Shown: positions 1 through 64,000 of the stretch, piece after piece
Layout of the letters: each line of letters begins with the position of its first letter
Numbering within the stretch: the first letter of the stretch is position 1
Source of the DNA: Paramacrobiotus metropolitanus
Lineage: Eukaryota; Tardigrada; Eutardigrada; Parachela; Macrobiotidae
Assembly (NCBI RefSeq): GCF_019649055.1
Contig: NW_026570221.1
Span: 1 to 64,000, forward strand
Direction: 5' to 3'
Length of the DNA: 64,000 nt
Program-made: the position numbers and the translations under genes
Notes under the pieces: model-generated
What the model was told of the DNA's origin: nothing
The model's database searches: none
Seen by the model: only the letters and a program-made list of their open reading frames with translations

Positions 1-475
1 GCAGGTAGAATGACAGGAAGTACAGCAGAATGAAGTAAGAAGTAAAACAGTAGTTGCTAGGAAAGCAACGTACACGACAAGATGATTCATTCGATGCGCT
101 CTTCTTTGATATTTAAAAAATTAATGATATTTGACAGTTACTACGCGTTTCTATACTTCACTTATCGCAGGTGTGCATAGAAACGCACTATATTATACGT
201 AGTACGTACTGTTTCTGGACTGCCGATGTCGCCATGGTAAACTGCACCAGGGTAATTCTGACGTGACGATAACTTGACTAGGTTTTGTGGCTGCTGCTCG
301 TATTGGCGTTACTGCTGAAATTTATTTTCGTAGACTGTCAAATGTAGTCCTTACCTGTTTATTTTCGGTTAACGTCCAGCTGATCAGCTACAAAGACGAA
401 GCGGTGTTAGCTATGACGTGCACTGATAAGCTCTACTAATACCATACTACTAATACTATAAATACTACTACTAGC

Positions 476-600
476 AGACCCCGCGCAAATTGCGCGGAGT
501 ACGATGGACAAATCATAACCCGGTGCAAAAATGAAAACTCATGACTGAGGCCGCAGGTAGTACATGTTTTCTTAACGAAGCGTGAAATTCTGTACGGTTA
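476..600 (+). repeat. Dispersed repeat copy (pair with 50752-50890)
   Basis: Both places share AGACC..CGC/CGA-AAATTGCGCGGA, then ATGG.CAAAT, then GTGCAAAA, then CTCATG/TTCATGGCTG, and finally an ACGAAGC..AAATTCT stretch. The copies are clearly diverged. No ends or target duplication could be defined, so the class is unknown. Confidence 0.45.
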
Positions 601-666
601 GCAACTCCGTGGAGCTCACTGGCCCCGCCTTGTGCCATGATTGGTCGCTGTACTCCACGGAGTTGC
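600..666. repeat. Perfect 14-bp inverted repeat
   Basis: GCAACTCCGTGGAG at 600-613 is mirrored exactly by CTCCACGGAGTTGC at 653-666, with about 39 nt between. It could form a stem-loop. No function is evident. Confidence 0.6.
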
Positions 667-1535
667 AACTACGGACCGAGCGACTTTGGCCTCTCCTGTG
701 TCTTTTGATAGGGAGTAGAGAGGACAGAAGCAAAGCCAGTAGACTAGTACAAGCCAAGAAGCAGATAAGATCAGCTAAGCCAACTCCGCTAACTTAGCAT
801 ACGAGTCTACGGAGAAATGGCTGAAAAAGTCGTTTGAAAATTCATAACAGTTCATGCGTGGAAGATAGTCAAACGATTTCCACGGTGACCACCTAGAGCA
901 TAATGTGGTCGACTATCCGGTTCCTTGACCGACTCATCATTTTTTACATTCAAATTTTTACAAATTTCTGTGCCGAAATTCCATTCATTACGATCTGTAC
1001 GCGTATGACCTCAATTCAAAAAGACAATGTCCTGGAGTGAATGGAAAGAATAGAACGTTTCCCGAATCTTCTATATTCAGTTCCTTGTTCGAGGGTGATT
1101 TTTTTAAAAGGTTGCATCCGTTTCGCCACATTATTTTGTACAGCTCGTACAGCAAGCGCGTCCATCTGTCTTGCACGAGGAATTACTTATAGGATAAATT
1201 TCAAAAACTATCAAAGGACGCTGGTCTGAGCTCTCTTCTAATCAGCGGAGCTAGCGTGGCTACGTGACCGCGTTATATGCCTGCTTCTTGGCTTGTATTA
1301 GTCTACTGGCTTTGACAGAAGACGATCGAAGTGGACAGATTTAGACAGAAGAGGACAGATTTGGCCCGGGATGCAGAGCGTTGCAGAGGACAGTATGCAG
1401 GCCCGACTGGATCTCACTCAGACCGTTTATCATTTTTATTGCGTTCGGAGTGCAAACCTCGGCCGATCGGCAATGGTGTGAGACAAATCGCACAAATACC
1501 TCTAGAACAGCAACACTGCATCAAATAATTAATTA

Positions 1536-1600
1536 TTCCAGAGTGTCCCATTGGAAACATCCTAGTCCAGCTAGTGGATTGTGATCGTTTCACCTGTGGA
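1536..1600 (+). promoter_or_regulatory. Conserved upstream block of first Ig gene
   Basis: GAGTGTCCCATTGG at 1541 lies about 110 bp before the start codon of the Ig gene at 1652. A near copy (GAGTGTTCCATTGG at 10280) lies upstream of the Ig gene at 11062, and both are followed by a related CGACGTT.TTCCC-like stretch. Retention in two otherwise diverged flanks suggests 5' UTR or core-promoter sequence. It could simply be residual homology from duplication. Confidence 0.35.
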
Positions 1601-1651
1601 CGTTGTTCCCGGTTGTATCATCATACGTTTAATCCGTCCTGTCGTGGGATA

Positions 1652-3500
1652 ATGGGTCATCTTCGCCTCATGGTAACTGCCGTGGCTCTTTGTTTGGTTA
1701 GGCACATCCCGGACAGCTTCTCCTGTGCCCAAAAGGGGCTTAGCGTGGACAAAAGTGAGTTGTACCACCCAGATCGCCAAGAGCAGTCTAAAGACACCTC
1801 ACCAGCTAATTTTACTGAAACGTTTTGTGTTTCAATAGCAAATGGTTCCATATTTCTGGGGGGATCGGGGGGAAAGCCATGGGCAACCGCCCGGGTGGAC
1901 TTGTTTGGGGGTGAATGAATTTTAAAAATTGGCCTCAACCATGTTACTCAGAATTTACGGCGTGTTCAATAGTGCTTTAAGGAAAAATGTGCGATAATTA
2001 ACCGTAGGAGAAGTACATTTTTAAAAGTGCACGGGGGATTTTCCAAAAATCAACGGCAAATTCAATGTTGTATTCACAAAAATTTTCTGATGAAAATTGT
2101 AGGAGTTTTTTTTCAAAATTGCACAAGGGTTCCGCGGCGGGCCTGCTCCTGCTTCGTACCGCACGTACTACATACTGCCTTTTAATTTTTACGACCTTCA
2201 TGCAAATTGCCATGATTTCTAACGATTTTTATGAAAGCTTTGCAGATTTTTACCCGTTAGCTACGCGCGAAATTGCAGGCTTCTTTTCAGCTGTATGTCT
2301 TTCTAAGGATCAAGTAAAACATCAGAGGAAGGAAGAAACCCATCCCAATTGCAATTCTCCGTATTCTTTTTTCGCTAGTATCTTCGATAAATAACTTTCT
2401 ACAGCAACTAATGGCTTTCTTCTCGTTTTCGGAATTTGGTACTTTGTATGTAGACTATGTAGTACGTACGAGTGGTCACTGTAGTCTCCATTTTGCTCAA
2501 GAAACATGCAGTTGCCACCTGTTGTGTTTTTTGTCGAATTCGCTTAACCATACTTCATTCTGTGGTTAGTGGACCAGATTCTGAACGAAGCGAAGCGTCG
2601 CAACGGCAACGGCACGATGGGTTTGCAGGGTTTTGGGCGAGGTCCGTCGGTGGCGGGCTATCCAACCACGGAATGGTCACCGCAGACGAAGCTGATTCAA
2701 GCGCCCGAAGGCGGCATGCTCTTCCTTCCTTGCAACAACACCAACAACCTGGTATGTTAATGTTGACCCTACTGAGACATTGCGACATAACCATCAGTCC
2801 ATATGTTCTGCTTCGTTCACAGGTTTCCCATAACAGGATTCCACCGGAGTTCAAATACAATGGAGACGAATTCGGTGTCACGGAGAATGATGCCGGGAAA
2901 GTTGGAGTCCTGCTCAATCGAAACCATTCCTATTGTAGCGGTGTAAACATAATCGGTAACGGGGAAAAAGTTCTGTCGCACAGGATCAGTGCGGAGAACT
3001 ACGATGAGGCCAGCAGTGCGTTTACCATAGCACTGCACAATTTCACCCACGCTCACAGCGGTCTGTACGAGTGCCTACACTACAACGGCAGCCAGAAGGT
3101 GGTGACGCAGCGTTATGGGGTCAGCGCCACCCTCTTTCGCCACACCGTCTTTCAGCCACCCATGCAAAACGTCACGGTCCGCCTCGGCGACCCCGCGGAG
3201 ATGGTCTGCGAGGTGCGCTTTAATTTCCTTCCCGGTTCCCTGGTCAACCGCATCCTATGGCGCAGTGAACACCACCTGCTGGCCGCCGAGTCTATCCCAG
3301 AAGTTGCTGATAAGGCCAGATGGAGGCATGGATTCGGTGGGAGTTTTCATTTCAGCGTGGATAAAGTAGGTCGTTGCAGCTCCACGATGAAGATTGACAC
3401 TGTGTCGCGGAAAGATGCCGGGCGGTACGAGTGCTGGCTGCGAGTCGACGATCCCCTCGATGGATGGTTCATGCAGGAAGCCTATCTGATCGTTGTTTAA
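1652..3500 (+). CDS. Secreted two-Ig-domain protein, copy 1 (three exons)
   Basis: Predicted exons are 1652-1754, 2570-2751 and 2823-3500. The intron edges are GTGAGT..AG (phase 1) and GTATGT..CAG (phase 0), giving about 320 residues. Residues 1-25 form a signal peptide (hydrophobic VTAVALCLV core, then SFSC). Ig domain 1 runs from Cys89 (FLPCNNTN) in exon 2 to Cys179 (HSGLYEC) in exon 3. Ig domain 2 runs from Cys224 (AEMVC) to Cys299 (DAGRYEC), with the core Trp in ILWRS. Extra cysteines lie at about 133 and 280. N-glycosylation sequons (NNT, NHS, NFT, NGS, NVT) are frequent, and there is no membrane anchor, so the product is probably secreted. The exon plan repeats in the copies at 11062, 39993 and 44863, which supports the splice sites. 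The role is unknown; recognition, adhesion or signalling are possible but not shown. The call of a real gene is strong, the function is open. Confidence 0.85.
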
Positions 3501-4098
3501 TCACAGCCTCCATTTGGCTAGCTGTTCGGTGACTGTATATACTTAGATCTCGTTTGCTCTGGATGTGTAGCAGGTTTTGTTCCTATGCAATGGTCGAGTG
3601 TTTTTATCGGGGAAGTGATATGCTCAACCAGAATTGGGCGGAGCTGTATTCAGAAAATGTAAGTGGGAGATGTCTCAGTGGTAACTTTTTCTCTCATCAG
3701 AGGTAAAAAAAGGGGTGTTTATTATACGCAGCCTTGAAGAATAAGATCGCTACGGCTGTGGATTCACATACAACCATCCAGTAAATAATATAGTAACAAA
3801 TTTGGAAGTGCCGATAGTTGCTCGGGCGCAAGATACCAGTTGAAGTATGCACAGGGCCAGGCCAGCCGGTAAGTCATATGTGGATAATATAGAAATTCCG
3901 CAGATGGTAGGCCTATTTCGAAGTCGTTCTTTTCCCGCAGCCTATGTTGGTTGCCCTTGGGCTTTTCTGTCGCACTATGATCGGCGAAATATTGAAGTAG
4001 CATAGTGACTATTTTGCCGCAAACCAGCTCGGTGGCTATTTCGCCGCACCCACACCGTCTCTTATGGGCTTTTGCTTCTGTACCATTGTTCATACTTA
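3501..4098. other. Spacer between Ig copy 1 and LTR element
   Basis: This is the 3' flank of the first Ig gene. I see no exon, repeat or obvious polyadenylation signal near the stop codon. The stretch ends at the 4-bp target duplication of the neighbouring LTR element. Confidence 0.5.
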
Positions 4099-4102
4099 CT
4101 GT

Positions 4103-4550
4103 TCTTAAAACCCTGCAGCACTACGTCTACCTCGTACAACGTACACCACAGGGAAAAAGCTTAACTTTTATTTCATGACAGCTGCACTCCCGACAACTGT
4201 GCCGTCTCCACACAGTTGTACCACCTTATATACCACATCGATATCCATACTCGCATAACACGCTCATAATCGCATACAGCCACAAAGCTATAAAAACACA
4301 CGCACCAATCTGACCACTGCCCATCCGCTCCTGCAGGCCAGATTACTCCTGCCTTCCTCTCATTCCCACTTGACCATCGGTCACAAACACTCATGCATAT
4401 AAATGCATAACACCATAAAGACAAATGTCCCGCACAAATATGATCATAAACCATACAGCTCAGACTCGGCACAAACAAGACCATAAAGATACATGCAGCC
4501 ATGCAATCCACGCTATCCAGTGTCCACGGTCGTAATCCACGATCGTAACA
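4103..4550 (-). repeat. 3' LTR of gag-only element
   Basis: On the minus strand it begins TGTTACGATCG and ends TTTTAAGA. It carries an AATAAA polyadenylation signal at 4167-4172 and a TATATAAG box near 4226-4233. It matches the other LTR except at 4228, where the TATA box reads TATATAAG instead of TATAAAAG. Confidence 0.92.
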
Positions 4551-4565
4551 TTACCCTCCGCTTAG
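4551..4565 (-). promoter_or_regulatory. Polypurine tract
   Basis: On the minus strand the sequence just before the 3' LTR is CTAAGCGGAGGGTAA. A purine run abutting the 3' LTR is where plus-strand DNA synthesis starts in LTR elements. Confidence 0.7.
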
Positions 4566-4765
4566 ATTCTTCGTCCCGAAGAATGGATCAGCTGATCTGA
4601 ATGCACCCTCAAGATCACTGCCATCCGGAGCACGATAATGCACTGAATCCATAATTAACTGCACGGAATACAATTCAATGGGCACATTAGCCAACCCGGC
4701 TACACTGTCCCAATTAACTGACCACTATTGTCTGTGCATGGTCGCCACATCTTCCTTCACCTCTT

Positions 4766-5773
4766 TTAATCCACCCGCGGCTTACTGTTCGTGCAGTTGG
4801 CCATCAAATGTCCAACTTTACCACACTTGTAGCACGACTTCGCACCACGCTGTGCCATCCTTCCCTTAAACGGCGACCCCCATGTACCACTGTCACTTCG
4901 GCCACTGCCACCCGGCTCATCCCGGCCGTCGGCATTATACACAGTGCTGCCCGCACCGCCACTGCGCACAACGCTATTGTCCTCAACAGCGTCGTCGCTA
5001 TTTTCATCAGCACTATCGTCATGACCCACAGCACCAACCTGTCGCTCCCGCGCGCTGTCAGCACTGTCGTCACTCTCTTCACGATTTTCCCAATGCCCAC
5101 TTTCTTCCCATTCTTCCTCATCGGACGCCACCGGCCCAGTGACGTACTTAGTCTCCTTACGCTTATTGCGCTTCACAGCAGTTTGTGCAAGCACCAAATC
5201 AGCGTAAAACTCCGTAAGCGTGGTCGCTTGAGAAAGCACCACATAGCCGTAGTACGATTCAAGTAATCCATCTTTCAAATGTTCGATTACATCCGCATCG
5301 TCCATTTTCGGATTAACCAGATAACACTTCGAAACTTTCTCGTTGAAATACGTACTCACGTCCTCATCCGGCAATTGTTTCCGGCGTCTCATCTCACGCT
5401 TGTAACGCTGAATCATATCCTTCGGACGAAATCGAGCAATTAATGCCTTCTTAAATGCCGCCCAGTCAGCCCATGGAATCCTCGCTCCATCACTGGTCTC
5501 CCTATCATACCAGTTGGCTGCAAATTTACGCAGGTATATCGGCGCCTGCTTCAGCAAGACAGCATCCGTCCACTCTAGCGCTTTTCCAATACGCTGAAAC
5601 TGCCTGCACCATTCATCCACCACTTCTTTAGCTTCCCCACTAAACAACGGTGGCTTGGTGTCGCTGGCCAATTTCAAATCAGTAAACTCCTTCGCTAATT
5701 GACGAGAGTTCACGTTCACGGTATACTTCACACCGGCTGCTCCCACAGCGGTGACCTTATCCTGGTCGCCCAT
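4766..5773 (-). CDS. Retrotransposon Gag with CCHC zinc knuckle
   Basis: This intact 335-residue frame is the only gene of the LTR element. Residues about 35-190 form the Ty3-type retrotransposon-gag capsid region, with FSGEAKEVVDEWCRQF, AANWYD and the typical F..RF.PKD.....K/R pattern. An acidic, Ser/Asp-rich linker follows (about 215-300). The C-terminus has one zinc knuckle, CYKCGKVGHLMANC (C-X2-C-X4-H-X4-C), expected to bind the element's RNA. Gag would assemble the particle that packages RNA. The frame closes soon after the knuckle, with no frameshift site or downstream pol. The first codons lie within the last unit of the leader repeats, so the start is embedded in a repeat. Confidence 0.9.
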   Translation of the reverse strand: MGDQDKVTAVGAAGVKYTVNVNSRQLAKEFTDLKLASDTKPPLFSGEAKEVVDEWCRQFQRIGKALEWTDAVLLKQAPIYLRKFAANWYDRETSDGARIPWADWAAFKKALIARFRPKDMIQRYKREMRRRKQLPDEDVSTYFNEKVSKCYLVNPKMDDADVIEHLKDGLLESYYGYVVLSQATTLTEFYADLVLAQTAVKRNKRKETKYVTGPVASDEEEWEESGHWENREESDDSADSARERQVGAVGHDDSADENSDDAVEDNSVVRSGGAGSTVYNADGRDEPGGSGRSDSGTWGSPFKGRMAQRGAKSCYKCGKVGHLMANCTNSKPRVD

Positions 5774-6269
5774 TATTCTGTCAGAGATATATGCTCAATA
5801 TCTCAACAATATCCACAGTGCACCGTATCCACAGCGGTGACCTTTTGCTATATTATCGGATATTATCCCAATATCCCGAAAATATTACACAACACGGTAA
5901 ACCGTTTCCACAACGGTGATCTTTTCTCCTCACCCGTTATACTGCCAGATAGATCCTAATATCCAACAATATCCCACAATACGGTCCACCGTTTCCACAA
6001 CAATGACCTTCACTTACATTATCGGATACTGTCCCAATATCCAACAATATATAACAACACGGTCCACCACATCCAAAGCGGTAACCTTCCCAGCATCGTC
6101 CGTCAATTGCCAGAATATATCCCAATACGCCGACAATGTCAAACAGCACGATTTTCGGCAACAATGAAAAAACTAATTTCCAACAATGCGGCCCACTGTT
6201 CCCACAACAGTGACCTCTTCCTCCACATCCGTTATATTGTCAGATATTCTCCCAATATCCGGACAATAT
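5730..6269 (-). repeat. Leader of ~80-110 bp degenerate tandem repeats
   Basis: About six diverged units lie between the 5' LTR and gag. On the plus strand each carries CACNGT-TCCACA-CGGTGACC, then a TTATNGGATA-type stretch, then CCCAATATC and AACAATAT. The unit nearest gag overlaps the gag start codon region (GCGGTGACCTTATCC encodes part of the N-terminus). The leader may have grown by duplication of the gag start or the packaging region. Its function is not shown. Confidence 0.65.
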
Positions 6270-6286
6270 CCACGGTTTCGGCACCA
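6270..6286 (-). promoter_or_regulatory. Primer-binding site
   Basis: One base inside the 5' LTR the minus strand reads TGGTGCCGAAACCGTGG. It starts with TGG, the complement of a tRNA CCA end. This position and start are expected of a tRNA primer site; I did not assign the tRNA. Confidence 0.65.
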
Positions 6287-6287
6287 C

Positions 6288-6735
6288 TCTTAAAACCCTG
6301 CAGCACTACGTCTACCTCGTACAACGTACACCACAGGGAAAAAGCTTAACTTTTATTTCATGACAGCTGCACTCCCGACAACTGTGCCGTCTCCACACAG
6401 TTGTACCACCTTTTATACCACATCGATATCCATACTCGCATAACACGCTCATAATCGCATACAGCCACAAAGCTATAAAAACACACGCACCAATCTGACC
6501 ACTGCCCATCCGCTCCTGCAGGCCAGATTACTCCTGCCTTCCTCTCATTCCCACTTGACCATCGGTCACAAACACTCATGCATATAAATGCATAACACCA
6601 TAAAGACAAATGTCCCGCACAAATATGATCATAAACCATACAGCTCAGACTCGGCACAAACAAGACCATAAAGATACATGCAGCCATGCAATCCACGCTA
6701 TCCAGTGTCCACGGTCGTAATCCACGATCGTAACA
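6288..6735 (-). repeat. 5' LTR of gag-only element
   Basis: This 448-bp LTR is the one that would drive transcription. Its minus-strand TATA box is TATAAAAG (about 6411-6418), closer to consensus than the one in the other LTR. The two LTRs are otherwise the same by eye. Confidence 0.92.
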
Positions 6736-6739
6736 CTGT

Positions 6740-7589
6740 GAACTCATTGTAGCCTATCTTAAGTATTTAAAATTAACAATAAATCAAGATTCGCACTGTA
6801 CATGTAGATGTAGTGTATGTATGTACTCGTACAACTTAATGTTGTACGAGTATCTCCTGTGAATCTGGATGATGTCGTACGTATAATGCGTCGTTACAAC
6901 GGGATCGTAATGGCCAGTGTTGTTGTAGTGTTAGAGTTCAGTTGTCTGGCTGGCTCCGTAGCGAGCAGTCGTGTTAGAAATAAGTAAAGTATACACCGCC
7001 GCTGCAATACATAATATATGACATACAATGTCATGTACCAGCATCAGTGTGCATGTATTAATACTTGTACGTCGCTTTGAAAATCCCTTATAAGCCATGA
7101 TAATAATATTATGTGTAAGTCCGTACTGGAGAAGTCTGGAGAAATACAGGAGAAATGTGTAGTATACAACTGATCTCCCACTCTCTTAACAAAACAAAAC
7201 CACTCGCACAGTCGTACTACATATCATTCGCCAGCTAATGTACATATTCGTATATCTCATCACAACTACAAAGAGGAATTTGGCACCGTTCTAGTGGGAG
7301 CTGTGACTTACGTACCGTGCCGGTACGGCAGTGCGCGACATGACTTATCAGGTTGAGTAAGGCGCCTGATTTTTTTCAGAATCTTAGTAATATGAAATCT
7401 TAGTGAAATAGTCTGGGTCAAAGACGGGAGTGCGTACAGTATGTACACGGATGTATACATGGCGATTTTTTACTGTTCATAATGATCAAGGACATTTTCA
7501 AACCAACATAAATGAGAACAACTGACAATAATTATCAAGATGATTTTACGACAACCGCCAACCTAATAAACAGAGAGACCGACAAAAAA
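6740..7589. other. Non-genic spacer
   Basis: I see no exon, terminal repeat or tandem repeat here, apart from a short TACGAGTA/TACTCGTA symmetry near 6823-6852 (GTACAACTTAATGTTGTAC). Confidence 0.5.
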
Positions 7590-9100
7590 TTACAGAAGCA
7601 AGCAGCCAGAATCCACAGGTACCATACCATCGAGCTCATTGGTTAGGGGCCAAACGCAGTGCGTTGTAAGGGCAAGATCCCAGACTGCTTCGGGCATAAC
7701 ACCACCAAAATCCGACCACAAACATCCGCTCTTCTTCCATGCGTGTCCAGAGCCTGAGAAATCAACGTCCGTTTCACGATGCCACAATAACATGAACAAC
7801 AAAATGATCTGCGCGTTGGATCAAACGATCCAACGCGCATTGAGAGTTCCAGGAGTCAGCAACAAGACTCCACAGCACTGATCCACGTTCTTCGCCGGCA
7901 TTTACCATAAAAGCAGGATTTAGGGGTTTACCGAATGCCGCGCTGATGAGATCACTGGTTAAAAAGGCCAAACGCGAGCGTTACAAGGGCAAGCTCCCCG
8001 ATCACTTGTAGCACATCAATCAGACACCCCGGGCAGTTTTCCCTCACGGAGCATACAGTCGCTCCCGCAAACCAGCTCCAACGTCCAGATGACTCCATTA
8101 GACAGGCAAAGACTGAGTTCTGACGTACGTCACGAGCAGTATTAAGGGAAATGGCACGGTACATGGTGTCAAAAATGGGATACATACACTAAAGCTTTCG
8201 CTTTCGCGCATTCCGAATCCATTTTTTGTAATACTTTATGTCATTCTTAAGCTATGATTTGTGTACATTGTTTTGAAAACCGTTTACGCGCGCAATCCGG
8301 TTGCCGAGATAACGCGCACGTAAAGTTGAAATGCATTTTTGTGTAATAAAAGTCTGGTTGTTACCCGATCTTCTTGAAACTTTGTTGCAAAAACCCGTGG
8401 CCATAAAGACAAAACTGAACCAGTTTTAGGTTCATAGCACTTTCCCATAATCGTAAAATGAACTATAAAATTTTTGGAATTAATTTTGAAATCCGAAAAC
8501 AATGCTATGGATCTGATATTAATTCACTTTAGACTTTATAGCCATGTGTCTTTTATAGCAAGTTTTAATAAGATCGGGTAATAACCAGACTTTTGGTACC
8601 CAGCAGTGCATTTAAACTTTTTTGAAATTATAGTACGCGTTATCTTGGCAACCAAATTTCTCGCGTAAATGGTTTTCAGAACAATGTATACCAATAATTA
8701 GCTTTGAAGAGGCATAAAGTATTACAAAAAAGTGATTCGGAGTGCGCGAAAGCGAAAGTTTAAGTGCATGTATCCCATTTTTGGCACCATGTACCGGACC
8801 ATTTCCATTAAGATCAAATTTACGCGCCTCTTTGCGAAAGTAGAAATGTTAGGAATACTCGAACTTAGGATACAACATCTACTGTATGTTAAAATACTCG
8901 TACCATTCTTTCGATCGTTATAGAAAAAATAGCAAATGGCTTGAGCATTTACCGCAAGTCTTGAGCCTGTAATGTGTAGGTCCAGAACTTCCAGGATCTC
9001 CGTCAAAATTATGGGTGGCAGGTGACATAAACATGCAGCCGGACAACTTGTATTCAGCGTGAGACGTTTGTCACTACCATGTTCGTTGCACCGCTCTGCA
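7590..9100 (-). pseudogene. Decayed F-box-family gene split by a MITE
   Basis: On the minus strand, 9040-8930 encodes CLCHLPPIILTEILEVLDLH, which lines up with the F-box start CLCHLPLVLVTEILEYLDVH of the gene at 31205-32295. The preceding residues (T-C..ACLCHLP) also agree. The frame then runs into a MITE at 8142-8811. Further along the same strand, 7600-8100 holds two related ~320-bp segments (shared CCAAACGC.GTGCGTT..AAGGGCAAG). These may be decayed C-terminal exons, but that link is weak. No intact protein is possible. The F-box part is fairly secure; the full extent is a guess. Confidence 0.5.
8142..8811. mobile_element. TTAA-flanked MITE (piggyBac-like family), complete
   Basis: TTAA at 8142-8145 and 8808-8811 flanks a ~662-bp element with long inverted ends. 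The left end reads GGGAAATGG.ACGGTACATGG and the right end mirrors it with GGAAATGGTCCGGTACATGG. Inward the arms stay symmetrical through CTTTCGCTTTCGCGCA. It has no coding capacity. The TTAA target is the piggyBac signature, and related ends occur at 20759 and 60288, with looser relatives at 30255 and 40390. Confidence 0.82.
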
Positions 9101-9153
9101 CCTACAAATGTCGACAGTTGATTAGTATTACACCGGAAAAATTCTGCGTGCAC

Positions 9154-10275
9154 TCAAATGTTCTTTCCGTCACGATGCATTCAGCACAATTTTCCAAGAC
9201 TTCAACTTGTTCTTACTTCGGGGCGTTTAATTCCAAAATGTTAATTACAAGTTCTGTTTTGCTGTAAATAAACACTTGCGAAGCGTGGACGTAGCGTGCA
9301 GGCGCTGTGGGGGTCGCAAAGTCACCCAACACGTTGTCACCATCGATGTCGTGGATGTATCCGAGCCAGCAGACATCCTTCCCACATCTGCACGGCTACG
9401 GTATTTCGGTAACTAATCGAATCCTCGCCCACCAGATGCCGTCGGAATGCAGGTCGCCAACCCATTTAGGCTACAATGAAAAAGTACTTACTGTCTTCTT
9501 TATACTGCAGTGACTGCATAATGCGATGTCCAGATTTGACGCGCGTCAGCCATGCCAACCGCACTTAACGCAGAAGGACTGAGGCGTGGCAGGCCGTGGT
9601 CTGGAGCTTAGCATAAGTTCGTAAGCCATGAATCTGAGCTTCTCGCTGTACAGATACATTTCCGCAAGGAATTACTCACCGGAGCGGGTCTAATTGTACA
9701 AGCTTGTCCCGTAATTTCTATCGCACCAACATACCGGCCAATGCAAATTAACTAAATAGGCCAGTTTCCACACTACGTCGGGCCACGCCACAGTACTTAC
9801 GCTCTCCATGTATCTGGCTTAGTCGATGGTGCGCGCCAGATATCCATCTAACGAAATTATAAACTGTCTTCCTAAATTACAAAATAATATTAACAATGAA
9901 AGGAGTAAATGTGTCGCTATGGGTAACGCAATATAGCGGCAATCGTTCATAGCGCAAACTTACAAATCAGGTAGTAAAATACGTGGGCCTATTCGGTAAG
10001 AATCGTAGATGACCTGATGCGCGGAAACTTGAGCGACTTGTATGTAAATGCGCCTGCCGCTGCACAATAAGCGATCCGGGGCTGTGCAGTCTCAATCTGA
10101 TCGGAGATTTTTTGCGCGGCCATGAAAATAATGGGTGTGGCTTGTGCCCAGTCTTACAGCGAGCGAGACCGCTTCGGCTGTGTGCAGTCACATACATCAC
10201 ATTCAGATTAATTTTAAATTCTCAATTTAGGCTTAAAGTTTCCGATCAGACTGTATTAGTCCGATAACTAATAAT
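9154..10275. other. Non-genic spacer
   Basis: No supported exon is visible. A short stretch near 9697 (TACAAGCTTGTCCCGTAATT) recurs as TACAAGCTTGTCCGGTAATT near 24470, inside the inverted-repeat element at 23484. It may be an old repeat fragment. Confidence 0.4.
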
Positions 10276-10345
10276 CAGAGAGTGTTCCATTGGGAAATTC
10301 GTAGCCGAACGAGTGAACTGTAATTTCCTACCAGTGAATTTGTCG
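10276..10345 (+). promoter_or_regulatory. Conserved upstream block of second Ig gene
   Basis: GAGTGTTCCATTGGG at 10280 matches the block upstream of the first Ig gene. Here it lies about 780 bp from the start codon because a 616-bp inverted-repeat element sits between. Without that insert the spacing would be about 165 bp, close to the ~110 bp of the first gene. Confidence 0.35.
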
Positions 10346-10400
10346 ACGTTCTTCCCTCTGACCCAGTTTAACGTCCGAAGTACTTAAAGTAAGTACTTAA

Positions 10401-11016
10401 CGAGACCTCTATCGACCTCGGGACATTTTTCAGAGCAAATCTGACCTCGGGCTAATTTCAGCGCATTTTTCTGATATAGAAACTATTTTTCAAACAGTTT
10501 TTGGAAGAAAAAGTTTCTGACTGCCGGGGACCCGTACGCCCCCATTTCCTTGGGCGGTTGCAATGGCGCCACAAATAACGATTTGATTTTTGCGCCTTAC
10601 ACACTTTTCTTTGGATGAATTGATATCGCTGAATCTGAAATGTTGTCAGAAAAACTGTATCAGTTACCTGAAGGAAAACTTTTTTGTGCTCTAAAATTTT
10701 TGCGCAGATTTTGCAGAATTTCAATTTTATCGAAAAAGTTTCATTTGATTTGGCTCAAACAGTTTATCTGACAACATATTTATAATCAGCGATACCAATT
10801 CACCTGAAAAAGTGTTTAAATGCAAAAATAAAATGTTTGTTAGTGGCGCCATTGCAACCGCCCCAGGTAATTGGGGGCGCACGGGGCCCCGGCAGTCAGA
10901 AATGCTTTCTCTAAAAAAACTGTTTAGTTTCTCCATCAGAAAAATGCCCTGAAAATTATCCCGAAGTCAGATTTGCTCTAAAACAAATACGTATCCCGAG
11001 GTCGACAGGGGACTCG
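10401..11016. mobile_element. Foldback / MITE with long inverted repeats
   Basis: The ends are mirrored: CGAGACCTCTATCGACCTCG on the left, and CGAGTCCCCTGTCGACCTCG read inward from the right. The symmetry continues inward (TCAGAGCAAATCTGACCTCG, GACTGCCGGGG, GGTTGCAATGGCGCCA and their complements), so the whole element is an imperfect palindrome. It has no gene. The superfamily is unassigned because I could not define a target duplication with certainty. It sits just upstream of the second Ig gene. Confidence 0.75.
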
Positions 11017-11061
11017 TGCAGTCACTGTCAGTAACAGTAATTTCTGTGCAGTCTTAGGAGA

Positions 11062-14000
11062 ATGAGTCATCTTCTCGTCTTGGCTGTCTGCTTGGCCAGC
11101 TGCATCCCGGGCAGTCTCGCCTGCGCCCAGAAGCCGAAGGGAGACGTGGAGATAAGTGAGTTACTGTACAGTTTCGGCAGGTTAGACGCACTGGCAAGTC
11201 TCCCCGGTCCTGCATGGCAGGATCGGGTGCATATTATCTGCGACCTATTTCTTAAAATTAAAATAACCTATTTCTTAAAGAGGTATTTTCAGTATATTAA
11301 ATTTTATGCTTGTCCAAGAACAAGAATATAAAATAGGACTACAAACAAATCAGGGACTTGGAGATCGGAAAAATAAGAAAATTTTGGATAAAACGGTAAG
11401 CGCCATTAGATTCAGCATGTTCCAAACTGTGTCACATCCAATTTATTTCTTTAAAAATTTATTTTTACCCGTACCACCGACGCCGGTTTCGGCAAAGCTG
11501 TACCCGGTACAGCTTTCAAGGTAACCTTGAAAATATAATACCCCAGTCCTGGCAGTAGGCCAAAGTAACTGCTCACCATGAGAGGGAATGTTTCCCCAAG
11601 GCGCATGCAAACTGGCGAGGAATGTTGAAGAAATCGTTTAACAAGAGAGATTTTACGAAGCAGCCGGCCTTTCGATACTGTAATTACACTGTTATGGTCA
11701 GTCAAGCCTGCAGCTAGGCCACTTGAATATTCTGATATCAAACTTATTACTATTTTGCCGAACTCTAATACGTAAAACCTACCGAATTTTGTTACCTCCA
11801 GTACAAAATATTTCTTAAAAGGGTTGACCTTTCATTGCTCCACATCCTAAAATGTTCAAGCATCGCCCTACTCAAGGGACTTCAATTTCACTGTATTGTA
11901 GACAGTGAAGATACAGGCCAGGCTAGAGAACATAAGAAGTTCGCTGCGCGTGCAAATGGAAAGGAGTACTCGTATGTTAACACAGAAGTCTACGAGATAA
12001 AACTCCTTTCAGGGCTTTAAATATGTCAGTACTACTTTGATTGCATCGAAACGCGGCACATTGTGTAGGACATGTAATAGTGCCTATAGACCGATACGAG
12101 TTTCTCCTAAAACTCCTCGGTAGTAAGAATTCTGGAGCCATTTAAAGATATTAGCTAAATGCCCAGCTGAATGGGCATATTGTCGCTTCAATCGGGCTAC
12201 TGGTACAGAATGCCACTGTCTGCGCACACTATCGTACCTAACGCTGAGACTCAGCACAGAAAAACTAGTGCATTTTATGCACATGAAACGTGTAAACAGC
12301 GCATGTTGTAGTTAGACCGACTTAGACGGCTTTAACATAATTGACATTAAATACAGTGGACATTTATAACTGGGTTACAAAATTCCACTATTCTAAGACA
12401 TAGCGTCAGTTTATAATATTGAATAATTCCGCGAGCATTTGCGTTACCACCATGGTTACACCTATGTTATTGATAAGGGATAATCTGGATCACTTCAGTT
12501 TTGTTTTATTTGGAAATGGGATATTCAAGCTGTTTTGGAACCACATTTGCTGGCGAACCGTTCAGCATTACTGACAGGTGCGTAACATTAAAATGAGTAC
12601 AACAACCATAGTTGCACGAAGACAATAAATTCACCATTATTATTAGCAGTCATAGCTAACCCGCGACATCATGTCTTTTCCAGACTATGTGTCGTGGGGA
12701 AAATAAATTCATTCATTCATTAGCAATCATCAACCGTTACAACCATTTGAGGAATTAATAATGTGGAACCAGCACAATACACTCATATCTTATAACACTT
12801 TTTATGGACAGGCTCTGATATTGTTTCTAATGAACAAACAGATTTTATTCGAATAGCAGACTTTCGATTAAGCGAAATATGGCGATTTAAAAACAGCGAG
12901 TGGCGATTAAAAGAGCTCGGTCACTAAAGGGATAATACAAAGCATATGACCTTTCGTTACTGTAAAACGTGCAAAGTCACTTGATTTGATCAAATAATCG
13001 ATCTTAATATTTTGCCGTAATTTACTGAGCCTGCTCTCTCCAGTGAAAAAATTTCGTAAAAGGGCTGGCCTTTCTTTGCCGTTTCAAAGCATGCAGAGGC
13101 TCATAAATGTTTATGTTTATGAGAGCCTCATAAACAGCTGTAAAACTCACTAGGCTCAATGCGCATTGTGTGAATTAGGATTTGGAAGCATTAGAATTCT
13201 GACAAGCAATACTTTTGCAAAATGTGGACATATTTTAAGGATTGTATATTTTATTAAGTTCAAATCGCGACATTACAGTCATAATTCCATTAACTACGGC
13301 CATCATTGCACAGTTAAGAAATAAAAAAACAACCAAAATCAGCATTATCGACCAGTTTGTTCTTGGACATATTGTAATTTTTTAAAAAGTGGACGGCCCG
13401 CTCTGGTTCTAGATTTTCCCCCCGCTCCCGCCTCGAGCATGGGATTACTCGCTAGCGGTTTCCGTGAAAAACCGGGTGCTGGTGTGGCCGTTTTCCGTGG
13501 TTTACGAGCATTGGGTGAAATAAGAGCGTGAAATGAAAAATGTGTACCAAAACTCTCATTACGGACCACCCTTTTTCGAATTTTGCACAAAAATGCACAT
13601 AGCCCTAGGTGTAAAGATCGTTTTGACACCGCACCGAAAACCGGGCATTTGCTTCCATTTTTTGAACAAATTTTGAAGTTAATAAAATTCGTTTTAAAAT
13701 GCACTCTTTTCTCAAACACTCTTATCTCAAACTGCTCGAATATGGGAGGGTCTATCTAAACTACGAAGTAGGCCAAGAACAAGTCAGGAACCGCAGAAAC
13801 TCAGGTATTCCTGCTGCAAACACGAGAAATATTTACAACAGCGCACCCGGACATTTGGGGGAGTAACATTTCGCCGCAACTGAATTTCGCCGCGGGACAT
13901 TTTGACGATGGGACACTTTGGCTTGGGACAATTTGCATTCAGGAATTTTATTTTTTCGATTTACGATAGTTCACCATTTTATTTATACTTACGATATCTC

Positions 14001-16322
14001 GTTAACTTTGCGAAATTTTGACTCAAGACGTCTGGTCGCTGACACTACGCCCCAAAAGAATTTGACTTGACTAATTTTCCGGATTTCTTAGGTTTTTTGG
14101 AAGGTTTTTATTAGGTTTTTTTAGGTTCTTCAAGTTTCTTAGGTTTCGTTTTCTTATTGTTCTTGGCCTTTTGCACTTGGTTGGTTTTCTTAGTCTTTTA
14201 TTAAGTTATTTTTGTGTTCCAGACAGTTTCAATAAGCTTGATAAGAAATTTGTTTGCTAAAAAGGACTTTTCGTCAAAACCGCCTCGCGGCGGAATGTAT
14301 CGGCGTCTACACGGCCTGGTCACGAAATGTCTTTCGGCGTGTTGTCCTTCCGACTTAATTATCCGCGACTAAGCCTCGCGCCTCGAGGATGACCATGCGG
14401 CAAAAGGTCTGCGACCTAAAGTCATGCGACTAGTTGTTCTCGGCGAAATGTCGCGCTGCCCAAAATACGAGGAAACTTACCTGTCTTTACGCTAGATATT
14501 AGCAGAGGCGATAGGTATAAGATCCATCAACCAGGCATACTGGCAATGAAAACGCAGGGACCAAATAGTCAAGGGATAAGTGAGAGCTAAAGGTTACCGT
14601 ATTACACTTCGAGACTATCAGAATATTAATATGGATAGTGCACGCCAGTGATTTGGAGGATAACCCGAGGCATAGACAGAAAAGGTCACCAGGAGCTCCT
14701 ATAGCTAAAGCCTCACTCGGAAGAGAGTACCAAAGCAAAACCGTCATGTTAAACACATCAGTGCAAGTCTCTAGTTGTGTAGTCGCGTTCAAAGTTCCTT
14801 GCCTGGGATTTTTCAGAAAACGTGACTGGAAGACGGATCATGACTTGAGTTGTCGACGTAGTATAGCCTTAACCGTAGAAGTAAAGACAATAGAAGTAGT
14901 TGTAGTATAGTAGTACGATGTGGACGGTTGCACACCAGTACACGAGTACACGGTAGACCAGTGCGCTGCCACCTGTTGCGTTTAATATTATTTTTATTCT
15001 GCTTCTTCTCCATTTAGTCAACCAAATTCTGGACGAGGCCAAAGAACGCGGCGGGGCCGGCACCATGTGTCTTCAGGGATATGGGCGTGGTCCAGACTTC
15101 CGGAGGTTTCCCTTGCCAGTGTTGCCGCCGCAGATGGTGATTATCCGAGCGCCCGAGGGCGGCAAACTGCTGGTGCACTGCAACAACACGAACGGCGCGC
15201 AGGTACAGTATGGTGACTGCCCACAGCGATCTGTAGTTTTTTGGTTTAGAGAAAATAGCGATAGTTCCGCATTAATCTATTTGTAGACAGAGCAATTTAG
15301 GCATACAATACATCAAACTATTGTGGGATGTAGAAATATTTTCTCAATATTATAAATGCTGAAATATATTATTTAATTTATTTATTATAAAATTAGATAA
15401 AATGTATCATAATTCGAAGCGCTAAAATTCTTTAACGCAAGAATTACACCAATTACGCAATGAAACTCTCACTAGTTCGATCAATTTTACAGCAGCTACT
15501 GTAAGTTATCCCTTTCCTGCTGATGTTTTAATTTGATCGCCGTAAGCTGTCCCGTATTCTCGTAATGCAGATTTTCTTTGCTCTAAGCATCCTAATATTG
15601 CTATTAGAAATGCTCAACTAATGCTTCTCTCCACGGTCAACGTTTCACAGGTTCCCCAAACAAAGATTCCACCGGCATTCACATACAACGGAAGGCTGGT
15701 TTCTCTGGCCAATCACACACTAGCCGGGATAGTGTCCCAGGAAGTGGTCCACTGTTGTAACGGTACCAGTCAGGAAGACTACGATAAACGGAACAGTTGG
15801 CGAGCAAGCGAATACCAGCGGACCACCGGTGCGTTTAGCATCGTCATGGAGGACTTCAATGACGGCCACAGCGGTGTGTACGAGTGTCTGCACTCCAACG
15901 GCAGCCAACTGGTGGTGACACAGCGTTACTGGGTCAGCGCCATCCGCACCTCCCTCAACCGCCACAACGTCTTCGATCAACCGATGCAGAACCTCACCGT
16001 CCGCAGCGGCCACCGGGCGAAGATGGTCTGCACCGTCCGCTTCAATTTTCTCCCCGGTTCCCTGTTCAACCGCTTCCTATGGCGCAGCAGAGGCCACCTG
16101 TTGATGGCAGAGTCCATGCCGCAGGTGGCCGATAAGACCTCGGCGTGGGAGGGTTTCAACGGGCGCGTCCGTGTAGGCTCTAATGCGCAGTCGCGCTGCC
16201 ATTCCATGCTGAGGATCAGCAGCGTCACGTGGCAAGATGCCGGCCTGTACGAGTGCTGGTTCCGCATCAACGACCGTCTGGACGAGTGGATCATGCAGGA
16301 AGCCTATCTGAACGTCATTTAA
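11062..16322 (+). CDS. Secreted two-Ig-domain protein, copy 2 (three exons)
   Basis: Predicted exons are 11062-11155, 15018-15202 and 15651-16322, about 316 residues. The intron phases (1, then 0) are the same as in copy 1. The signal peptide is MSHLLVLAVCLASCIPGSLA, followed by CAQKPKG. Exon 2 carries LQGYGRGPDFRR and the first Ig cysteine (LLVHCNNTN). Exon 3 has HSGVYEC closing domain 1, then KMVC and DAGLYEC for domain 2. A paired cysteine (VVHCCNGT) replaces the single extra one of copy 1. Intron 1 is ~3.9 kb, much longer than its counterparts, and contains repeat sequence. There is no membrane anchor. It is closest by eye to the copy at 39993. The function is unknown, extracellular binding being inferred only from the fold. 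Confidence 0.85.
12640..12725 (+). repeat. Possible 3' tail of a non-LTR or SINE-like element
   Basis: The string GAAAATAAATTCATTCATTC near 12700 is a short tandem ATTC tail after a TCGTGGGG stretch, as often left at the 3' end of non-LTR or SINE insertions. A similar AAATAAATTCATTC motif is at about 50413. No coding part is attached, so this is tentative. Confidence 0.25.
13850..14470. repeat. Repeat element with TTCGCCGC ends and CTTAGGTTT core
   Basis: The left side has CATTTCGCCGCAACTGAATTTCGCCGCGGGACATTTT and the right side ends with TCGGCGAAATGTCGCGCTG. The middle (14085-14160) is a degenerate run of TTAGGTTT/TTCTTAGG. The same kind of core occurs at 20150-20275, 33690-33745 and 39440-39480. 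It lies in the long first intron of Ig copy 2. It is probably a non-coding mobile element, class unknown. Confidence 0.45.
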
Positions 16323-17030
16323 GCAGCGCCGCGGTGAGGCAGTCGCGTGTACAATTTCTCTGGAATAGTCACTGGTTCTTGTCCAACCTTGTTTACCCTC
16401 AAAAAGGTCATGGTTTTTTCTTGGCACGGCGTGCTAGCAATTTGCTGTCGTTGGACAATGACTACTATATTGTATTCCATTGGCTTTTTCGTTCTGAAGT
16501 GGATTATTGGCCTGGTGTGTTACACCGCCGTAGGCGATGACTGGGTGTGCAATCAGTTAAGGTTAAGAATTAGTTATCATTATTCTTTGCCGAATTTTGC
16601 TGTGTATGCACGGTTTTTGCGTAAACCGGCGTTTGCATGACGGTGCGGAAATTAAACTGCTAAGGAACTAGTAGAAACTGCGTTTACTTCCTCATCTCAG
16701 ATCTCACATAAATCGAGTTTTGATGTATCCGATAGGCGCTAGATGGGTTGACAGAGTTTGGCACTAGTACTTACTACAATACGGAAAGTGTCGTATGTCG
16801 ATATTCTACGCGAGGTGTGCGATGCTCGGCAGTGGGAACTTGGAAGCAGTAGTCGGATCGTGCAGTGCTGCAACTAGGCTTCTTATCGATGCTATTGCTT
16901 GAGATAATTTAAAACTCGAGATAATCAGTGACGGTTTTCGAAAAACACGGTATTCATATCGTCGGTGCAAATTTTGTAAAATATTTAAGAAAAAGTCAAA
17001 AATCTACCATCATTACCATTAATTTTACCA
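16323..17030 (+). repeat. 3' flank shared with other Ig copies
   Basis: The ~500 bp after the stop codon resemble the 3' flank of Ig copy 3 (for example ACTGCGTTTACTT..CTCATCTCA, and GGCGCTAGATG..GTTGACAGAGT). A further block at 16817-17010 (GCTGCAACTAGGCTTCTTAT, CGATGCTATT) recurs on the minus strand at 43140-43360, downstream of Ig copy 4. The family therefore duplicated with its flanks. Confidence 0.6.
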
Positions 17031-18486
17031 ATGACATACCAGGGCATTCCAATTACGCAAATAGAATACCTACAGAGGAATCTATGCTACTGCTTCGCCA
17101 ACGAGGCACCTGATGGCCTTGTCAGAGCAGCAGTCCTTTCGGGGCGTTGAGCCGGGTGGTGACGACCCAGGGAAACCTAAAGGCCACCCAAGACGCAGGT
17201 CTCCGCTCGTATTTCTTCCGCATCACACCCGGGCGCCAGCTGGGACAAGGGCGCGGCGATCTGGGCAGACAGCATGCTGAATTGATGGCTAAACCGTCGC
17301 CTGGCGACAACCAGGATACGATTTTGTTGCTGCAGCCTTCAGAATTTAGGGAGACGTAACTAGGAAGCTAATGGAGAAGACTGGAAGCGGTACATCGACT
17401 TCCACTCGCCAGATGCGGGCGAACGTTTTTTTAAGAAATTGAGTATCTATGCAAATACAACGGGGAAACGCGATTTGTGTAATGGGTACGATCCCCGATC
17501 AAGATAGCATAGAGGAAGTGTTTCTGTTATAAATGCTGTTTCGTTTTGGTACATAGTTTGTACTCGTATCACGATATTTATTAAAGGTTAACCAAAAAGT
17601 TCCTTGTAGCGACGAGAAGCCGGTAGTTGGGGCCTTGGGATGTTACGCTGGCACATACCTTCGCTGAAGCCTGCATAGATCAAACATGATTCTTTCGACT
17701 CCACAACTATCACGGCCAAGTGGATACCCTTGAACAGTATCTGGGCGCTGCCCTTCTATTGGGAGAGCGGTGCGGCTACCCTCGTCAACTGTAACCGGAA
17801 ATGCTTCGTGGTCTTGTGCTGCCGAGATGGCGGACCGCTTCGCTTTCGACGCGCCACAGGACGGCGTTACCTTGAGGGCTGTGGCGACTCTTGTGGGATG
17901 TTCGATGTCACAACGAAGCTAGTGCGCCAACAAAGCCGGATTAACTTGCATTCCATCCGACTTCGTGACGTACGCCCACAGGGAGCTGGTCAGTAAATAC
18001 TTTGGTGAGCTTTGTGAAAAACCTGAATGAGAAAATGGAGCACCTGACGGCCCTCAACAAGGCCCTGACAGAGCAGTTGGTTTAGCTCGTCAGTACGTAG
18101 TCTTCTGTTGCTCATTACTTCCCTGATGCCGGGTGCATCTCAGCCTTTCGGTAACGTGGTAGCGATCGAGAAAACTGTTGAGAAACTGTATGAAAGGGTG
18201 TTTCTGATTGAGTTTGCAGGTGGTAGCCAGTGAAATGGGATGGACGAATGCGTGAAGGAAGACTCCAGTTATGTGAAAACTGTGGATGACAATTTTGGAG
18301 TAACATACTATTAGGAAGACACTCCTAGCTTGAAACAAGCTGGTAAAGTCGGGGAGCCCAAAGAGGATTGTTCCTGCGAAACTCAAAAAAGGACAGCGCG
18401 CTAAGTCACAATCGCCGAACCGTACCACATTCGCAAGCCGTCCTACACTGGCGTTGAAACCAGTCGAGATCTTGATGCTGCTCAGC
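17031..18486. other. Unassigned region, perhaps decayed coding sequence
   Basis: Two short stretches read like helical protein. FVKNLNEKMEHLTALNKALT ends at a stop near 18086, and a related HLMALSEQQS lies near 17105. They sit in interrupted frames without clear splice sites. I cannot name a gene, and this may be noise or an old pseudogene. Confidence 0.25.
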
Positions 18487-18490
18487 TGAA

Positions 18491-18563
18491 CAGGATCATG
18501 ATTTCAATAGTCGCTCTTCACTGCAGTGAAAACTGAAAAGTAATTACTGGAATCATGATCCTG
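18491..18563. repeat. 16-bp inverted repeat
   Basis: CAGGATCATGATTTCA at 18491-18506 pairs with TGGAATCATGATCCTG at 18548-18563 (15 of 16 bases). The spacer is 41 nt. No function is evident. Confidence 0.55.
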
Positions 18564-18683
18564 GGTGCCGTGCATGCAAAAACAACAAAAAGCCTACTTT
18601 CCCGTTATGTCATGGAGACGAACGTTCCGGCTTTTGAATTCCATTCCTCCCTCTTTAGCTCCTGGCGTGCGGAGATCCGTTCA

Positions 18684-18744
18684 TGCCGACGGACCGACTG
18701 ATAGGATGCTCCCAGTGGGATCATCATTAGTCAGTCCGTCGGCA
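18684..18744. repeat. 16-bp inverted repeat
   Basis: TGCCGACGGACCGACT at 18684-18699 pairs with AGTCAGTCCGTCGGCA at 18729-18744 (15 of 16 bases). It lies 120 bp from another hairpin of the same size. Confidence 0.55.
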
Positions 18745-20149
18745 TTTTGCGCGCCGGACACAGTTTCATTGTGGCTGTCGCTGATACTGGGCTTCCCGCG
18801 CAACATGCACACCGGCGAATTTCGTTTCCCGCCGCCCGGCCCATCCTCCTCACGACTGTCAACGCAGGCTTCGTTGGCGGCGTGCCGGAGTCTGTTTTGC
18901 GTTGACGTCAACTTTGTTTTCTCGACATCAGCGTCCAACTGCTGGTACAGTTGTTCAAAGTATATTTCAGTAGCCAACTGGGATTCACCGGTTGCTTACT
19001 GAAACTTACTTTGAACAGGCCAGCCTGCGTTGAACAAATAACTACTCGCGCTATGGGATCCTGCGGCTGCGGATCCCGTGCCGCGATTTATTACTTGTTA
19101 CCTGCGGATCCTGTCGCCCGGGTTCCAACGGACAAATCGGAATCGAATACGACCCTGTTTATGGACAGTCGCCAGCGAGCGACAGTTGGCTAAGTACTGC
19201 ATTTGCATCTGCTTGCGATTTGATGCTGCGAAAACCCTCCAGACAGCGAATTGCAACCCTGACCGAGTATGTCGGGAATAGTTGCGAGAAATCATTGCCA
19301 CTGGAGTGTTAAAGTAAGCGCCAAGAGCTAAGGGCTCGGTCTAATGAGTATAGACCGAGCCCTGTATGGATCCGCGTCAGTGTCCGTATGTGCGCAGGCG
19401 GCCATGAACGGCGCACTGTCCTGTCATGGCGTATATTGCGCTATGCGAGTCAGCCAGTTTACATCCATCGATCAAGGTTGGTGCCATAACCCATGGCCTT
19501 TCAGTGTGGCCAGCATACGTGTGACCTTGTTCTTTTTAAGAAAATTACGACGAAGTACGACTTCCGCCGGAAAGAACGTTTCGATGTACTTGTGGTAAAA
19601 CTACGAATTGGAAAGATGATGCTGAAAAGTTTGTTTGACAACTAATGGCAAGCTTGAGTGAGTTGTTTGGCTGTGGTGCGGTCAAGACTTATCTGTCCTC
19701 ACTGAAATCCAACAAAAACTAAATGTGTAGATTGTGAAGATTTCTGGCTCAGATCAAAAGTCAGCTTCACTAAAACAAAACAACGTTTTCTACAGTACCA
19801 CTGTACCAGTAACAGACGCGGTATCACCTTTTGAATTGCTAAAGAAATATTCTGTCTTAAAAACTCGTGGCGGCGAATCTCGCCTGTTCCGAGCTCAATC
19901 CTCTTTCCGACCTCTATAATCGGCTTCTTGGCAGATTTACCCAAACTCCCGAAACTTTCAAATCCGACAGCAGCAAACTAATGTCGCCATGATAGGAAGT
20001 TGCATTGTCTGACTTTTTCGGCTCCGGCCTGGTCGCAGCTGCCGCTCCGGCCTTTACGCCGGTGTGATCCAAGTAATTGCGGGCGACGGTGTCGACAACG
20101 GTTACACGTTGGGCCCGTTGGTTCCCGGGACGGCTCAGCTCCAGGCTTA
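18745..20149. other. Non-genic stretch
   Basis: A 98-residue minus-strand frame (18681-18977) is rich in charged residues but has no recognisable domain or splice context. Otherwise I see nothing definite. Confidence 0.35.
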
Positions 20150-20275
20150 GGAAACCTAAGAAACTTAGAAAAACCTAAGAAATCTAAGAAAACTAAGAAA
20201 CTTAAGAAACCTAAGAATTATAAGAAACCTAAGAATAACTTGAGAAAAATAGAAGAATAAGCACGAGAAAACAAT
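20150..20275 (+). repeat. Degenerate CCTAAGAAA tract
   Basis: About a dozen imperfect copies of an 8-10 bp unit (CCTAAGAAA, CTTAGAAAAA, CTAAGAAAA) run in tandem. The same tract type appears at 14085-14160 and 33690-33745 (opposite sense) and at 39440-39480. Confidence 0.65.
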
Positions 20276-20758
20276 ATAAGAAACCGTATTCCAGGCCTCG
20301 AAGTAAGTAGTCTAATTTAAGGAATCCAAATTATCCAAGTTAAGTAATCCAAGTTAAGCAATCCAAACATCCCGTCATATGGCCTAAACGGAAACCGTTA
20401 ACAATCCGGACTCTAAACAGTAATATATTGCTGTAAACACTTAACTGTCAATAAAGTCTGGGCTGTACACCGCTTTAGCAGTAGCAAAACAAGACAACAT
20501 TACAGAATATTGTTAAGATGGGGGTACGGATAATAAACTGTCTTTTCCGTGTACTATGTACCGGCGTTCAATTGCACTCTGTACGTTGTACATAAGGGCA
20601 GTATGCGTATAATAGCACAGACCTTGAATCGCTTAAGACGTTTAATTAGGCTGAACCCCGAGGGGCCGTTAAAAATTTGTCACCTCCAACCCAACCAAGC
20701 CAACTAAAAGAGTTTTCACGAGAATTGCTGAAGAGTTTAACAAACCTAACAAAGATGC
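20276..20758. other. Non-genic stretch
   Basis: There is a short local repeat (AATCCAAGTTAAGTAATCCAAG around 20320-20365). No gene is seen. Confidence 0.45.
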
Positions 20759-20950
20759 TTAAGGAAAATGGCCCGGTACATAGTGTCACAAATGGTATAA
20801 ATAAACTAAAACTTTCGCTTTCGCGCACTCCGAAATCACTTCTTTGTAATATTTTGTGTCATTTTAAAGCTAAATAATTTGTATACAGTGTTCTGAAAAC
20901 TGTTTGCGCGCGCAAACATTCGGTTGCGCGAATAAACTTTCCGCGAAGCG
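20759..20950 (+). mobile_element. TTAA MITE, one end retained
   Basis: TTAA at 20759-20762 is followed by GGAAAATGGCCCGGTACATA and then, further in, CTTTCGCTTTCGCGCACTCC and GTTTGCGCGCGC, matching the left arm of the complete MITE at 8142-8811. A matching right end is not found nearby, so this copy is truncated. Confidence 0.65.
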
Positions 20951-22069
20951 CGAAGCCAGCGCTAAGTATACTGCAAGCATGTTTAGGAATTTATAGAACT
21001 TGTTTCAAGAGCCGGGTGGCTTTTGAAATTTTTTGCAGTATATAAGGTATCTACGGTAGGAAAGGTAGTTTTTGTGAAAGGTAATTAGTAGTTGGAGCAA
21101 ATGAGTAAATTGCTAACAAACGAACTTTCCTAACGGCTGCTGTCATGTTTAAATTCCATTGTAACTATGTACTAGCTGTACACTTTTGCTCCGATTATCT
21201 ATCTCGTACAACTCGAGTAGTGACGCATTTCAGCTGCACTTCGATCAGCCGGCGCTGCTGTTTAAGATTATTAATTTTCAATCTGATATACAAAGTATGC
21301 CATCTTTAAGGTTTAATGGTTTAACGTCCGCACACATTTAGGCAAGAGCCCAATTCGAGGCAGCAGACTCTCACAACAAGAACAATTCTCCAGAATTTAC
21401 AGTATTTCAGATCAAGCGTTAAGCAGGATTACTTCAGCGTATTTAAGCACCACAAATCAGTATACCCACTCCCTTGCGAACACATTTGTTGGCCAAATCT
21501 CAAGTTCCAGAATTTGTTTCGCCGTGTCTTTAAACGTATCAATGCGGGCAAACGTGGAAGAGCGTCTATCTCCACGAGCAGGAACGTATACACTCGCAAA
21601 TCTTGTGGAAAACCCTACATTCATCAAGTGGCCTTTCCAATTTCCGGCCCAGTTGCGTTGTTGTAATCGGCGTCAGAAACAATTCTGTATCGGCACTAAC
21701 ATTAAAATAAAATGACACTAAAAAGATGAATAATTCCATGTTGGGAATTTTAACCACAAGTACTCATCTAGTTAAACACACGCTTCCTTACGTGAACACA
21801 CTTTGTGTTACTTGAACACAATTTCTCAGGCCCTGAACCAAAGGCTTTTCGTACGAATTGAAATTCTACTTTATACAATTCGAGTTAAGCATATAATATT
21901 CAGTAGCAAGTTAACTAAAGGGACAGTCAGTTTGAGACAACATGTGCAGTAGCCAGTAAGTGATCATGATGTTGGTGCAAACATGCACAACACTATATGC
22001 AGGATATAAATCTTACGATGCGGGAAATGTTAAGGATGTTTCCATTCCAACAGCGGGCATCATCCAGCC
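20951..22069. other. Non-genic stretch
   Basis: I see no supported exon or repeat; the sequence is AT-rich with short open frames only. Confidence 0.45.
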
Positions 22070-22700
22070 GGATTCCGGGAACCTGCTCGTATGCTGTTGT
22101 CGGCAGCATATGCGGTTGTTAAATCGGGATCATATATTGCCATCACACTGACAGATTTGTCATTGTGACAACAACATAGGCTCCCGCTGCGCTGCGTCAA
22201 CAAATGCACTGCCCAAGGATCACCGGCACACCGACTGCTCGATAACTGGTGTCATACACCCCCGACGTCGAGGACTTGCGGGCTCGCACTATGTGCCGGA
22301 AAATGGTTGACGATGGAGTTGCGACTGAAACTCCGTCGAATCATCCCGGTCGGCGTCCCCGCCTATGTGGTTGCGAAATCGGGAGCCTACATTGTGGCAA
22401 CATTTCTAGATGATAGATCCATCAATGTAACAACAACGTACACTCCCGACGTCAACAAATGCGATGCCCCAAGGATCACCGGCACACCAGTGGCTCGATA
22501 GCTGGTGTTATACACCACCGTCGTCGAGGACTTGCGCGAGGCAGTTCCTGTGGAAACTATATGCAAGCGTTGTATGCCGGCATATGGCTCGCAAGGGAAT
22601 TGCAAATGCAACTCCATCGAAACATCCCGGCCGGCGTCCCGTTAGACTTTTCTGCCCCCTGCGCTTCCGCCGGTTTAGTCGCCTCCGCTCGCGATGCCAC
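22070..22700 (+). repeat. Two to three tandem copies of a ~260-bp unit
   Basis: Shared blocks include AAGGATCACCGGCACACC (22215 and 22474), GGTGT.ATACACC.CCGTCG/ GACGTCGAGGACTTGCG, and CATCCCGG.CGGCGTCCC (22341 and 22625). One frame gives GVPAYVVAKSGAYIVATFLD, which has a faint counterpart one unit earlier. Stops interrupt the frames. This could be the remains of a tandemly duplicated exon or a large-unit satellite. Confidence 0.5.
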
Positions 22701-22734
22701 ATCACTGGGATGCGTCTTCTTTAGCGCGTTTGCC

Positions 22735-22790
22735 GCATTAAGTCCCCAGCACACGATCATCGCGATGGACGTCTGCTGGGGACTTAATGC
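22735..22790. repeat. Perfect 17-bp inverted repeat
   Basis: GCATTAAGTCCCCAGCA at 22735-22751 is the exact reverse complement of 22774-22790, with a 22-nt spacer. It can form a strong hairpin; no role is evident. Confidence 0.65.
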
Positions 22791-23483
22791 ATCGAGATGC
22801 ATCGTGAGGATCTTTTGCAGGGTTCAAAACTGGTTTCGAAATACTGATCCCAAACAGGGATTCTTTGATGGGGGCAAGGAAAATGTCACTTTCCTGCGTT
22901 GTACTCCCTGTACACGACAACGCGGAGATTGGGAGTCGATGTGTATAGTGCTATCACTAAATTCATAGAAAATTGTAAGTATAATTAACAGTATTACAGT
23001 TTTCTCTGCTGGAAGTAATATGCCTGTGTAGCACGAGTATGTACAATGTGCTGTCCTGTACTCCAGTAATCTTCACAACCGTTACAACCGCTACACGAAA
23101 CGAATTTAGGTGTTTCATAAACGTCGAGTGCAACGTGAAAAGCCGAATCCACGAGCCGTGTGCATGCTGCACGCATCACTACTGTAACTCTGGCGGGCTG
23201 CTCATCGGCGAAAGAGTCCGTGCCCATCAACTGGGCGGGTTTATTAGCTCGAGCCAGTCACGTCACAAGTTTGTAACAAAAACAGGATTAATTACAACAG
23301 AAAAATTTCTCTTAAATTGCCTAGTCCATTGATAGTCCCCACAACAGAAAATGCGGGCGGGGCAACGCCGATGCTGATCTGTAATAGGACGATGTGGTGG
23401 TGTGGCCAGCCCATAAAGCGTCAGCAGTGCAATGGTTTTTGATAACCAGTGCTGGCCAACAATGGTCACGGTGACACGCCCTT
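22791..23483. other. Non-genic stretch
   Basis: No supported exon or repeat is visible. Confidence 0.4.
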
Positions 23484-24659
23484 GGCCAGGGTTAAAAAAG
23501 AGTGAGGGAAAATTAAAGGAAGGGATTTTCTTTGGTCGAAAAGCGGGAGGGAAATATAAAGGGAGGGATTTTCTTTGACTTAAAAAAGGAAGGGAATTTC
23601 AAGTGTCAAAAACAACGATTATTTTTGTGGTCGAAAAAATTATGAAATGTAAAATGTAAATAACGGTGTCTATATCGTCAAAAAGAGTAGGTTGCAGAAT
23701 AAGGGTTAAGCATAATTAGGGGAACAATTAAGAATGGTCAAGCATTATACGGCAATGTGCGCTCCTCGCGCATGAACTGCTTGCGAAAATAATGTGAGTA
23801 GCAGAATTTCGAAGAAGGGATAAAACAGTTATAATTGTGTCGGCCATTCCACATGGTTCTGGACTCACATTATCAGCGGCTACCTTTGATGCCTAAGCGG
23901 GCCACCAGCAAAATCGCAATATTAGTGAAAAGTTGGTGGCTTGGTGTCATACATCTTCAAGTTAGACTCTAGTCATCCACATCGTATTTTCCTCTTTTTT
24001 ACGTGTATGACACATACTATTTCACATAATTATATTATATATGACATATATGATGAGAGAGGCACGGTTTACGCGGGAATTGTGCCTTGTGCGTTCGTGT
24101 ATCGGAACGTGACTTATCACCAGAAATAACAAATACAGACACCTCTTTTTTTACAAAATAAAATTAACTCTTGTTTGGTTCACTCGGCCGTTTTTGGATA
24201 ACCTGTGTTTTCATTATTTGTACTAATATCCAGCTGTATATTACAAGTAGCGTAAGCGATATGGTGACAACTTGTAATGTACGAGTGTAATGCCTGACAT
24301 TGCCTGTAATGCTCGTAAGTTGTAAGTTAACACATCACTAAACTAAATAATTCACTTAGTATATTAATAACATTAATGATTTTTCCAGAATACAGATAAA
24401 GCGATTGATGTAACACGCCTAATTATTAGTACTAAATACTAATTAATGCGTAATTGAAAATGAACAATGTACAAGCTTGTCCGGTAATTTTCATCGTAAA
24501 GGTGCAGCCAGCGCGAAATTTGCGCTTTTCACATTTTGGACCGCGAAAATTTCTTTCTTTTTATAGCCACGCAAAATCTCTTCTTTTAGTTGTCCCTTCC
24601 TTTCTTTGATAAAAAAATCCCTTCCTTTAATTTTTCCTCCCTCTTTTTTGACCCTGGCC
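23484..24659. mobile_element. Non-autonomous DNA transposon with ~60-bp inverted ends
   Basis: The left end reads GGCCAGGGTTAAAAAAGAG, then AAAATTAAAGGAAGGGATTT. The right end, read inward, is GGCCAGGGTCAAAAAAGAG, then AAAATTAAAGGAAGGGATTT. Beyond this both arms have further GGAAGGG runs. The 1176-bp element has no coding frame of note. I could not find a clear target duplication, so the superfamily is unassigned; the GGCCAGGG.. ends could fit hAT-like MITEs. Confidence 0.7.
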
Positions 24660-25067
24660 GATTTCAATCGGCCACCGGGCTCGGCCGTTGGCTCTGGGTG
24701 GTACGAGCACTATATCACAACTTATTGAGGGATTATTGCATATATTGTAGCGACGTTAAAATTGACTTTGGAATTTTATTAGCAATATTGATATCAGCGA
24801 GCACCACTCAGTAAACACGATCAAATGAAAAATTTGTCCCGGTTAACATGAGATGGGACTGTACACAAAACACTCATAGCGTTACCACGCATTATTTCCA
24901 AACTTAAACGCCGAAACAAAAAACAAGTGAAGCGACTCTCGCCGGAACAGTTTCCAGCCTATCTCCTTTAACAAAACGACTGTGCCCTCACAAAAGGCCC
25001 CAAATGTCTCACATGCAATGGGAACAAAATAACAGCGATTATATTTCCCCATCTTGTCAGTGAATGC
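24660..25067. other. Non-genic stretch
   Basis: No supported feature is visible apart from the downstream edge of the endonuclease-like fragment that follows. Confidence 0.4.
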
Positions 25068-25540
25068 CTATTTGGCTGCGGCACCAGCGCACTTCGACGT
25101 CGCATTAATGTACGAGTCCGCTATAGTGTCTCTGCAAGTCACGTCCCATACTAAAGCTTGTCCGCGATACCATTTCCAGCGCGTGGCTCCATCCGGACGC
25201 TTTCCATTTTCGCGCACAAAGCCAACAGGATCCGGATATGATTCAATCCCGGCATTGCATAACGCTCGCAGGATAATATTATTAATACCGTTGTGACGTT
25301 CTCTTCTTCCGACACACTTCTTACAAGCCAGCCCATAGTGTCCGTTCTCCGCTACTTCTTTTCCACATCTGCAACATGAATGCCGCTCCACAATTTCTGC
25401 CTGCAAAAGTTTGGTCATCCAAGAAATTGCCGAATACTTTTGCAGGGAGAGCGTTCAGCCAGGCCCCAGCGTAATTGATTGTAGTTTTTGCGCTGAACAA
25501 ACAAATCTTCGGAGCACTCCGGATCCATATTAACAACTGG
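25068..25540 (-). pseudogene. Retroelement C-terminal fragment with PD-(D/E)XK-type nuclease
   Basis: Two overlapping minus-strand frames give pieces of one protein: GAWLNALPAKVFGNFLDD, then after a frame change CCRCGKEVAENGHYGLACKK (a zinc-binding cluster), and finally NGKRPDGATRWKWYRGQALV with WDVTCRDT. The RPDG..WDVT pair is the layout of a PD-(D/E)XK nuclease core. Proteins of this layout are commonly seen in invertebrate repeat-derived genes. The upstream polymerase part is missing and the frame is broken, so this is a relic. The element class is inferred, not proven. Confidence 0.55.
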
Positions 25541-27504
25541 AGCGCTCATAAAGCAGACTGAAGGCTTTTTCCACTATCTACAGCAACGTTGGGAACAAAA
25601 CTACTGGAGCTTCCTGAAAAACGTTGCAATCTTCGGCTTCGTTTGTGCCGTTCAATTTCGGTGACAATGACAACCAGCGTACAATGCACGTTTCTCCAGG
25701 CCATTCGAGTCAGAGCGATGCACGAAATCTCTGTATCTGATTCGATTCGCATGGGTAAACGCGCCAGCGGTCCTCCATACCAGCGGCCGATGGACGCCCA
25801 GTTGGCAACGGATGGATAAAAGGGCGGAGAATTTGCTGCGCGCCTTTGTTGCGTAAAATGCGTCGTGGCAAGGAAGATTTCGTGCTGGATGTGCTGAATG
25901 TCGCTAGCGCATATTTATCGCAGGACGCCACGAATACCTGACGTGTTGCGTTGATGGATATGCTCTTCGGCCGCTTGGCATCTTCTTGTGTTCCCAGGTG
26001 CCGCACCTTTCCTCGTGCTTGATCTGTCGTTAAGAAAAATATAAAATAACCATCTGGCGTACCGACAAATTACCAGTTAATCAGCGGAAACCTCGGTCCA
26101 GCACGGATTGCCTAAGCATTACGGATATTTCGCGCAGTCTGCAAACCATGGCAGATTAAGAAGATCCACTTGGTCCGAAATCACAGCTGCATTATACAAA
26201 TTGTACAAACACTGCAAAAAAAACCAGTAGGATGCAGAAAACCTGCACAACACATCGAAACAATTTAAGGTCTATGTATATGTAAGTGCACGAGAAGAGA
26301 AACAGTCAACTGCAGATAACGACAGTTAGCTGCAGGTACTCACCGGAAACGGAAGTCAACTCGATCAGCCGAATGCTGCCATCGGCCGGCGGTTACGTGT
26401 TTAGTGTCGGTAGGAATCGTCTCTGTTTGTTGCTGGCAGTTGGAGTCCATTCTCGGCAGCTCCTTGTTGCTGCTCTGCGTGCCCATTAGCATCTACATGT
26501 TTTTCTTTAAGTACATTTCTTTGCTGACTTTTCATGCTGATCTATTGCCGCAAAATATTCTGCGGCTTTAGTTGTATCTGCGGTCGGATCGTCTGTTCTG
26601 AGTTATTTATCACACGAACGGCCGCATTCCTCGATGGTCCGACGTTACTCCTAAAGTATAGTAGTAAGCTTTAAACTTGGGGTTTTTTTAAAAGGTGTGA
26701 GCTTTTTAGAATTGTTAACGGTAATTCACCGGTTAGCGCCATTAAAAATTGTATCCTAACCACGTAAAATTTCACGATTTCGTTTTTTATTGCGACACAG
26801 TCGCGAGTCCGCGACCCATCGCGCAATGAGCTCGCAGTCTTACAAACAACAACACACTAGCAAAAAAAAGTTGCTAAACTAAGCCACTTCTCTCCCCAGT
26901 GAACCCACTCATAAAGTCGGAAAGGAAATCAATATAAAATTTTTTTTAAAGAAGTAATGAGCGAAAATGAGTGATTCGGGTTCCCCACTGGCAACCTAAG
27001 GCAAGTGATCGTCATTTTCGTTTGCTGCATTCTGCACGCTTGCGTTCGTGTTTATACGTTGTTCGAACTTTAGTCGTAACAACATTTCATAATTTCTACG
27101 CGTTAATGGAATAATCCCAATTTTGTCTGCTGGTTTTTTTCCAAATACTTTAAGTGGCCCACTCCAACCATGAAATAGATACGGCACATATATGTTTGTT
27201 TTGCGACAACAAAGAGAAGGAATGCTTTACTTGATTTACTATTGTCCGGTAAACAAATATCGTTAGATACCTACACGCTTTAAGGCCTTAGCATTTTTTG
27301 CTTGTAAAAGCCACTAAAAATGTCATTTTAGTAAACCGGCAATCGAAGCCAAGGCTTCAAAAAAGCCAAAACTGCAGATATAGTAACTGCGGTAGATTAA
27401 CAAACTCGAAATATTCATATTAAGAGCGCAATATGCGTCAAAAATTCTAATAAGTATTATTAGTCCAAGGCTGTTTTTCGACCTTAAGTGCGGCAAAATA
27501 GTCT
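25541..27504. other. Non-genic stretch
   Basis: 25541-26010 may hold more decayed sequence of the adjacent retroelement fragment, on the minus strand and in broken frames. From 26010 to the hAT element I see only AT-rich sequence with short frames. Confidence 0.35.
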
Positions 27505-28059
27505 CTCAGAAGCAAAGACTGAAATAGCGTCCATTAATGGACACTGTGTCCATCATTGAAAAAGTTTTGTCCATTATTGATCAAAACAGTGTCCATCTTT
27601 GTAAAATTCAAAAAAAATGAGAAACATTAAGGGGGGTCTGTCAGGCAAAAAAATTTTTATATAATGATTTATTTATTGATAAAAATGTAAAGCCGGCAAC
27701 TAAATAACTACTGCCGATCAGACCTCACGATGTGATTAAGCGCCTAACTGCATCCGTGTTCCGTGTTGTCTGCCGCCTGTCAGCTATCTTAAGTTATAAA
27801 GAAGGCGGACGGCAGTGTGTTAGTATCCGCGCCTGTTCCTTATGTGTTACTGAAAAGCACACAGCGGACAAAATATGCGGACTGTTAGTTCGGAGAATAT
27901 TCCGGGTTTTATTAAAAATCGTTTAACCTACAAATTAACACAACTCCGTTTTCGTCAGTCCTGCATGAAATACAGGTAGTGCGTTTTTCCTACCATGTTT
28001 ACCAGTAAATTTATCTGTATATGATGATTTAAAACTGACCGGCGCGATTTCTGCTTATA

Positions 28060-28925
28060 ATGGCCTCTAAAGGGCCCCCGCTTAAAAAGGCGAAAACAGA
28101 TTTGCATGAAGATTTTGAGAAGGTTGGGGCAGTGGGCAGGAGAATGACCCGTTGTAAATATTGTTACCGATTTCCAACGATTGTGAAGAAAGGTAAAAAT
28201 GTGTATAACGGTAAAATTCCCGGAATATGGCGGGGATTCACCTTTACGCAAAAAATTCGACGGGGTAGAAACGCCAACCTGTATGTTTCTGACAGCCGAA
28301 GTTTCCAAGCTGTGCGAACGGAAATTGTACAAAGTTTAATTAATTTCGTGGAAGAGAGAATGTCGATCGACTCTGGTATTGTGAATGCTGTGAAGCCATT
28401 AACCAATTTTTCAAAGGAGAATTCTGGCCAGGCGCTTAAGGCGGCACATTCCCTTCTGATACCAGAACTATCGTTGGAAGATTTTGCTCAGGAATATCAA
28501 GAGATAGCTCACCAGTTTCCAGGAACACAGCCTCGAGAAGCTCTTACTGTATATATACACATTGCTTATATTATTAAAAATTAATAAAGATACACATTTT
28601 TTAATTTATTTTGCAGCTGGCGATATCGCATCCTGAGTGGAAAAACGTTATGACAGCGTTGGCACGGTTCTTAGCCGCAACACCGCATTCGTGTGATGTA
28701 GAGCGACTCATTTCCAAGTACAATATGCTGAAAGACAGTATGCGTTCGAGGATGTCGGACGATACACTCCGCAGGTATCTGTACGTGACCTTCAATATGC
28801 CGGTTGTTGCGAGATACAATGTGAGACCGGCAGTGCGCTTATGGCTGACCGAAAAAGACCGTCGCCCTCGAGAGTCGGCTCCATCATCCAAGCCGGACTA
28901 TTATAATGGCGTTTTTGAGAAGTAG
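28060..28925 (+). CDS. hAT-derived protein: BED-like finger plus dimerisation domain
   Basis: Exons 28060-28548 and 28617-28925 join in frame (ACT|GTATAT..TTGCAG|CTG), about 265 residues. Residues about 25-65 hold a short CKYC finger pair that resembles the start of a BED zinc finger. The C-terminal third (about 170-245) is the hAT dimerisation domain, with HSCDVERLISKYNMLKDSMR and RLYVTFN-like ends (LRRYLYVTFNMP). The catalytic RNase H-like core that should lie between (DDE residues, ~400 residues) is absent, so the protein cannot transpose DNA. Both exons stay open, so either the element is young or the DNA-binding and dimerising product is tolerated or useful. It could act as a repressor of the full-length transposase, which is a guess. 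An AATAAA lies at 29090. Confidence 0.75.
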
Positions 28926-29089
28926 CGAGAATTGAAATTGGACGCGACGAATCCTTTTATCAACTTAACCATCGTGCAATAATTTTTCAATATGAGTTGT
29001 TAAACCACTTTTTTGCTGTTCGGATGTCCCGAAACTGCAGATAACTAACCATACGTGCTCTACCTTATACAGAATGATATTTATTGAAC

Positions 29090-29095
29090 AATAAA
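29090..29095 (+). terminator. Polyadenylation signal of hAT gene
   Basis: AATAAA lies about 165 bp after the stop codon and inside the right end of the element. Confidence 0.45.
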
Positions 29096-29305
29096 ATTTG
29101 GCCAAAAATTTGCAGCCCCCTGGGGGGGGGGGCGCGAAGCGCCCCCCCTAGGGGGGCGTCCATCATTGATTTTCCACTATTTCAGTCCCGGCTCAGAAGT
29201 CTGTTTGAAAATGGTAAACAGGTGCAAGCAAGTTTAGATTCGACGGAGCTTCCAAATTATCGTTAGCCAAATGTTGACCTTTGTGCTTTTCTTGTATAGC
29301 GCAAG

Positions 29306-30151
29306 ATGGATTGCCAACTAGTGTATCCGGCATTTCGACGATGTTTGGTCGGCAATGACTCTATCAGCTACCAGAACACCGTCGCTGTACAGATGGAGAA
29401 GGATATGTTCTGGCTGGGATACATCCAGGATATTAATGCTGACAATGCGTTCGTGGACTTTGATTCGTCCACAGCGCCCGCACGCTACATCCCCGCTTCG
29501 CGCCTCTGGCCGCTGCAGCTACTGTCCAGCGATCTGGGCGAATATGACAACATGTCCGCATTCGCGGCTCTTCGCGATGACCAGGACGGACCCTACCGCT
29601 TTCGTCCTGCCAGAGTGCGGAGTTTTGTCAAGGACTGCCAAATGTACTTTATCTCCACAAACAGCTCGGCGGCAACGCGAATTGCCGTTGTTGATCGGTG
29701 CCAGATTGTCAGCGAACCGCCGCTGCTGGCCCGGACCAGCGGGATTCTCTACACGCGCCATGAAATCCCCTTTGCAGCGTCGGGTTTGGTTGTGGACAGT
29801 GCCGCGGACGCAGCGCGGTTCATTGATACGTTTCGTCAACTGTACACTTCGCACCCATCGTTGACGGCCATGGAGGACAGCTGCCGTTTCCATCTGCAAA
29901 TCGGGGCGGATCGGTGCAGGTTCATTGTCGTGGGTAGCCAGACAGACAGCGCAACCATTCAATGGACAGCGGAGACACTGCGGAGGATACTGAACCAGCA
30001 TGCAACGTCCCGTGCCAGTTTGCCCGTGGTTTGTGTGGCCCAGTCTGCGGAGTGCATAGAGGGTTTGTCTATTCCCGGGATAAGATTTCCCTTTAACGCT
30101 AACAGAATTTATGATAGACGAGCACGTTTAGTGGAGTCGGCAACGGTGTAG
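29306..30151 (+). CDS. Unknown-domain protein, possibly 5' exon of F-box gene
   Basis: This uninterrupted 281-residue frame starts at CAAGATGG, a good animal start context, 107 bp after the hAT element's target duplication. I do not recognise a named family. Residues 1-75 (MFWLGYIQDINADNAFVDFD, then PARYIPASRLWPL) have the feel of a small beta-barrel module such as Tudor/SH3-like. Residues about 170-250 (ARFIDTFRQLY, CRFHLQIGADRCRF) match the minus-strand paralogue at 43519-44181. It has no signal peptide or membrane segment, so is probably intracellular. The F-box gene on the same strand begins about 1 kb downstream, with a MITE remnant between. The two could be one gene whose junction I could not place, or two genes. 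Confidence 0.65.
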   Translation: MDCQLVYPAFRRCLVGNDSISYQNTVAVQMEKDMFWLGYIQDINADNAFVDFDSSTAPARYIPASRLWPLQLLSSDLGEYDNMSAFAALRDDQDGPYRFRPARVRSFVKDCQMYFISTNSSAATRIAVVDRCQIVSEPPLLARTSGILYTRHEIPFAASGLVVDSAADAARFIDTFRQLYTSHPSLTAMEDSCRFHLQIGADRCRFIVVGSQTDSATIQWTAETLRRILNQHATSRASLPVVCVAQSAECIEGLSIPGIRFPFNANRIYDRRARLVESATV

Positions 30152-30254
30152 CGCAATAAGCGTAACACATTTTATAAAGTGGTTACTATAGATGGTAGTA
30201 GCTGCTATTCGTGTCCCGCTGCAATAACAGTAAGGAATATAATTTTCGCTAAGG

Positions 30255-30620
30255 TTAACAGCCCATTTGCCATACTTTAAAAATTTATTTAAAAACTTTG
30301 AAATTTACTTTAAAATCAGAAAAAATACTGTGAATCTCATATTGGTTCACTTTCGACTTTACGACCATGTGTCTTTTACAGCAAAGTTTCAAGAAGATCG
30401 GATAATAACCAGACTTTTGGTATGCAACAATAAATTTAAACTTTTTGCCCGTTTCAGTTCATCATATCTCGTCAACCAGATGTTGCGCGCCCAAAGGGTT
30501 TTCGGAACAATGTATACAAAATCGTTTAGCTTTTGAATGACATAAGGTATTACAAAAAAGTGATTTGGAGTGCGCGAAAGCTAAAGTTTTAGTGTATGTA
30601 TTAATTTATCCCATTTCCTG
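30255..30620 (-). mobile_element. MITE remnant of the TTAA family
   Basis: The stretch GAGTGCGCGAAAGCTAAAGTTTTAGTG with TAAGGTATTACAAAAAAGTGATTTGG and AAGAAGATCGGATAATAACCAGAC matches 8560-8790 of the complete MITE. The outer ends are eroded (TTTATCCCATTTCCTG at the right). It lies between the unknown-domain frame and the F-box gene. Confidence 0.6.
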
Positions 30621-31204
30621 AACTAAAACGCCGAACTACACGTGCGCATCCTCGATGAAGTGTGCATTCGTAATGTTAAACTCGCTCGGTGTTTTCGGGT
30701 CTCGAGGTGCTTTTTGCGAGAGTTGAAACTGGTAGCACAAAGGAGTAGAAGCAGAATACTCAGCTTGACCTGCTGTCTTTTTAAATTTTATAGCACAGTA
30801 GCTGAAATGAAAACGGCAGGCGACCGTGGGTTCCGCAGTTAGAGCGGCATAACCTCCATACTGCTAAATCTGCGGAATATCAACGGTCACTAACAAAGGT
30901 ATTGTCAAATAACCTAAATATGGAATCCGTCTTATGTATTTGTAGTAATGAATTAGTATTGGAGCACCGAACTGCGAAGAGCTTATCATGGAACGAACGA
31001 GATTAACAGCATTTGCCGAATGCCAGAAACGTGCTCGTACTGTTAGTCATACGAAACCTGAAATCGACCATAATTAAGAAAAAACCACAAATAATCTGCG
31101 TCAGTACCTATGTTCAGGCGTCTTTCAAATATAGCAAGATTTATTCAAAATTCTTATATACTGATTGTCCGCTTTAATTTAAAGGCTCCGCGGGAAGTAA
31201 TGAG

Positions 31205-32295
31205 ATGATGCCCAGGGATACCGGCACAACTTGCACGACCGGTTGTTTATGCCATCTCCCACTTGTACTCGTGACCGAGATCCTGGAATATCTGGATGTG
31301 CACACGCAGGCCCACGCCACGCGGTAAATTCGCTGTTAATCAGTCTGTACAATGTCCAAGAACCGGAAGCAATTAACGACAGATAAACGGCACTTTGTTA
31401 TGCAGAGTGTGTGCATTGTGGCAACTGATCCTGACCAATCCCCGCGCGACGCACCACATCGGTATCTTAACCGAGAACCTCACTCCGACAGCGTACGGGG
31501 AGCACCACTGTGGCCGCATGGCGGGAGTGTTGTTGCGGAGCATCACCCGTCACACGAAGAGCGTCACCATCACGGCACGCACCCACGACTGGAAGGCGGA
31601 GCTGTTCGACTGGCACTGCGCGCGGTTGGTGCAGAAGTTACTGAAAGTCAGGGAAATGCAGCTGCCGTTCCTCGTGATGAAATCCTTCTGCCTGACATAC
31701 GTGGTTCCCGCAGTGCTTGAGGTCTTCGAACCGGTCTGCGAACAACTCATCGTCCGCGGGTGGAAATTGTGCGGCGCGCTGTTGGGCTTGATGCGATCGG
31801 ATGTGGATGCCCTTATGACGCCCTGTACTCCCTTACCGGATCACGAAGAGCGCTTCATCAGCACGGCCAGTCCGCAAAACCCGCAGTCGGTTCTGAATGG
31901 GACGCTGACCATTCCGCACTTGGCTTGTGCGTGGCGCGACGGCCGGGAGCACATCAGCCGGGCGTTTATGTGCGCCCTGGACCGCTCCTTCCCACCGGGT
32001 ACGCCCGACATCTACGCCAAAGTGGCGGCGGTGCGCACTCGCTGGCGCGATACTCTGATTTACCCGGAGGAATGGGAGTCCATCCGTTACTTCCTCAGCA
32101 TGTAAGTTGGGGGCAGTAGAAAGAACTGCAACTCTGTTTGATTTATTTGACAAGCTTTTAATTTGCGGCAGGTACAGCGGATTCTGGCCGGATGGCAGTC
32201 CGCACGCGTGGGATGATGTCGACCTGAGAAGTGTCGATCTTGACCAACTCAGCACACTGGCTTTGTGGGGAATCTATGAGATCTTCAACGTTTGA
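31205..32295 (+). CDS. F-box protein (three exons)
   Basis: Exons 31205-31323, 31406-32101 and 32172-32295 join in phase, about 312 residues. The F-box spans the first intron: LPLVLVTEILEYLDVHTQ in exon 1 and RVCALWQLIL in exon 2, an ideal L-P..L...I..YLD...........V....W pattern. F-box proteins use this helix bundle to bind Skp1 in SCF ubiquitin ligases, with the rest choosing substrates. The ~250 residues after it show no WD, LRR or Kelch repeats, and their family is unknown to me. The last exon encodes YSGFWPDG and the C-terminal IYEIFNV. The true start may lie further upstream: the frame at 29306-30151 could be a 5' exon. A decayed relative lies at 7590-9100 on the minus strand. F-box identity is well supported. 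Confidence 0.75.
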
Positions 32296-32763
32296 ATACT
32301 GGATGTTCGCATAGTTTGTCGTTTACGTTGTATGCGGTATTTGATGTTTGATTATTAACAGCGCATATCGCCCTTGATCGGCAAGTAACCCATTCAATCT
32401 TGGATCGAAATCTAACAAGGGAGTTTGAACCGGATAAAAAATCAGGTGCGTGAAGTTACAGCATAAGCCACTCAAAAGAAAGTAAACAGAAAAACGAATC
32501 ATCATGAATTAAGCAAAGGTAACACGCTTCAATGCAGTACGAAAAACAGCAAAAGAACTGCTGATAAGGATGTCGTTCCCGGCCACAGTTAGGTGGCTCA
32601 TGACGTTGTTCAGCATCCAAGCCAGCGTGGATTTTCCGGTTCTTTTCGCTGCTTCCGCTTCGAGGGTTTCCGTTTCGAAGGTTCTACGGTTTCGAAGACT
32701 GCCTCACTACGCTCAATTCCGTGAGATAGCGGTGCATCTGAAAATTTTGGGATACAGAATTTT
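32296..32763. other. Non-genic spacer
   Basis: This is the 3' flank of the F-box gene. A small local repeat (TTTCGAAGGTTCTACGGTTTC near 32670) is the only structure seen. Confidence 0.45.
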
Positions 32764-33120
32764 TTAAAGCCAAGTTGCTTCCTGGTGTTTCCATCGCTTA
32801 CATAATGGCGTTATCCCATACTGTTCCAGCACTTGATTGGTCGATCTTTCGGCATAACTGGCGATAGCACGAACGGCTTTTCTTTGCACAACGCCCCACG
32901 GCTCCACCGAGGTCACAAGCGCACCGCTCCGTACAATAGAGCAACGGACCAGGTGAGAATGGACAAATGCGTGGTAAAGTGCGTCCCTTACACTGTTTTG
33001 CAAGGTGATCCCATGGTAAGTACTTTTTGTATCCTTTTCATTAGGTCGGTCCATTTCAAATGCTCGTCAATTATCGCCTCCCAGTGTTTCACTGATTTTT
33101 CCGGTTCCTGTCTATGCTCA
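32764..33120 (-). pseudogene. Non-LTR retrotransposon RT C-terminal fragment
   Basis: Minus-strand frames give AIIDEHLKWTDLMKRIQK, then after a frame change LYHAFVHSHLVRCSIV, VEPWGVVQRKAVRAI and LEQYGITPL. This is the layout of the thumb and post-polymerase segment of jockey/CR1-type reverse transcriptases (D..L.W..H/LM..I; LY.A...S.L; VQ.KA.R.I; L...GI..L). The polymerase catalytic motifs are missing and the frame is broken, so it is a 5'-truncated relic. Confidence 0.65.
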
Positions 33121-33429
33121 TTCAAATCAACCTATACGACACTCTTATCGCGGCTGTCCGCATAAGTATTAATAAGCAACTTCGACTTTTTTCTAATGTA
33201 CAAAAGTAAAAGTCAAGAACATCGAGCTTCTAGCGTTAAAATGACAACGCAATTGGATGTTTTGCTTGCATTTGTATTACCACGCTGTCTTGATTTGCCT
33301 GCGGTACAACGTAGTGCACAATAAATGAAAGCAAAGAAATTTTTACAAGATCAGAATTTCAATAAACTTTTTGGCATCCCAGAACTGATGCCGCGTTTCC
33401 CCGCTGTATCTCCAGTGAAAATATTTTGC

Positions 33430-33890
33430 ACCGGGAACAGCTAGGAGTGTGTCGTGAGGTTCGCCATGGGCGAATGCAAGACCTTGTGGCGGTGCCGGCG
33501 GGGTAGCCCGTTAATTCGCCAAGCGACAATTCGCTGACCGACATGGTGCTGACTTACACAACTCGCGAACCGGCAAAGCGTTGAACGGCAATTTGTTTTT
33601 CTGCTATGTTGTTGAACGTTTTGTCGAAACATTTTTGCTGACCGACAACTTGCTTTTCGGTTTGATACGTTGGTTTCGATACGTTTTCTTAACTTTCCGT
33701 TGTTTTTTCTTAGGTTTCTTAGTTTTCTTAGATTATTAAGGTTTTTCAAATCAAAAAAATGTCGTCAGCAAGTTGCTGGTGTTCACAAAAAGTCGTTCAG
33801 CGAGATTTTGTTCAGCAATTGGTCGTTTCAGCAATGTCGGGTCATCATTTCGTCGGTTAGCAAAAATTCTCCAGCGAGTTGTCGGTTTTC
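33430..33890. repeat. Repeat element with TTCGCC-type sequence and CTTAGGTTT core
   Basis: The stretch is full of short GCGACAATTCGCTGACCGAC-like phrases and their near-complements (GCTGACCGACAACTTGC, GTCGTTCAGCGAG, CAGCGAGTTGTCGG). A TTTCTTAGGTTTCTTAG core lies at 33700. It resembles the element at 13850-14470. Its right edge coincides with the break in the Ig pseudogene, so it probably truncated that gene. Confidence 0.45.
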
Positions 33891-34260
33891 GTCGTGGCGG
33901 ACGAGGGTGACGCTGAACCCAATAACGCTGCGGTACCACCATCTGCCTCCCGTTGGAGTGCAGGCACTCGTGCGGGTTTAGCATCAAACTGGAAAATTTC
34001 ATCATGTCATGGTGAAATTGTCCAATTCGATGGTAAAATACCACTAGTCCGATCGTAATTGTCCACACTGACCGTAAGCCGCTTGGCTTCTTCGCTCTCA
34101 CCGGTTTCCTTTACCATTTATGCAGTTACAATACCAACATTTTTAATCCAACTCGTGTTCTGAATATAGGTTCGATCAAAAACAATATTTTTGGGGCAAT
34201 ATCAACCGTGAACCGGGGTCCATTCCATGTAAACGCCGGTGGAATCTTGGTGTAGGAAAC
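33891..34260 (-). pseudogene. Broken third exon of a fifth Ig-family gene
   Basis: From 34260 downward the minus strand reads a CCAG acceptor and VSYTKIPPAFTWNGPRFTVD, matching the start of exon 3 in the other Ig genes. Further on come NYDRTSGI and ECLHSNGRQMVV..QRYWV. At least two single-base shifts separate these blocks, and the homology stops at 33891, in the middle of the linker between the Ig domains, where a repeat begins. Domain 2 is gone and no exons 1-2 are seen upstream, where the tyrosine-recombinase element begins 64 bp away. Confidence 0.75.
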
Positions 34261-34323
34261 CTGGAGAAATAAGCATAGAAGACGTCTTTGCTCTGTGAAC
34301 GTGAACACACATAACTACGCGCA

Positions 34324-34436
34324 ATAAACGCCAAGACTTCACTTTATTCAAGACACAACAAGAACACAACTTGGGGTATCAAAAGGGCACAGTAGTGCCG
34401 ACAAACAATACGGTGCGAAGCGCCCTAACGACGCCA
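34324..34436 (-). repeat. Split direct repeat B2
   Basis: This 113-bp copy of B is at the 3' end of the element. It matches 34650-34762 by eye (ATAAACGCCAAGACTTCAC ... AACGACGCCA). Confidence 0.93.
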
Positions 34437-34453
34437 CATGGGGGAAAAAAAAA

Positions 34454-34649
34454 TTTTCCGTAGCAAGCGGCTGGATCGCGCCAATAATGAGCCGGCTCGG
34501 CGAAGGTGACCGGCTTATATATGCGCGCTACCAAGCGGATGTGCAGATAGGCAAAGGGGCTTGGGGCAGGCTTCGCCACGCAGTGGCAGAGAGGCTACGC
34601 GTTCAGTGGGCGTTTATCAACAAATTTCACCAATAGTGAAATCTAACCC
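34454..34649 (-). repeat. Split direct repeat A2
   Basis: This 196-bp copy of A directly abuts B1 and matches 38889-39084 by eye. The B1/A2 junction should equal the junction formed when the element circularises. Confidence 0.93.
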
Positions 34650-34762
34650 ATAAACGCCAAGACTTCACTTTATTCAAGACACAACAAGAACACAACTTGG
34701 GGTATCAAAAGGGCACAGTAGTGCCGACAAACAATACGGTGCGAAGCGCCCTAACGACGCCA
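34650..34762 (-). repeat. Split direct repeat B1
   Basis: This 113-bp copy of B begins inside the 3' end of the recombinase gene: the last four codons and stop of that gene lie in the repeat. Confidence 0.93.
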
Positions 34763-35761
34763 AAATCCCTCCAAGTTGGACGCGACAGTTTTGGCGAAAC
34801 GGGAGCGGAGGTTAGAAGCGCGGTTAGCGTAACGCTCGAAGCAGTGGCTGGCCCAAGTTCCTTGGGCCTTTAATTCGTCAGTCGTTGCTCCCATGGCAGC
34901 GGCAAAGGTGGTGCCGCCCCTGCGGAAGCTGTGTAGGGAATAACCTTTGGAGCTGTAGCCGGCGGCCTTAAGCGTTCGTTTAAGGAAGTACTGAAACTTC
35001 CCTGCTGTTAGCGGCTTAACTTTTCCTCTTGCACTGACATGAGAAAAGGGGGAGGCGTGTGGATATGGGTTCAGCTTGTGCAAAACTGCCCGGACCGCTT
35101 GAACGGGGCACAGCGGTGAATCTTTAACCGTAGGTAACGGCAGTGTAACCGAACCGGCAGCGAAGACGCTTGTTTTGATGGCGGGAACGGTTATGTCAAG
35201 GCCGCTAGGCGTAAAACGTATACCGCTAACTCGCAAGAATTTAGAATTCTTGTGGAAAGGCAGCAGGTTGCTTTTTCGAAGCAACGAAAAGAAGGCGACC
35301 AGGGCGGCTGCCCAGAAGGGCTTGCGGAAGCACTTTGGAATGGTGGTTAGGCGACCTTGAATTTTACACAAAATCTCAGGCGTAATTGGAAGTCGGGCGT
35401 TGGGGGTTTGTGCTTTCGTACGTTTGATAGCGCGCAACGTCAGCTGTATGCGGAAGTGGGAAAGGTCGGGGGCTTCAAGTCCTTCGCGATGGTGCAATGA
35501 GACAACGCTGGCAAGGTAATTTTGCACAGAGGAATACTGCATTTTCGGCGAAAGATAGGCAATAAAGCGGCACAGCGTCTCAATGTTTGCGGGGCATGGG
35601 CGCGTTGAAATGCTTTTGCAGAAGCGCCGGTAAATCTTCCACTGGCTCTTTCTGGTGCGCAGCGAGGACGGTGCAAGTGAGGTTTTCCACAATTTCCGCA
35701 GCCGTTTGTCCAGTTCCTGCGTTCGGATACCTGTAAATAAAATCTCCAGGTAATTCAGCAA
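34751..35761 (-). CDS. Tyrosine recombinase of the retroelement
   Basis: This 336-residue frame cuts and rejoins DNA to integrate the circular cDNA, replacing the integrase of LTR elements. An N-terminal SAM-like core-binding region (about 25-120) contains TRKSQWKIYRRFC and IETLCRFIAYL. The catalytic domain follows: the first Arg in FFSLLRKSNLL (about 170), the H-x-x-R box in LHSFRRGGTTFA (about 280), the Trp in GTWASHCFERY, and the nucleophile Tyr in ERYAN. All residues expected of the R-H-R-(H/W)-Y set are present. The start overlaps the end of the RT frame by about 180 bp, so the true start may be a later methionine or need internal initiation or frameshifting. The stop codon lies in repeat B1. 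Confidence 0.92.
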   Translation of the reverse strand: MLNYLEILFTGIRTQELDKRLRKLWKTSLAPSSLRTRKSQWKIYRRFCKSISTRPCPANIETLCRFIAYLSPKMQYSSVQNYLASVVSLHHREGLEAPDLSHFRIQLTLRAIKRTKAQTPNARLPITPEILCKIQGRLTTIPKCFRKPFWAAALVAFFSLLRKSNLLPFHKNSKFLRVSGIRFTPSGLDITVPAIKTSVFAAGSVTLPLPTVKDSPLCPVQAVRAVLHKLNPYPHASPFSHVSARGKVKPLTAGKFQYFLKRTLKAAGYSSKGYSLHSFRRGGTTFAAAMGATTDELKAQGTWASHCFERYANRASNLRSRFAKTVASNLEGFWRR

Positions 35762-37613
35762 AGGCAGTGCGGCGTCCGGCCATAGCTAAGTCTAGTAAGC
35801 GCGGGTCAATGGTTGCGCGGCTTAAGGCGTCAGCTGCAATATTCTCCTTCCCAGGAAGATAGGAGGCTGATATGCGAAAATTGTAAGCGACTGAAGCATA
35901 AAATACGAGTTTCAGCCAACATAAGGCTGCTTTGCACTTCGTCGTAGCTCGATTTATAAAGGAAACTGTTTGCGTGTTGTCGGATTCAATAACAACTCGG
36001 AAGCCCGCCAGATGCGGCGCCCATACAAGCAGTGGCAAGCAGGCGGCAATTAGTTCGAGGAAATTGATGTTTCCTCTCAAGGCGTCCTCTAGTAACGGCG
36101 AGGTTAACCAGATAGAGGAGACAATCGCTGGCGGCAATACATTAGCCCAAGATCCGGCAATTGCACGGCGGCCCATTGTTGCACCAAAGCCGGCGAGACA
36201 AGCGTCTGTTTGGATGAACACCGATTTCCTGGGCGGGGAAATCAGTGACGGGCAAAGACCGTTTAAAGCAGGGGAGACATCGTGCCACCACTGCAGTTCT
36301 AACTTTAGACTCGACGTCAGGCGTGTGCGGTGGTTAGGGCGAGACAATGGTTTAAGGGCATCTATGAATATCCTCGCGAAAGGACGAGCACCGTAAATGG
36401 CTTTGGCGGCAAAGTTAAGGCGTCCAACCAGCTGCTGTAGTTCCTTCTTTGTGGCTTTATTGCGGCTAAGCAAAACACCAGTTTCCGTGCGGAGGTTCTG
36501 GAGTTTCTCTGGCGGTAGCTCAATGGTCAACGACACGGAGTCGAGGATGACGCCCAAGAATCGGATGCGAGTTGTTGCGGAAATAACTTTTTCCCAGTTT
36601 ATGGCAAGGCCCAGATCTGTTAGAGTAGCTATTAAGCAACTCAAGGCGGCGGTGCATAGGTCAGCTGTCTCTCCTATAACAAGGAAGTCGTCCAGGTAGC
36701 ACACAATCTTGTAACCTTTCAGGCGAATAAAGCGCGCAACTGCTGAAGATAAGCGGAAGAAAATGAACGGAGCTATCGAGAGTCCAAAGCACAGGAAGTT
36801 GTCGATAAAATAAGTTTCGGGTTGTTCGTCGAAATTCCAAGCGAAGCCCTGCAGCTGGCGATGCGGTGGGAAGACTGGCACATGGCGGTAAGCAGACTTG
36901 ATATCGACCAGGGCGTAATGGCAGGCGTAGCTGCTTAGCGCAAGGGCGTCGTCAATAGATTGTAGGGAAAATTTTTCGGGAAAAATATGCGAATTCAAAC
37001 TGTCCGAGAATGGGCGGCTACAGTCTGTGATAGGGCGGAACTTCTCAGAATCGGCTTTTTGGACTGCACCAATTGCATGCACGCGCTTAGGCTTACTATG
37101 GGAATAGGAAATTTTCCCCTCGGCGATCTCGCTGCGGAACAGTGTGTCCAGAAATGGTTTAGCTTGTGCCGTAAGTGCGCTGGAGTAGTTGTGGCATTCT
37201 GCTGAAGCTATTTGTTCGGCATTTTCTACCAGTTTAAAACCGAAGGCAAGACCACGTAAAATGAAATCTCTATCCTGATCAAAACGCAGAGCCGTATTCC
37301 AGTTATTAATTTTTCTTGTTAAAGAACAACGATGGTAAAGGTCGGCATCAACTTGAAAGTTCCCCACATGCAACATTTTCATAATAACCACTGCTAAATA
37401 CGCGATTTCAAAACGTACATTTTCCTTGCTGTTATACGCGATTTCAAAGGGAAACAGGTCAGTTAACCAAAAGCACGTACAGTGACATGGGCATATAAAA
37501 GAGCGAATTCGACGAAAGTATGTCAGATAACAATGGTGATTATCATGCTGGTTACTGTTAGAGGGAAAAATAACCGACCGTTGCGGATGCAGGTTGCTTC
37601 TCGGAATGGACAA
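35580..37613 (-). CDS. Reverse transcriptase-RNase H of the retroelement
   Basis: This ~677-residue frame copies the element's RNA to DNA. The reverse transcriptase spans about 160-400: FRPITDCSRPFSDSLN, then ALVDIKSAYRHV (first catalytic Asp), GLSIAPFIF, and the YLDD box in VCYLDDFLVIG (two catalytic Asp). Downstream an RNase H fold is visible, with FIQTDACLAGFGA (Asp), FLELIAA (Glu), VIESDN (Asp) and NIAADALSR (final Asp). The order RT then RNase H without a methyltransferase-type domain fits Ngaro/PAT rather than DIRS1. The frame starts 21 bp after the gag stop. The first ~75 residues are low-complexity and may not be translated; a start near residue 78 (MKMLHVGN) is possible. Confidence 0.9.
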   Translation of the reverse strand: MSIPRSNLHPQRSVIFPSNSNQHDNHHCYLTYFRRIRSFICPCHCTCFWLTDLFPFEIAYNSKENVRFEIAYLAVVIMKMLHVGNFQVDADLYHRCSLTRKINNWNTALRFDQDRDFILRGLAFGFKLVENAEQIASAECHNYSSALTAQAKPFLDTLFRSEIAEGKISYSHSKPKRVHAIGAVQKADSEKFRPITDCSRPFSDSLNSHIFPEKFSLQSIDDALALSSYACHYALVDIKSAYRHVPVFPPHRQLQGFAWNFDEQPETYFIDNFLCFGLSIAPFIFFRLSSAVARFIRLKGYKIVCYLDDFLVIGETADLCTAALSCLIATLTDLGLAINWEKVISATTRIRFLGVILDSVSLTIELPPEKLQNLRTETGVLLSRNKATKKELQQLVGRLNFAAKAIYGARPFARIFIDALKPLSRPNHRTRLTSSLKLELQWWHDVSPALNGLCPSLISPPRKSVFIQTDACLAGFGATMGRRAIAGSWANVLPPAIVSSIWLTSPLLEDALRGNINFLELIAACLPLLVWAPHLAGFRVVIESDNTQTVSFINRATTKCKAALCWLKLVFYASVAYNFRISASYLPGKENIAADALSRATIDPRLLDLAMAGRRTAFAELPGDFIYRYPNAGTGQTAAEIVENLTCTVLAAHQKEPVEDLPALLQKHFNAPMPRKH

Positions 37614-37634
37614 TGGGCAGGCAGGCTAAGTGGG

Positions 37635-38810
37635 TCAAGCGGTTCCGTTATTGCGACGCAATTGGGGGCAGTTAATGCGGCCATGTCCTGTTTGGTTGCA
37701 CTTGTAGCAAATATGGCGGTAGTTGCACCCGGCACACGATCCATTGTTAAAACGGCCACAAATTGGGGGCGGATTGCCGGCATTACGCGTGCTTCCGCTG
37801 GAAGTTGCGGCGGCGAAGGCGGTAGGCTTCCCTGCGGCGATTACCATGGCGTTCTGGCAGGCGGTCTGGGAATTAAAGTGGCTTGAGGCAATATTTTCAC
37901 GCTCGATGGCATTATCCAGGTTCCACTTGTGGTCCTTAGCACGAATGCGGAAGTCGTGATCGAACGCCAGAATAGCGCGGGCATAGTAGTGGCGGCGTTT
38001 TTGGGCTAAGTACTCCAGGTAGCTGCAGTACTCTAAGGCGACTTTGGCATGCTTCGGGCTGGAGGACTGCAGCAGGGTCTTCAGCGTCTCCATGCTTCCG
38101 GCCCAGAACTCGTCTAAATTGATATCAAATGCGCCGATTTTGCTTTTGGACTTGCCGTTGGCTCCAAGGCGGGCTTGAGCAAAAACATGCGTATGTGGGC
38201 GGCGCAGGCGGCGGGCTTCCGACTTCAAGATTTTATCGGACTTACCACTGGAGGCGCTAGAGGTGCTAGACGCGGAGCTGGACGAGGAGGAAGACGAACT
38301 ACGGGAGGATTCCGAGGCGCTGGAGCGCGAAGCTGAGCGGGAGCGGCGTGGCTTCTTTGCTTTGACCTCCTTTGCGCCAGAATCCAGCAGCACGTTGCGC
38401 TTATGGCCGGCATGGCTGGTGACCTTTAGCGTAGTTGTGGGAGAGCCTTGCTGGGACGCTTGGAACTGCTTAATGCGGGAACGGTCGCCGATCTTCTGCA
38501 CGATTTGCTCCACTTCGGCGTGGGTGAGGAGGACCAGGTGGTGGCTTTCCGTGATATTCTCCTCCTCCAAGGCCTCAATAGTTTCTTTGCTCAGGCCAAG
38601 GCCAGACAGCGTTGGTAGAGCTGGCTGCGGTTGGGGCTCCGGCAGGGCGGGCGGAGGCGGAGTGGGCTGATGAGAATCCAGCTTGAAGTGGGCTATCAAG
38701 CGGTCGGCAAGGGTGCTGTTCCTGCCTGTAACGGAAAGTTTAGCGGCCTGGCATTCGCTTTTCAAAGCCGATTTGGTCATGGCTCTAATTTCGGCGGCCG
38801 TAAGTACCAT
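37635..38810 (-). CDS. Gag-like protein with SAP motif and zinc knuckle
   Basis: This 391-residue frame is the first gene of the tyrosine-recombinase element and probably binds its RNA/DNA. Residues 10-45 match the SAP pattern (LKSECQAAKLSVTGRNSTLA..L), a short DNA-binding helix pair. Residues about 70-115 (LSKETIEALEEENI..SHHLVLL) look like a SAM-type helical bundle. A serine-rich basic linker (about 150-200) follows, typical of nuclear localisation regions. The C-terminus has two Cys clusters, CGRFNNGSCAGCNYRHIC and the knuckle CYKCNQTGHGRINC (C-X2-C-X4-H-X4-C). The start lies about 80 bp inside repeat A1. The frame is intact. Confidence 0.88.
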   Translation of the reverse strand: MVLTAAEIRAMTKSALKSECQAAKLSVTGRNSTLADRLIAHFKLDSHQPTPPPPALPEPQPQPALPTLSGLGLSKETIEALEEENITESHHLVLLTHAEVEQIVQKIGDRSRIKQFQASQQGSPTTTLKVTSHAGHKRNVLLDSGAKEVKAKKPRRSRSASRSSASESSRSSSSSSSSSASSTSSASSGKSDKILKSEARRLRRPHTHVFAQARLGANGKSKSKIGAFDINLDEFWAGSMETLKTLLQSSSPKHAKVALEYCSYLEYLAQKRRHYYARAILAFDHDFRIRAKDHKWNLDNAIERENIASSHFNSQTACQNAMVIAAGKPTAFAAATSSGSTRNAGNPPPICGRFNNGSCAGCNYRHICYKCNQTGHGRINCPQLRRNNGTA

Positions 38811-38888
38811 GGTGCAGGGTGTGTCAGGCAGTTATGTTAAAGGGCAACTCTAATTTTTCCGTAGCAAAAGGGCAAAAAAAAAAATTTT

Positions 38889-39084
38889 TTTTCCGTAGCA
38901 AGCGGCTGGATCGCGCCAATAATGAGCCGGCTCGGCGAAGGTGACCGGCTTATATATGCGCGCTACCAAGCGGATGTGCAGATAGGCAAAGGGGCTTGGG
39001 GCAGGCTTCGCCACGCAGTGGCAGAGAGGCTACGCGTTCAGTGGGCGTTTATCAACAAATTTCACCAATAGTGAAATCTAACCC
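38889..39084 (-). repeat. Split direct repeat A1
   Basis: This 196-bp copy of A forms the 5' terminus of the element. Beside it, a partial echo (TTTTTCCGTAGCAAAAGGGC near 38855) precedes the A-rich stretch. Confidence 0.93.
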
Positions 39085-39992
39085 GATACACAGCTTACAA
39101 CAGTTGCATAAAGACTTGTTTACGACGGTGAATGCTGCTGTATGCAAACGTGACTACACGTCTGAACAACATCTTCAGCGTGAACTAGCATACAACAGCC
39201 GATGCCTCCCGACATGAAATGGCACCAAGGTTCTCAATTCAATCTACAACAGTGTACGGACGTTTCTTGTATAATGTTTCAACACGCAGCTCCACGAAAT
39301 TACTTACCAGTTCGCCACTGTTTTTCACGGATTAGGTATATTAGGAGAGCGTTTTACACTTATCATAACTATATCCCATTTGCTCGCCAAAGCTAAAAAA
39401 CTTTTGTACGTGGGCGTCGATTAAAATATTTGGGAAAAGAAGAGAACCTAAGAAACCTAAGAAAACCTGAGAATCCCCCGTGGAAGCATCGGTCGCGAAC
39501 GAATGCAGCCATTTCTAGTTTTTGGTCTGAGCGAGTCGGCGCTGCTGGACTGTGACTAGCCGAAAAGTGACAGGGCGCAGGCCGAGTGGGGGCGTGGTCA
39601 GCCTTAAGGGCGTTTCGGGCGCCGCCGCGCCACCCCAAATGGCGAAGCTTTTTCCTTTGTTACAGATTTTTTCCCTGTTGATTACCAAATTTTATTCCTT
39701 CTAACGCATATACAGCAAGGAAACTGCGCACGAGAATTAGCAGCGCTAATTTAGCTAAAGACGAAACGTGTGGCTTATGTGATAGCGTGTAAACCGACAG
39801 CAACTTCAAATTTTTCTGTGGTTTTTTCCTTATATATTGATAGAGCTTAATCGTTTTTCGTGATGAGAACTGAAAAAGGGTGAAATCTTTGTTCTCCGGT
39901 TTTGGAGAAACAGAGATTAAGTTTGCCAGCAAAGTGATTTTCATGGGACTACAGTAAACTCTGATAGAAATCGCGGGATAATCCGTTACCAA
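39085..39992. other. Upstream flank of Ig copy 3
   Basis: 39440-39480 carries a short CCTAAGAAACCTAAGAAAAC tract. The remainder shows no exon. The block conserved upstream of Ig copies 1 and 2 is not clearly present here. Confidence 0.45.
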
Positions 39993-41866
39993 ATGGGTCA
40001 TCTTCTCGTCGTGGCTTTCGTGGCTGTCTGCTTGGCCCGCTGCATTCCAGGCAGTCGCGCCTGCGCCCAGACGCCGAAGGGAGCCGTGGAAACACGTGAG
40101 TCACTGTACAATTTCGGCAGGTTAGGCGTAATTTTTCCAAAATTTGCATTTAGGGGAAACTGATGCATTTAGAGGGTAATTGTGCTTTTTTGCGCTAAGC
40201 TGGTGAGCAAAAATCTGAGAGAAAATGAAAAATCTTCCTACAATCTTAAAAAGCATGGCTATTTTCATTAAGGTCGTAAAATGAAATGCTAACTGTGAAC
40301 AAATTTCAAGTTGAAAACGGGCGGCCCATTATAGCTCCCGATTTTCCCGCCCGCTACCGCGCCGAGTAGGGAGTTTGTTTCCGTTTCTTAAATAACTTTG
40401 AAATTCTCAAAATTTATTCAGAAATTTGAAAGCCATGAAGAAAATGCGGTTTCGTGTCAAAACATTCTGCTTGTACAAATGTGCGAAGAAAACCTGAACG
40501 AGATCGACCCATAATGAGACTTTTGGCAAGTGCAGTTTGTTGCGGTTAAACTCTTGCAATGTCGTTTTACCCACAACTTCCCAACTGGAGGTTGCGCGCA
40601 CAAACGGGTTCCACAAAAAGTGTCTGGGAGTGCGCGAAAAGGTGCGTTTTTTGTGTACTCTGTATATTCACCAATCTGGTAGCACGTTTCGGGTCGCTTC
40701 CCTTCTCTTAAGGAGCATGCAGCTGCCACATGTGCGCTTAATAATTTTTATTCTGCTTCTTCTCCCTATAGTCAACCCCATTCTGGACGAGGCGAAAGAA
40801 CGCGGCGGCACCGGCACCATGCGTCTTCAGGGATATGGGCGTGGTCCAGACTTCCGGAGGTTCCCCTTGCCAGTGCTGCCGCCGCAGATGCAGATCATCC
40901 GAGCGCCCGAGGGCGGCACACTGCTGGTGTACTGCAACAACACGAACGGCGCGCAGGTACAGTATGACGACTGCCACCGCGATCAGTAGAAGTAGTCTTT
41001 TGGTAGTAGTAGATCAATTTTCTAGCAGGAAAATTATTTCTTTCCTGCCGGTCTTTCAATTCGATTGCCGCCAGCTGTCTCATGTTAATCCTAGGACTGC
41101 AAACTTTCTTTGCTCTAATCATCTGAATAGCTAATATCGCTATCACAAATGTTCAATGAATGCTTGCCTGAACTGACAACATTCACAGGTTCCCCAAACA
41201 CAGATTCCACCGGCATTCACGTACAACGGAAGGCTGGTTTCTCTGGCCAATCCCACACTAGCCTGGATAGATTCCCCGTCCCGGGAATTGACTCACTGTT
41301 GTAACGGCACGAATCGTGAAAACTTCATGGCATGGAACAGTTGGCGGGCCAGCGAATACCAGCGGGCCACCGGTGCGTTCACCATCGTACTGGAACGTTT
41401 CAATGACGGCCACAGCGGTATGTACGAGTGCCTGCACTCCAACGGCAGCCAGCTGGTGGTGACACAGCGTTACTGGGTCAGCGCCACCCGCACCGCCCTC
41501 AACCGCCACTACGTCTTCGATCCACCGATGCAGAACCTCACCGTCCACTACGGCGATTACACGAAGATGGTCTGCCCCGTCCGCTTCAATTTCCTCCCCG
41601 GACCCCTGGAAGACCGCGTTCTGTGGCGCAGCAGAGGCCACATATTGAGAGCTGATTCCATGCCGCATTTTGCCGGTAAGACCTCGGCGTGGGAGGGCTT
41701 CAACGGGTACGTCCATTTCGGCTTTACTGGGAAGTCGCGCTGCCATTCCACGTTGACGATCGACAGCGTCACGTGGGAAGATGCCGGCCTGTACGAGTGC
41801 TGGTTCCGCATCAACGATCGTCTCGACGAGTGGATTATGCAGGAAGCATACCTGCACGTCATTTAA
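39993..41866 (+). CDS. Secreted two-Ig-domain protein, copy 3 (three exons)
   Basis: Exons 39993-40095, 40772-40956 and 41189-41866 give about 321 residues with the family's phase-1 and phase-0 introns. The signal peptide is VVAFVAVCLARCIPGSRA-like, followed by CAQTPKG. Exon 2 (LQGYGRGPDFRRFPLPVLPP, then LLVYCNNTN) is very close to that of copy 2. In exon 3, HSGMYEC closes domain 1, and KMVC with DAGLYEC form domain 2. HCCNGT is shared with copy 2. No membrane anchor is seen. Intron 1 is only ~0.68 kb, against ~3.9 kb in copy 2, and contains a repeat fragment. The closeness to copy 2 suggests the most recent duplication in the cluster. The partner or ligand is unknown. Confidence 0.87.
40390..40690. 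mobile_element. Diverged MITE fragment in intron 1 of Ig copy 3
   Basis: GGGAGTGCGCGAAAAGGTGC, GGTTGCGCGCACAAACGGGT and CATAATGAGACTTTTGG recall the arms of the TTAA MITE family at 8142-8811. The ends are not preserved. Confidence 0.4.
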
Positions 41867-43518
41867 GCCGCGCCGCGGCTGGCTGCTGCGTGTACAATAC
41901 ATGATGCAGACACCTTTTATCCAGCTGTATCCATGGACCTTTTAGTCATACTTTCTCCGGAATACGTAGCAATCAGCTGTCGTTGGACAGTGATTACGAT
42001 ACATTCCATTGTCTTTTTTTTGGAAGTTGATTATTGGATTGGCGCCAGCCGTACTGAGCATTATGCTTCGTTGCAGTAGATGATGAGGACTCGGAGTCTA
42101 AATTAGGGATTAGTTATCGTCTTTCTTTGCCTTTGCCGTGTTTGAATAGCTTTGTTTATTGTAAACCAGCGTTCTCATGTCGTTGCTGCAGTTGAACTGC
42201 GAAGAAACTCATAGACACTGCGTTTACTTTCTCATCTCAAGCCTAACATAAATCCAATTTTGCTTTATCCGCTAGGTGCTAGATGAAGTTGACAGAGTCT
42301 GGTACTACAATATGGAAAGCCTTCTATGCTCGATACTGTACGCGACCTGTGCGTCTAAATTAGTAATACACTGTAATTGCACGAACAGGCAGAAAGCTGA
42401 AGCAATATTGCACATTGCCCTTTAGATATCTCCAATTTCGGAATAGAGGTTTAGTGTTTTCTCTCGGATGGCGCACCTCAATATTGGTGGATAGAACAGC
42501 ACTTTGGCTTCCAGGATTGATTGCCGCGTCATTTCCGACCGGATGTTGAGAGGAATTAAGGCATACAATTAAGGGAATTCAATAGCACAATTCACTATTC
42601 TAGGTTGTGCTCCGTTCCGATGGTCTCTCGCACGATTAGAGCCATAACATAAACACTCACCAGATGCTTTGCGGTTCTCTTGTGGCCATCTCCAGGATTT
42701 GACAGTAATATCAATTTCAGTGAGCCAGTCTTTTTGAGTTTTTGCGTAGCGGGGCGAGGGCAACCGATCTGGTGAGTCTAGTGTTTCCTCGACGCTTTTG
42801 GTGCCGGCGCGGGAGACGCCGCTCACGCTGGGAATGTGCAGGATCAGAGTAAGTCGCTGCAAGGCACTGTCCTTTGGGTAATGCTCTGAATAGCCTCTGA
42901 ATTGCACCGGTACACACCACATCCCTGTAGAGATCGTGATGGTACTGGGGAAGCAGTAGCATCATGATCACTATTTAAAGGATAATTGGTACTTGCTAGG
43001 TTTTTAACTCGTTTAATCTGGCAAGGGCCGCAGCGATATTCAAATTCTCCAAGCCGAATATTTAGCAAGCGAAGGCTCCCCAGTTAGCAATAGCAAAAAT
43101 ATTAATAGCTAGCATTCTTGCAGCATAAGTATATTTTTCTGCGTAACTGGAATGCCCTGGTATGTAATATTATGGTAATTGAGATTGCTGGCTTTTTCTT
43201 CAACATTTCACAAAATTTGCATCGACGATATATTGTGTCGAAAAGCTTGACTGCGATTATCGCGAATTTCCCCAGTGCACCGGCAAAAAATAGCATCGAT
43301 AAGAAGCCCAGTTGCAGCACCGTCAGATCCGACCACTGCCTTCCCGCTTCCGAGCATCGAGCAAGACTTCCAGCGAGAGATAGCTGCGACTAGAGTCCCA
43401 TTCCGCCGAATAAAGATTAAAAAGACAGGCCCTTTCGCGAATTAAATGCCCATCCCGAAATAAAAGCCCGATCCAGTAGCATCCACCACCCTCACAGGAA
43501 ATTAGCGACCTCGGATTA
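41867..43518. other. Shared Ig 3' flank and unassigned sequence
   Basis: 41950-42360 resembles the 3' flank of Ig copy 2. At 43140-43360 the minus strand repeats the block found at 16817-17010. On the minus strand a stretch ending at a GTGAGT donor near 42660 (SGVSRAGTKSVEETLDSPDR) could be an orphan exon, but nothing else supports it. Confidence 0.4.
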
Positions 43519-44181
43519 CTAATTGTTAAACTGCTGTAGATGTGCTAAAACGGAGTGCCATACAAAATTCCGCCGGCGTAGTTGGCCAGCCGAAGTTTCG
43601 CCGACGTTTCCACCAAGCCGAAAGTCAGCCGCCGCCATCCCGTCAAGCAACCGACAATACAATATCTTACTCGCTGCGTGAGTATCAGTTTCGCTGCCCA
43701 AGCCGTTTTCACAGCAAACCGGCAGCAGAGCGGCCCGGGTCGCCAGATGTCTCTCCAGCACGCTCAGCAGTCTGCCAATCGTCGTTTGCTGCTCAGGTGC
43801 GATCCTTCCAACGCCGATGGCCACAAACACACAACCACTTGATTCGACACACACGTCCAACCGGCACACGTCCGTCACATCGGTCGGCGTCGCGTCGCTG
43901 TTAAAAATTTCTCGCAAATATTTAATGAACCAAGGTCGGTCTGCCGGTTGTCCAAAACTTGATTCGCCATGGCCCAAAAATACAATATTGCGCTTATATC
44001 TGCAACTGGCCGCTGTTGCGATAGCGCAGTGCCGGCTCAGAAAACCTGTGCGGACCGAGGACCTGCCACTGATCCAGCAGTTCGAAACGAGCGCTGGTCG
44101 GAATATCTGCGTTCGAGTGGCTCGTCGTTCGCGGCATACCTCGCTCGACATATTACACACAGCAACGCGGACATGCCACAA
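43519..44181 (-). CDS. Paralogue fragment of the unknown-domain protein at 29306
   Basis: This 220-residue minus-strand frame lines up with residues about 150-260 of the protein at 29306-30151: FIKYLREIFNS against FIDTFRQLYTS, CRLDVCVESSGCVFVAIGV against CRFHLQIGADRCRFIVVGS, and RLLSVLERHLATRAALLPVC against RRILNQHATSRASLPVVC. The barrel-like N-terminal module is not found, so it may be an exon of a split gene or a truncated pseudogene. No F-box follows on the same strand. The two ends of the gene are uncertain. The resemblance shows that this domain is a repeated family in this neighbourhood; its function is unknown. Confidence 0.5.
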   Translation of the reverse strand: MWHVRVAVCNMSSEVCRERRATRTQIFRPALVSNCWISGRSSVRTGFLSRHCAIATAASCRYKRNIVFLGHGESSFGQPADRPWFIKYLREIFNSDATPTDVTDVCRLDVCVESSGCVFVAIGVGRIAPEQQTTIGRLLSVLERHLATRAALLPVCCENGLGSETDTHAASKILYCRLLDGMAAADFRLGGNVGETSAGQLRRRNFVWHSVLAHLQQFNN

Positions 44182-44862
44182 GCGCCCTAATTATGAAAAC
44201 CACTGGAACCGGAAAGCCCTTTGTCGGAGTTTGTCCCCATCGCGGAGTGCCGCGTAGACAGGATTGTCGGGCTGTGCATTCCGGCGATGACGGTAGCACG
44301 GCATCGATCGGTAGCGGACCAGCGGTACTAGCGGACGTTCCTACCAGCTCGAGCTTCCCGAATCCCGATCCCGGCGTGCTCGGATTATCTTACAGTCTGT
44401 ACAATTATGTAGATTATCGAGGTTTGAGATAGAGTATCGTGCAAGAACTGTCCTGGTGGAAAAAGCGTCGGCGTATCTGCTTTGGCAAATCTCGTACGTT
44501 TCGCTGTTTGTTGTAAATGCATCTGATCGAAGGATGACTCTGTGCGGAGTCGTCTAGTATCCCAGCCAAACGAACACAACAATACAATTTATTCTAGACA
44601 GAAAAATGTTGAAAACTCTTCCGTGGATCAGAATTAAGGCTTTATCTGAGGAAGCAGCGCAACGCGGTAACGTTGCATTGATTTCATTCACCAATATCAA
44701 ATTATCAATCACTCAATTTTATGGCGGCTTGATTGCCTAATTGCATATTAGACTGGCAGTGGTAAAATAAACCGGTGAGAAACACACTGCCGTTACGTAT
44801 AGCCACAATCAATAGACACGTAGACGCCAAACCACCAATAATTAACTAAATAGTGGTTGCGG
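44182..44862. other. Spacer before Ig copy 4
   Basis: I see no supported exon. This is the 3' flank of the minus-strand Ig copy 4. Confidence 0.4.
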
Positions 44863-45802
44863 TTAAACGACGATCAGATAGGCTTCCTGCATGATCCACT
44901 CGTCGAAAACATCGTTGATGCGCAACCAGCACTCGTACCGCCCGGCGTCTTCCCACGTGACGCGGTGGATCTTCATCGTTGAAGTGCATCGACCTTCCTC
45001 ATCGATGAAGAAACGAAAACTCCCACCGAATCCTTGCCTCCATTTGGCCTTATCAGCGACTTCTGGGATGGATTCGGCGATTAGCCGGTGGTGTTCGCTG
45101 CGCCACAGGAATCTGGTGGTCAGTTCTCCGGGAAGGAAATTGAAGCGGACGGCGCAGACCAACACCGCCGGGTCGCCGTTGCGGACCGTTACGTTCTGCA
45201 TGGGCGGATGGAAGACGTTGTTGCGGAAGAGGATCGCGCTAACCCCGTAAAGCTGCGTCACCACCGGTTGGCTGCCATTGGAGTGCAGGCACTTGTACAG
45301 GCCGCTGTGGGCGTAGGTGAAGTTCTTTAATGCGATGGTAAACGCACCGCTGGCCACATCGTAGTTCTCTATACTCATCCTGTGCGACACAAGTCTTCCC
45401 TGGTTACCAATTGTGTTTATGCCGTTACAGTGAGAATATTTTTCATTCCACTGGGATTCATCGTTAACCAGTTTATGGTCATCGTTAACCGTGGCTTGGA
45501 GTTTTTTTCCATTGTATACGAACTCCGGTGGACTCCGGGTGTGGGAAACCTGTGAGTGAACCAGAACACATGGACTGATGGCAATGTCCTAATGTCTCGG
45601 TAGGTTGTGCATTAACATACCAGGTTGTTGGTGTTGTTGCAAGGAAGGAAAAGCGTGCCGCCTTCAGGCGCTCGAATCAGCTGCGTCTGCGGCGGCCATT
45701 CCGTGGTTGGGTAGCCTGCCACCGACGGACCTCTCCCGAAGCCCCGCAGATTCATCGTGCCGTTGCCGTTGCGCTGCTTCGCTTCGTTCAGAATCTTTTC
45801 CA
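44863..45802 (-). CDS. Two-Ig-domain protein, copy 4, signal exon not found
   Basis: Exon 3 (45549-44863) and exon 2 (45802-45621) are open and have the family's splice edges (TTTTTTAG|TGG, CTG|GTATGT, CACAG|GTT). Exon 2 carries LRGFGRGPSVAGYPTTEW and LFLPCNNTN; exon 3 has HSGLYKC, VLVC and DAGRYEC. It is closest to copy 1 (same 182-nt exon 2, GPSVAGYPTTEW, MSIENY/ISAENY). Domain 1 has Lys before its second Cys (LYKC) where the others have Glu. No exon 1 is recognisable in the several kb upstream, where a repeat cluster begins 37 bp from exon 2. The gene may have lost its signal exon, use a distant one, or be an early pseudogene with intact frames. Confidence 0.72.
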
Positions 45803-45838
45803 CTAAAAAAAGAATCACGCATGGTTAACCCGTTCCAC

Positions 45839-47480
45839 ACCATGCGTGTTAGACCGACATGGTGGAGGACTTCCTCTCTATAACCCGTTGTTATGATCGT
45901 AGGTTGTTTTTATAGGTTTTATTTCAAGGAAGAGATGTTAGACGACAATTTAAAGTACAGAACTGGTAGCTTCACCGAGTTCATAAGGTCCAGGGGATGA
46001 CCAAACATGGTCAAAAATGAACAAACTGGGCTCACGGAGGTCCTGCTTGTCTTGACCGCCAGCCACACATCAGATAATTACCAAAAAAATCACAGAAAAA
46101 GTAATTGTTCAGCTTTATAAAAGAATGAAGTAACGTTCAGAGGAAAACCGCTCACTGGTCAGTGATGGTCAATTCAAAATACCATGTCGGTCTTGACACG
46201 GTTGGGCATGGTTCTGATTAATTAATATTCTTTAAAAATTCGTAACTATTGGCAGAAGCATCGTACACGGTACAACAGACAATCAAAAGAAAGCCCATAA
46301 AAGCTGTATTAACTGACTGGAGCATAGCGGTCATTAAAGTGACCACTGGTCAGCACAGACGAGAAATCCGAAAAATCTATTTTTTGACTGAATGCCATTA
46401 GAATCCGTGTGATTAAAATGCAAAACAACTGCGTAATGACTGTTTCGGTAGCTCTGAAATAAAATTTAATATGGTCCGTACTCTCTACAGTGGACTGCAA
46501 AATTGACTCAACGTCGGGCTGTACCAGTGGCGCAAATAGCTGTATCGGCTGTGCAGTGCATTTGCCTGTGTGTAGAACGTTATTATTGCCATGCACCGCA
46601 CTGGCTACTCTATTGTTCCTGGGAGAATTAGTATGTTCTTTGCTAATTTCAACCGAATTAAACGGTAGTAATGAGAGAGAAATCTTGTAAATGTTATTAA
46701 GCTCGCGTTATTAATACTGTTCCAGTTGAGCTTGCCCTTGCATCAAATTCATTTGGACCTTCCGGTTCCTGAGCGCTCGTGCCTCGTAACCTTTAGAAAT
46801 CAATCTGTGCAAATTAAGCGGAGAATTTAACGTATAGGAGAAATGGCTTAGAAGTCCTGTCTTCCTTTCTGAATACTAAAATTTGTAGTTTTGTAAAGCC
46901 TTGAGTGACCGGTTGTTTTTAGCAGAACTTTACTGACCTTGCTGCGCGATACTTCCGTATTTCGCAATAACTGGTCGCTTTACTCACTTGTGAAACACTT
47001 TGAAAAAGTTGGACACTGGTCAGTTAACGATGGTGATCAGCGCAGACATGTTTCCTGTTATTTATCTCCGGTATCCCATTCAGTTTCACGACCGAATACA
47101 GCGTTACTTTCACTGGACACGTCACTCGGACTGCGTACAGTACGCGTTATCTACATTAAAGCCGATGACCAGTTGGCCCAGAAATTAGCAAAGCAGGACC
47201 AACTCTATGTATAGAGTTGGTCCTGGCAAAAGTGACCACCTATTGCGAAATGCCCAAGTAGCTACGTAATGGTGCATATCAGTGCTTTTATGTTTAAAAA
47301 GTTTCCTTGACCACTGGTCATCTTGATGACCACCACAATACACCCATATTGAAGTACTCGTTGAGATCTATCGTTTCAGCTATTGAGATATTCTATGCGA
47401 TTTTTTTATCAGTTGTTTTAAACGGCAGTGAATAACATGTCGGCGCAACATGGTTACCATGCGTGTTAGGCCGACATGGT
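45839..47480. repeat. Segment bounded by 25-bp direct repeats, rich in short palindromes
   Basis: ACCATGCGTGTTAG.CCGACATGGT occurs at 45839-45863 and 47456-47480 with one difference. An inverted relative (ACCATGTCGGTC..CATGGT) is at 46182-46213. Between them the near-palindrome TGACCACTGGTCA/CACTGGTCAG appears at about 46152, 46341, 47011 and 47308. No gene is found. This may be a non-autonomous transposon with subterminal binding sites, or a satellite-like segment. Confidence 0.45.
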
Positions 47481-47494
47481 CATCTCCTGCTTGA

Positions 47495-47840
47495 CCTATG
47501 GTCGCTAAAATTTTGAAAAAAATATTTTTCTCTTAACTGAATTTTTTTGTCCCAGACTGCCAATTTTCAAAACTGTAGTCCCATCCCTTCTAGTACCCGG
47601 TTTCATCCCTTTTCGCGGGAGATTTAGCACGCTTAATAGGCGGCATCCATAAATTACGTCACGCGAAAATCTCTTACCTATGGTCGCTAAAATTTTGAAT
47701 ATTTTTCTCTTAACTAATCCCAGACTGCCAATTTTCAAAACTGTAGTCCCATCCCTTCTAGTACCCGGTTTCATCCCTTTTCGCGGGAGATTTAGCCGCA
47801 ATAGGCATCCATGTATTACGTCACGCGAAACATTTCTTTG
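47495..47840. repeat. Tandem duplication of ~180 bp
   Basis: ACCTATGGTCGCTAAAATTT starts two adjacent copies (about 47496 and 47677). Both run through CAGACTGCCAATTTTCAAAA, TTTCATCCCTTTTCGCGGGA and ATTACGTCACGCGAAA. The copies differ by small indels. The CATCCAT.AATTACGTCACGC end resembles a motif seen in many invertebrate MITEs. Confidence 0.7.
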
Positions 47841-47964
47841 ATACCCCTCCCCGGTGTCACCAACGCAAACATACTAAGATCCCCCCACCCTTTGGGTTAC
47901 GTAACTTCGATATAACATGTTAACGTCATAATCGTAACAAATTTAACAGCTCCAGTCGGTAGAT

Positions 47965-49535
47965 ATGGACAGGATAGTACACGATAAATTTTTCAGCACA
48001 CTTTCTAACGGATGTATCCATAGTATCCCACAGTATGCGTACGTATGCCACCTGTATCCCGTAAGCGACATTTCTGTATCCCTACCGTTCACTTTAGAGA
48101 CCCCGCTGTACCCGCTCCGTATCCCACAGTATGCGTACGTATGCCACCTGTATCCGTAAGCGACATTTCTGAATCCCTACCGTTCACTTTAGAGACCCCG
48201 CTGTACCCGCCCCGTATCCCACAGTATGCGTACGTATGCCACCTGTATCCCGTAAGCGACATTTCTGAATCCCTACCGTTCACTTTAGAGACCCGCTGTA
48301 CCTGCCCGTATCCACAGTATGCGTGCGTATGCCACCTGTATCCCGTAAGCGACATTTCTGTATCCCTACCGTTCACTTTAAACACCCGCTGTACCCGCTC
48401 CGTATCCCACAGTATGCGTACGTATGCCACCTGTATCCTGTAAGCGACATTTCTGTATCCCTACCGTTCACTTTAGAGACCCCGCTGTACCCGCCCCGTA
48501 TCCCACAGTATGCGTACGTATGCCACCTGTATCCGGTAAGCGACCTTTATGTATCCCTACCGTTCACTTTAGAGACCCCGCTGTACCCGCCCCGTATCCC
48601 ACAGTATGCGTACGTATGCCACCTGTATCCGTAAGCGACCTTTCTGTATCCCTACCGTTCACTTTAAACACCCGCTGTACCCGCTCCGTATCCCACAGTA
48701 TGCGTACGTATGCCACCTGTATCCGGTAAGCGAACTTTATGTATCCCTACCGTTCACTTTAGACACCCCGCTGTACCCGCTCCGTATCCCACAGTATGCG
48801 CACGTATGCCATCTGTATCCCGTAAGCGACCTTTATGTATCCCTACCGTTCACTTTAGAGACCAGCTGTACCCGCTCCGTATCCCACAGTATGCGTGCGT
48901 ATGCCACCTGTATCCTGTAAGCGACATTTCTGTATCCCTACCGTTCACTTTAGAGACCCGCTGTACCCGCTCCGTATCCCACAGTATGCGTACCTATGCC
49001 ACCTGTATCCCGTAAGCGACCTTTATGTATCCCTACCGTTCACTTTAGAGACCCGCTGTACCCGCTCCGTATCCCACAGTATGCGTACGTATGCCACCTG
49101 TATCCCGTAAGCGAACTTTATGTATCCCTACCGTTAACTTTAGAGACCTCGCTGTACCCGCTCCGTATCCCACAGTATGCGTACGTATGCCACCTGTATC
49201 CCGTAAGCGACATTTCTGTATCCCTACCGTTCACTTTAGAGACCCGCTGTACCCGCTCCGTATCCCACAGTATGCGTACGTATGCCACCTGTATCCCGTA
49301 AGCGACCTTTATGTATCCCTACCGTTCACTTTAGGGACCTCGCTGTACCCGCTCCGTATCCCACAGTATGCGTACGTATGCCACCTGTATCCCGTAAGCG
49401 ACCTTTATGTATCCCTACCGTTCACTTTAGAGACCCGCTGTACCCGCTCCGTATCCCACAGTATGCGTACGTATGCCACTTGTGTTCCGTAAGCGACCTT
49501 TAAGTATCCCGTCCGTTCGTTTAAAGGGCCCGCTG
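47965..49535 (+). repeat. 95-bp minisatellite, ~16 copies
   Basis: The unit includes TATCCCACAGTATGCGTACG, TATGCCACCTGTATCC, GTAAGCGAC.TTTATGTATCC and CCGTTCACTTTAGAGACC. Copies vary by one or two bases in length, so the open frames within it shift and are not genes. The left flank (AAATTTTTCAGCACACTTTC, TAACGGATGTATCCATAG) also flanks the inverted copy at 62200-62770. Confidence 0.92.
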
Positions 49536-49964
49536 TACCCACTCATTGTCACACAGTGTACATACGGGCTTCAGGTGTTTCTTAGTACCTTTACTGCTTC
49601 CTAATTCCCGGCTAGACTTTGACTCGGTAATGACTATGTATTCGATAGCAAGCTGGAGTGATCCTGGTTTGTTCGGTATTCAGATTTCTAGTTTCCCTGT
49701 TGCACATTTAAATGCCCCCTTTGTGGCGTAACTCCATCCTATGGTATGTGTAGTGTATGCCATAGCAACACTCTAGATGTTGTCTTCTGTATTATTAATT
49801 GCTCAGTTGAGTAGCGCGCTGAAAGCCTAAATAAATAAATCGTATTAGCGAACACGACAGTATGATTTACAAGAAACAGCCTCGGCTTCGCCTCCGCGTT
49901 TCTTGTGGTCAACGGCCACTTTATTTAGTTCTCAGTGAATATTTATTAAAATAACATATTTCGT

Positions 49965-50042
49965 CGAAGCATAATGGGTGCATCGCATTTGCGAAAAAAC
50001 GGTCGAAGCATAATCGGTGCATCGCATTTGCGCAAAAAACGG
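49965..50042 (+). repeat. Two tandem copies of a ~38-bp unit
   Basis: GAAGCATAATGGGTGCATCG and GAAGCATAATCGGTGCATCG start adjacent units, each followed by CATTTGCG.AAAAAACGG. Confidence 0.7.
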
Positions 50043-50751
50043 ATTTTATATAAAAACATGGTTTTGATTTTTCTACGAGTATAATTTTTTTAATCAGTTC
50101 ATGATTCTCTCAAATCACCATAAATTGTCACAACTTAATTCATGATTCTGTGAACTTTAACTTGATCAATCTGGGTAGTGGAAGCTCGGTCACTGGTTCA
50201 AGTGACGAATCATAGAAGTGTCTGCTTGGTCCCCATTCATCTAGCGGTCTCCGTAAACTGGACAGTATCGGTAGCTCGGTCACCCGCTCGCCTAACGAGC
50301 CCCGTACACTGGACCCTACTGGCAGTTTGGTCGGCTGTCACTCGTGCAGAAATTGTCCTCGATGACAACGTTACATATTATGTTGTCGTTCTTGTCGTAA
50401 TAACGGTCTGCTAAATAAATTCATTCTGATAGTTAAATGCTTAGTAGAAATTACTTTCATATTTTTATTTATATTTTAGTTGGTTTACGTGGCAGCGTTG
50501 CCTGGTTAAAAATACCGCGATAATACTTATTATTACAATAATTTAGTTGCATTTGGTGAAGGTAGTCAAAAATCTTCCGCTTTGGCGTTCGAAGCGGGAG
50601 AGGTTTTGAAAGAAATGAATACTATCTGGCCGGGTTTTCGACTACGGGCTTTCAGAATATAATATTGGTTTGGGTCAGTCATTTCTGGTTTGCCGGCTCT
50701 GGTGTATCCAATTCGTGGCTATATAGATCTGAATTAGGATAATTTTATTAG

Positions 50752-50890
50752 CAGACCTCACGAAATTGCGCGGAATAATTAATGCGATGGGCAAATGACG
50801 TATTGCCTAGTGCAAAATTTGAAATTCATGGCTGCCGTCTGCAGATAAATCGTAGGTTTATGGACGAAGCCCAAAATTCTACAATATACC
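50752..50890 (+). repeat. Dispersed repeat copy (pair with 476-600)
   Basis: AGACCTCACGAAATTGCGCGGA, ATGGGCAAAT and AATTCATGGCTG match the order of blocks at 476-600. Confidence 0.45.
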
Positions 50891-52979
50891 ACAGTCCACA
50901 GATGACGATAATATCTACTGAAAAATTTGCCTGTCGCATTAACTAAAAGCCGAAATTACCTTAAACCTGAAACCCGAAATTCGTTTCCCCTAAAAGCGGA
51001 GAAATCTTTTCATTGGTTTCCCATTTCTTAATTTCCAGGTCAGTTATCCAGTCATTTAAATTTCGTGCACCTGCTGCATAGCGACTCCGTAATTTATTAG
51101 TTTAGTTGCTCTCCTTTCTTCTTTTTGGTCTGTAGAGACTATACGATAACAATTTACTTGTACTTGAAATCTCAGTTTTAATACTAACAACACTGGTACT
51201 GGGGCAGGTGCCTTTTGTATACCAGTTTTACAATCAGATTACTAACAAATACTTGCTATCGCTGTTCCTTTTTACTACTGCTTTGACCACAGAACACATC
51301 CAAACATTTTTCATTAAATGAGAACGGAAGTATTTTGTTGTGTTTCCTTCTTTCCTTTTAACTTTTTTTCAAAAGCTGGAACTGTACGCGAAATTTTTCC
51401 ATGCTTAGTGCTCCATGAGCTCCGCTCGTGCCGCAGCTCGGCGTCTCCTGCGGCTCCGCCTTTCAGTATGCTATATACTATATAGCTATTAAACTGAAAA
51501 TTCAGTTGCTCTTTACTTAACCATGCAGCATTCCACCTAAAATAGTACGATTCGCGCCACATCCAATTCTGTACTCATGCAAGCTTACTTAGCGCGTGGT
51601 CAGGTCAACTAAAGCTTTAATTTCTACGCTGTGAACTGCCTTCCCGGCTTGGCGCGATTGCCCTTCTTGCAGAACTGTCTGCGATTTAAGGCAAATTTGC
51701 TATATTTTCGTTTTCAGTAGATAAGGCAAGGCGGTGTTCGAGAGAGGCAAATAGGGCAACTTGGGAAATAAAAAATATTTAACATTTGCTTCGAAGAACA
51801 GCAAGCTGTTTACTTCGCATGTTACGTGGTGTTTGAATTAAAGAACGTCTGATACAGATTAATCCAAATCCAGCTTTCTGTACAAACTACAATAAATCAT
51901 GTTCGATTTAAAACGGGTGGGGGTGAGGTGTCCTCGCGCATCCGGCACGGCATTTAAGTAATGGAGAGTACTGCTGACTGTATTTTCGAGAGGTCGCGGC
52001 GTTTTGAAGATCTACCGCTTACCCGATTCTAGTTTTAAATGCTCTTCATGCTCGTTATCGATTCGATAAGCGGGGAAACGGATTCTGGAAAAATCAGACA
52101 GAGTCATTAAAAATATATAAAGGATTAAAGAGACCCTTCGATATGTTCAGAACATGTATTTATAGAGAACAGGTAGGTAAAGATTCTTTATTGTTTTGGA
52201 AAGCTATATATCGAAATGTACGTTGATTCTGCAGTTTGATTTCAAAGACTTACACCTTTCTATAGGTAGCTCCTATTACAGTATTATTACCATTTTAGTA
52301 ATATATGTTAAATACCGCTTTCTCAGTGCTTGCAGTCATTATAACCCAGGGCTTTAATTCTGTGTTCTTCATTTACTATACTTAAGACGTTAAAAACTAT
52401 TTAATGTTCGGTTAGACTATTCTAGCGATTTTATTCACTGGACCGTGGTTTTACCTCGGTCACTAACCCATCTAGCAATTTTATTCACTGGTCAGTCGTG
52501 GTCGCTCGGTTAAGCCTCCAGCGGGCGGTACCCAAAGGAATGCGAATTTCCTTTTGAAAATCAGGATTTTCCGATGAAAAAAATCAATTAAGAAAGGAAA
52601 TTTTTTGTGAGCTTGTGCTGACCATAGGTCAGTGGTGGTGAGTATGTCGTTTGCCAACGGCAGTGCCCATGGACAGTCTACGGCATAAAAACGTTTAATT
52701 CTGTAAAATTAAGCAAACAAGAATTATGTCAACGCAATAACTTCATTAAACAATACAAAAAAGTACTCTAAAACAAGAGTACAGAAGTGGTCAACAAATT
52801 GACCACTGGTCAGCAAAAAACTAAAAACGCCCAAAACCCGTTCTCAAGCATTTTGAACAATAATACAGGTAAAAAAACACAAAATAAACCATACTAGCAA
52901 TAGTAGTTTCAAAACTTTCGTTATTCTCGCGTATGGTACTTCACGAAGCAGTCCTGGTGTAATTTAACACAAGCACAGC

Positions 52980-53001
52980 GCGCGGCGCTTACGCGCCGCG
53001 C
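52980..53001. repeat. GC-rich hairpin
   Basis: GCGCGGCGC at 52980-52988 pairs perfectly with GCGCCGCGC at 52993-53001 across a TTAC loop. It lies ~190 bp before the 45-bp satellite. Confidence 0.55.
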
Positions 53002-53189
53002 TGCAGTGCAAAGGCGGTTCTTGTCGGCTGGGCTCTTTTTGCTAAACGAATGGAAGTGAAACGGTTTTATATGCTAAATAAGTCTTATTGAAAAGGGAAT
53101 ACAGTTACTGTATAAAAAACGGGTTAAACCGAAATTCTTCTGTTACAAAACGCTTAAAAGCGTGGACAAATAATGCGTAACCTTCGGTT

Positions 53190-56100
53190 ACCAAAGGTTT
53201 AAAAGAGCGGGTGCCACACGCGTGGCCTTCGGTGACCAAAGGCTCAAAAAGGCGGGTACGGCACGCGTGGCCTTCGGCGACCAAAAGCTCAAAAAGGCGG
53301 GAACCGCACGCGTGGCCCTCGGTGACCAAAGGATCAAAAAAGCGGGTGCCACACGCGTGGCCTTCGGTGACCAAAGGCTCAAAAAGGCGGGTACGGCACG
53401 CGTGGCCTTCGGCGACCAAAAGCTCAAAAAGGCGGGTACCGCACGCGTGGCCCTCGGTGACCAAAGGATCAAAAAAGCGGGTACCAAACGCGTGGCCTTC
53501 GGTGACCAAAGGCTCAAAAAGGCGGGTACCGCGCGCGTGGCCTTCGGTGACCAAAGGCTCAAAAAGGCGGGTACCGCACGCGTGGCCTTCGGTGACCAAA
53601 AGCTCAAAAAAGCGGGTACCGCACGCGTGGCTTTCGGTGACCAAAAGCTCAAAAAAACGGGTACCGCACGTGGTGCCTTCGGTGACCAAAGGCTCAAAAA
53701 GGTGGGTACCACACGCGTGGCCTTGGTGACCAAAGGCTCAAAAAGGCGGGTACCGCACGCGGTGCCCTCGGTGACCAAAAGCTCAAAAAGGCGGGTACCG
53801 CGCGCATGGCCTTCGGTGACCAAAGGTTTAAAAAGGCGGGTACCGCACGCGTGGCCTTCGGTCACCAACGGCTCGAAAAGGCGGGTGCCGCACGCGTGGT
53901 CCTCGGTGAGCAAAGGCTCAAAAAGGCGAGTACCGCACGCGTGGCCTTCGGTGACCAAAAGCTTAAAAAAGCGGGTACCGCACGCGTGGCCTTCGGTGAC
54001 CAAAGGCTCGAAAAGGCGGGTACCACACGCGTGGCCTTCGTTAACCAAAGGCTCAAAAAAGCGGGTACCGCACGCGAGGCCTTCGGTGACCAAAGGCTCA
54101 AAAAGGCGGGTACCACACGCGTGGCCTTCGTTAACCAAAGGCTCAAAAAAGCGGGTACCGCACGCGAGGCCTTCGGTGACCAAAGGCTCAAAAAGGCGGG
54201 TACCACACCCGTGGCCTTCGGTCACCAACGGCTTAAAAAGGCGGGTACCGCACGCGTGGCCTTCGGTCACCAACGGCTTAAAAAGGCGGGTACCGCACGC
54301 GTGGCCTTCAGTGACCAAAGGCTCAAAAAGGCGGGTACCGCGCGCGTGGTCTTCGGTGACCAAAGGTTTAAAAAGGCGGGTACCGCACGCGTGGCCGTCG
54401 GTCACCAACGGCTCAAAAAGGCGGGTACCGCACGCGTGGCCCTCGGTGAGCAAAGGCTCAAAAACGCGTGTACCGCACGCGTGGCCTTCGGTGACCAAAA
54501 TCTTAAAAGGCGGGTACGGCACGTGTGACCTTCGGTTACCAAAGGCTCGAAAAGGCGGGTACCACACGCGTGGCCATCGGTAACCAAAGGCTCAAAAAGG
54601 CGGGTACCGCGCGCGTGGCCTTCGGTGACCAAAGGTTTAAAAAGGCGGGTACCGCACGCGTGGCCTTCGGTGAGCAAAGGCTCAAAAACGCGTGTGCCGC
54701 ACGCGTGGCCTTCGGTGACCAAAAGCTTAAAAAGGCGGGTACGGCACGTGTGACCTTCGGTGACCAAAGGTTTAAAAAGGCGGGTACCGCACGCGTGGCC
54801 TTCGGTCACCAACGGCTCAAAAAGGCGGGTACCGCACGCGTGGCCCTCGGTGAGCAAAGGCTCAAAAAGGCGGGTACCGCACGCGTGGCCTTCGGTGACC
54901 AAAAGCTCAAAAGGCGGGTACCGCACGCGTGGCCCTCGGTGAGCAAAGGCTCAAAAAGGCGGGTACCGCACGCGTGGCCTTCGGTGACCAAAAGCTCAAA
55001 AAAGCGGGTACCGCACGCGTGGCTTTCGGTGACCAAAAGCTCAAAAAAACGGGTACCGCACGTGGTGCCTTCGGTGACCAAAGGCTCAAAAAGGTGGGTA
55101 CCACACGCGTAGCCTTGGTGACCAAAGGCTCAAAAAGGCGGGTACCGCACGCGGTGCCCTCGGTGACCAAAAGCTCAAAAAGGCGGGTACCGCGCGCATG
55201 GCCTTCGGTGACCAAAGGTTTAAAAAGGCGGGTACCGCACGCGTGGCCTTCGGTCACCAACGGCTCGAAAAGGCGGGTGCCGCACGTGGTCCTCGGTGAG
55301 CAAAGGCTCAAAAAGGCGAGTACCGCACGCGTGGCCTTCGGTGACCAAAAGCTTAAAAAGCGGGTACCGCACGCGTGGCCTTCGGTGACCAAAGGCTCGA
55401 AAAGGCGGGTACCACACGCGTGGCCTTCGTTAACCAAAGGCTCAAAAAAGCGGGTACCGCACGCGAGGCCTTCGGTGACCAAAGGCTCAAAAAGGCGGGT
55501 ACCACACGCGTGGCCTTCGTTAACCAAAGGCTCAAAAAAGCGGGTACCGCACGCGAGGCCTTCGGTGACCAAAGGCTCAAAAAGGCGGGTACCACACCCG
55601 TGGCCTTCGGTCACCAACGGCTTAAAAAGGCGGGTACCGCACGCGTGGCCTTCGGTCACTAACGGCTTAAAAAGGCGGGTACCGCACGCGTGGCCTTCAG
55701 TGACCAAAGGCTCAAAAAGGCGGGTACCGCGCGCGTGGTCTTCGGTGACCAAAGGTTTAAAAAGGCGGGTACCGCACGCGTGGCCGTCGGTCACCAACGG
55801 CTCAAAAAGGCGGGTACCGCACGCGTGGCCCTCGGTGAGCAAAGGCTCAAAAACGCGTGTACCGCACGCGTGATCTTCGGTGACCAAAATCTTAAAAAGG
55901 CGGGTACGGCACGTGTGACCTTCGGTTACCAAAGGCTCGAAAAGGCGGGTACCACACGCGTGGCCATCGGTAACCAAAGGCTCAAAAAGGCGGGTACCGC
56001 GCGTGGCCTTCGGTGACCAAAGGTTTAAAAGGCGGGTACCGCACGCGTGGCCTTCGGTGAGCAAAGGCTCAAAAACGCGTGTGCCGCACGCGTGGCCTTC

Positions 56101-56390
56101 GGTGACCAAAAGCTTAAAAAGGCGGGTACGGCACGTGTGACCTTCGGTGACCAAAGGTTTAAAAAGGCGGGTACCGCACGCGTGGCCTTCGGTCACCAAC
56201 GGCTCAAAAAGGCGGGTACCGCACGCGTGGCCCTCGGTGAGCAAAGGCTCAAAAAGGCGGGTACCGCACGCGTGGCCTTCGGTGACCAAAAGCTTAAAAA
56301 GGCGGGTACCGCACGCGTGGCTTTCGGTGAGCAAAGGCTTAAAAGGGCAGGTAAAGCACGGGGGGCTTTCGGTTACTAAACGCTTAAAAG
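53190..56390. repeat. 45-bp satellite array (~70 units) with higher-order duplication
   Basis: The unit reads CGGGTACCGCACGCGTGGCC, then TTCGGTGACCAAAGGCTC, then AAAAAGG. Variants of the same order recur ~1.39 kb apart: the rare ACGGGTACCGCACGTGGTGCC unit at about 53655 and 55045, and the GTGTGCCGCACGCG unit at about 54690 and 56077. This shows a ~1.4 kb block was itself duplicated. Because 45 is a multiple of 3, long frames stay open on both strands (15-residue repeats such as FGDQRLKKAGTARVA or LVTEGHACGTRLFEP). Single-base indels break every frame and there is no start or splice context. I treat it as non-coding satellite. Confidence 0.9.
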
Positions 56391-56701
56391 GTGGGACCGC
56401 AAGGTTTGTTAAAGTAATTAAAGTTATCAGGTTTGTTAACTATGGTTTTGAAGCTTAGTAAGGAGTAAAGATAGATAAGGTTGGGATCCGGTTTATCAGG
56501 CGAAGGTTTTCACAGGTAATAGAAATAAGTTTCGGATACTCAGCAAGGACAAAGGCGTAAAAGCACAGGGTTAAGGGGCTGCAAAAGCCTAAAAGTTGCT
56601 AGGCGGGTTCCGGCCAATCAGAAACGTAAGGTTTTTTCTGGCCAATCAGAAGGTTTTGGAGGCAGGAGCGTCACGGAATCACGGTTCTGCTTTAATATAT
56701 A
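56391..56701. other. Edge of satellite and spacer
   Basis: The last units decay (GGGGGCTTTCGGTTACTAAACG). There are two GGCCAATCAGAA boxes near 56612 and 56640. No gene is visible. Confidence 0.4.
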
Positions 56702-58511
56702 GGATTGCACTTGCTGCATTTCTGACACGCTGAGTTGCGTTTACACTGCTTGCATCGTCCGGGCTTGCATTTTTTCTGGATGTGGCCACAACTGTCGTAG
56801 CGGGCCGCATCGGAAATTGGAGTGGACGGTCCAGTTGCAGTAGTGATCGGCGGCGCATCACACATCAGCAATTCTTCAACCAGCTGCGAAAAAAACTCAA
56901 TTTGTGTGAGTTTGCCTCCTACCTTACCATGAACTCGCCATGCCGCAACCGCGATCATGGCAATGGATTTTGAAAAAAAAGGCCACCACCACTTTTGGAA
57001 CTCAGCGTCGGCCGGAAGTTACCGGTCACAAAGGTCAACACCTTCCATATGTTTATTATAGTTGGCAATCATCCGCGGCTGGTCAATTAAAACCTTCTTC
57101 GCGGCGCGACTCCATCGCTTTGCCTTTCCAAGAGGTGTAACGGTATCGTAGTTGGACGCGAGGCATACTGCGGTGTTGTCATGCCACTTCACAGCAATCA
57201 CATTGGCCGTACAATAGGCAGCGTGGCTACCACGTTAAGTTTTTTTAAATTTCTTGTTGTCCGGAAACCGAGCGCTCGAAATTCTAAAACCGAGCGCTCG
57301 AAATTCCTCCAAAAGCGCATAGGACGTAAAGAAATTAGCGAAAAACACGCAGTGTGCAACTGGACACTTGACCACAGACAACAATTTCAAAACGACTCGA
57401 GATCCAAGCGGCTTCGTTAAATCGGCAACATCCTTGCCCGTAGCGTCTTTTCCGGTGTACGCGAAAAATGTGTACGGATATCCCCGTGATCCACACAGCA
57501 CCCAAAGCATGTACTCGAACCGGCATGGTTTGCCTCTCATGAACATTTTGCAAGAATGGTGCCCGAAATAAGGAATCATTTGTTCATCAGCGCGAAGAAA
57601 TGGATCAAAAATCCCGAACTGAAGAAGTCTTTCCTTCAGAAGAGTGAAGAAGGGGTTAACTTTGGCCATTTTCTCGTCCGGATCCAAATGGTCGTTGTCG
57701 GCCAGATGGAAATATTTTTTAATTTTCTAAAAATAAAATAAAATTATTAATGCCAACCGCTCAGGGTGTCGATGAACAAATGCGTTTTTTGATGGGTTCC
57801 TGCAACCGGAAGTACGTGCCGTATGTTTCATGTCCGAAGCGACAAGACCTTATCCTGATTCCGCAATAAAAAAATACTACTTATATTGCACCCGCCCCAG
57901 GTGACGGCAAGACTGCACCAAAACATAATTTATTTGCACTTGCTCACCTCGAATCGTTTACATGACATCTTGGATGAAACGGCAGGAAAGCTGAACAATA
58001 CGGAGCGCATCCAGAAGTGTCTCGTAGTAGGCAGCTACACAATTCCGCTGCACAAGAGTATCTGGATGAACAAAAAAAGATCACGCATGGGAAGCTGGAA
58101 ATCAGCGTTGTGCTTTCTGGCGTATCGTTCGGATTCCGTAATAATATGAGTCGCTACAATATCATCAAAATATATCTTATAAAGTTCCAAAGGTGTCTTG
58201 CTGATCAGCTCTGGATGTTCGTTTGCGAGCTTCCTCGGCATTTCTCCAGTGTGCTCTGGAAATGACACGAAAGCGCTCTCGTCACGCTTCCAGTCTACTT
58301 CCGGCCGGAGGAGGACGCCTTTCTTTCGCTTTGGAGCTGGACCGTCTTCGGCCTCTGAATCAGTCTCGTAGCAAACGTCGAGATCTCCAGCCACATCTTT
58401 GGGCATTTGCGGTCTCAGATCATTTTCATCAATATCCTCTGTATCCGAGCACACACCAGGTTCCGGTGGAAGACAAACGATGTCAATCTCCCGGTGTGGT
58501 CTGTTTGTCAA
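56702..58511 (-). pseudogene. Dead piggyBac transposase
   Basis: On the minus strand the parts appear in order. An acidic N-terminus (58511-58036) contains SDTEDIDEND and the ILLCSGIV segment. A short exon follows to a CGAG|GTGAGC donor at 57948, and an acceptor at 57726 leads to FHLADNDHLDPDEKM. The DDE core FLRADEQMIPYFGHHSCK has its first Asp. The second acidic motif reads CVFFANFFTSY, with Ala where the catalytic Asp (..DNFFTS) belongs. KWHDNTAVCLAS and YNKHMEGVDLCDR follow. The C-terminus is the cysteine-rich zinc domain (CKQCKRNSACQKCSKC). There is a stop just after GIV, another after DLCDR, and a deletion between NKKFKKT and YCTANVIAV. Transposase of the PGBD type; inactive on several counts. 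Confidence 0.85.
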
Positions 58512-60287
58512 TTCCTCAAAATATCCTTTGCCTCTTTAAGCGTTTTTGCCCGTGTTTGGGGCATTTTTAAAAAGTACGCAACGAGTAAAGAAACGCAAGT
58601 AAGAAAGTGGGAAATCGTAGTGATTGATGGTACACTAAGCAGTCACAGCTGTGCATGCGTTACCGGCTTTGTTGCTGCAAGCTGGTTTTTTTCAAGCGCC
58701 AAATTATTAGTTGTCATACCACCACTGCAGTTGCTCAACAAAGACACTGCAAAGAGCTCTTCTGCTTCACGGCGGTGATTTTTAAATTTTCGAGTGTTTT
58801 TAGTAGATTTACTTTGTTCGCACTTAAATTTTAACTATTATGGAGATTATGGAATTATTATTAATTATGGAACATGATTTGGTTATGCCGCAATGGTTGA
58901 AAGCCGTTGTACAGAAGCAGATTGATTGTGGGAATACTGGCAAGAAAGCGCGAAGCAAGATTTATAGTACTGCGTACTGGAAACTGAAGGTGTGTGTTTC
59001 CAGCTAGCTCAAGCTGGATACAAATTTGAGAGTGACTTATTTATGAGTACTTTTGAGGTTCTGTGATTGTATCTAGTGTTTTTAAGAACGGTTTTGCAGC
59101 AACCTTTAGAATTTTTTTTCGTGATAACAGAATGGCAAAATGTTGGAAGCCATCAAAACTTCTTTTTGTCCCGCTTGTCTGGTGGATACATTAAGTGAAA
59201 TGTTCCCAGATGAGAACAAACACCAAGATGTAAGCGCGGTGTACACTAATTATTTAAAATTTTAAATTAGCAGTTAGAATAAAAGCAATTTGACTGCTCG
59301 TTTTCTAACATTCGCAGCACGGCCCGTCGAACGTGACGTTAAAAGACATTGCAAGTTTACGATGAATGGATTACAGCGCACATGGCCAATTCCATGTTCT
59401 TTTAGACCCTTCATGGGCAATGGCGTTAGCAAGTAACACGTGTGTTTGACGGACAATGGCCTTGCAATGTTTGACTTTTGGATAGCATCGTGGACATTTC
59501 TGAATAAAGCATTATCACTTGTACTTTGCTGATTTATCTCGAATTTATTGAATCATCGACTAGAAAGTTATTGACCAAGGCATCAGAGAGCTCAGACAAG
59601 TCGAAATTAGCGATTTTCGCGCACCTGTAGCTTTTAATTAACTTGAGACATAAGGTTGAATAATGTTTTTATTGTTGCTTTGAAGTCCCTTATTGCTTAT
59701 TACGTTATCGGATATCGATTAATTATTGCCGCTCACTGGGGAAAAATTCTCAAACGCCTTGTCGTTTCCTAACACCAATGCCCGTCAACGGGTTAAGTCG
59801 GAGTAACCGTGTCGCGAAAAATCCGTGACCACGGAAACTCCGTCAGTACCGTCCCGTCGAGAAACCTTTTCTCCGTCTCAAAAAACGGTTGACTATGGGA
59901 GCGCCTTTACTCGCTCAGTTCTGTTTATTTACTTAATGAAATACGAGGATAGACGGTAAAGAGAGGACATTTACCAGAAAACCTTTTCTTTGTTGAACGT
60001 TGTTTAAATTCTATAATCGTCAAGAACTGCAATTCTAACGTACAATGCGGTCAGAACCTTGGTATGAGTTTGTCCTTGGTGTGGCGCGAAAATAATTACA
60101 ATTATTTAACTCACTGCCGGCAATGTGTAACTATAATCTATTTCTTGCATACTATTTGTGCAAATCATATGTTAAGTACTGCATCTAGGCAAAAGTTTCA
60201 AAGTTACCTTCAAAGTGGGTTGGATCGTTAGCGGCCGGCACGATTCTGGTCGATGGCATCGTGTGGCCAAACGAATTAAAAACGAAA
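58512..60287. other. Gene-poor stretch
   Basis: Upstream side of the piggyBac relic. I find no supported exon, nor TTAA-bounded ends that I can pair with the relic. The rest is AT-rich. Confidence 0.4.
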
Positions 60288-60535
60288 ATCATATTCATTA
60301 AGGGATTTTGCCTGGTACATAGCACCAAATTCGTGTACACACACGGGAATATTCGCTTTCGCGCACTTTCAAACACTTTTTTGGGTTGCTTTTTGATATT
60401 GTGTAGCCAAAAGATTTGTATACATAGGCATGAAATCCGTTTTTGCGCGCAACATCCGGTTCGGGAGTTATGGCTGTTAGAAAATTCCAAAAAATTTAAA
60501 TGCATTCAGCATTTTACCTGGTACTAGTACTCTCT
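60288..60535 (+). mobile_element. Diverged TTAA MITE copy
   Basis: TTAA at about 60298 is followed by GGGATTTTGCCTGGTACATA and then ATTCGCTTTCGCGCACTTTC and TTTTTGCGCGCAACATCCGG, in the same order as the complete MITE at 8142. The right edge (CATTTTACCTGGTACTAGTA) may be the eroded mirrored end. Confidence 0.6.
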
Positions 60536-60939
60536 ACGATTCCTAGTTCCTACCCGAGTAGGCCTGGTGATATTGTCTTCTGCCAAAGTGGCAAAGTCTG
60601 ATTTACTAAAACAAATAGAAATCAAGTTACAAATCTGTGGAAACTATGAAATTTTTCAAGATCAAGCTTAAAGAAAACTGACCAAGCGTTGGCGAGTCCA
60701 TAGAAATGGCGCATAAAATATACCTACGTTCTGGTCGGTAAGATTGTGTGAATACAAGGGAGCCTCGCGCATCCGCGCTCGGCACTCAAGTACTGGATAG
60801 AATTGGCATTAGTTGGAAAGGTCCTTATAAATATAAAAAGGCTAGAAGTATGAAAAGAATTTATTTAAGACTAAAATTGTAATCGTATGTACGCTTTTGT
60901 AGTCATATTTTATAAGACGTAATGAAGTTCTAACGTTTT
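60536..60939. other. Spacer with old repeat fragment
   Basis: A CCTCGCGCATCCG.GCTCGGCA stretch at 60768 has a counterpart near 51940. Otherwise no feature is visible. Confidence 0.35.
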
Positions 60940-61345
60940 TAAGTTTTGACGTTCTGCTGTTCTAATTTACGACGTTCTAACGCCTTGACTTTTGCACGTA
61001 CGTCTTGTATCTTGACGTTCTTAATTTTGGACGTTATGACGATTTTAATTTCATACGTTTTGATATTCAGAATTTCTGACGTTTTTAGTTTTCTCACGTT
61101 TTGACGTTATAATGTCCTGACGCTTGGACGTTCTAACGTTCTTAATTTTGCACGCTCTGACGTTCTGATATTCTGACGCTCTCGATTTCTGGCATTCTTA
61201 ATTTTCACTTTTTGAAAATCTGATATTCTGAGGTTCTGACGTTTTTATTTTTTCATGTTTTGACGTTCTAGCGTCTTATGTTTTCACTTTTTGACGTTTT
61301 CGTGTACCGACGTTCTGACGTTCTGAATTTTCACGTTCTGTTAGC
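60940..61345 (+). repeat. Degenerate GACGTTCT repeat tract
   Basis: About 30 imperfect copies of TGACGTTCT/TAACGTTCT with TTAATTTT spacers fill 400 bp. The spacing is irregular (about 10-25 bp). No coding potential is visible. Confidence 0.7.
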
Positions 61346-61432
61346 ACACATATGGAAAATATGGAAATTTTCAAGACCAAGCTGGACCAAAACTGAGCAC
61401 GCGTTAACGAGAAGACAAGCGGCGCAAAAATA

Positions 61433-61486
61433 CGTATACCAGAACAGGAAAAACTCTTAGAAGAGTTTTTCCTGTTCTGGTATACG
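61433..61486. repeat. Perfect 26-bp hairpin
   Basis: CGTATACCAGAACAGGAAAA-ACTCTT (61433-61458) is followed by AG and then its exact reverse complement (61461-61486). Perfect arms with a 2-nt loop suggest a very recent fold-back event. A weaker CGAGAAG symmetry lies outside. Confidence 0.85.
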
Positions 61487-61630
61487 ACGCTTCTCGGGCA
61501 ATTTCAATTCTTCCAAAAACAATGGAATCAGTTATTACATTTTGAAAATTCACAGTACAAAACACCAGATATTTTGGTTTAAGAACACACAAAGATTTTT
61601 TGTCTTATTAAGATGCGCAGCAGAACCATT

Positions 61631-61800
61631 TACTTTGTATGCCAGAAATAAGCGAAAATTGATCTGTCGGTCCGCGCTCGTGCATAAAATCAGCGTACTT
61701 ACCATCTCGTATATATATATATATATATTATATATATATACGAGATGGTAAATACGCTGATTTTATACACAACGTATAAAATCAGCGTATTTACCATCTC

Positions 61801-61838
<38 letters not shown>

Positions 61839-61916
61839 GAGATGGTAAATACGCTGATTTTATGAACGAGCGCGGACCGACAGATCAGTTTTCGCTTATT
61901 TCTGGCATACAAAGTA
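61631..61916. repeat. Nested palindrome with AT-repeat centres
   Basis: The outer arms (61631-61724 and 61823-61916) are near-perfect mirror copies: TACTTTGTATGCCAGAAATA, TCGGTCCGCGCTCGTGC, TAAAATCAGCGTA. Inside are two smaller palindromes, each ACCATCTCG-(TA)n-CGAGATGGT, at about 61703-61750 and 61791-61848. The ATAAAATCAGCGTATTTACC block therefore appears four times. It is a probable MITE dimer or fold-back element, with no gene. Confidence 0.88.
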
Positions 61917-62199
61917 AGTTAACTTTTGTAATTAATTGGCGCTTTTGAGATTCTGTTTCCTTTCTTTTTCTAGAATTTTTTCCAGGGTTAGTTTTCCTAC
62001 GCTTAACCTGGTTTTAAACACTTCCCGAACCAGAGGTAGCTGAAATTATTTTTGAGAAACATCTCCTTAAATCAAACGCTCAAAACACTGACGTCAATCA
62101 GACGGGCAAAAACAACAGCATGATGATGCCTGACGAAAACAGCTAACCTACTTAGGCAAACCGTACAATACAGAGTCGAAAAAACAGCGGCACTGGTAT
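61917..62199. other. Spacer
   Basis: No supported feature is visible. Confidence 0.4.
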
Positions 62200-62800
62200 T
62201 GGCGGTCGGTATACCCACAGGACTCTTGCAGATGAAATTGGCGGGCGTACGCATACTGCGGGATACGGAGCAGCTACAACGGGGTGCCTGAAATGAAAGC
62301 TAGGGATACATAAAGGTCGCTTACGGGATACAGGTGGCATACGTACGCATACTGTGGGATACGGAGCGGGTACAGCGGGGTCTCTAAAGTGAACGGTCGG
62401 GATACATAAAGGTCGCTTACGGGATACAGGTGGCATACGTACGCATACTCTGGGATACGGAGCGGGTACAGCGGGGTCTCTAAAGTGAACGGTCGGGATA
62501 CATAAAGGTCGCTTACGGGATACAGGTGGCATACGTACGCATACTGTGGGATACGGTGCGGGTACAACGGGGTCTCTACAGTGAACGGTCGGGATACAGA
62601 AAAGTCGCTTACGGGATACAGGTGGCATACGTACGCATACTGTGGGATACGGAGAGTGTACAGCGGGGGCTCTAAAGTTAACGGTCGGGATACAGAAAAG
62701 TTGCTTACGGGATACAGGTGGGATACGTACGCATACTGTGGGATACTATAGGTACATCCGCTAGAGAGTGTCCTGAAAAATTTACCGTGTACTAACCGTG
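62200..62800 (-). repeat. 95-bp minisatellite, inverted second locus (~6 copies)
   Basis: The units are the reverse complement of the array at 47965-49535 (GGGATACAGGTGGCATACGT, GTGAACGGTCGGGATAC). On its own strand it is preceded by the same unique flank (AAATTTTTCAGGACACTC, AGCGGATGTACCTATAG). The shared flank plus array shows that the larger segment moved or duplicated as a unit. Confidence 0.9.
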
Positions 62801-64000
62801 CCATAGGTGCCAGTCGGTGAGTTTGAGTTTTCGTTCCCAAAGCAATCTCTTAATTATTTTCAACTGGCCCTAATTCTAAGCGCCTAAAGCCGTTCCTGAA
62901 TTTCTGGGTGATTTAAGTGGTATGCCAACACTGCCATGACTCTTTCCGTCGATGCCGTCGCTAGAAAAGGCGTTTTCCGCAGCAGAGCAAAAATAACCCG
63001 AATAAATTTACGCTCAAAAGATGCACAAAAGAAAGCTGCACGCGAAACTTTAATAATAATATTATTGGGAATACATCTGCGACACGATCCGGGAGAAAAT
63101 AAGAATCCCACAACTAGGCGTGCACGTGGTGTATTTCGTGCCATTTCGGGCTGGGGTCTCCAGCTGTTTTCTACCTAGCACACGAACTCTGTTCATTTCA
63201 TGTTAATATCATATGGTTCTACGAAGACCTCTAGTGCAGCCTTTTTATGATAGAAATTAGAATCAATTTAAAAGTGAGCTGGGAGGACACGGGCTATCTG
63301 ACGCAAGGCCTTATCCTGAAAGACGTAGATTCTAGATACGACGACGAGTACGGTAGCTGCGTAGGGGAAAAGCTGCCAACAATTTTCTGTTCCCACTTCC
63401 GATCCCGGTTTTTAATTAAATAACACAGAAATGGTCTGATCTTCTAGCGAGCGAAGAAACCAATAAAATCAACATGGATCCCTGACTGAGGCTGTGCAAC
63501 ACCTTTTCCATGGATGAGCTCGCCTGTGTATATTCAAAAATGCATGTTCTACATGCCGGCAGCCCTGCGTCAGCATTCCGGCATAAATTATCCCGATTTT
63601 TTTTAGAGGAGACTAGAAAATTAATCCTACCAGTGTTAGCACTTACGGCGGTCGAGGCCTTCCCTTTGAGACGTACACGGAATAACTATCGGGATGAGAG
63701 ACCAAATTACCACCGCCGCAGCAGTAGCCACGAGAACATCACCCATTATCGCGGATTCCACCGGAATAAAATGATAAAACAGCAAAACAAAAATAAAACA
63801 CTGGTGTTTAAGAGTAGAACAAAATGGAGGAGTTCGCTGAGCTGGCCATTCCAAGCAATCGGTGAGGTTAGAGTTGCGCATTGTCGCATTAATGCGTGCT
63901 CATGCGTGTCTAAAGTCTGCTGATTCATTTGCGCCATTGTGGTGACAAGGGTGCTTCGGCACTCGGCAGGATGGTTACCCATCCTGGCCATCCGATGGAT
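62801..64000. other. Right edge, no confident gene
   Basis: Frames of 80-137 residues occur on both strands (for example 63510-63923 +, and 63991-63746 - with a hydrophobic LLHFVLLLNTSVLFLFCCFI segment). None has a recognised domain. A gene entering from the right cannot be excluded. Confidence 0.35.

Follow-up and report, generated by a model that had tools for sequence, protein, structure and literature searches.

We report a 4,761-bp mobile element (positions 34324-39084, minus strand) that is very probably an autonomous, near-intact Ngaro-type retrotransposon of the order DIRS. It is a well-preserved copy of an already known, uncommon kind of retrotransposon, one that multiplies by way of RNA and presumably inserts by a phage-like recombinase, and not a new kind of element. 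A first-pass annotation of this DNA had identified it as a tyrosine-recombinase retrotransposon, and its repeats, long open frames and conserved catalytic motifs support that identity. The same annotation called complete copies uncommon, which fits a survey of 46 genomes whose 2,539 matches included 207 intact, classified elements (PMC4157794). The element has two small oddities: a SAP motif in gag and a palindrome at the joint of its repeats.

Split direct repeats and their joint

In its reading direction, the element comprises A1, gag, RT-RNase H, recombinase, B1, A2, eight bases and B2. The repeats and open reading frames are as follows.

38880-39084, minus strand: A1, the 5' split direct repeat, which starts GGGTTAG beside host TATC; TATA box at 38956, TCATTA at 38925
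37635-38810, minus strand: ORF1, a gag-like protein of 391 aa, read from the ATG at 38810
35580-37625, minus strand: ORF2, RT-RNase H; RVT_1; YLDD at 36687-36698; RNase H motifs QTDA, FLEL, ESDN and AADAL
34751-35785, minus strand: ORF3, tyrosine recombinase; R170, K204, H285, R288 and Y319
34650-34762, minus strand: B1 repeat; AATAAA at 34674
34445-34649, minus strand: A2 repeat; TATA box at 34521
34324-34436, minus strand: B2, the 3' terminal repeat; AATAAA at 34348

This A1-[ORFs]-B1-A2-B2 order, with bounds falling exactly at 34324 and 39084, bears out the split direct repeats of the first-pass annotation, and the claim that the A and B pairs match holds at the level of single bases. B1 and B2 are identical at 113/113 bases. 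The A pair forms a 205-nt family at 98% in the repeat comparison: the first 196 nt are identical, and the difference afterwards is confined to the length of an A/T tract. According to PMC6681497, it follows from the published reverse-transcription model for Ngaro and PAT that the two A repeats are nearly identical when the element inserts, and so are the two B repeats. The near-identity of both pairs fits this and points to a recent insertion; this copy was probably inserted recently, and activity of the element is possible. The element's orientation on the minus strand is a detail absent from the earlier annotation. Its G+C content is 51.7%, compared with 45.5% in the rest of the window (the whole 64-kb stretch of DNA analysed).

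The B1|A2 joint carries a second level of symmetry.

34609-34658, no strand assigned: nested inverted repeat over the B1|A2 joint, with 9-bp outer arms GGCGTTTAT/ATAAACGCC and 7-bp inner arms ATTTCAC/GTGAAAT

This feature is missing from the first-pass annotation. We regard it as a candidate recombinase site, and consider a recombinase site and an RNA structure about equally likely. The outer arm on the B side coincides exactly with the last 9 bases of B, and the nested 9/7 pattern recurs in the window only at starts 61433-61801, within a stretch of 36% G+C with TA runs; both observations argue against a mere RNA structure or chance. The 71-nt stretch around the joint folds with z-scores of -5.54 as DNA and -5.26 as RNA, and 0 of 200 shuffles were as stable in each case. 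The chance that the repeat is instead an RNA or poly(A)-site structure, or a coincidence, is an even one. That reading draws on the stability of the joint as RNA and on the poly(A) signal just upstream of it. It also draws on how often comparable features arise: 70 of 3,154 sampled 71-nt windows (every 37 bases, both strands, three tandem arrays excluded) have a raw RNA energy at least as stable, the 9-bp arms alone (gap 10-40) give 106 matches in 64 kb, and the pattern was spotted first and tested afterwards. Rfam gave 0 matches at gathering scores, and among the papers listed by a literature search none appeared to deal with a hairpin at the joint of such repeats.

Reverse transcriptase, RNase H and recombinase

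The catalytic motifs of the element are conserved. ORF2 matches Pfam RVT_1 at 1.5e-17, and its residues 209-605 align with the RT-RNase H of Ty3, with YLDD placed on YLDD. The motifs QTDA, FLEL, ESDN and AADAL fall in this alignment on acidic Ty3 residues that we take to be the catalytic ones. The RNase H call is drawn from the Ty3 alignment, Pfam giving no RNase H match. With the RT as query, a single one of 72,556 plasmid records matched at E up to 0.01; the match is to a Wolbachia reverse transcriptase and covers 16% of the query. Single-protein scans found no relatives of the RT in viral_contigs or genome_contigs, and none of the recombinase or of gag in viral_contigs.

The recombinase matches bacterial ones. 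A tblastn search of 72,556 plasmid records gave matches in 428 (E up to 10), and 3e-11 was the best among the 20 listed. We aligned it with six bacterial recombinases taken from those 20 matches, and R170, K204, H285, R288 and Y319 are invariant in all seven sequences; these are presumably the catalytic residues of the recombinase family. The two alignments support the first-pass statement that the catalytic residues of RT, RNase H and recombinase are visible. Bacterial plasmid tyrosine recombinases (for example Marinobacter WP_236079023.1) share the recombinase region and the catalytic residues with the element at 22-25% identity but, unlike it, have no RT among their annotated neighbours, in stretches of 1.6-1.8 kb.

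The recombinase also matched the integrase family phrog_1 of PHROGs at 5.1e-4 and, at E up to 10, 3 of 50,697 phage records, the strongest of these matches having an E of 2e-3. Its direct match to Cre was weak (E 0.025); one of the six aligned bacterial recombinases matched Cre at 2e-8. The integrase models of Pfam (including PF00589) and NCBIfam did not match the recombinase, and Pfam found no DDE integrase family in the element's ORFs. AF2 run without an alignment gave a low-confidence model (mean pLDDT 40.5). Scanning viral_contigs with the recombinase alignment returned 27 loci. When these and the six plasmid loci (33 in total) were compared by tblastn with gag and RT, only two matches at E up to 1 emerged (0.44 and 0.60), so no related RT or gag was found beside those recombinases within the DNA compared.

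A SAP motif in gag

The gag-like protein carries the following two motifs.

38685-38786, minus strand: SAP motif, gag residues 9-42 (Pfam PF02037)
37668-37709, minus strand: C-terminal CCHC zinc knuckle of gag, CYKCNQTGHGRINC; Pfam 16.7 bits, under the cut-off of 20.8

The SAP motif, already claimed in the first-pass annotation, scores 25.7 bits in Pfam against a curated cut-off of 23.9 (E 8.4e-6). The sole PDB sequence to match the SAP segment at E up to 10 was the myocardin-like protein MKL1 (E 1.5), in a chain that we take to be its SAP domain. SAP domains fold as helix-linker-helix; AF2 without an alignment modelled the segment as a single helix spanning 5-42 (pLDDT 78.6, pTM 0.42). Gag also has a serine-rich stretch and a second Cys/His cluster just upstream of the knuckle (37713-37760). 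Against PDB, the whole protein matched best to lipovitellin, a low-complexity match (0.023), and next to a retroviral zinc finger (0.69).

The SAP motif distinguishes the element from the Ngaros described in PMC9210276, PMC6681497, PMC8547959 and PMC3783388, in whose main texts a term search did not find the word "SAP"; nor was it found in those of PMC3266345 and PMC3212892 (Crypton). Among the papers listed by our literature searches none was about a SAP domain in such an element, and those that mentioned a "SAP motif" dealt with retroviral budding motifs and similar subjects; the body searched omits most subscription-journal papers and so is not proof of novelty. ORF1 of Cafeteria Ngaros has been linked to integration-site preference (PMC8547959), which makes a DNA-binding motif in ORF1 worth testing.

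Placement within the order

By published structural criteria the element is of Ngaro type, and neither DIRS1 nor classical PAT, because it has split repeats, no methyltransferase was found and there is little room for one. The first-pass annotation gave no placement within the order. Ngaro is defined in PMC4157794, PMC9210276, PMC3783388 and PMC8547959 by the layout A1-ORFs-B1A2B2 without a methyltransferase. The element has split direct repeats with the internal block after the recombinase, an RT linked to RNase H, and a tyrosine recombinase with HxxR and a catalytic Tyr instead of a DDE integrase. Searched up to E 10 (HMMER filters drop most matches above 0.1), the RT and recombinase frames gave no Dam/methyltransferase match, and gag gave none up to E 0.1. 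The last RNase H motif starts at 35837 and the recombinase alignment at 35674, 163 nt further on.

Known Ngaro-type elements (Xenopus DIRS-53_XT, Cafeteria Ngaro types 1-4) share with ours the order A1-[gag, RT/RNase H, recombinase]-B1A2B2 and the lack of a methyltransferase. Xenopus Ngaro encodes an SGNH hydrolase, whereas the three ORFs of the element gave no SGNH hydrolase match. DIRS1-like elements also carry gag, RT/RNase H and recombinase, with overlapping RT and recombinase frames, but they have inverted terminal repeats; the element has direct repeats, no inverted terminal repeats or internal complementary region, and no methyltransferase that we could find. Ngaro occurs in most animal phyla examined (PMC4157794) and is also listed in a curation of two tardigrade genomes (PMC11071193).

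Could the element descend from PAT and resemble Ngaro in looks only, having lost its methyltransferase? The echinoderm form of Pat1 would be the relevant source: like the element, it has split direct repeats and a gag with a CCHC knuckle, which within PAT is a trait of Pat1 (PMC4157794), although the zinc finger of our gag scores below the Pfam cut-off. Unlike the element, in which none was found, it has a methyltransferase. The open RT and recombinase frames overlap here by about 200 nt (35580-35785), which points the same way insofar as Ngaro elements usually lack ORF overlaps, according to PMC3266345; yet ORFs also overlap in Xenopus Ngaro, as PMC9210276 describes. The knuckle says little for PAT, since both the zinc finger and the type of repeat are homoplasious according to PMC4157794. 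The same study reports that methyltransferase loss and split-repeat gain each arose more than once, and takes a C. briggsae "Ngaro" lineage as Pat1 without methyltransferase; these recurrent changes are why we keep a PAT origin under consideration. Given that neither the RT nor the recombinase frame matched a methyltransferase, we judge such an origin unlikely and favour the Ngaro placement.

Reading frames and expression

All three frames are longer than expected by chance. On the minus strand, the gag frame runs stop to stop from 37635 to 38831 (first ATG at 38810), the RT-RNase H frame spans 681 codons stop to stop (35580-37625) and the recombinase frame 344 codons stop to stop (34751-35785). 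The longest ORF in 300 simulated sequences with the element's dinucleotide make-up was only 277 codons, and chance can therefore be set aside for all three lengths. The domains contain no stops in any of the three ORFs. The first-pass description of all three frames as open is accurate in this respect, but gag and RT, which lie in the same frame, are split by two stops (TGA and TAG), and the recombinase lacks an ATG before its N-terminal domain.

How RT and recombinase would be translated is less straightforward. The recombinase frame is +1 relative to RT. In the RT frame the first ATG is codon 82 (37382); in the recombinase frame it is also codon 82 (35542) and falls inside the N-terminal part that can be aligned with Cre and the bacterial recombinases. 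With no ATG near the start of the RT frame and none before the recombinase's N-terminal domain, an unproven expression step is needed. Splicing from gag to recombinase is one idea: a gag donor at 38245 and an acceptor before 35730 are in phase, both phase 1. It stays an idea, because simulated sequences often equal the best sites and this acceptor ranks eighth in the element. Generic splice-site scores were not above those of simulated sequence, with the best donor equalled in 66 of 300 simulations and the best acceptor in 101 of 300.

These features could instead be read as lesions. On this account the copy is fresh but already defective, mobile only with help, and both the TGA and TAG that separate gag from RT within one frame and the missing recombinase start would be damage. 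Frameshifted or overlapping ORFs are, against this, described within the order in PMC3783388 and PMC9210276, and the domains are free of internal stops. Weighing these two papers against PMC3266345, we consider the frame layout neither decay in itself nor a perfect Ngaro fit. A defective copy is improbable, and a near-intact autonomous element is the reading that we carry forward.

Insertion site

No second copy of the element was detected in the window: blastn at E up to 1e-3 matched nothing beyond the element itself and its repeats, and elsewhere tblastn reached an E of 0.086 at best. A local family of Ig-domain genes has a degenerate copy here, oriented like the element, and homology with that copy begins 48 nt away; the element apparently sits in an intron. 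On the other flank, a 41-nt match to the surroundings of a paralogue lies about 1.16 kb off; it is the only such match at E up to 1e-3, the others being repeat-like. When the two flanks were joined and compared with the local Ig-gene paralogues as possible empty sites, nothing aligned over the joint.

Host sequence next to the element reads TATC on its left side and TGCGCG on its right, and no target-site duplication is seen there. The left flank ends in TATC and the joint reads TTTAT, so the bases shared at the crossover are not definable from one copy.

A proposed replication cycle

The repeats carry promoter-like and poly(A)-like signals. TATATAA occurs on the coding strand of the element only at 38956 in A1 and 34521 in A2, and TCATTA lies 31 nt beyond it in both repeats. 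The AATAAA in B1 and that in B2 each end 19 nt before the end of B. The body of the element contains one more AATAAA, at 36461. With TATA in A and AATAAA in B, RNA would start within A and end near the end of B1 or B2, an arrangement that fits the published replication model.

We infer the following cycle. Transcription would begin from the TATA box of A1, giving an RNA that lacks roughly 160 nt from the start of A. Transcripts that end at the B1 poly(A) signal would serve as messengers, and those that read through to B2 as the genomic template. The template would have to continue past B1, since the missing start of A can come from A2 alone. Reverse transcriptase would then copy the template, with the internal B1-A2 block restoring the missing start of A1 and joining B to A. 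The predicted product is a circle in which B meets A just as at B1|A2. Recombination of this circle joint with a host site by the tyrosine recombinase would leave no target-site duplication. The empty site is accordingly predicted to lack a duplication and to read TGTGTATC followed directly by TGCGCGTAG, possibly with slight differences where the two meet. SAP-gag may help bring the complex to chromatin.

The two oddities of the element could be connected in one further scheme, which we put forward as a long shot. The recombinase site would be the nested B|A palindrome, intact only at B1|A2 and in the reverse-transcribed circle. Where the element meets the chromosome the palindrome is divided, B2 ending with the B-side arm and A1 beginning with the remainder. 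SAP-gag, or a spliced SAP-recombinase fusion using the donor and acceptor described above, would tether the complex to chromatin.

Implications

To our knowledge, how recombinase-type retrotransposons choose their sites and avoid excising themselves is poorly understood. This element offers near-identical repeats and two testable handles on such questions, namely its joint palindrome and the SAP motif of its gag. If the palindrome is indeed the recombinase site, the ends of the inserted element would be poor substrates and insertion would be largely one-way, and the internal joint of an old copy could receive new circles.

Repeats and genes around the Ngaro-type element

Besides the Ngaro-type tyrosine-recombinase retrotransposon at 34324-39084 (hereafter the element), the window holds sequences of other mobile elements, repeats and Ig-domain genes.

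Features in the window
2463-3500 (+), Ig-domain gene
4766-5794 (-), gag-type ORF, domains Retrotrans_gag and CCHC
15546-16322 (+), Ig-domain gene
33705-33725 and 39445-39465, short inverted pair
~33893-34275, degenerate Ig-gene copy
41177-41866 (+), Ig-domain gene
44863-45588 (-), Ig-domain gene
48023-49544 and 62246-62746, satellite arrays, 95-96 bp unit
53181-56401, minisatellite, 45-bp unit, ~72 copies
57235-57726 (-), partial transposase, DDE_Tnp_1_7 match (8.9e-23)

The gag-type ORF derives from a retroelement other than the Ngaro-type element, and the partial transposase is presumably piggyBac-like. Both arms of the inverted pair lie outside the element. Their sequence is a repeat of the CCTAAGAAA type, which recurs as an array at 20151-20251; the pair is probably a dispersed simple repeat.

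The two satellite arrays represent the same satellite, ~92% alike and in opposite orientations. Because the minisatellite unit is a multiple of three in length, long open frames run along both strands, and these resemble genes yet need not be genes.

Related copies of Ig-domain protein genes form a dispersed cluster of four loci in the window, plus the degenerate copy, which adjoins the element. The three copies scanned carry Ig/V-set matches (Pfam), and the fourth was assigned through DNA similarity.
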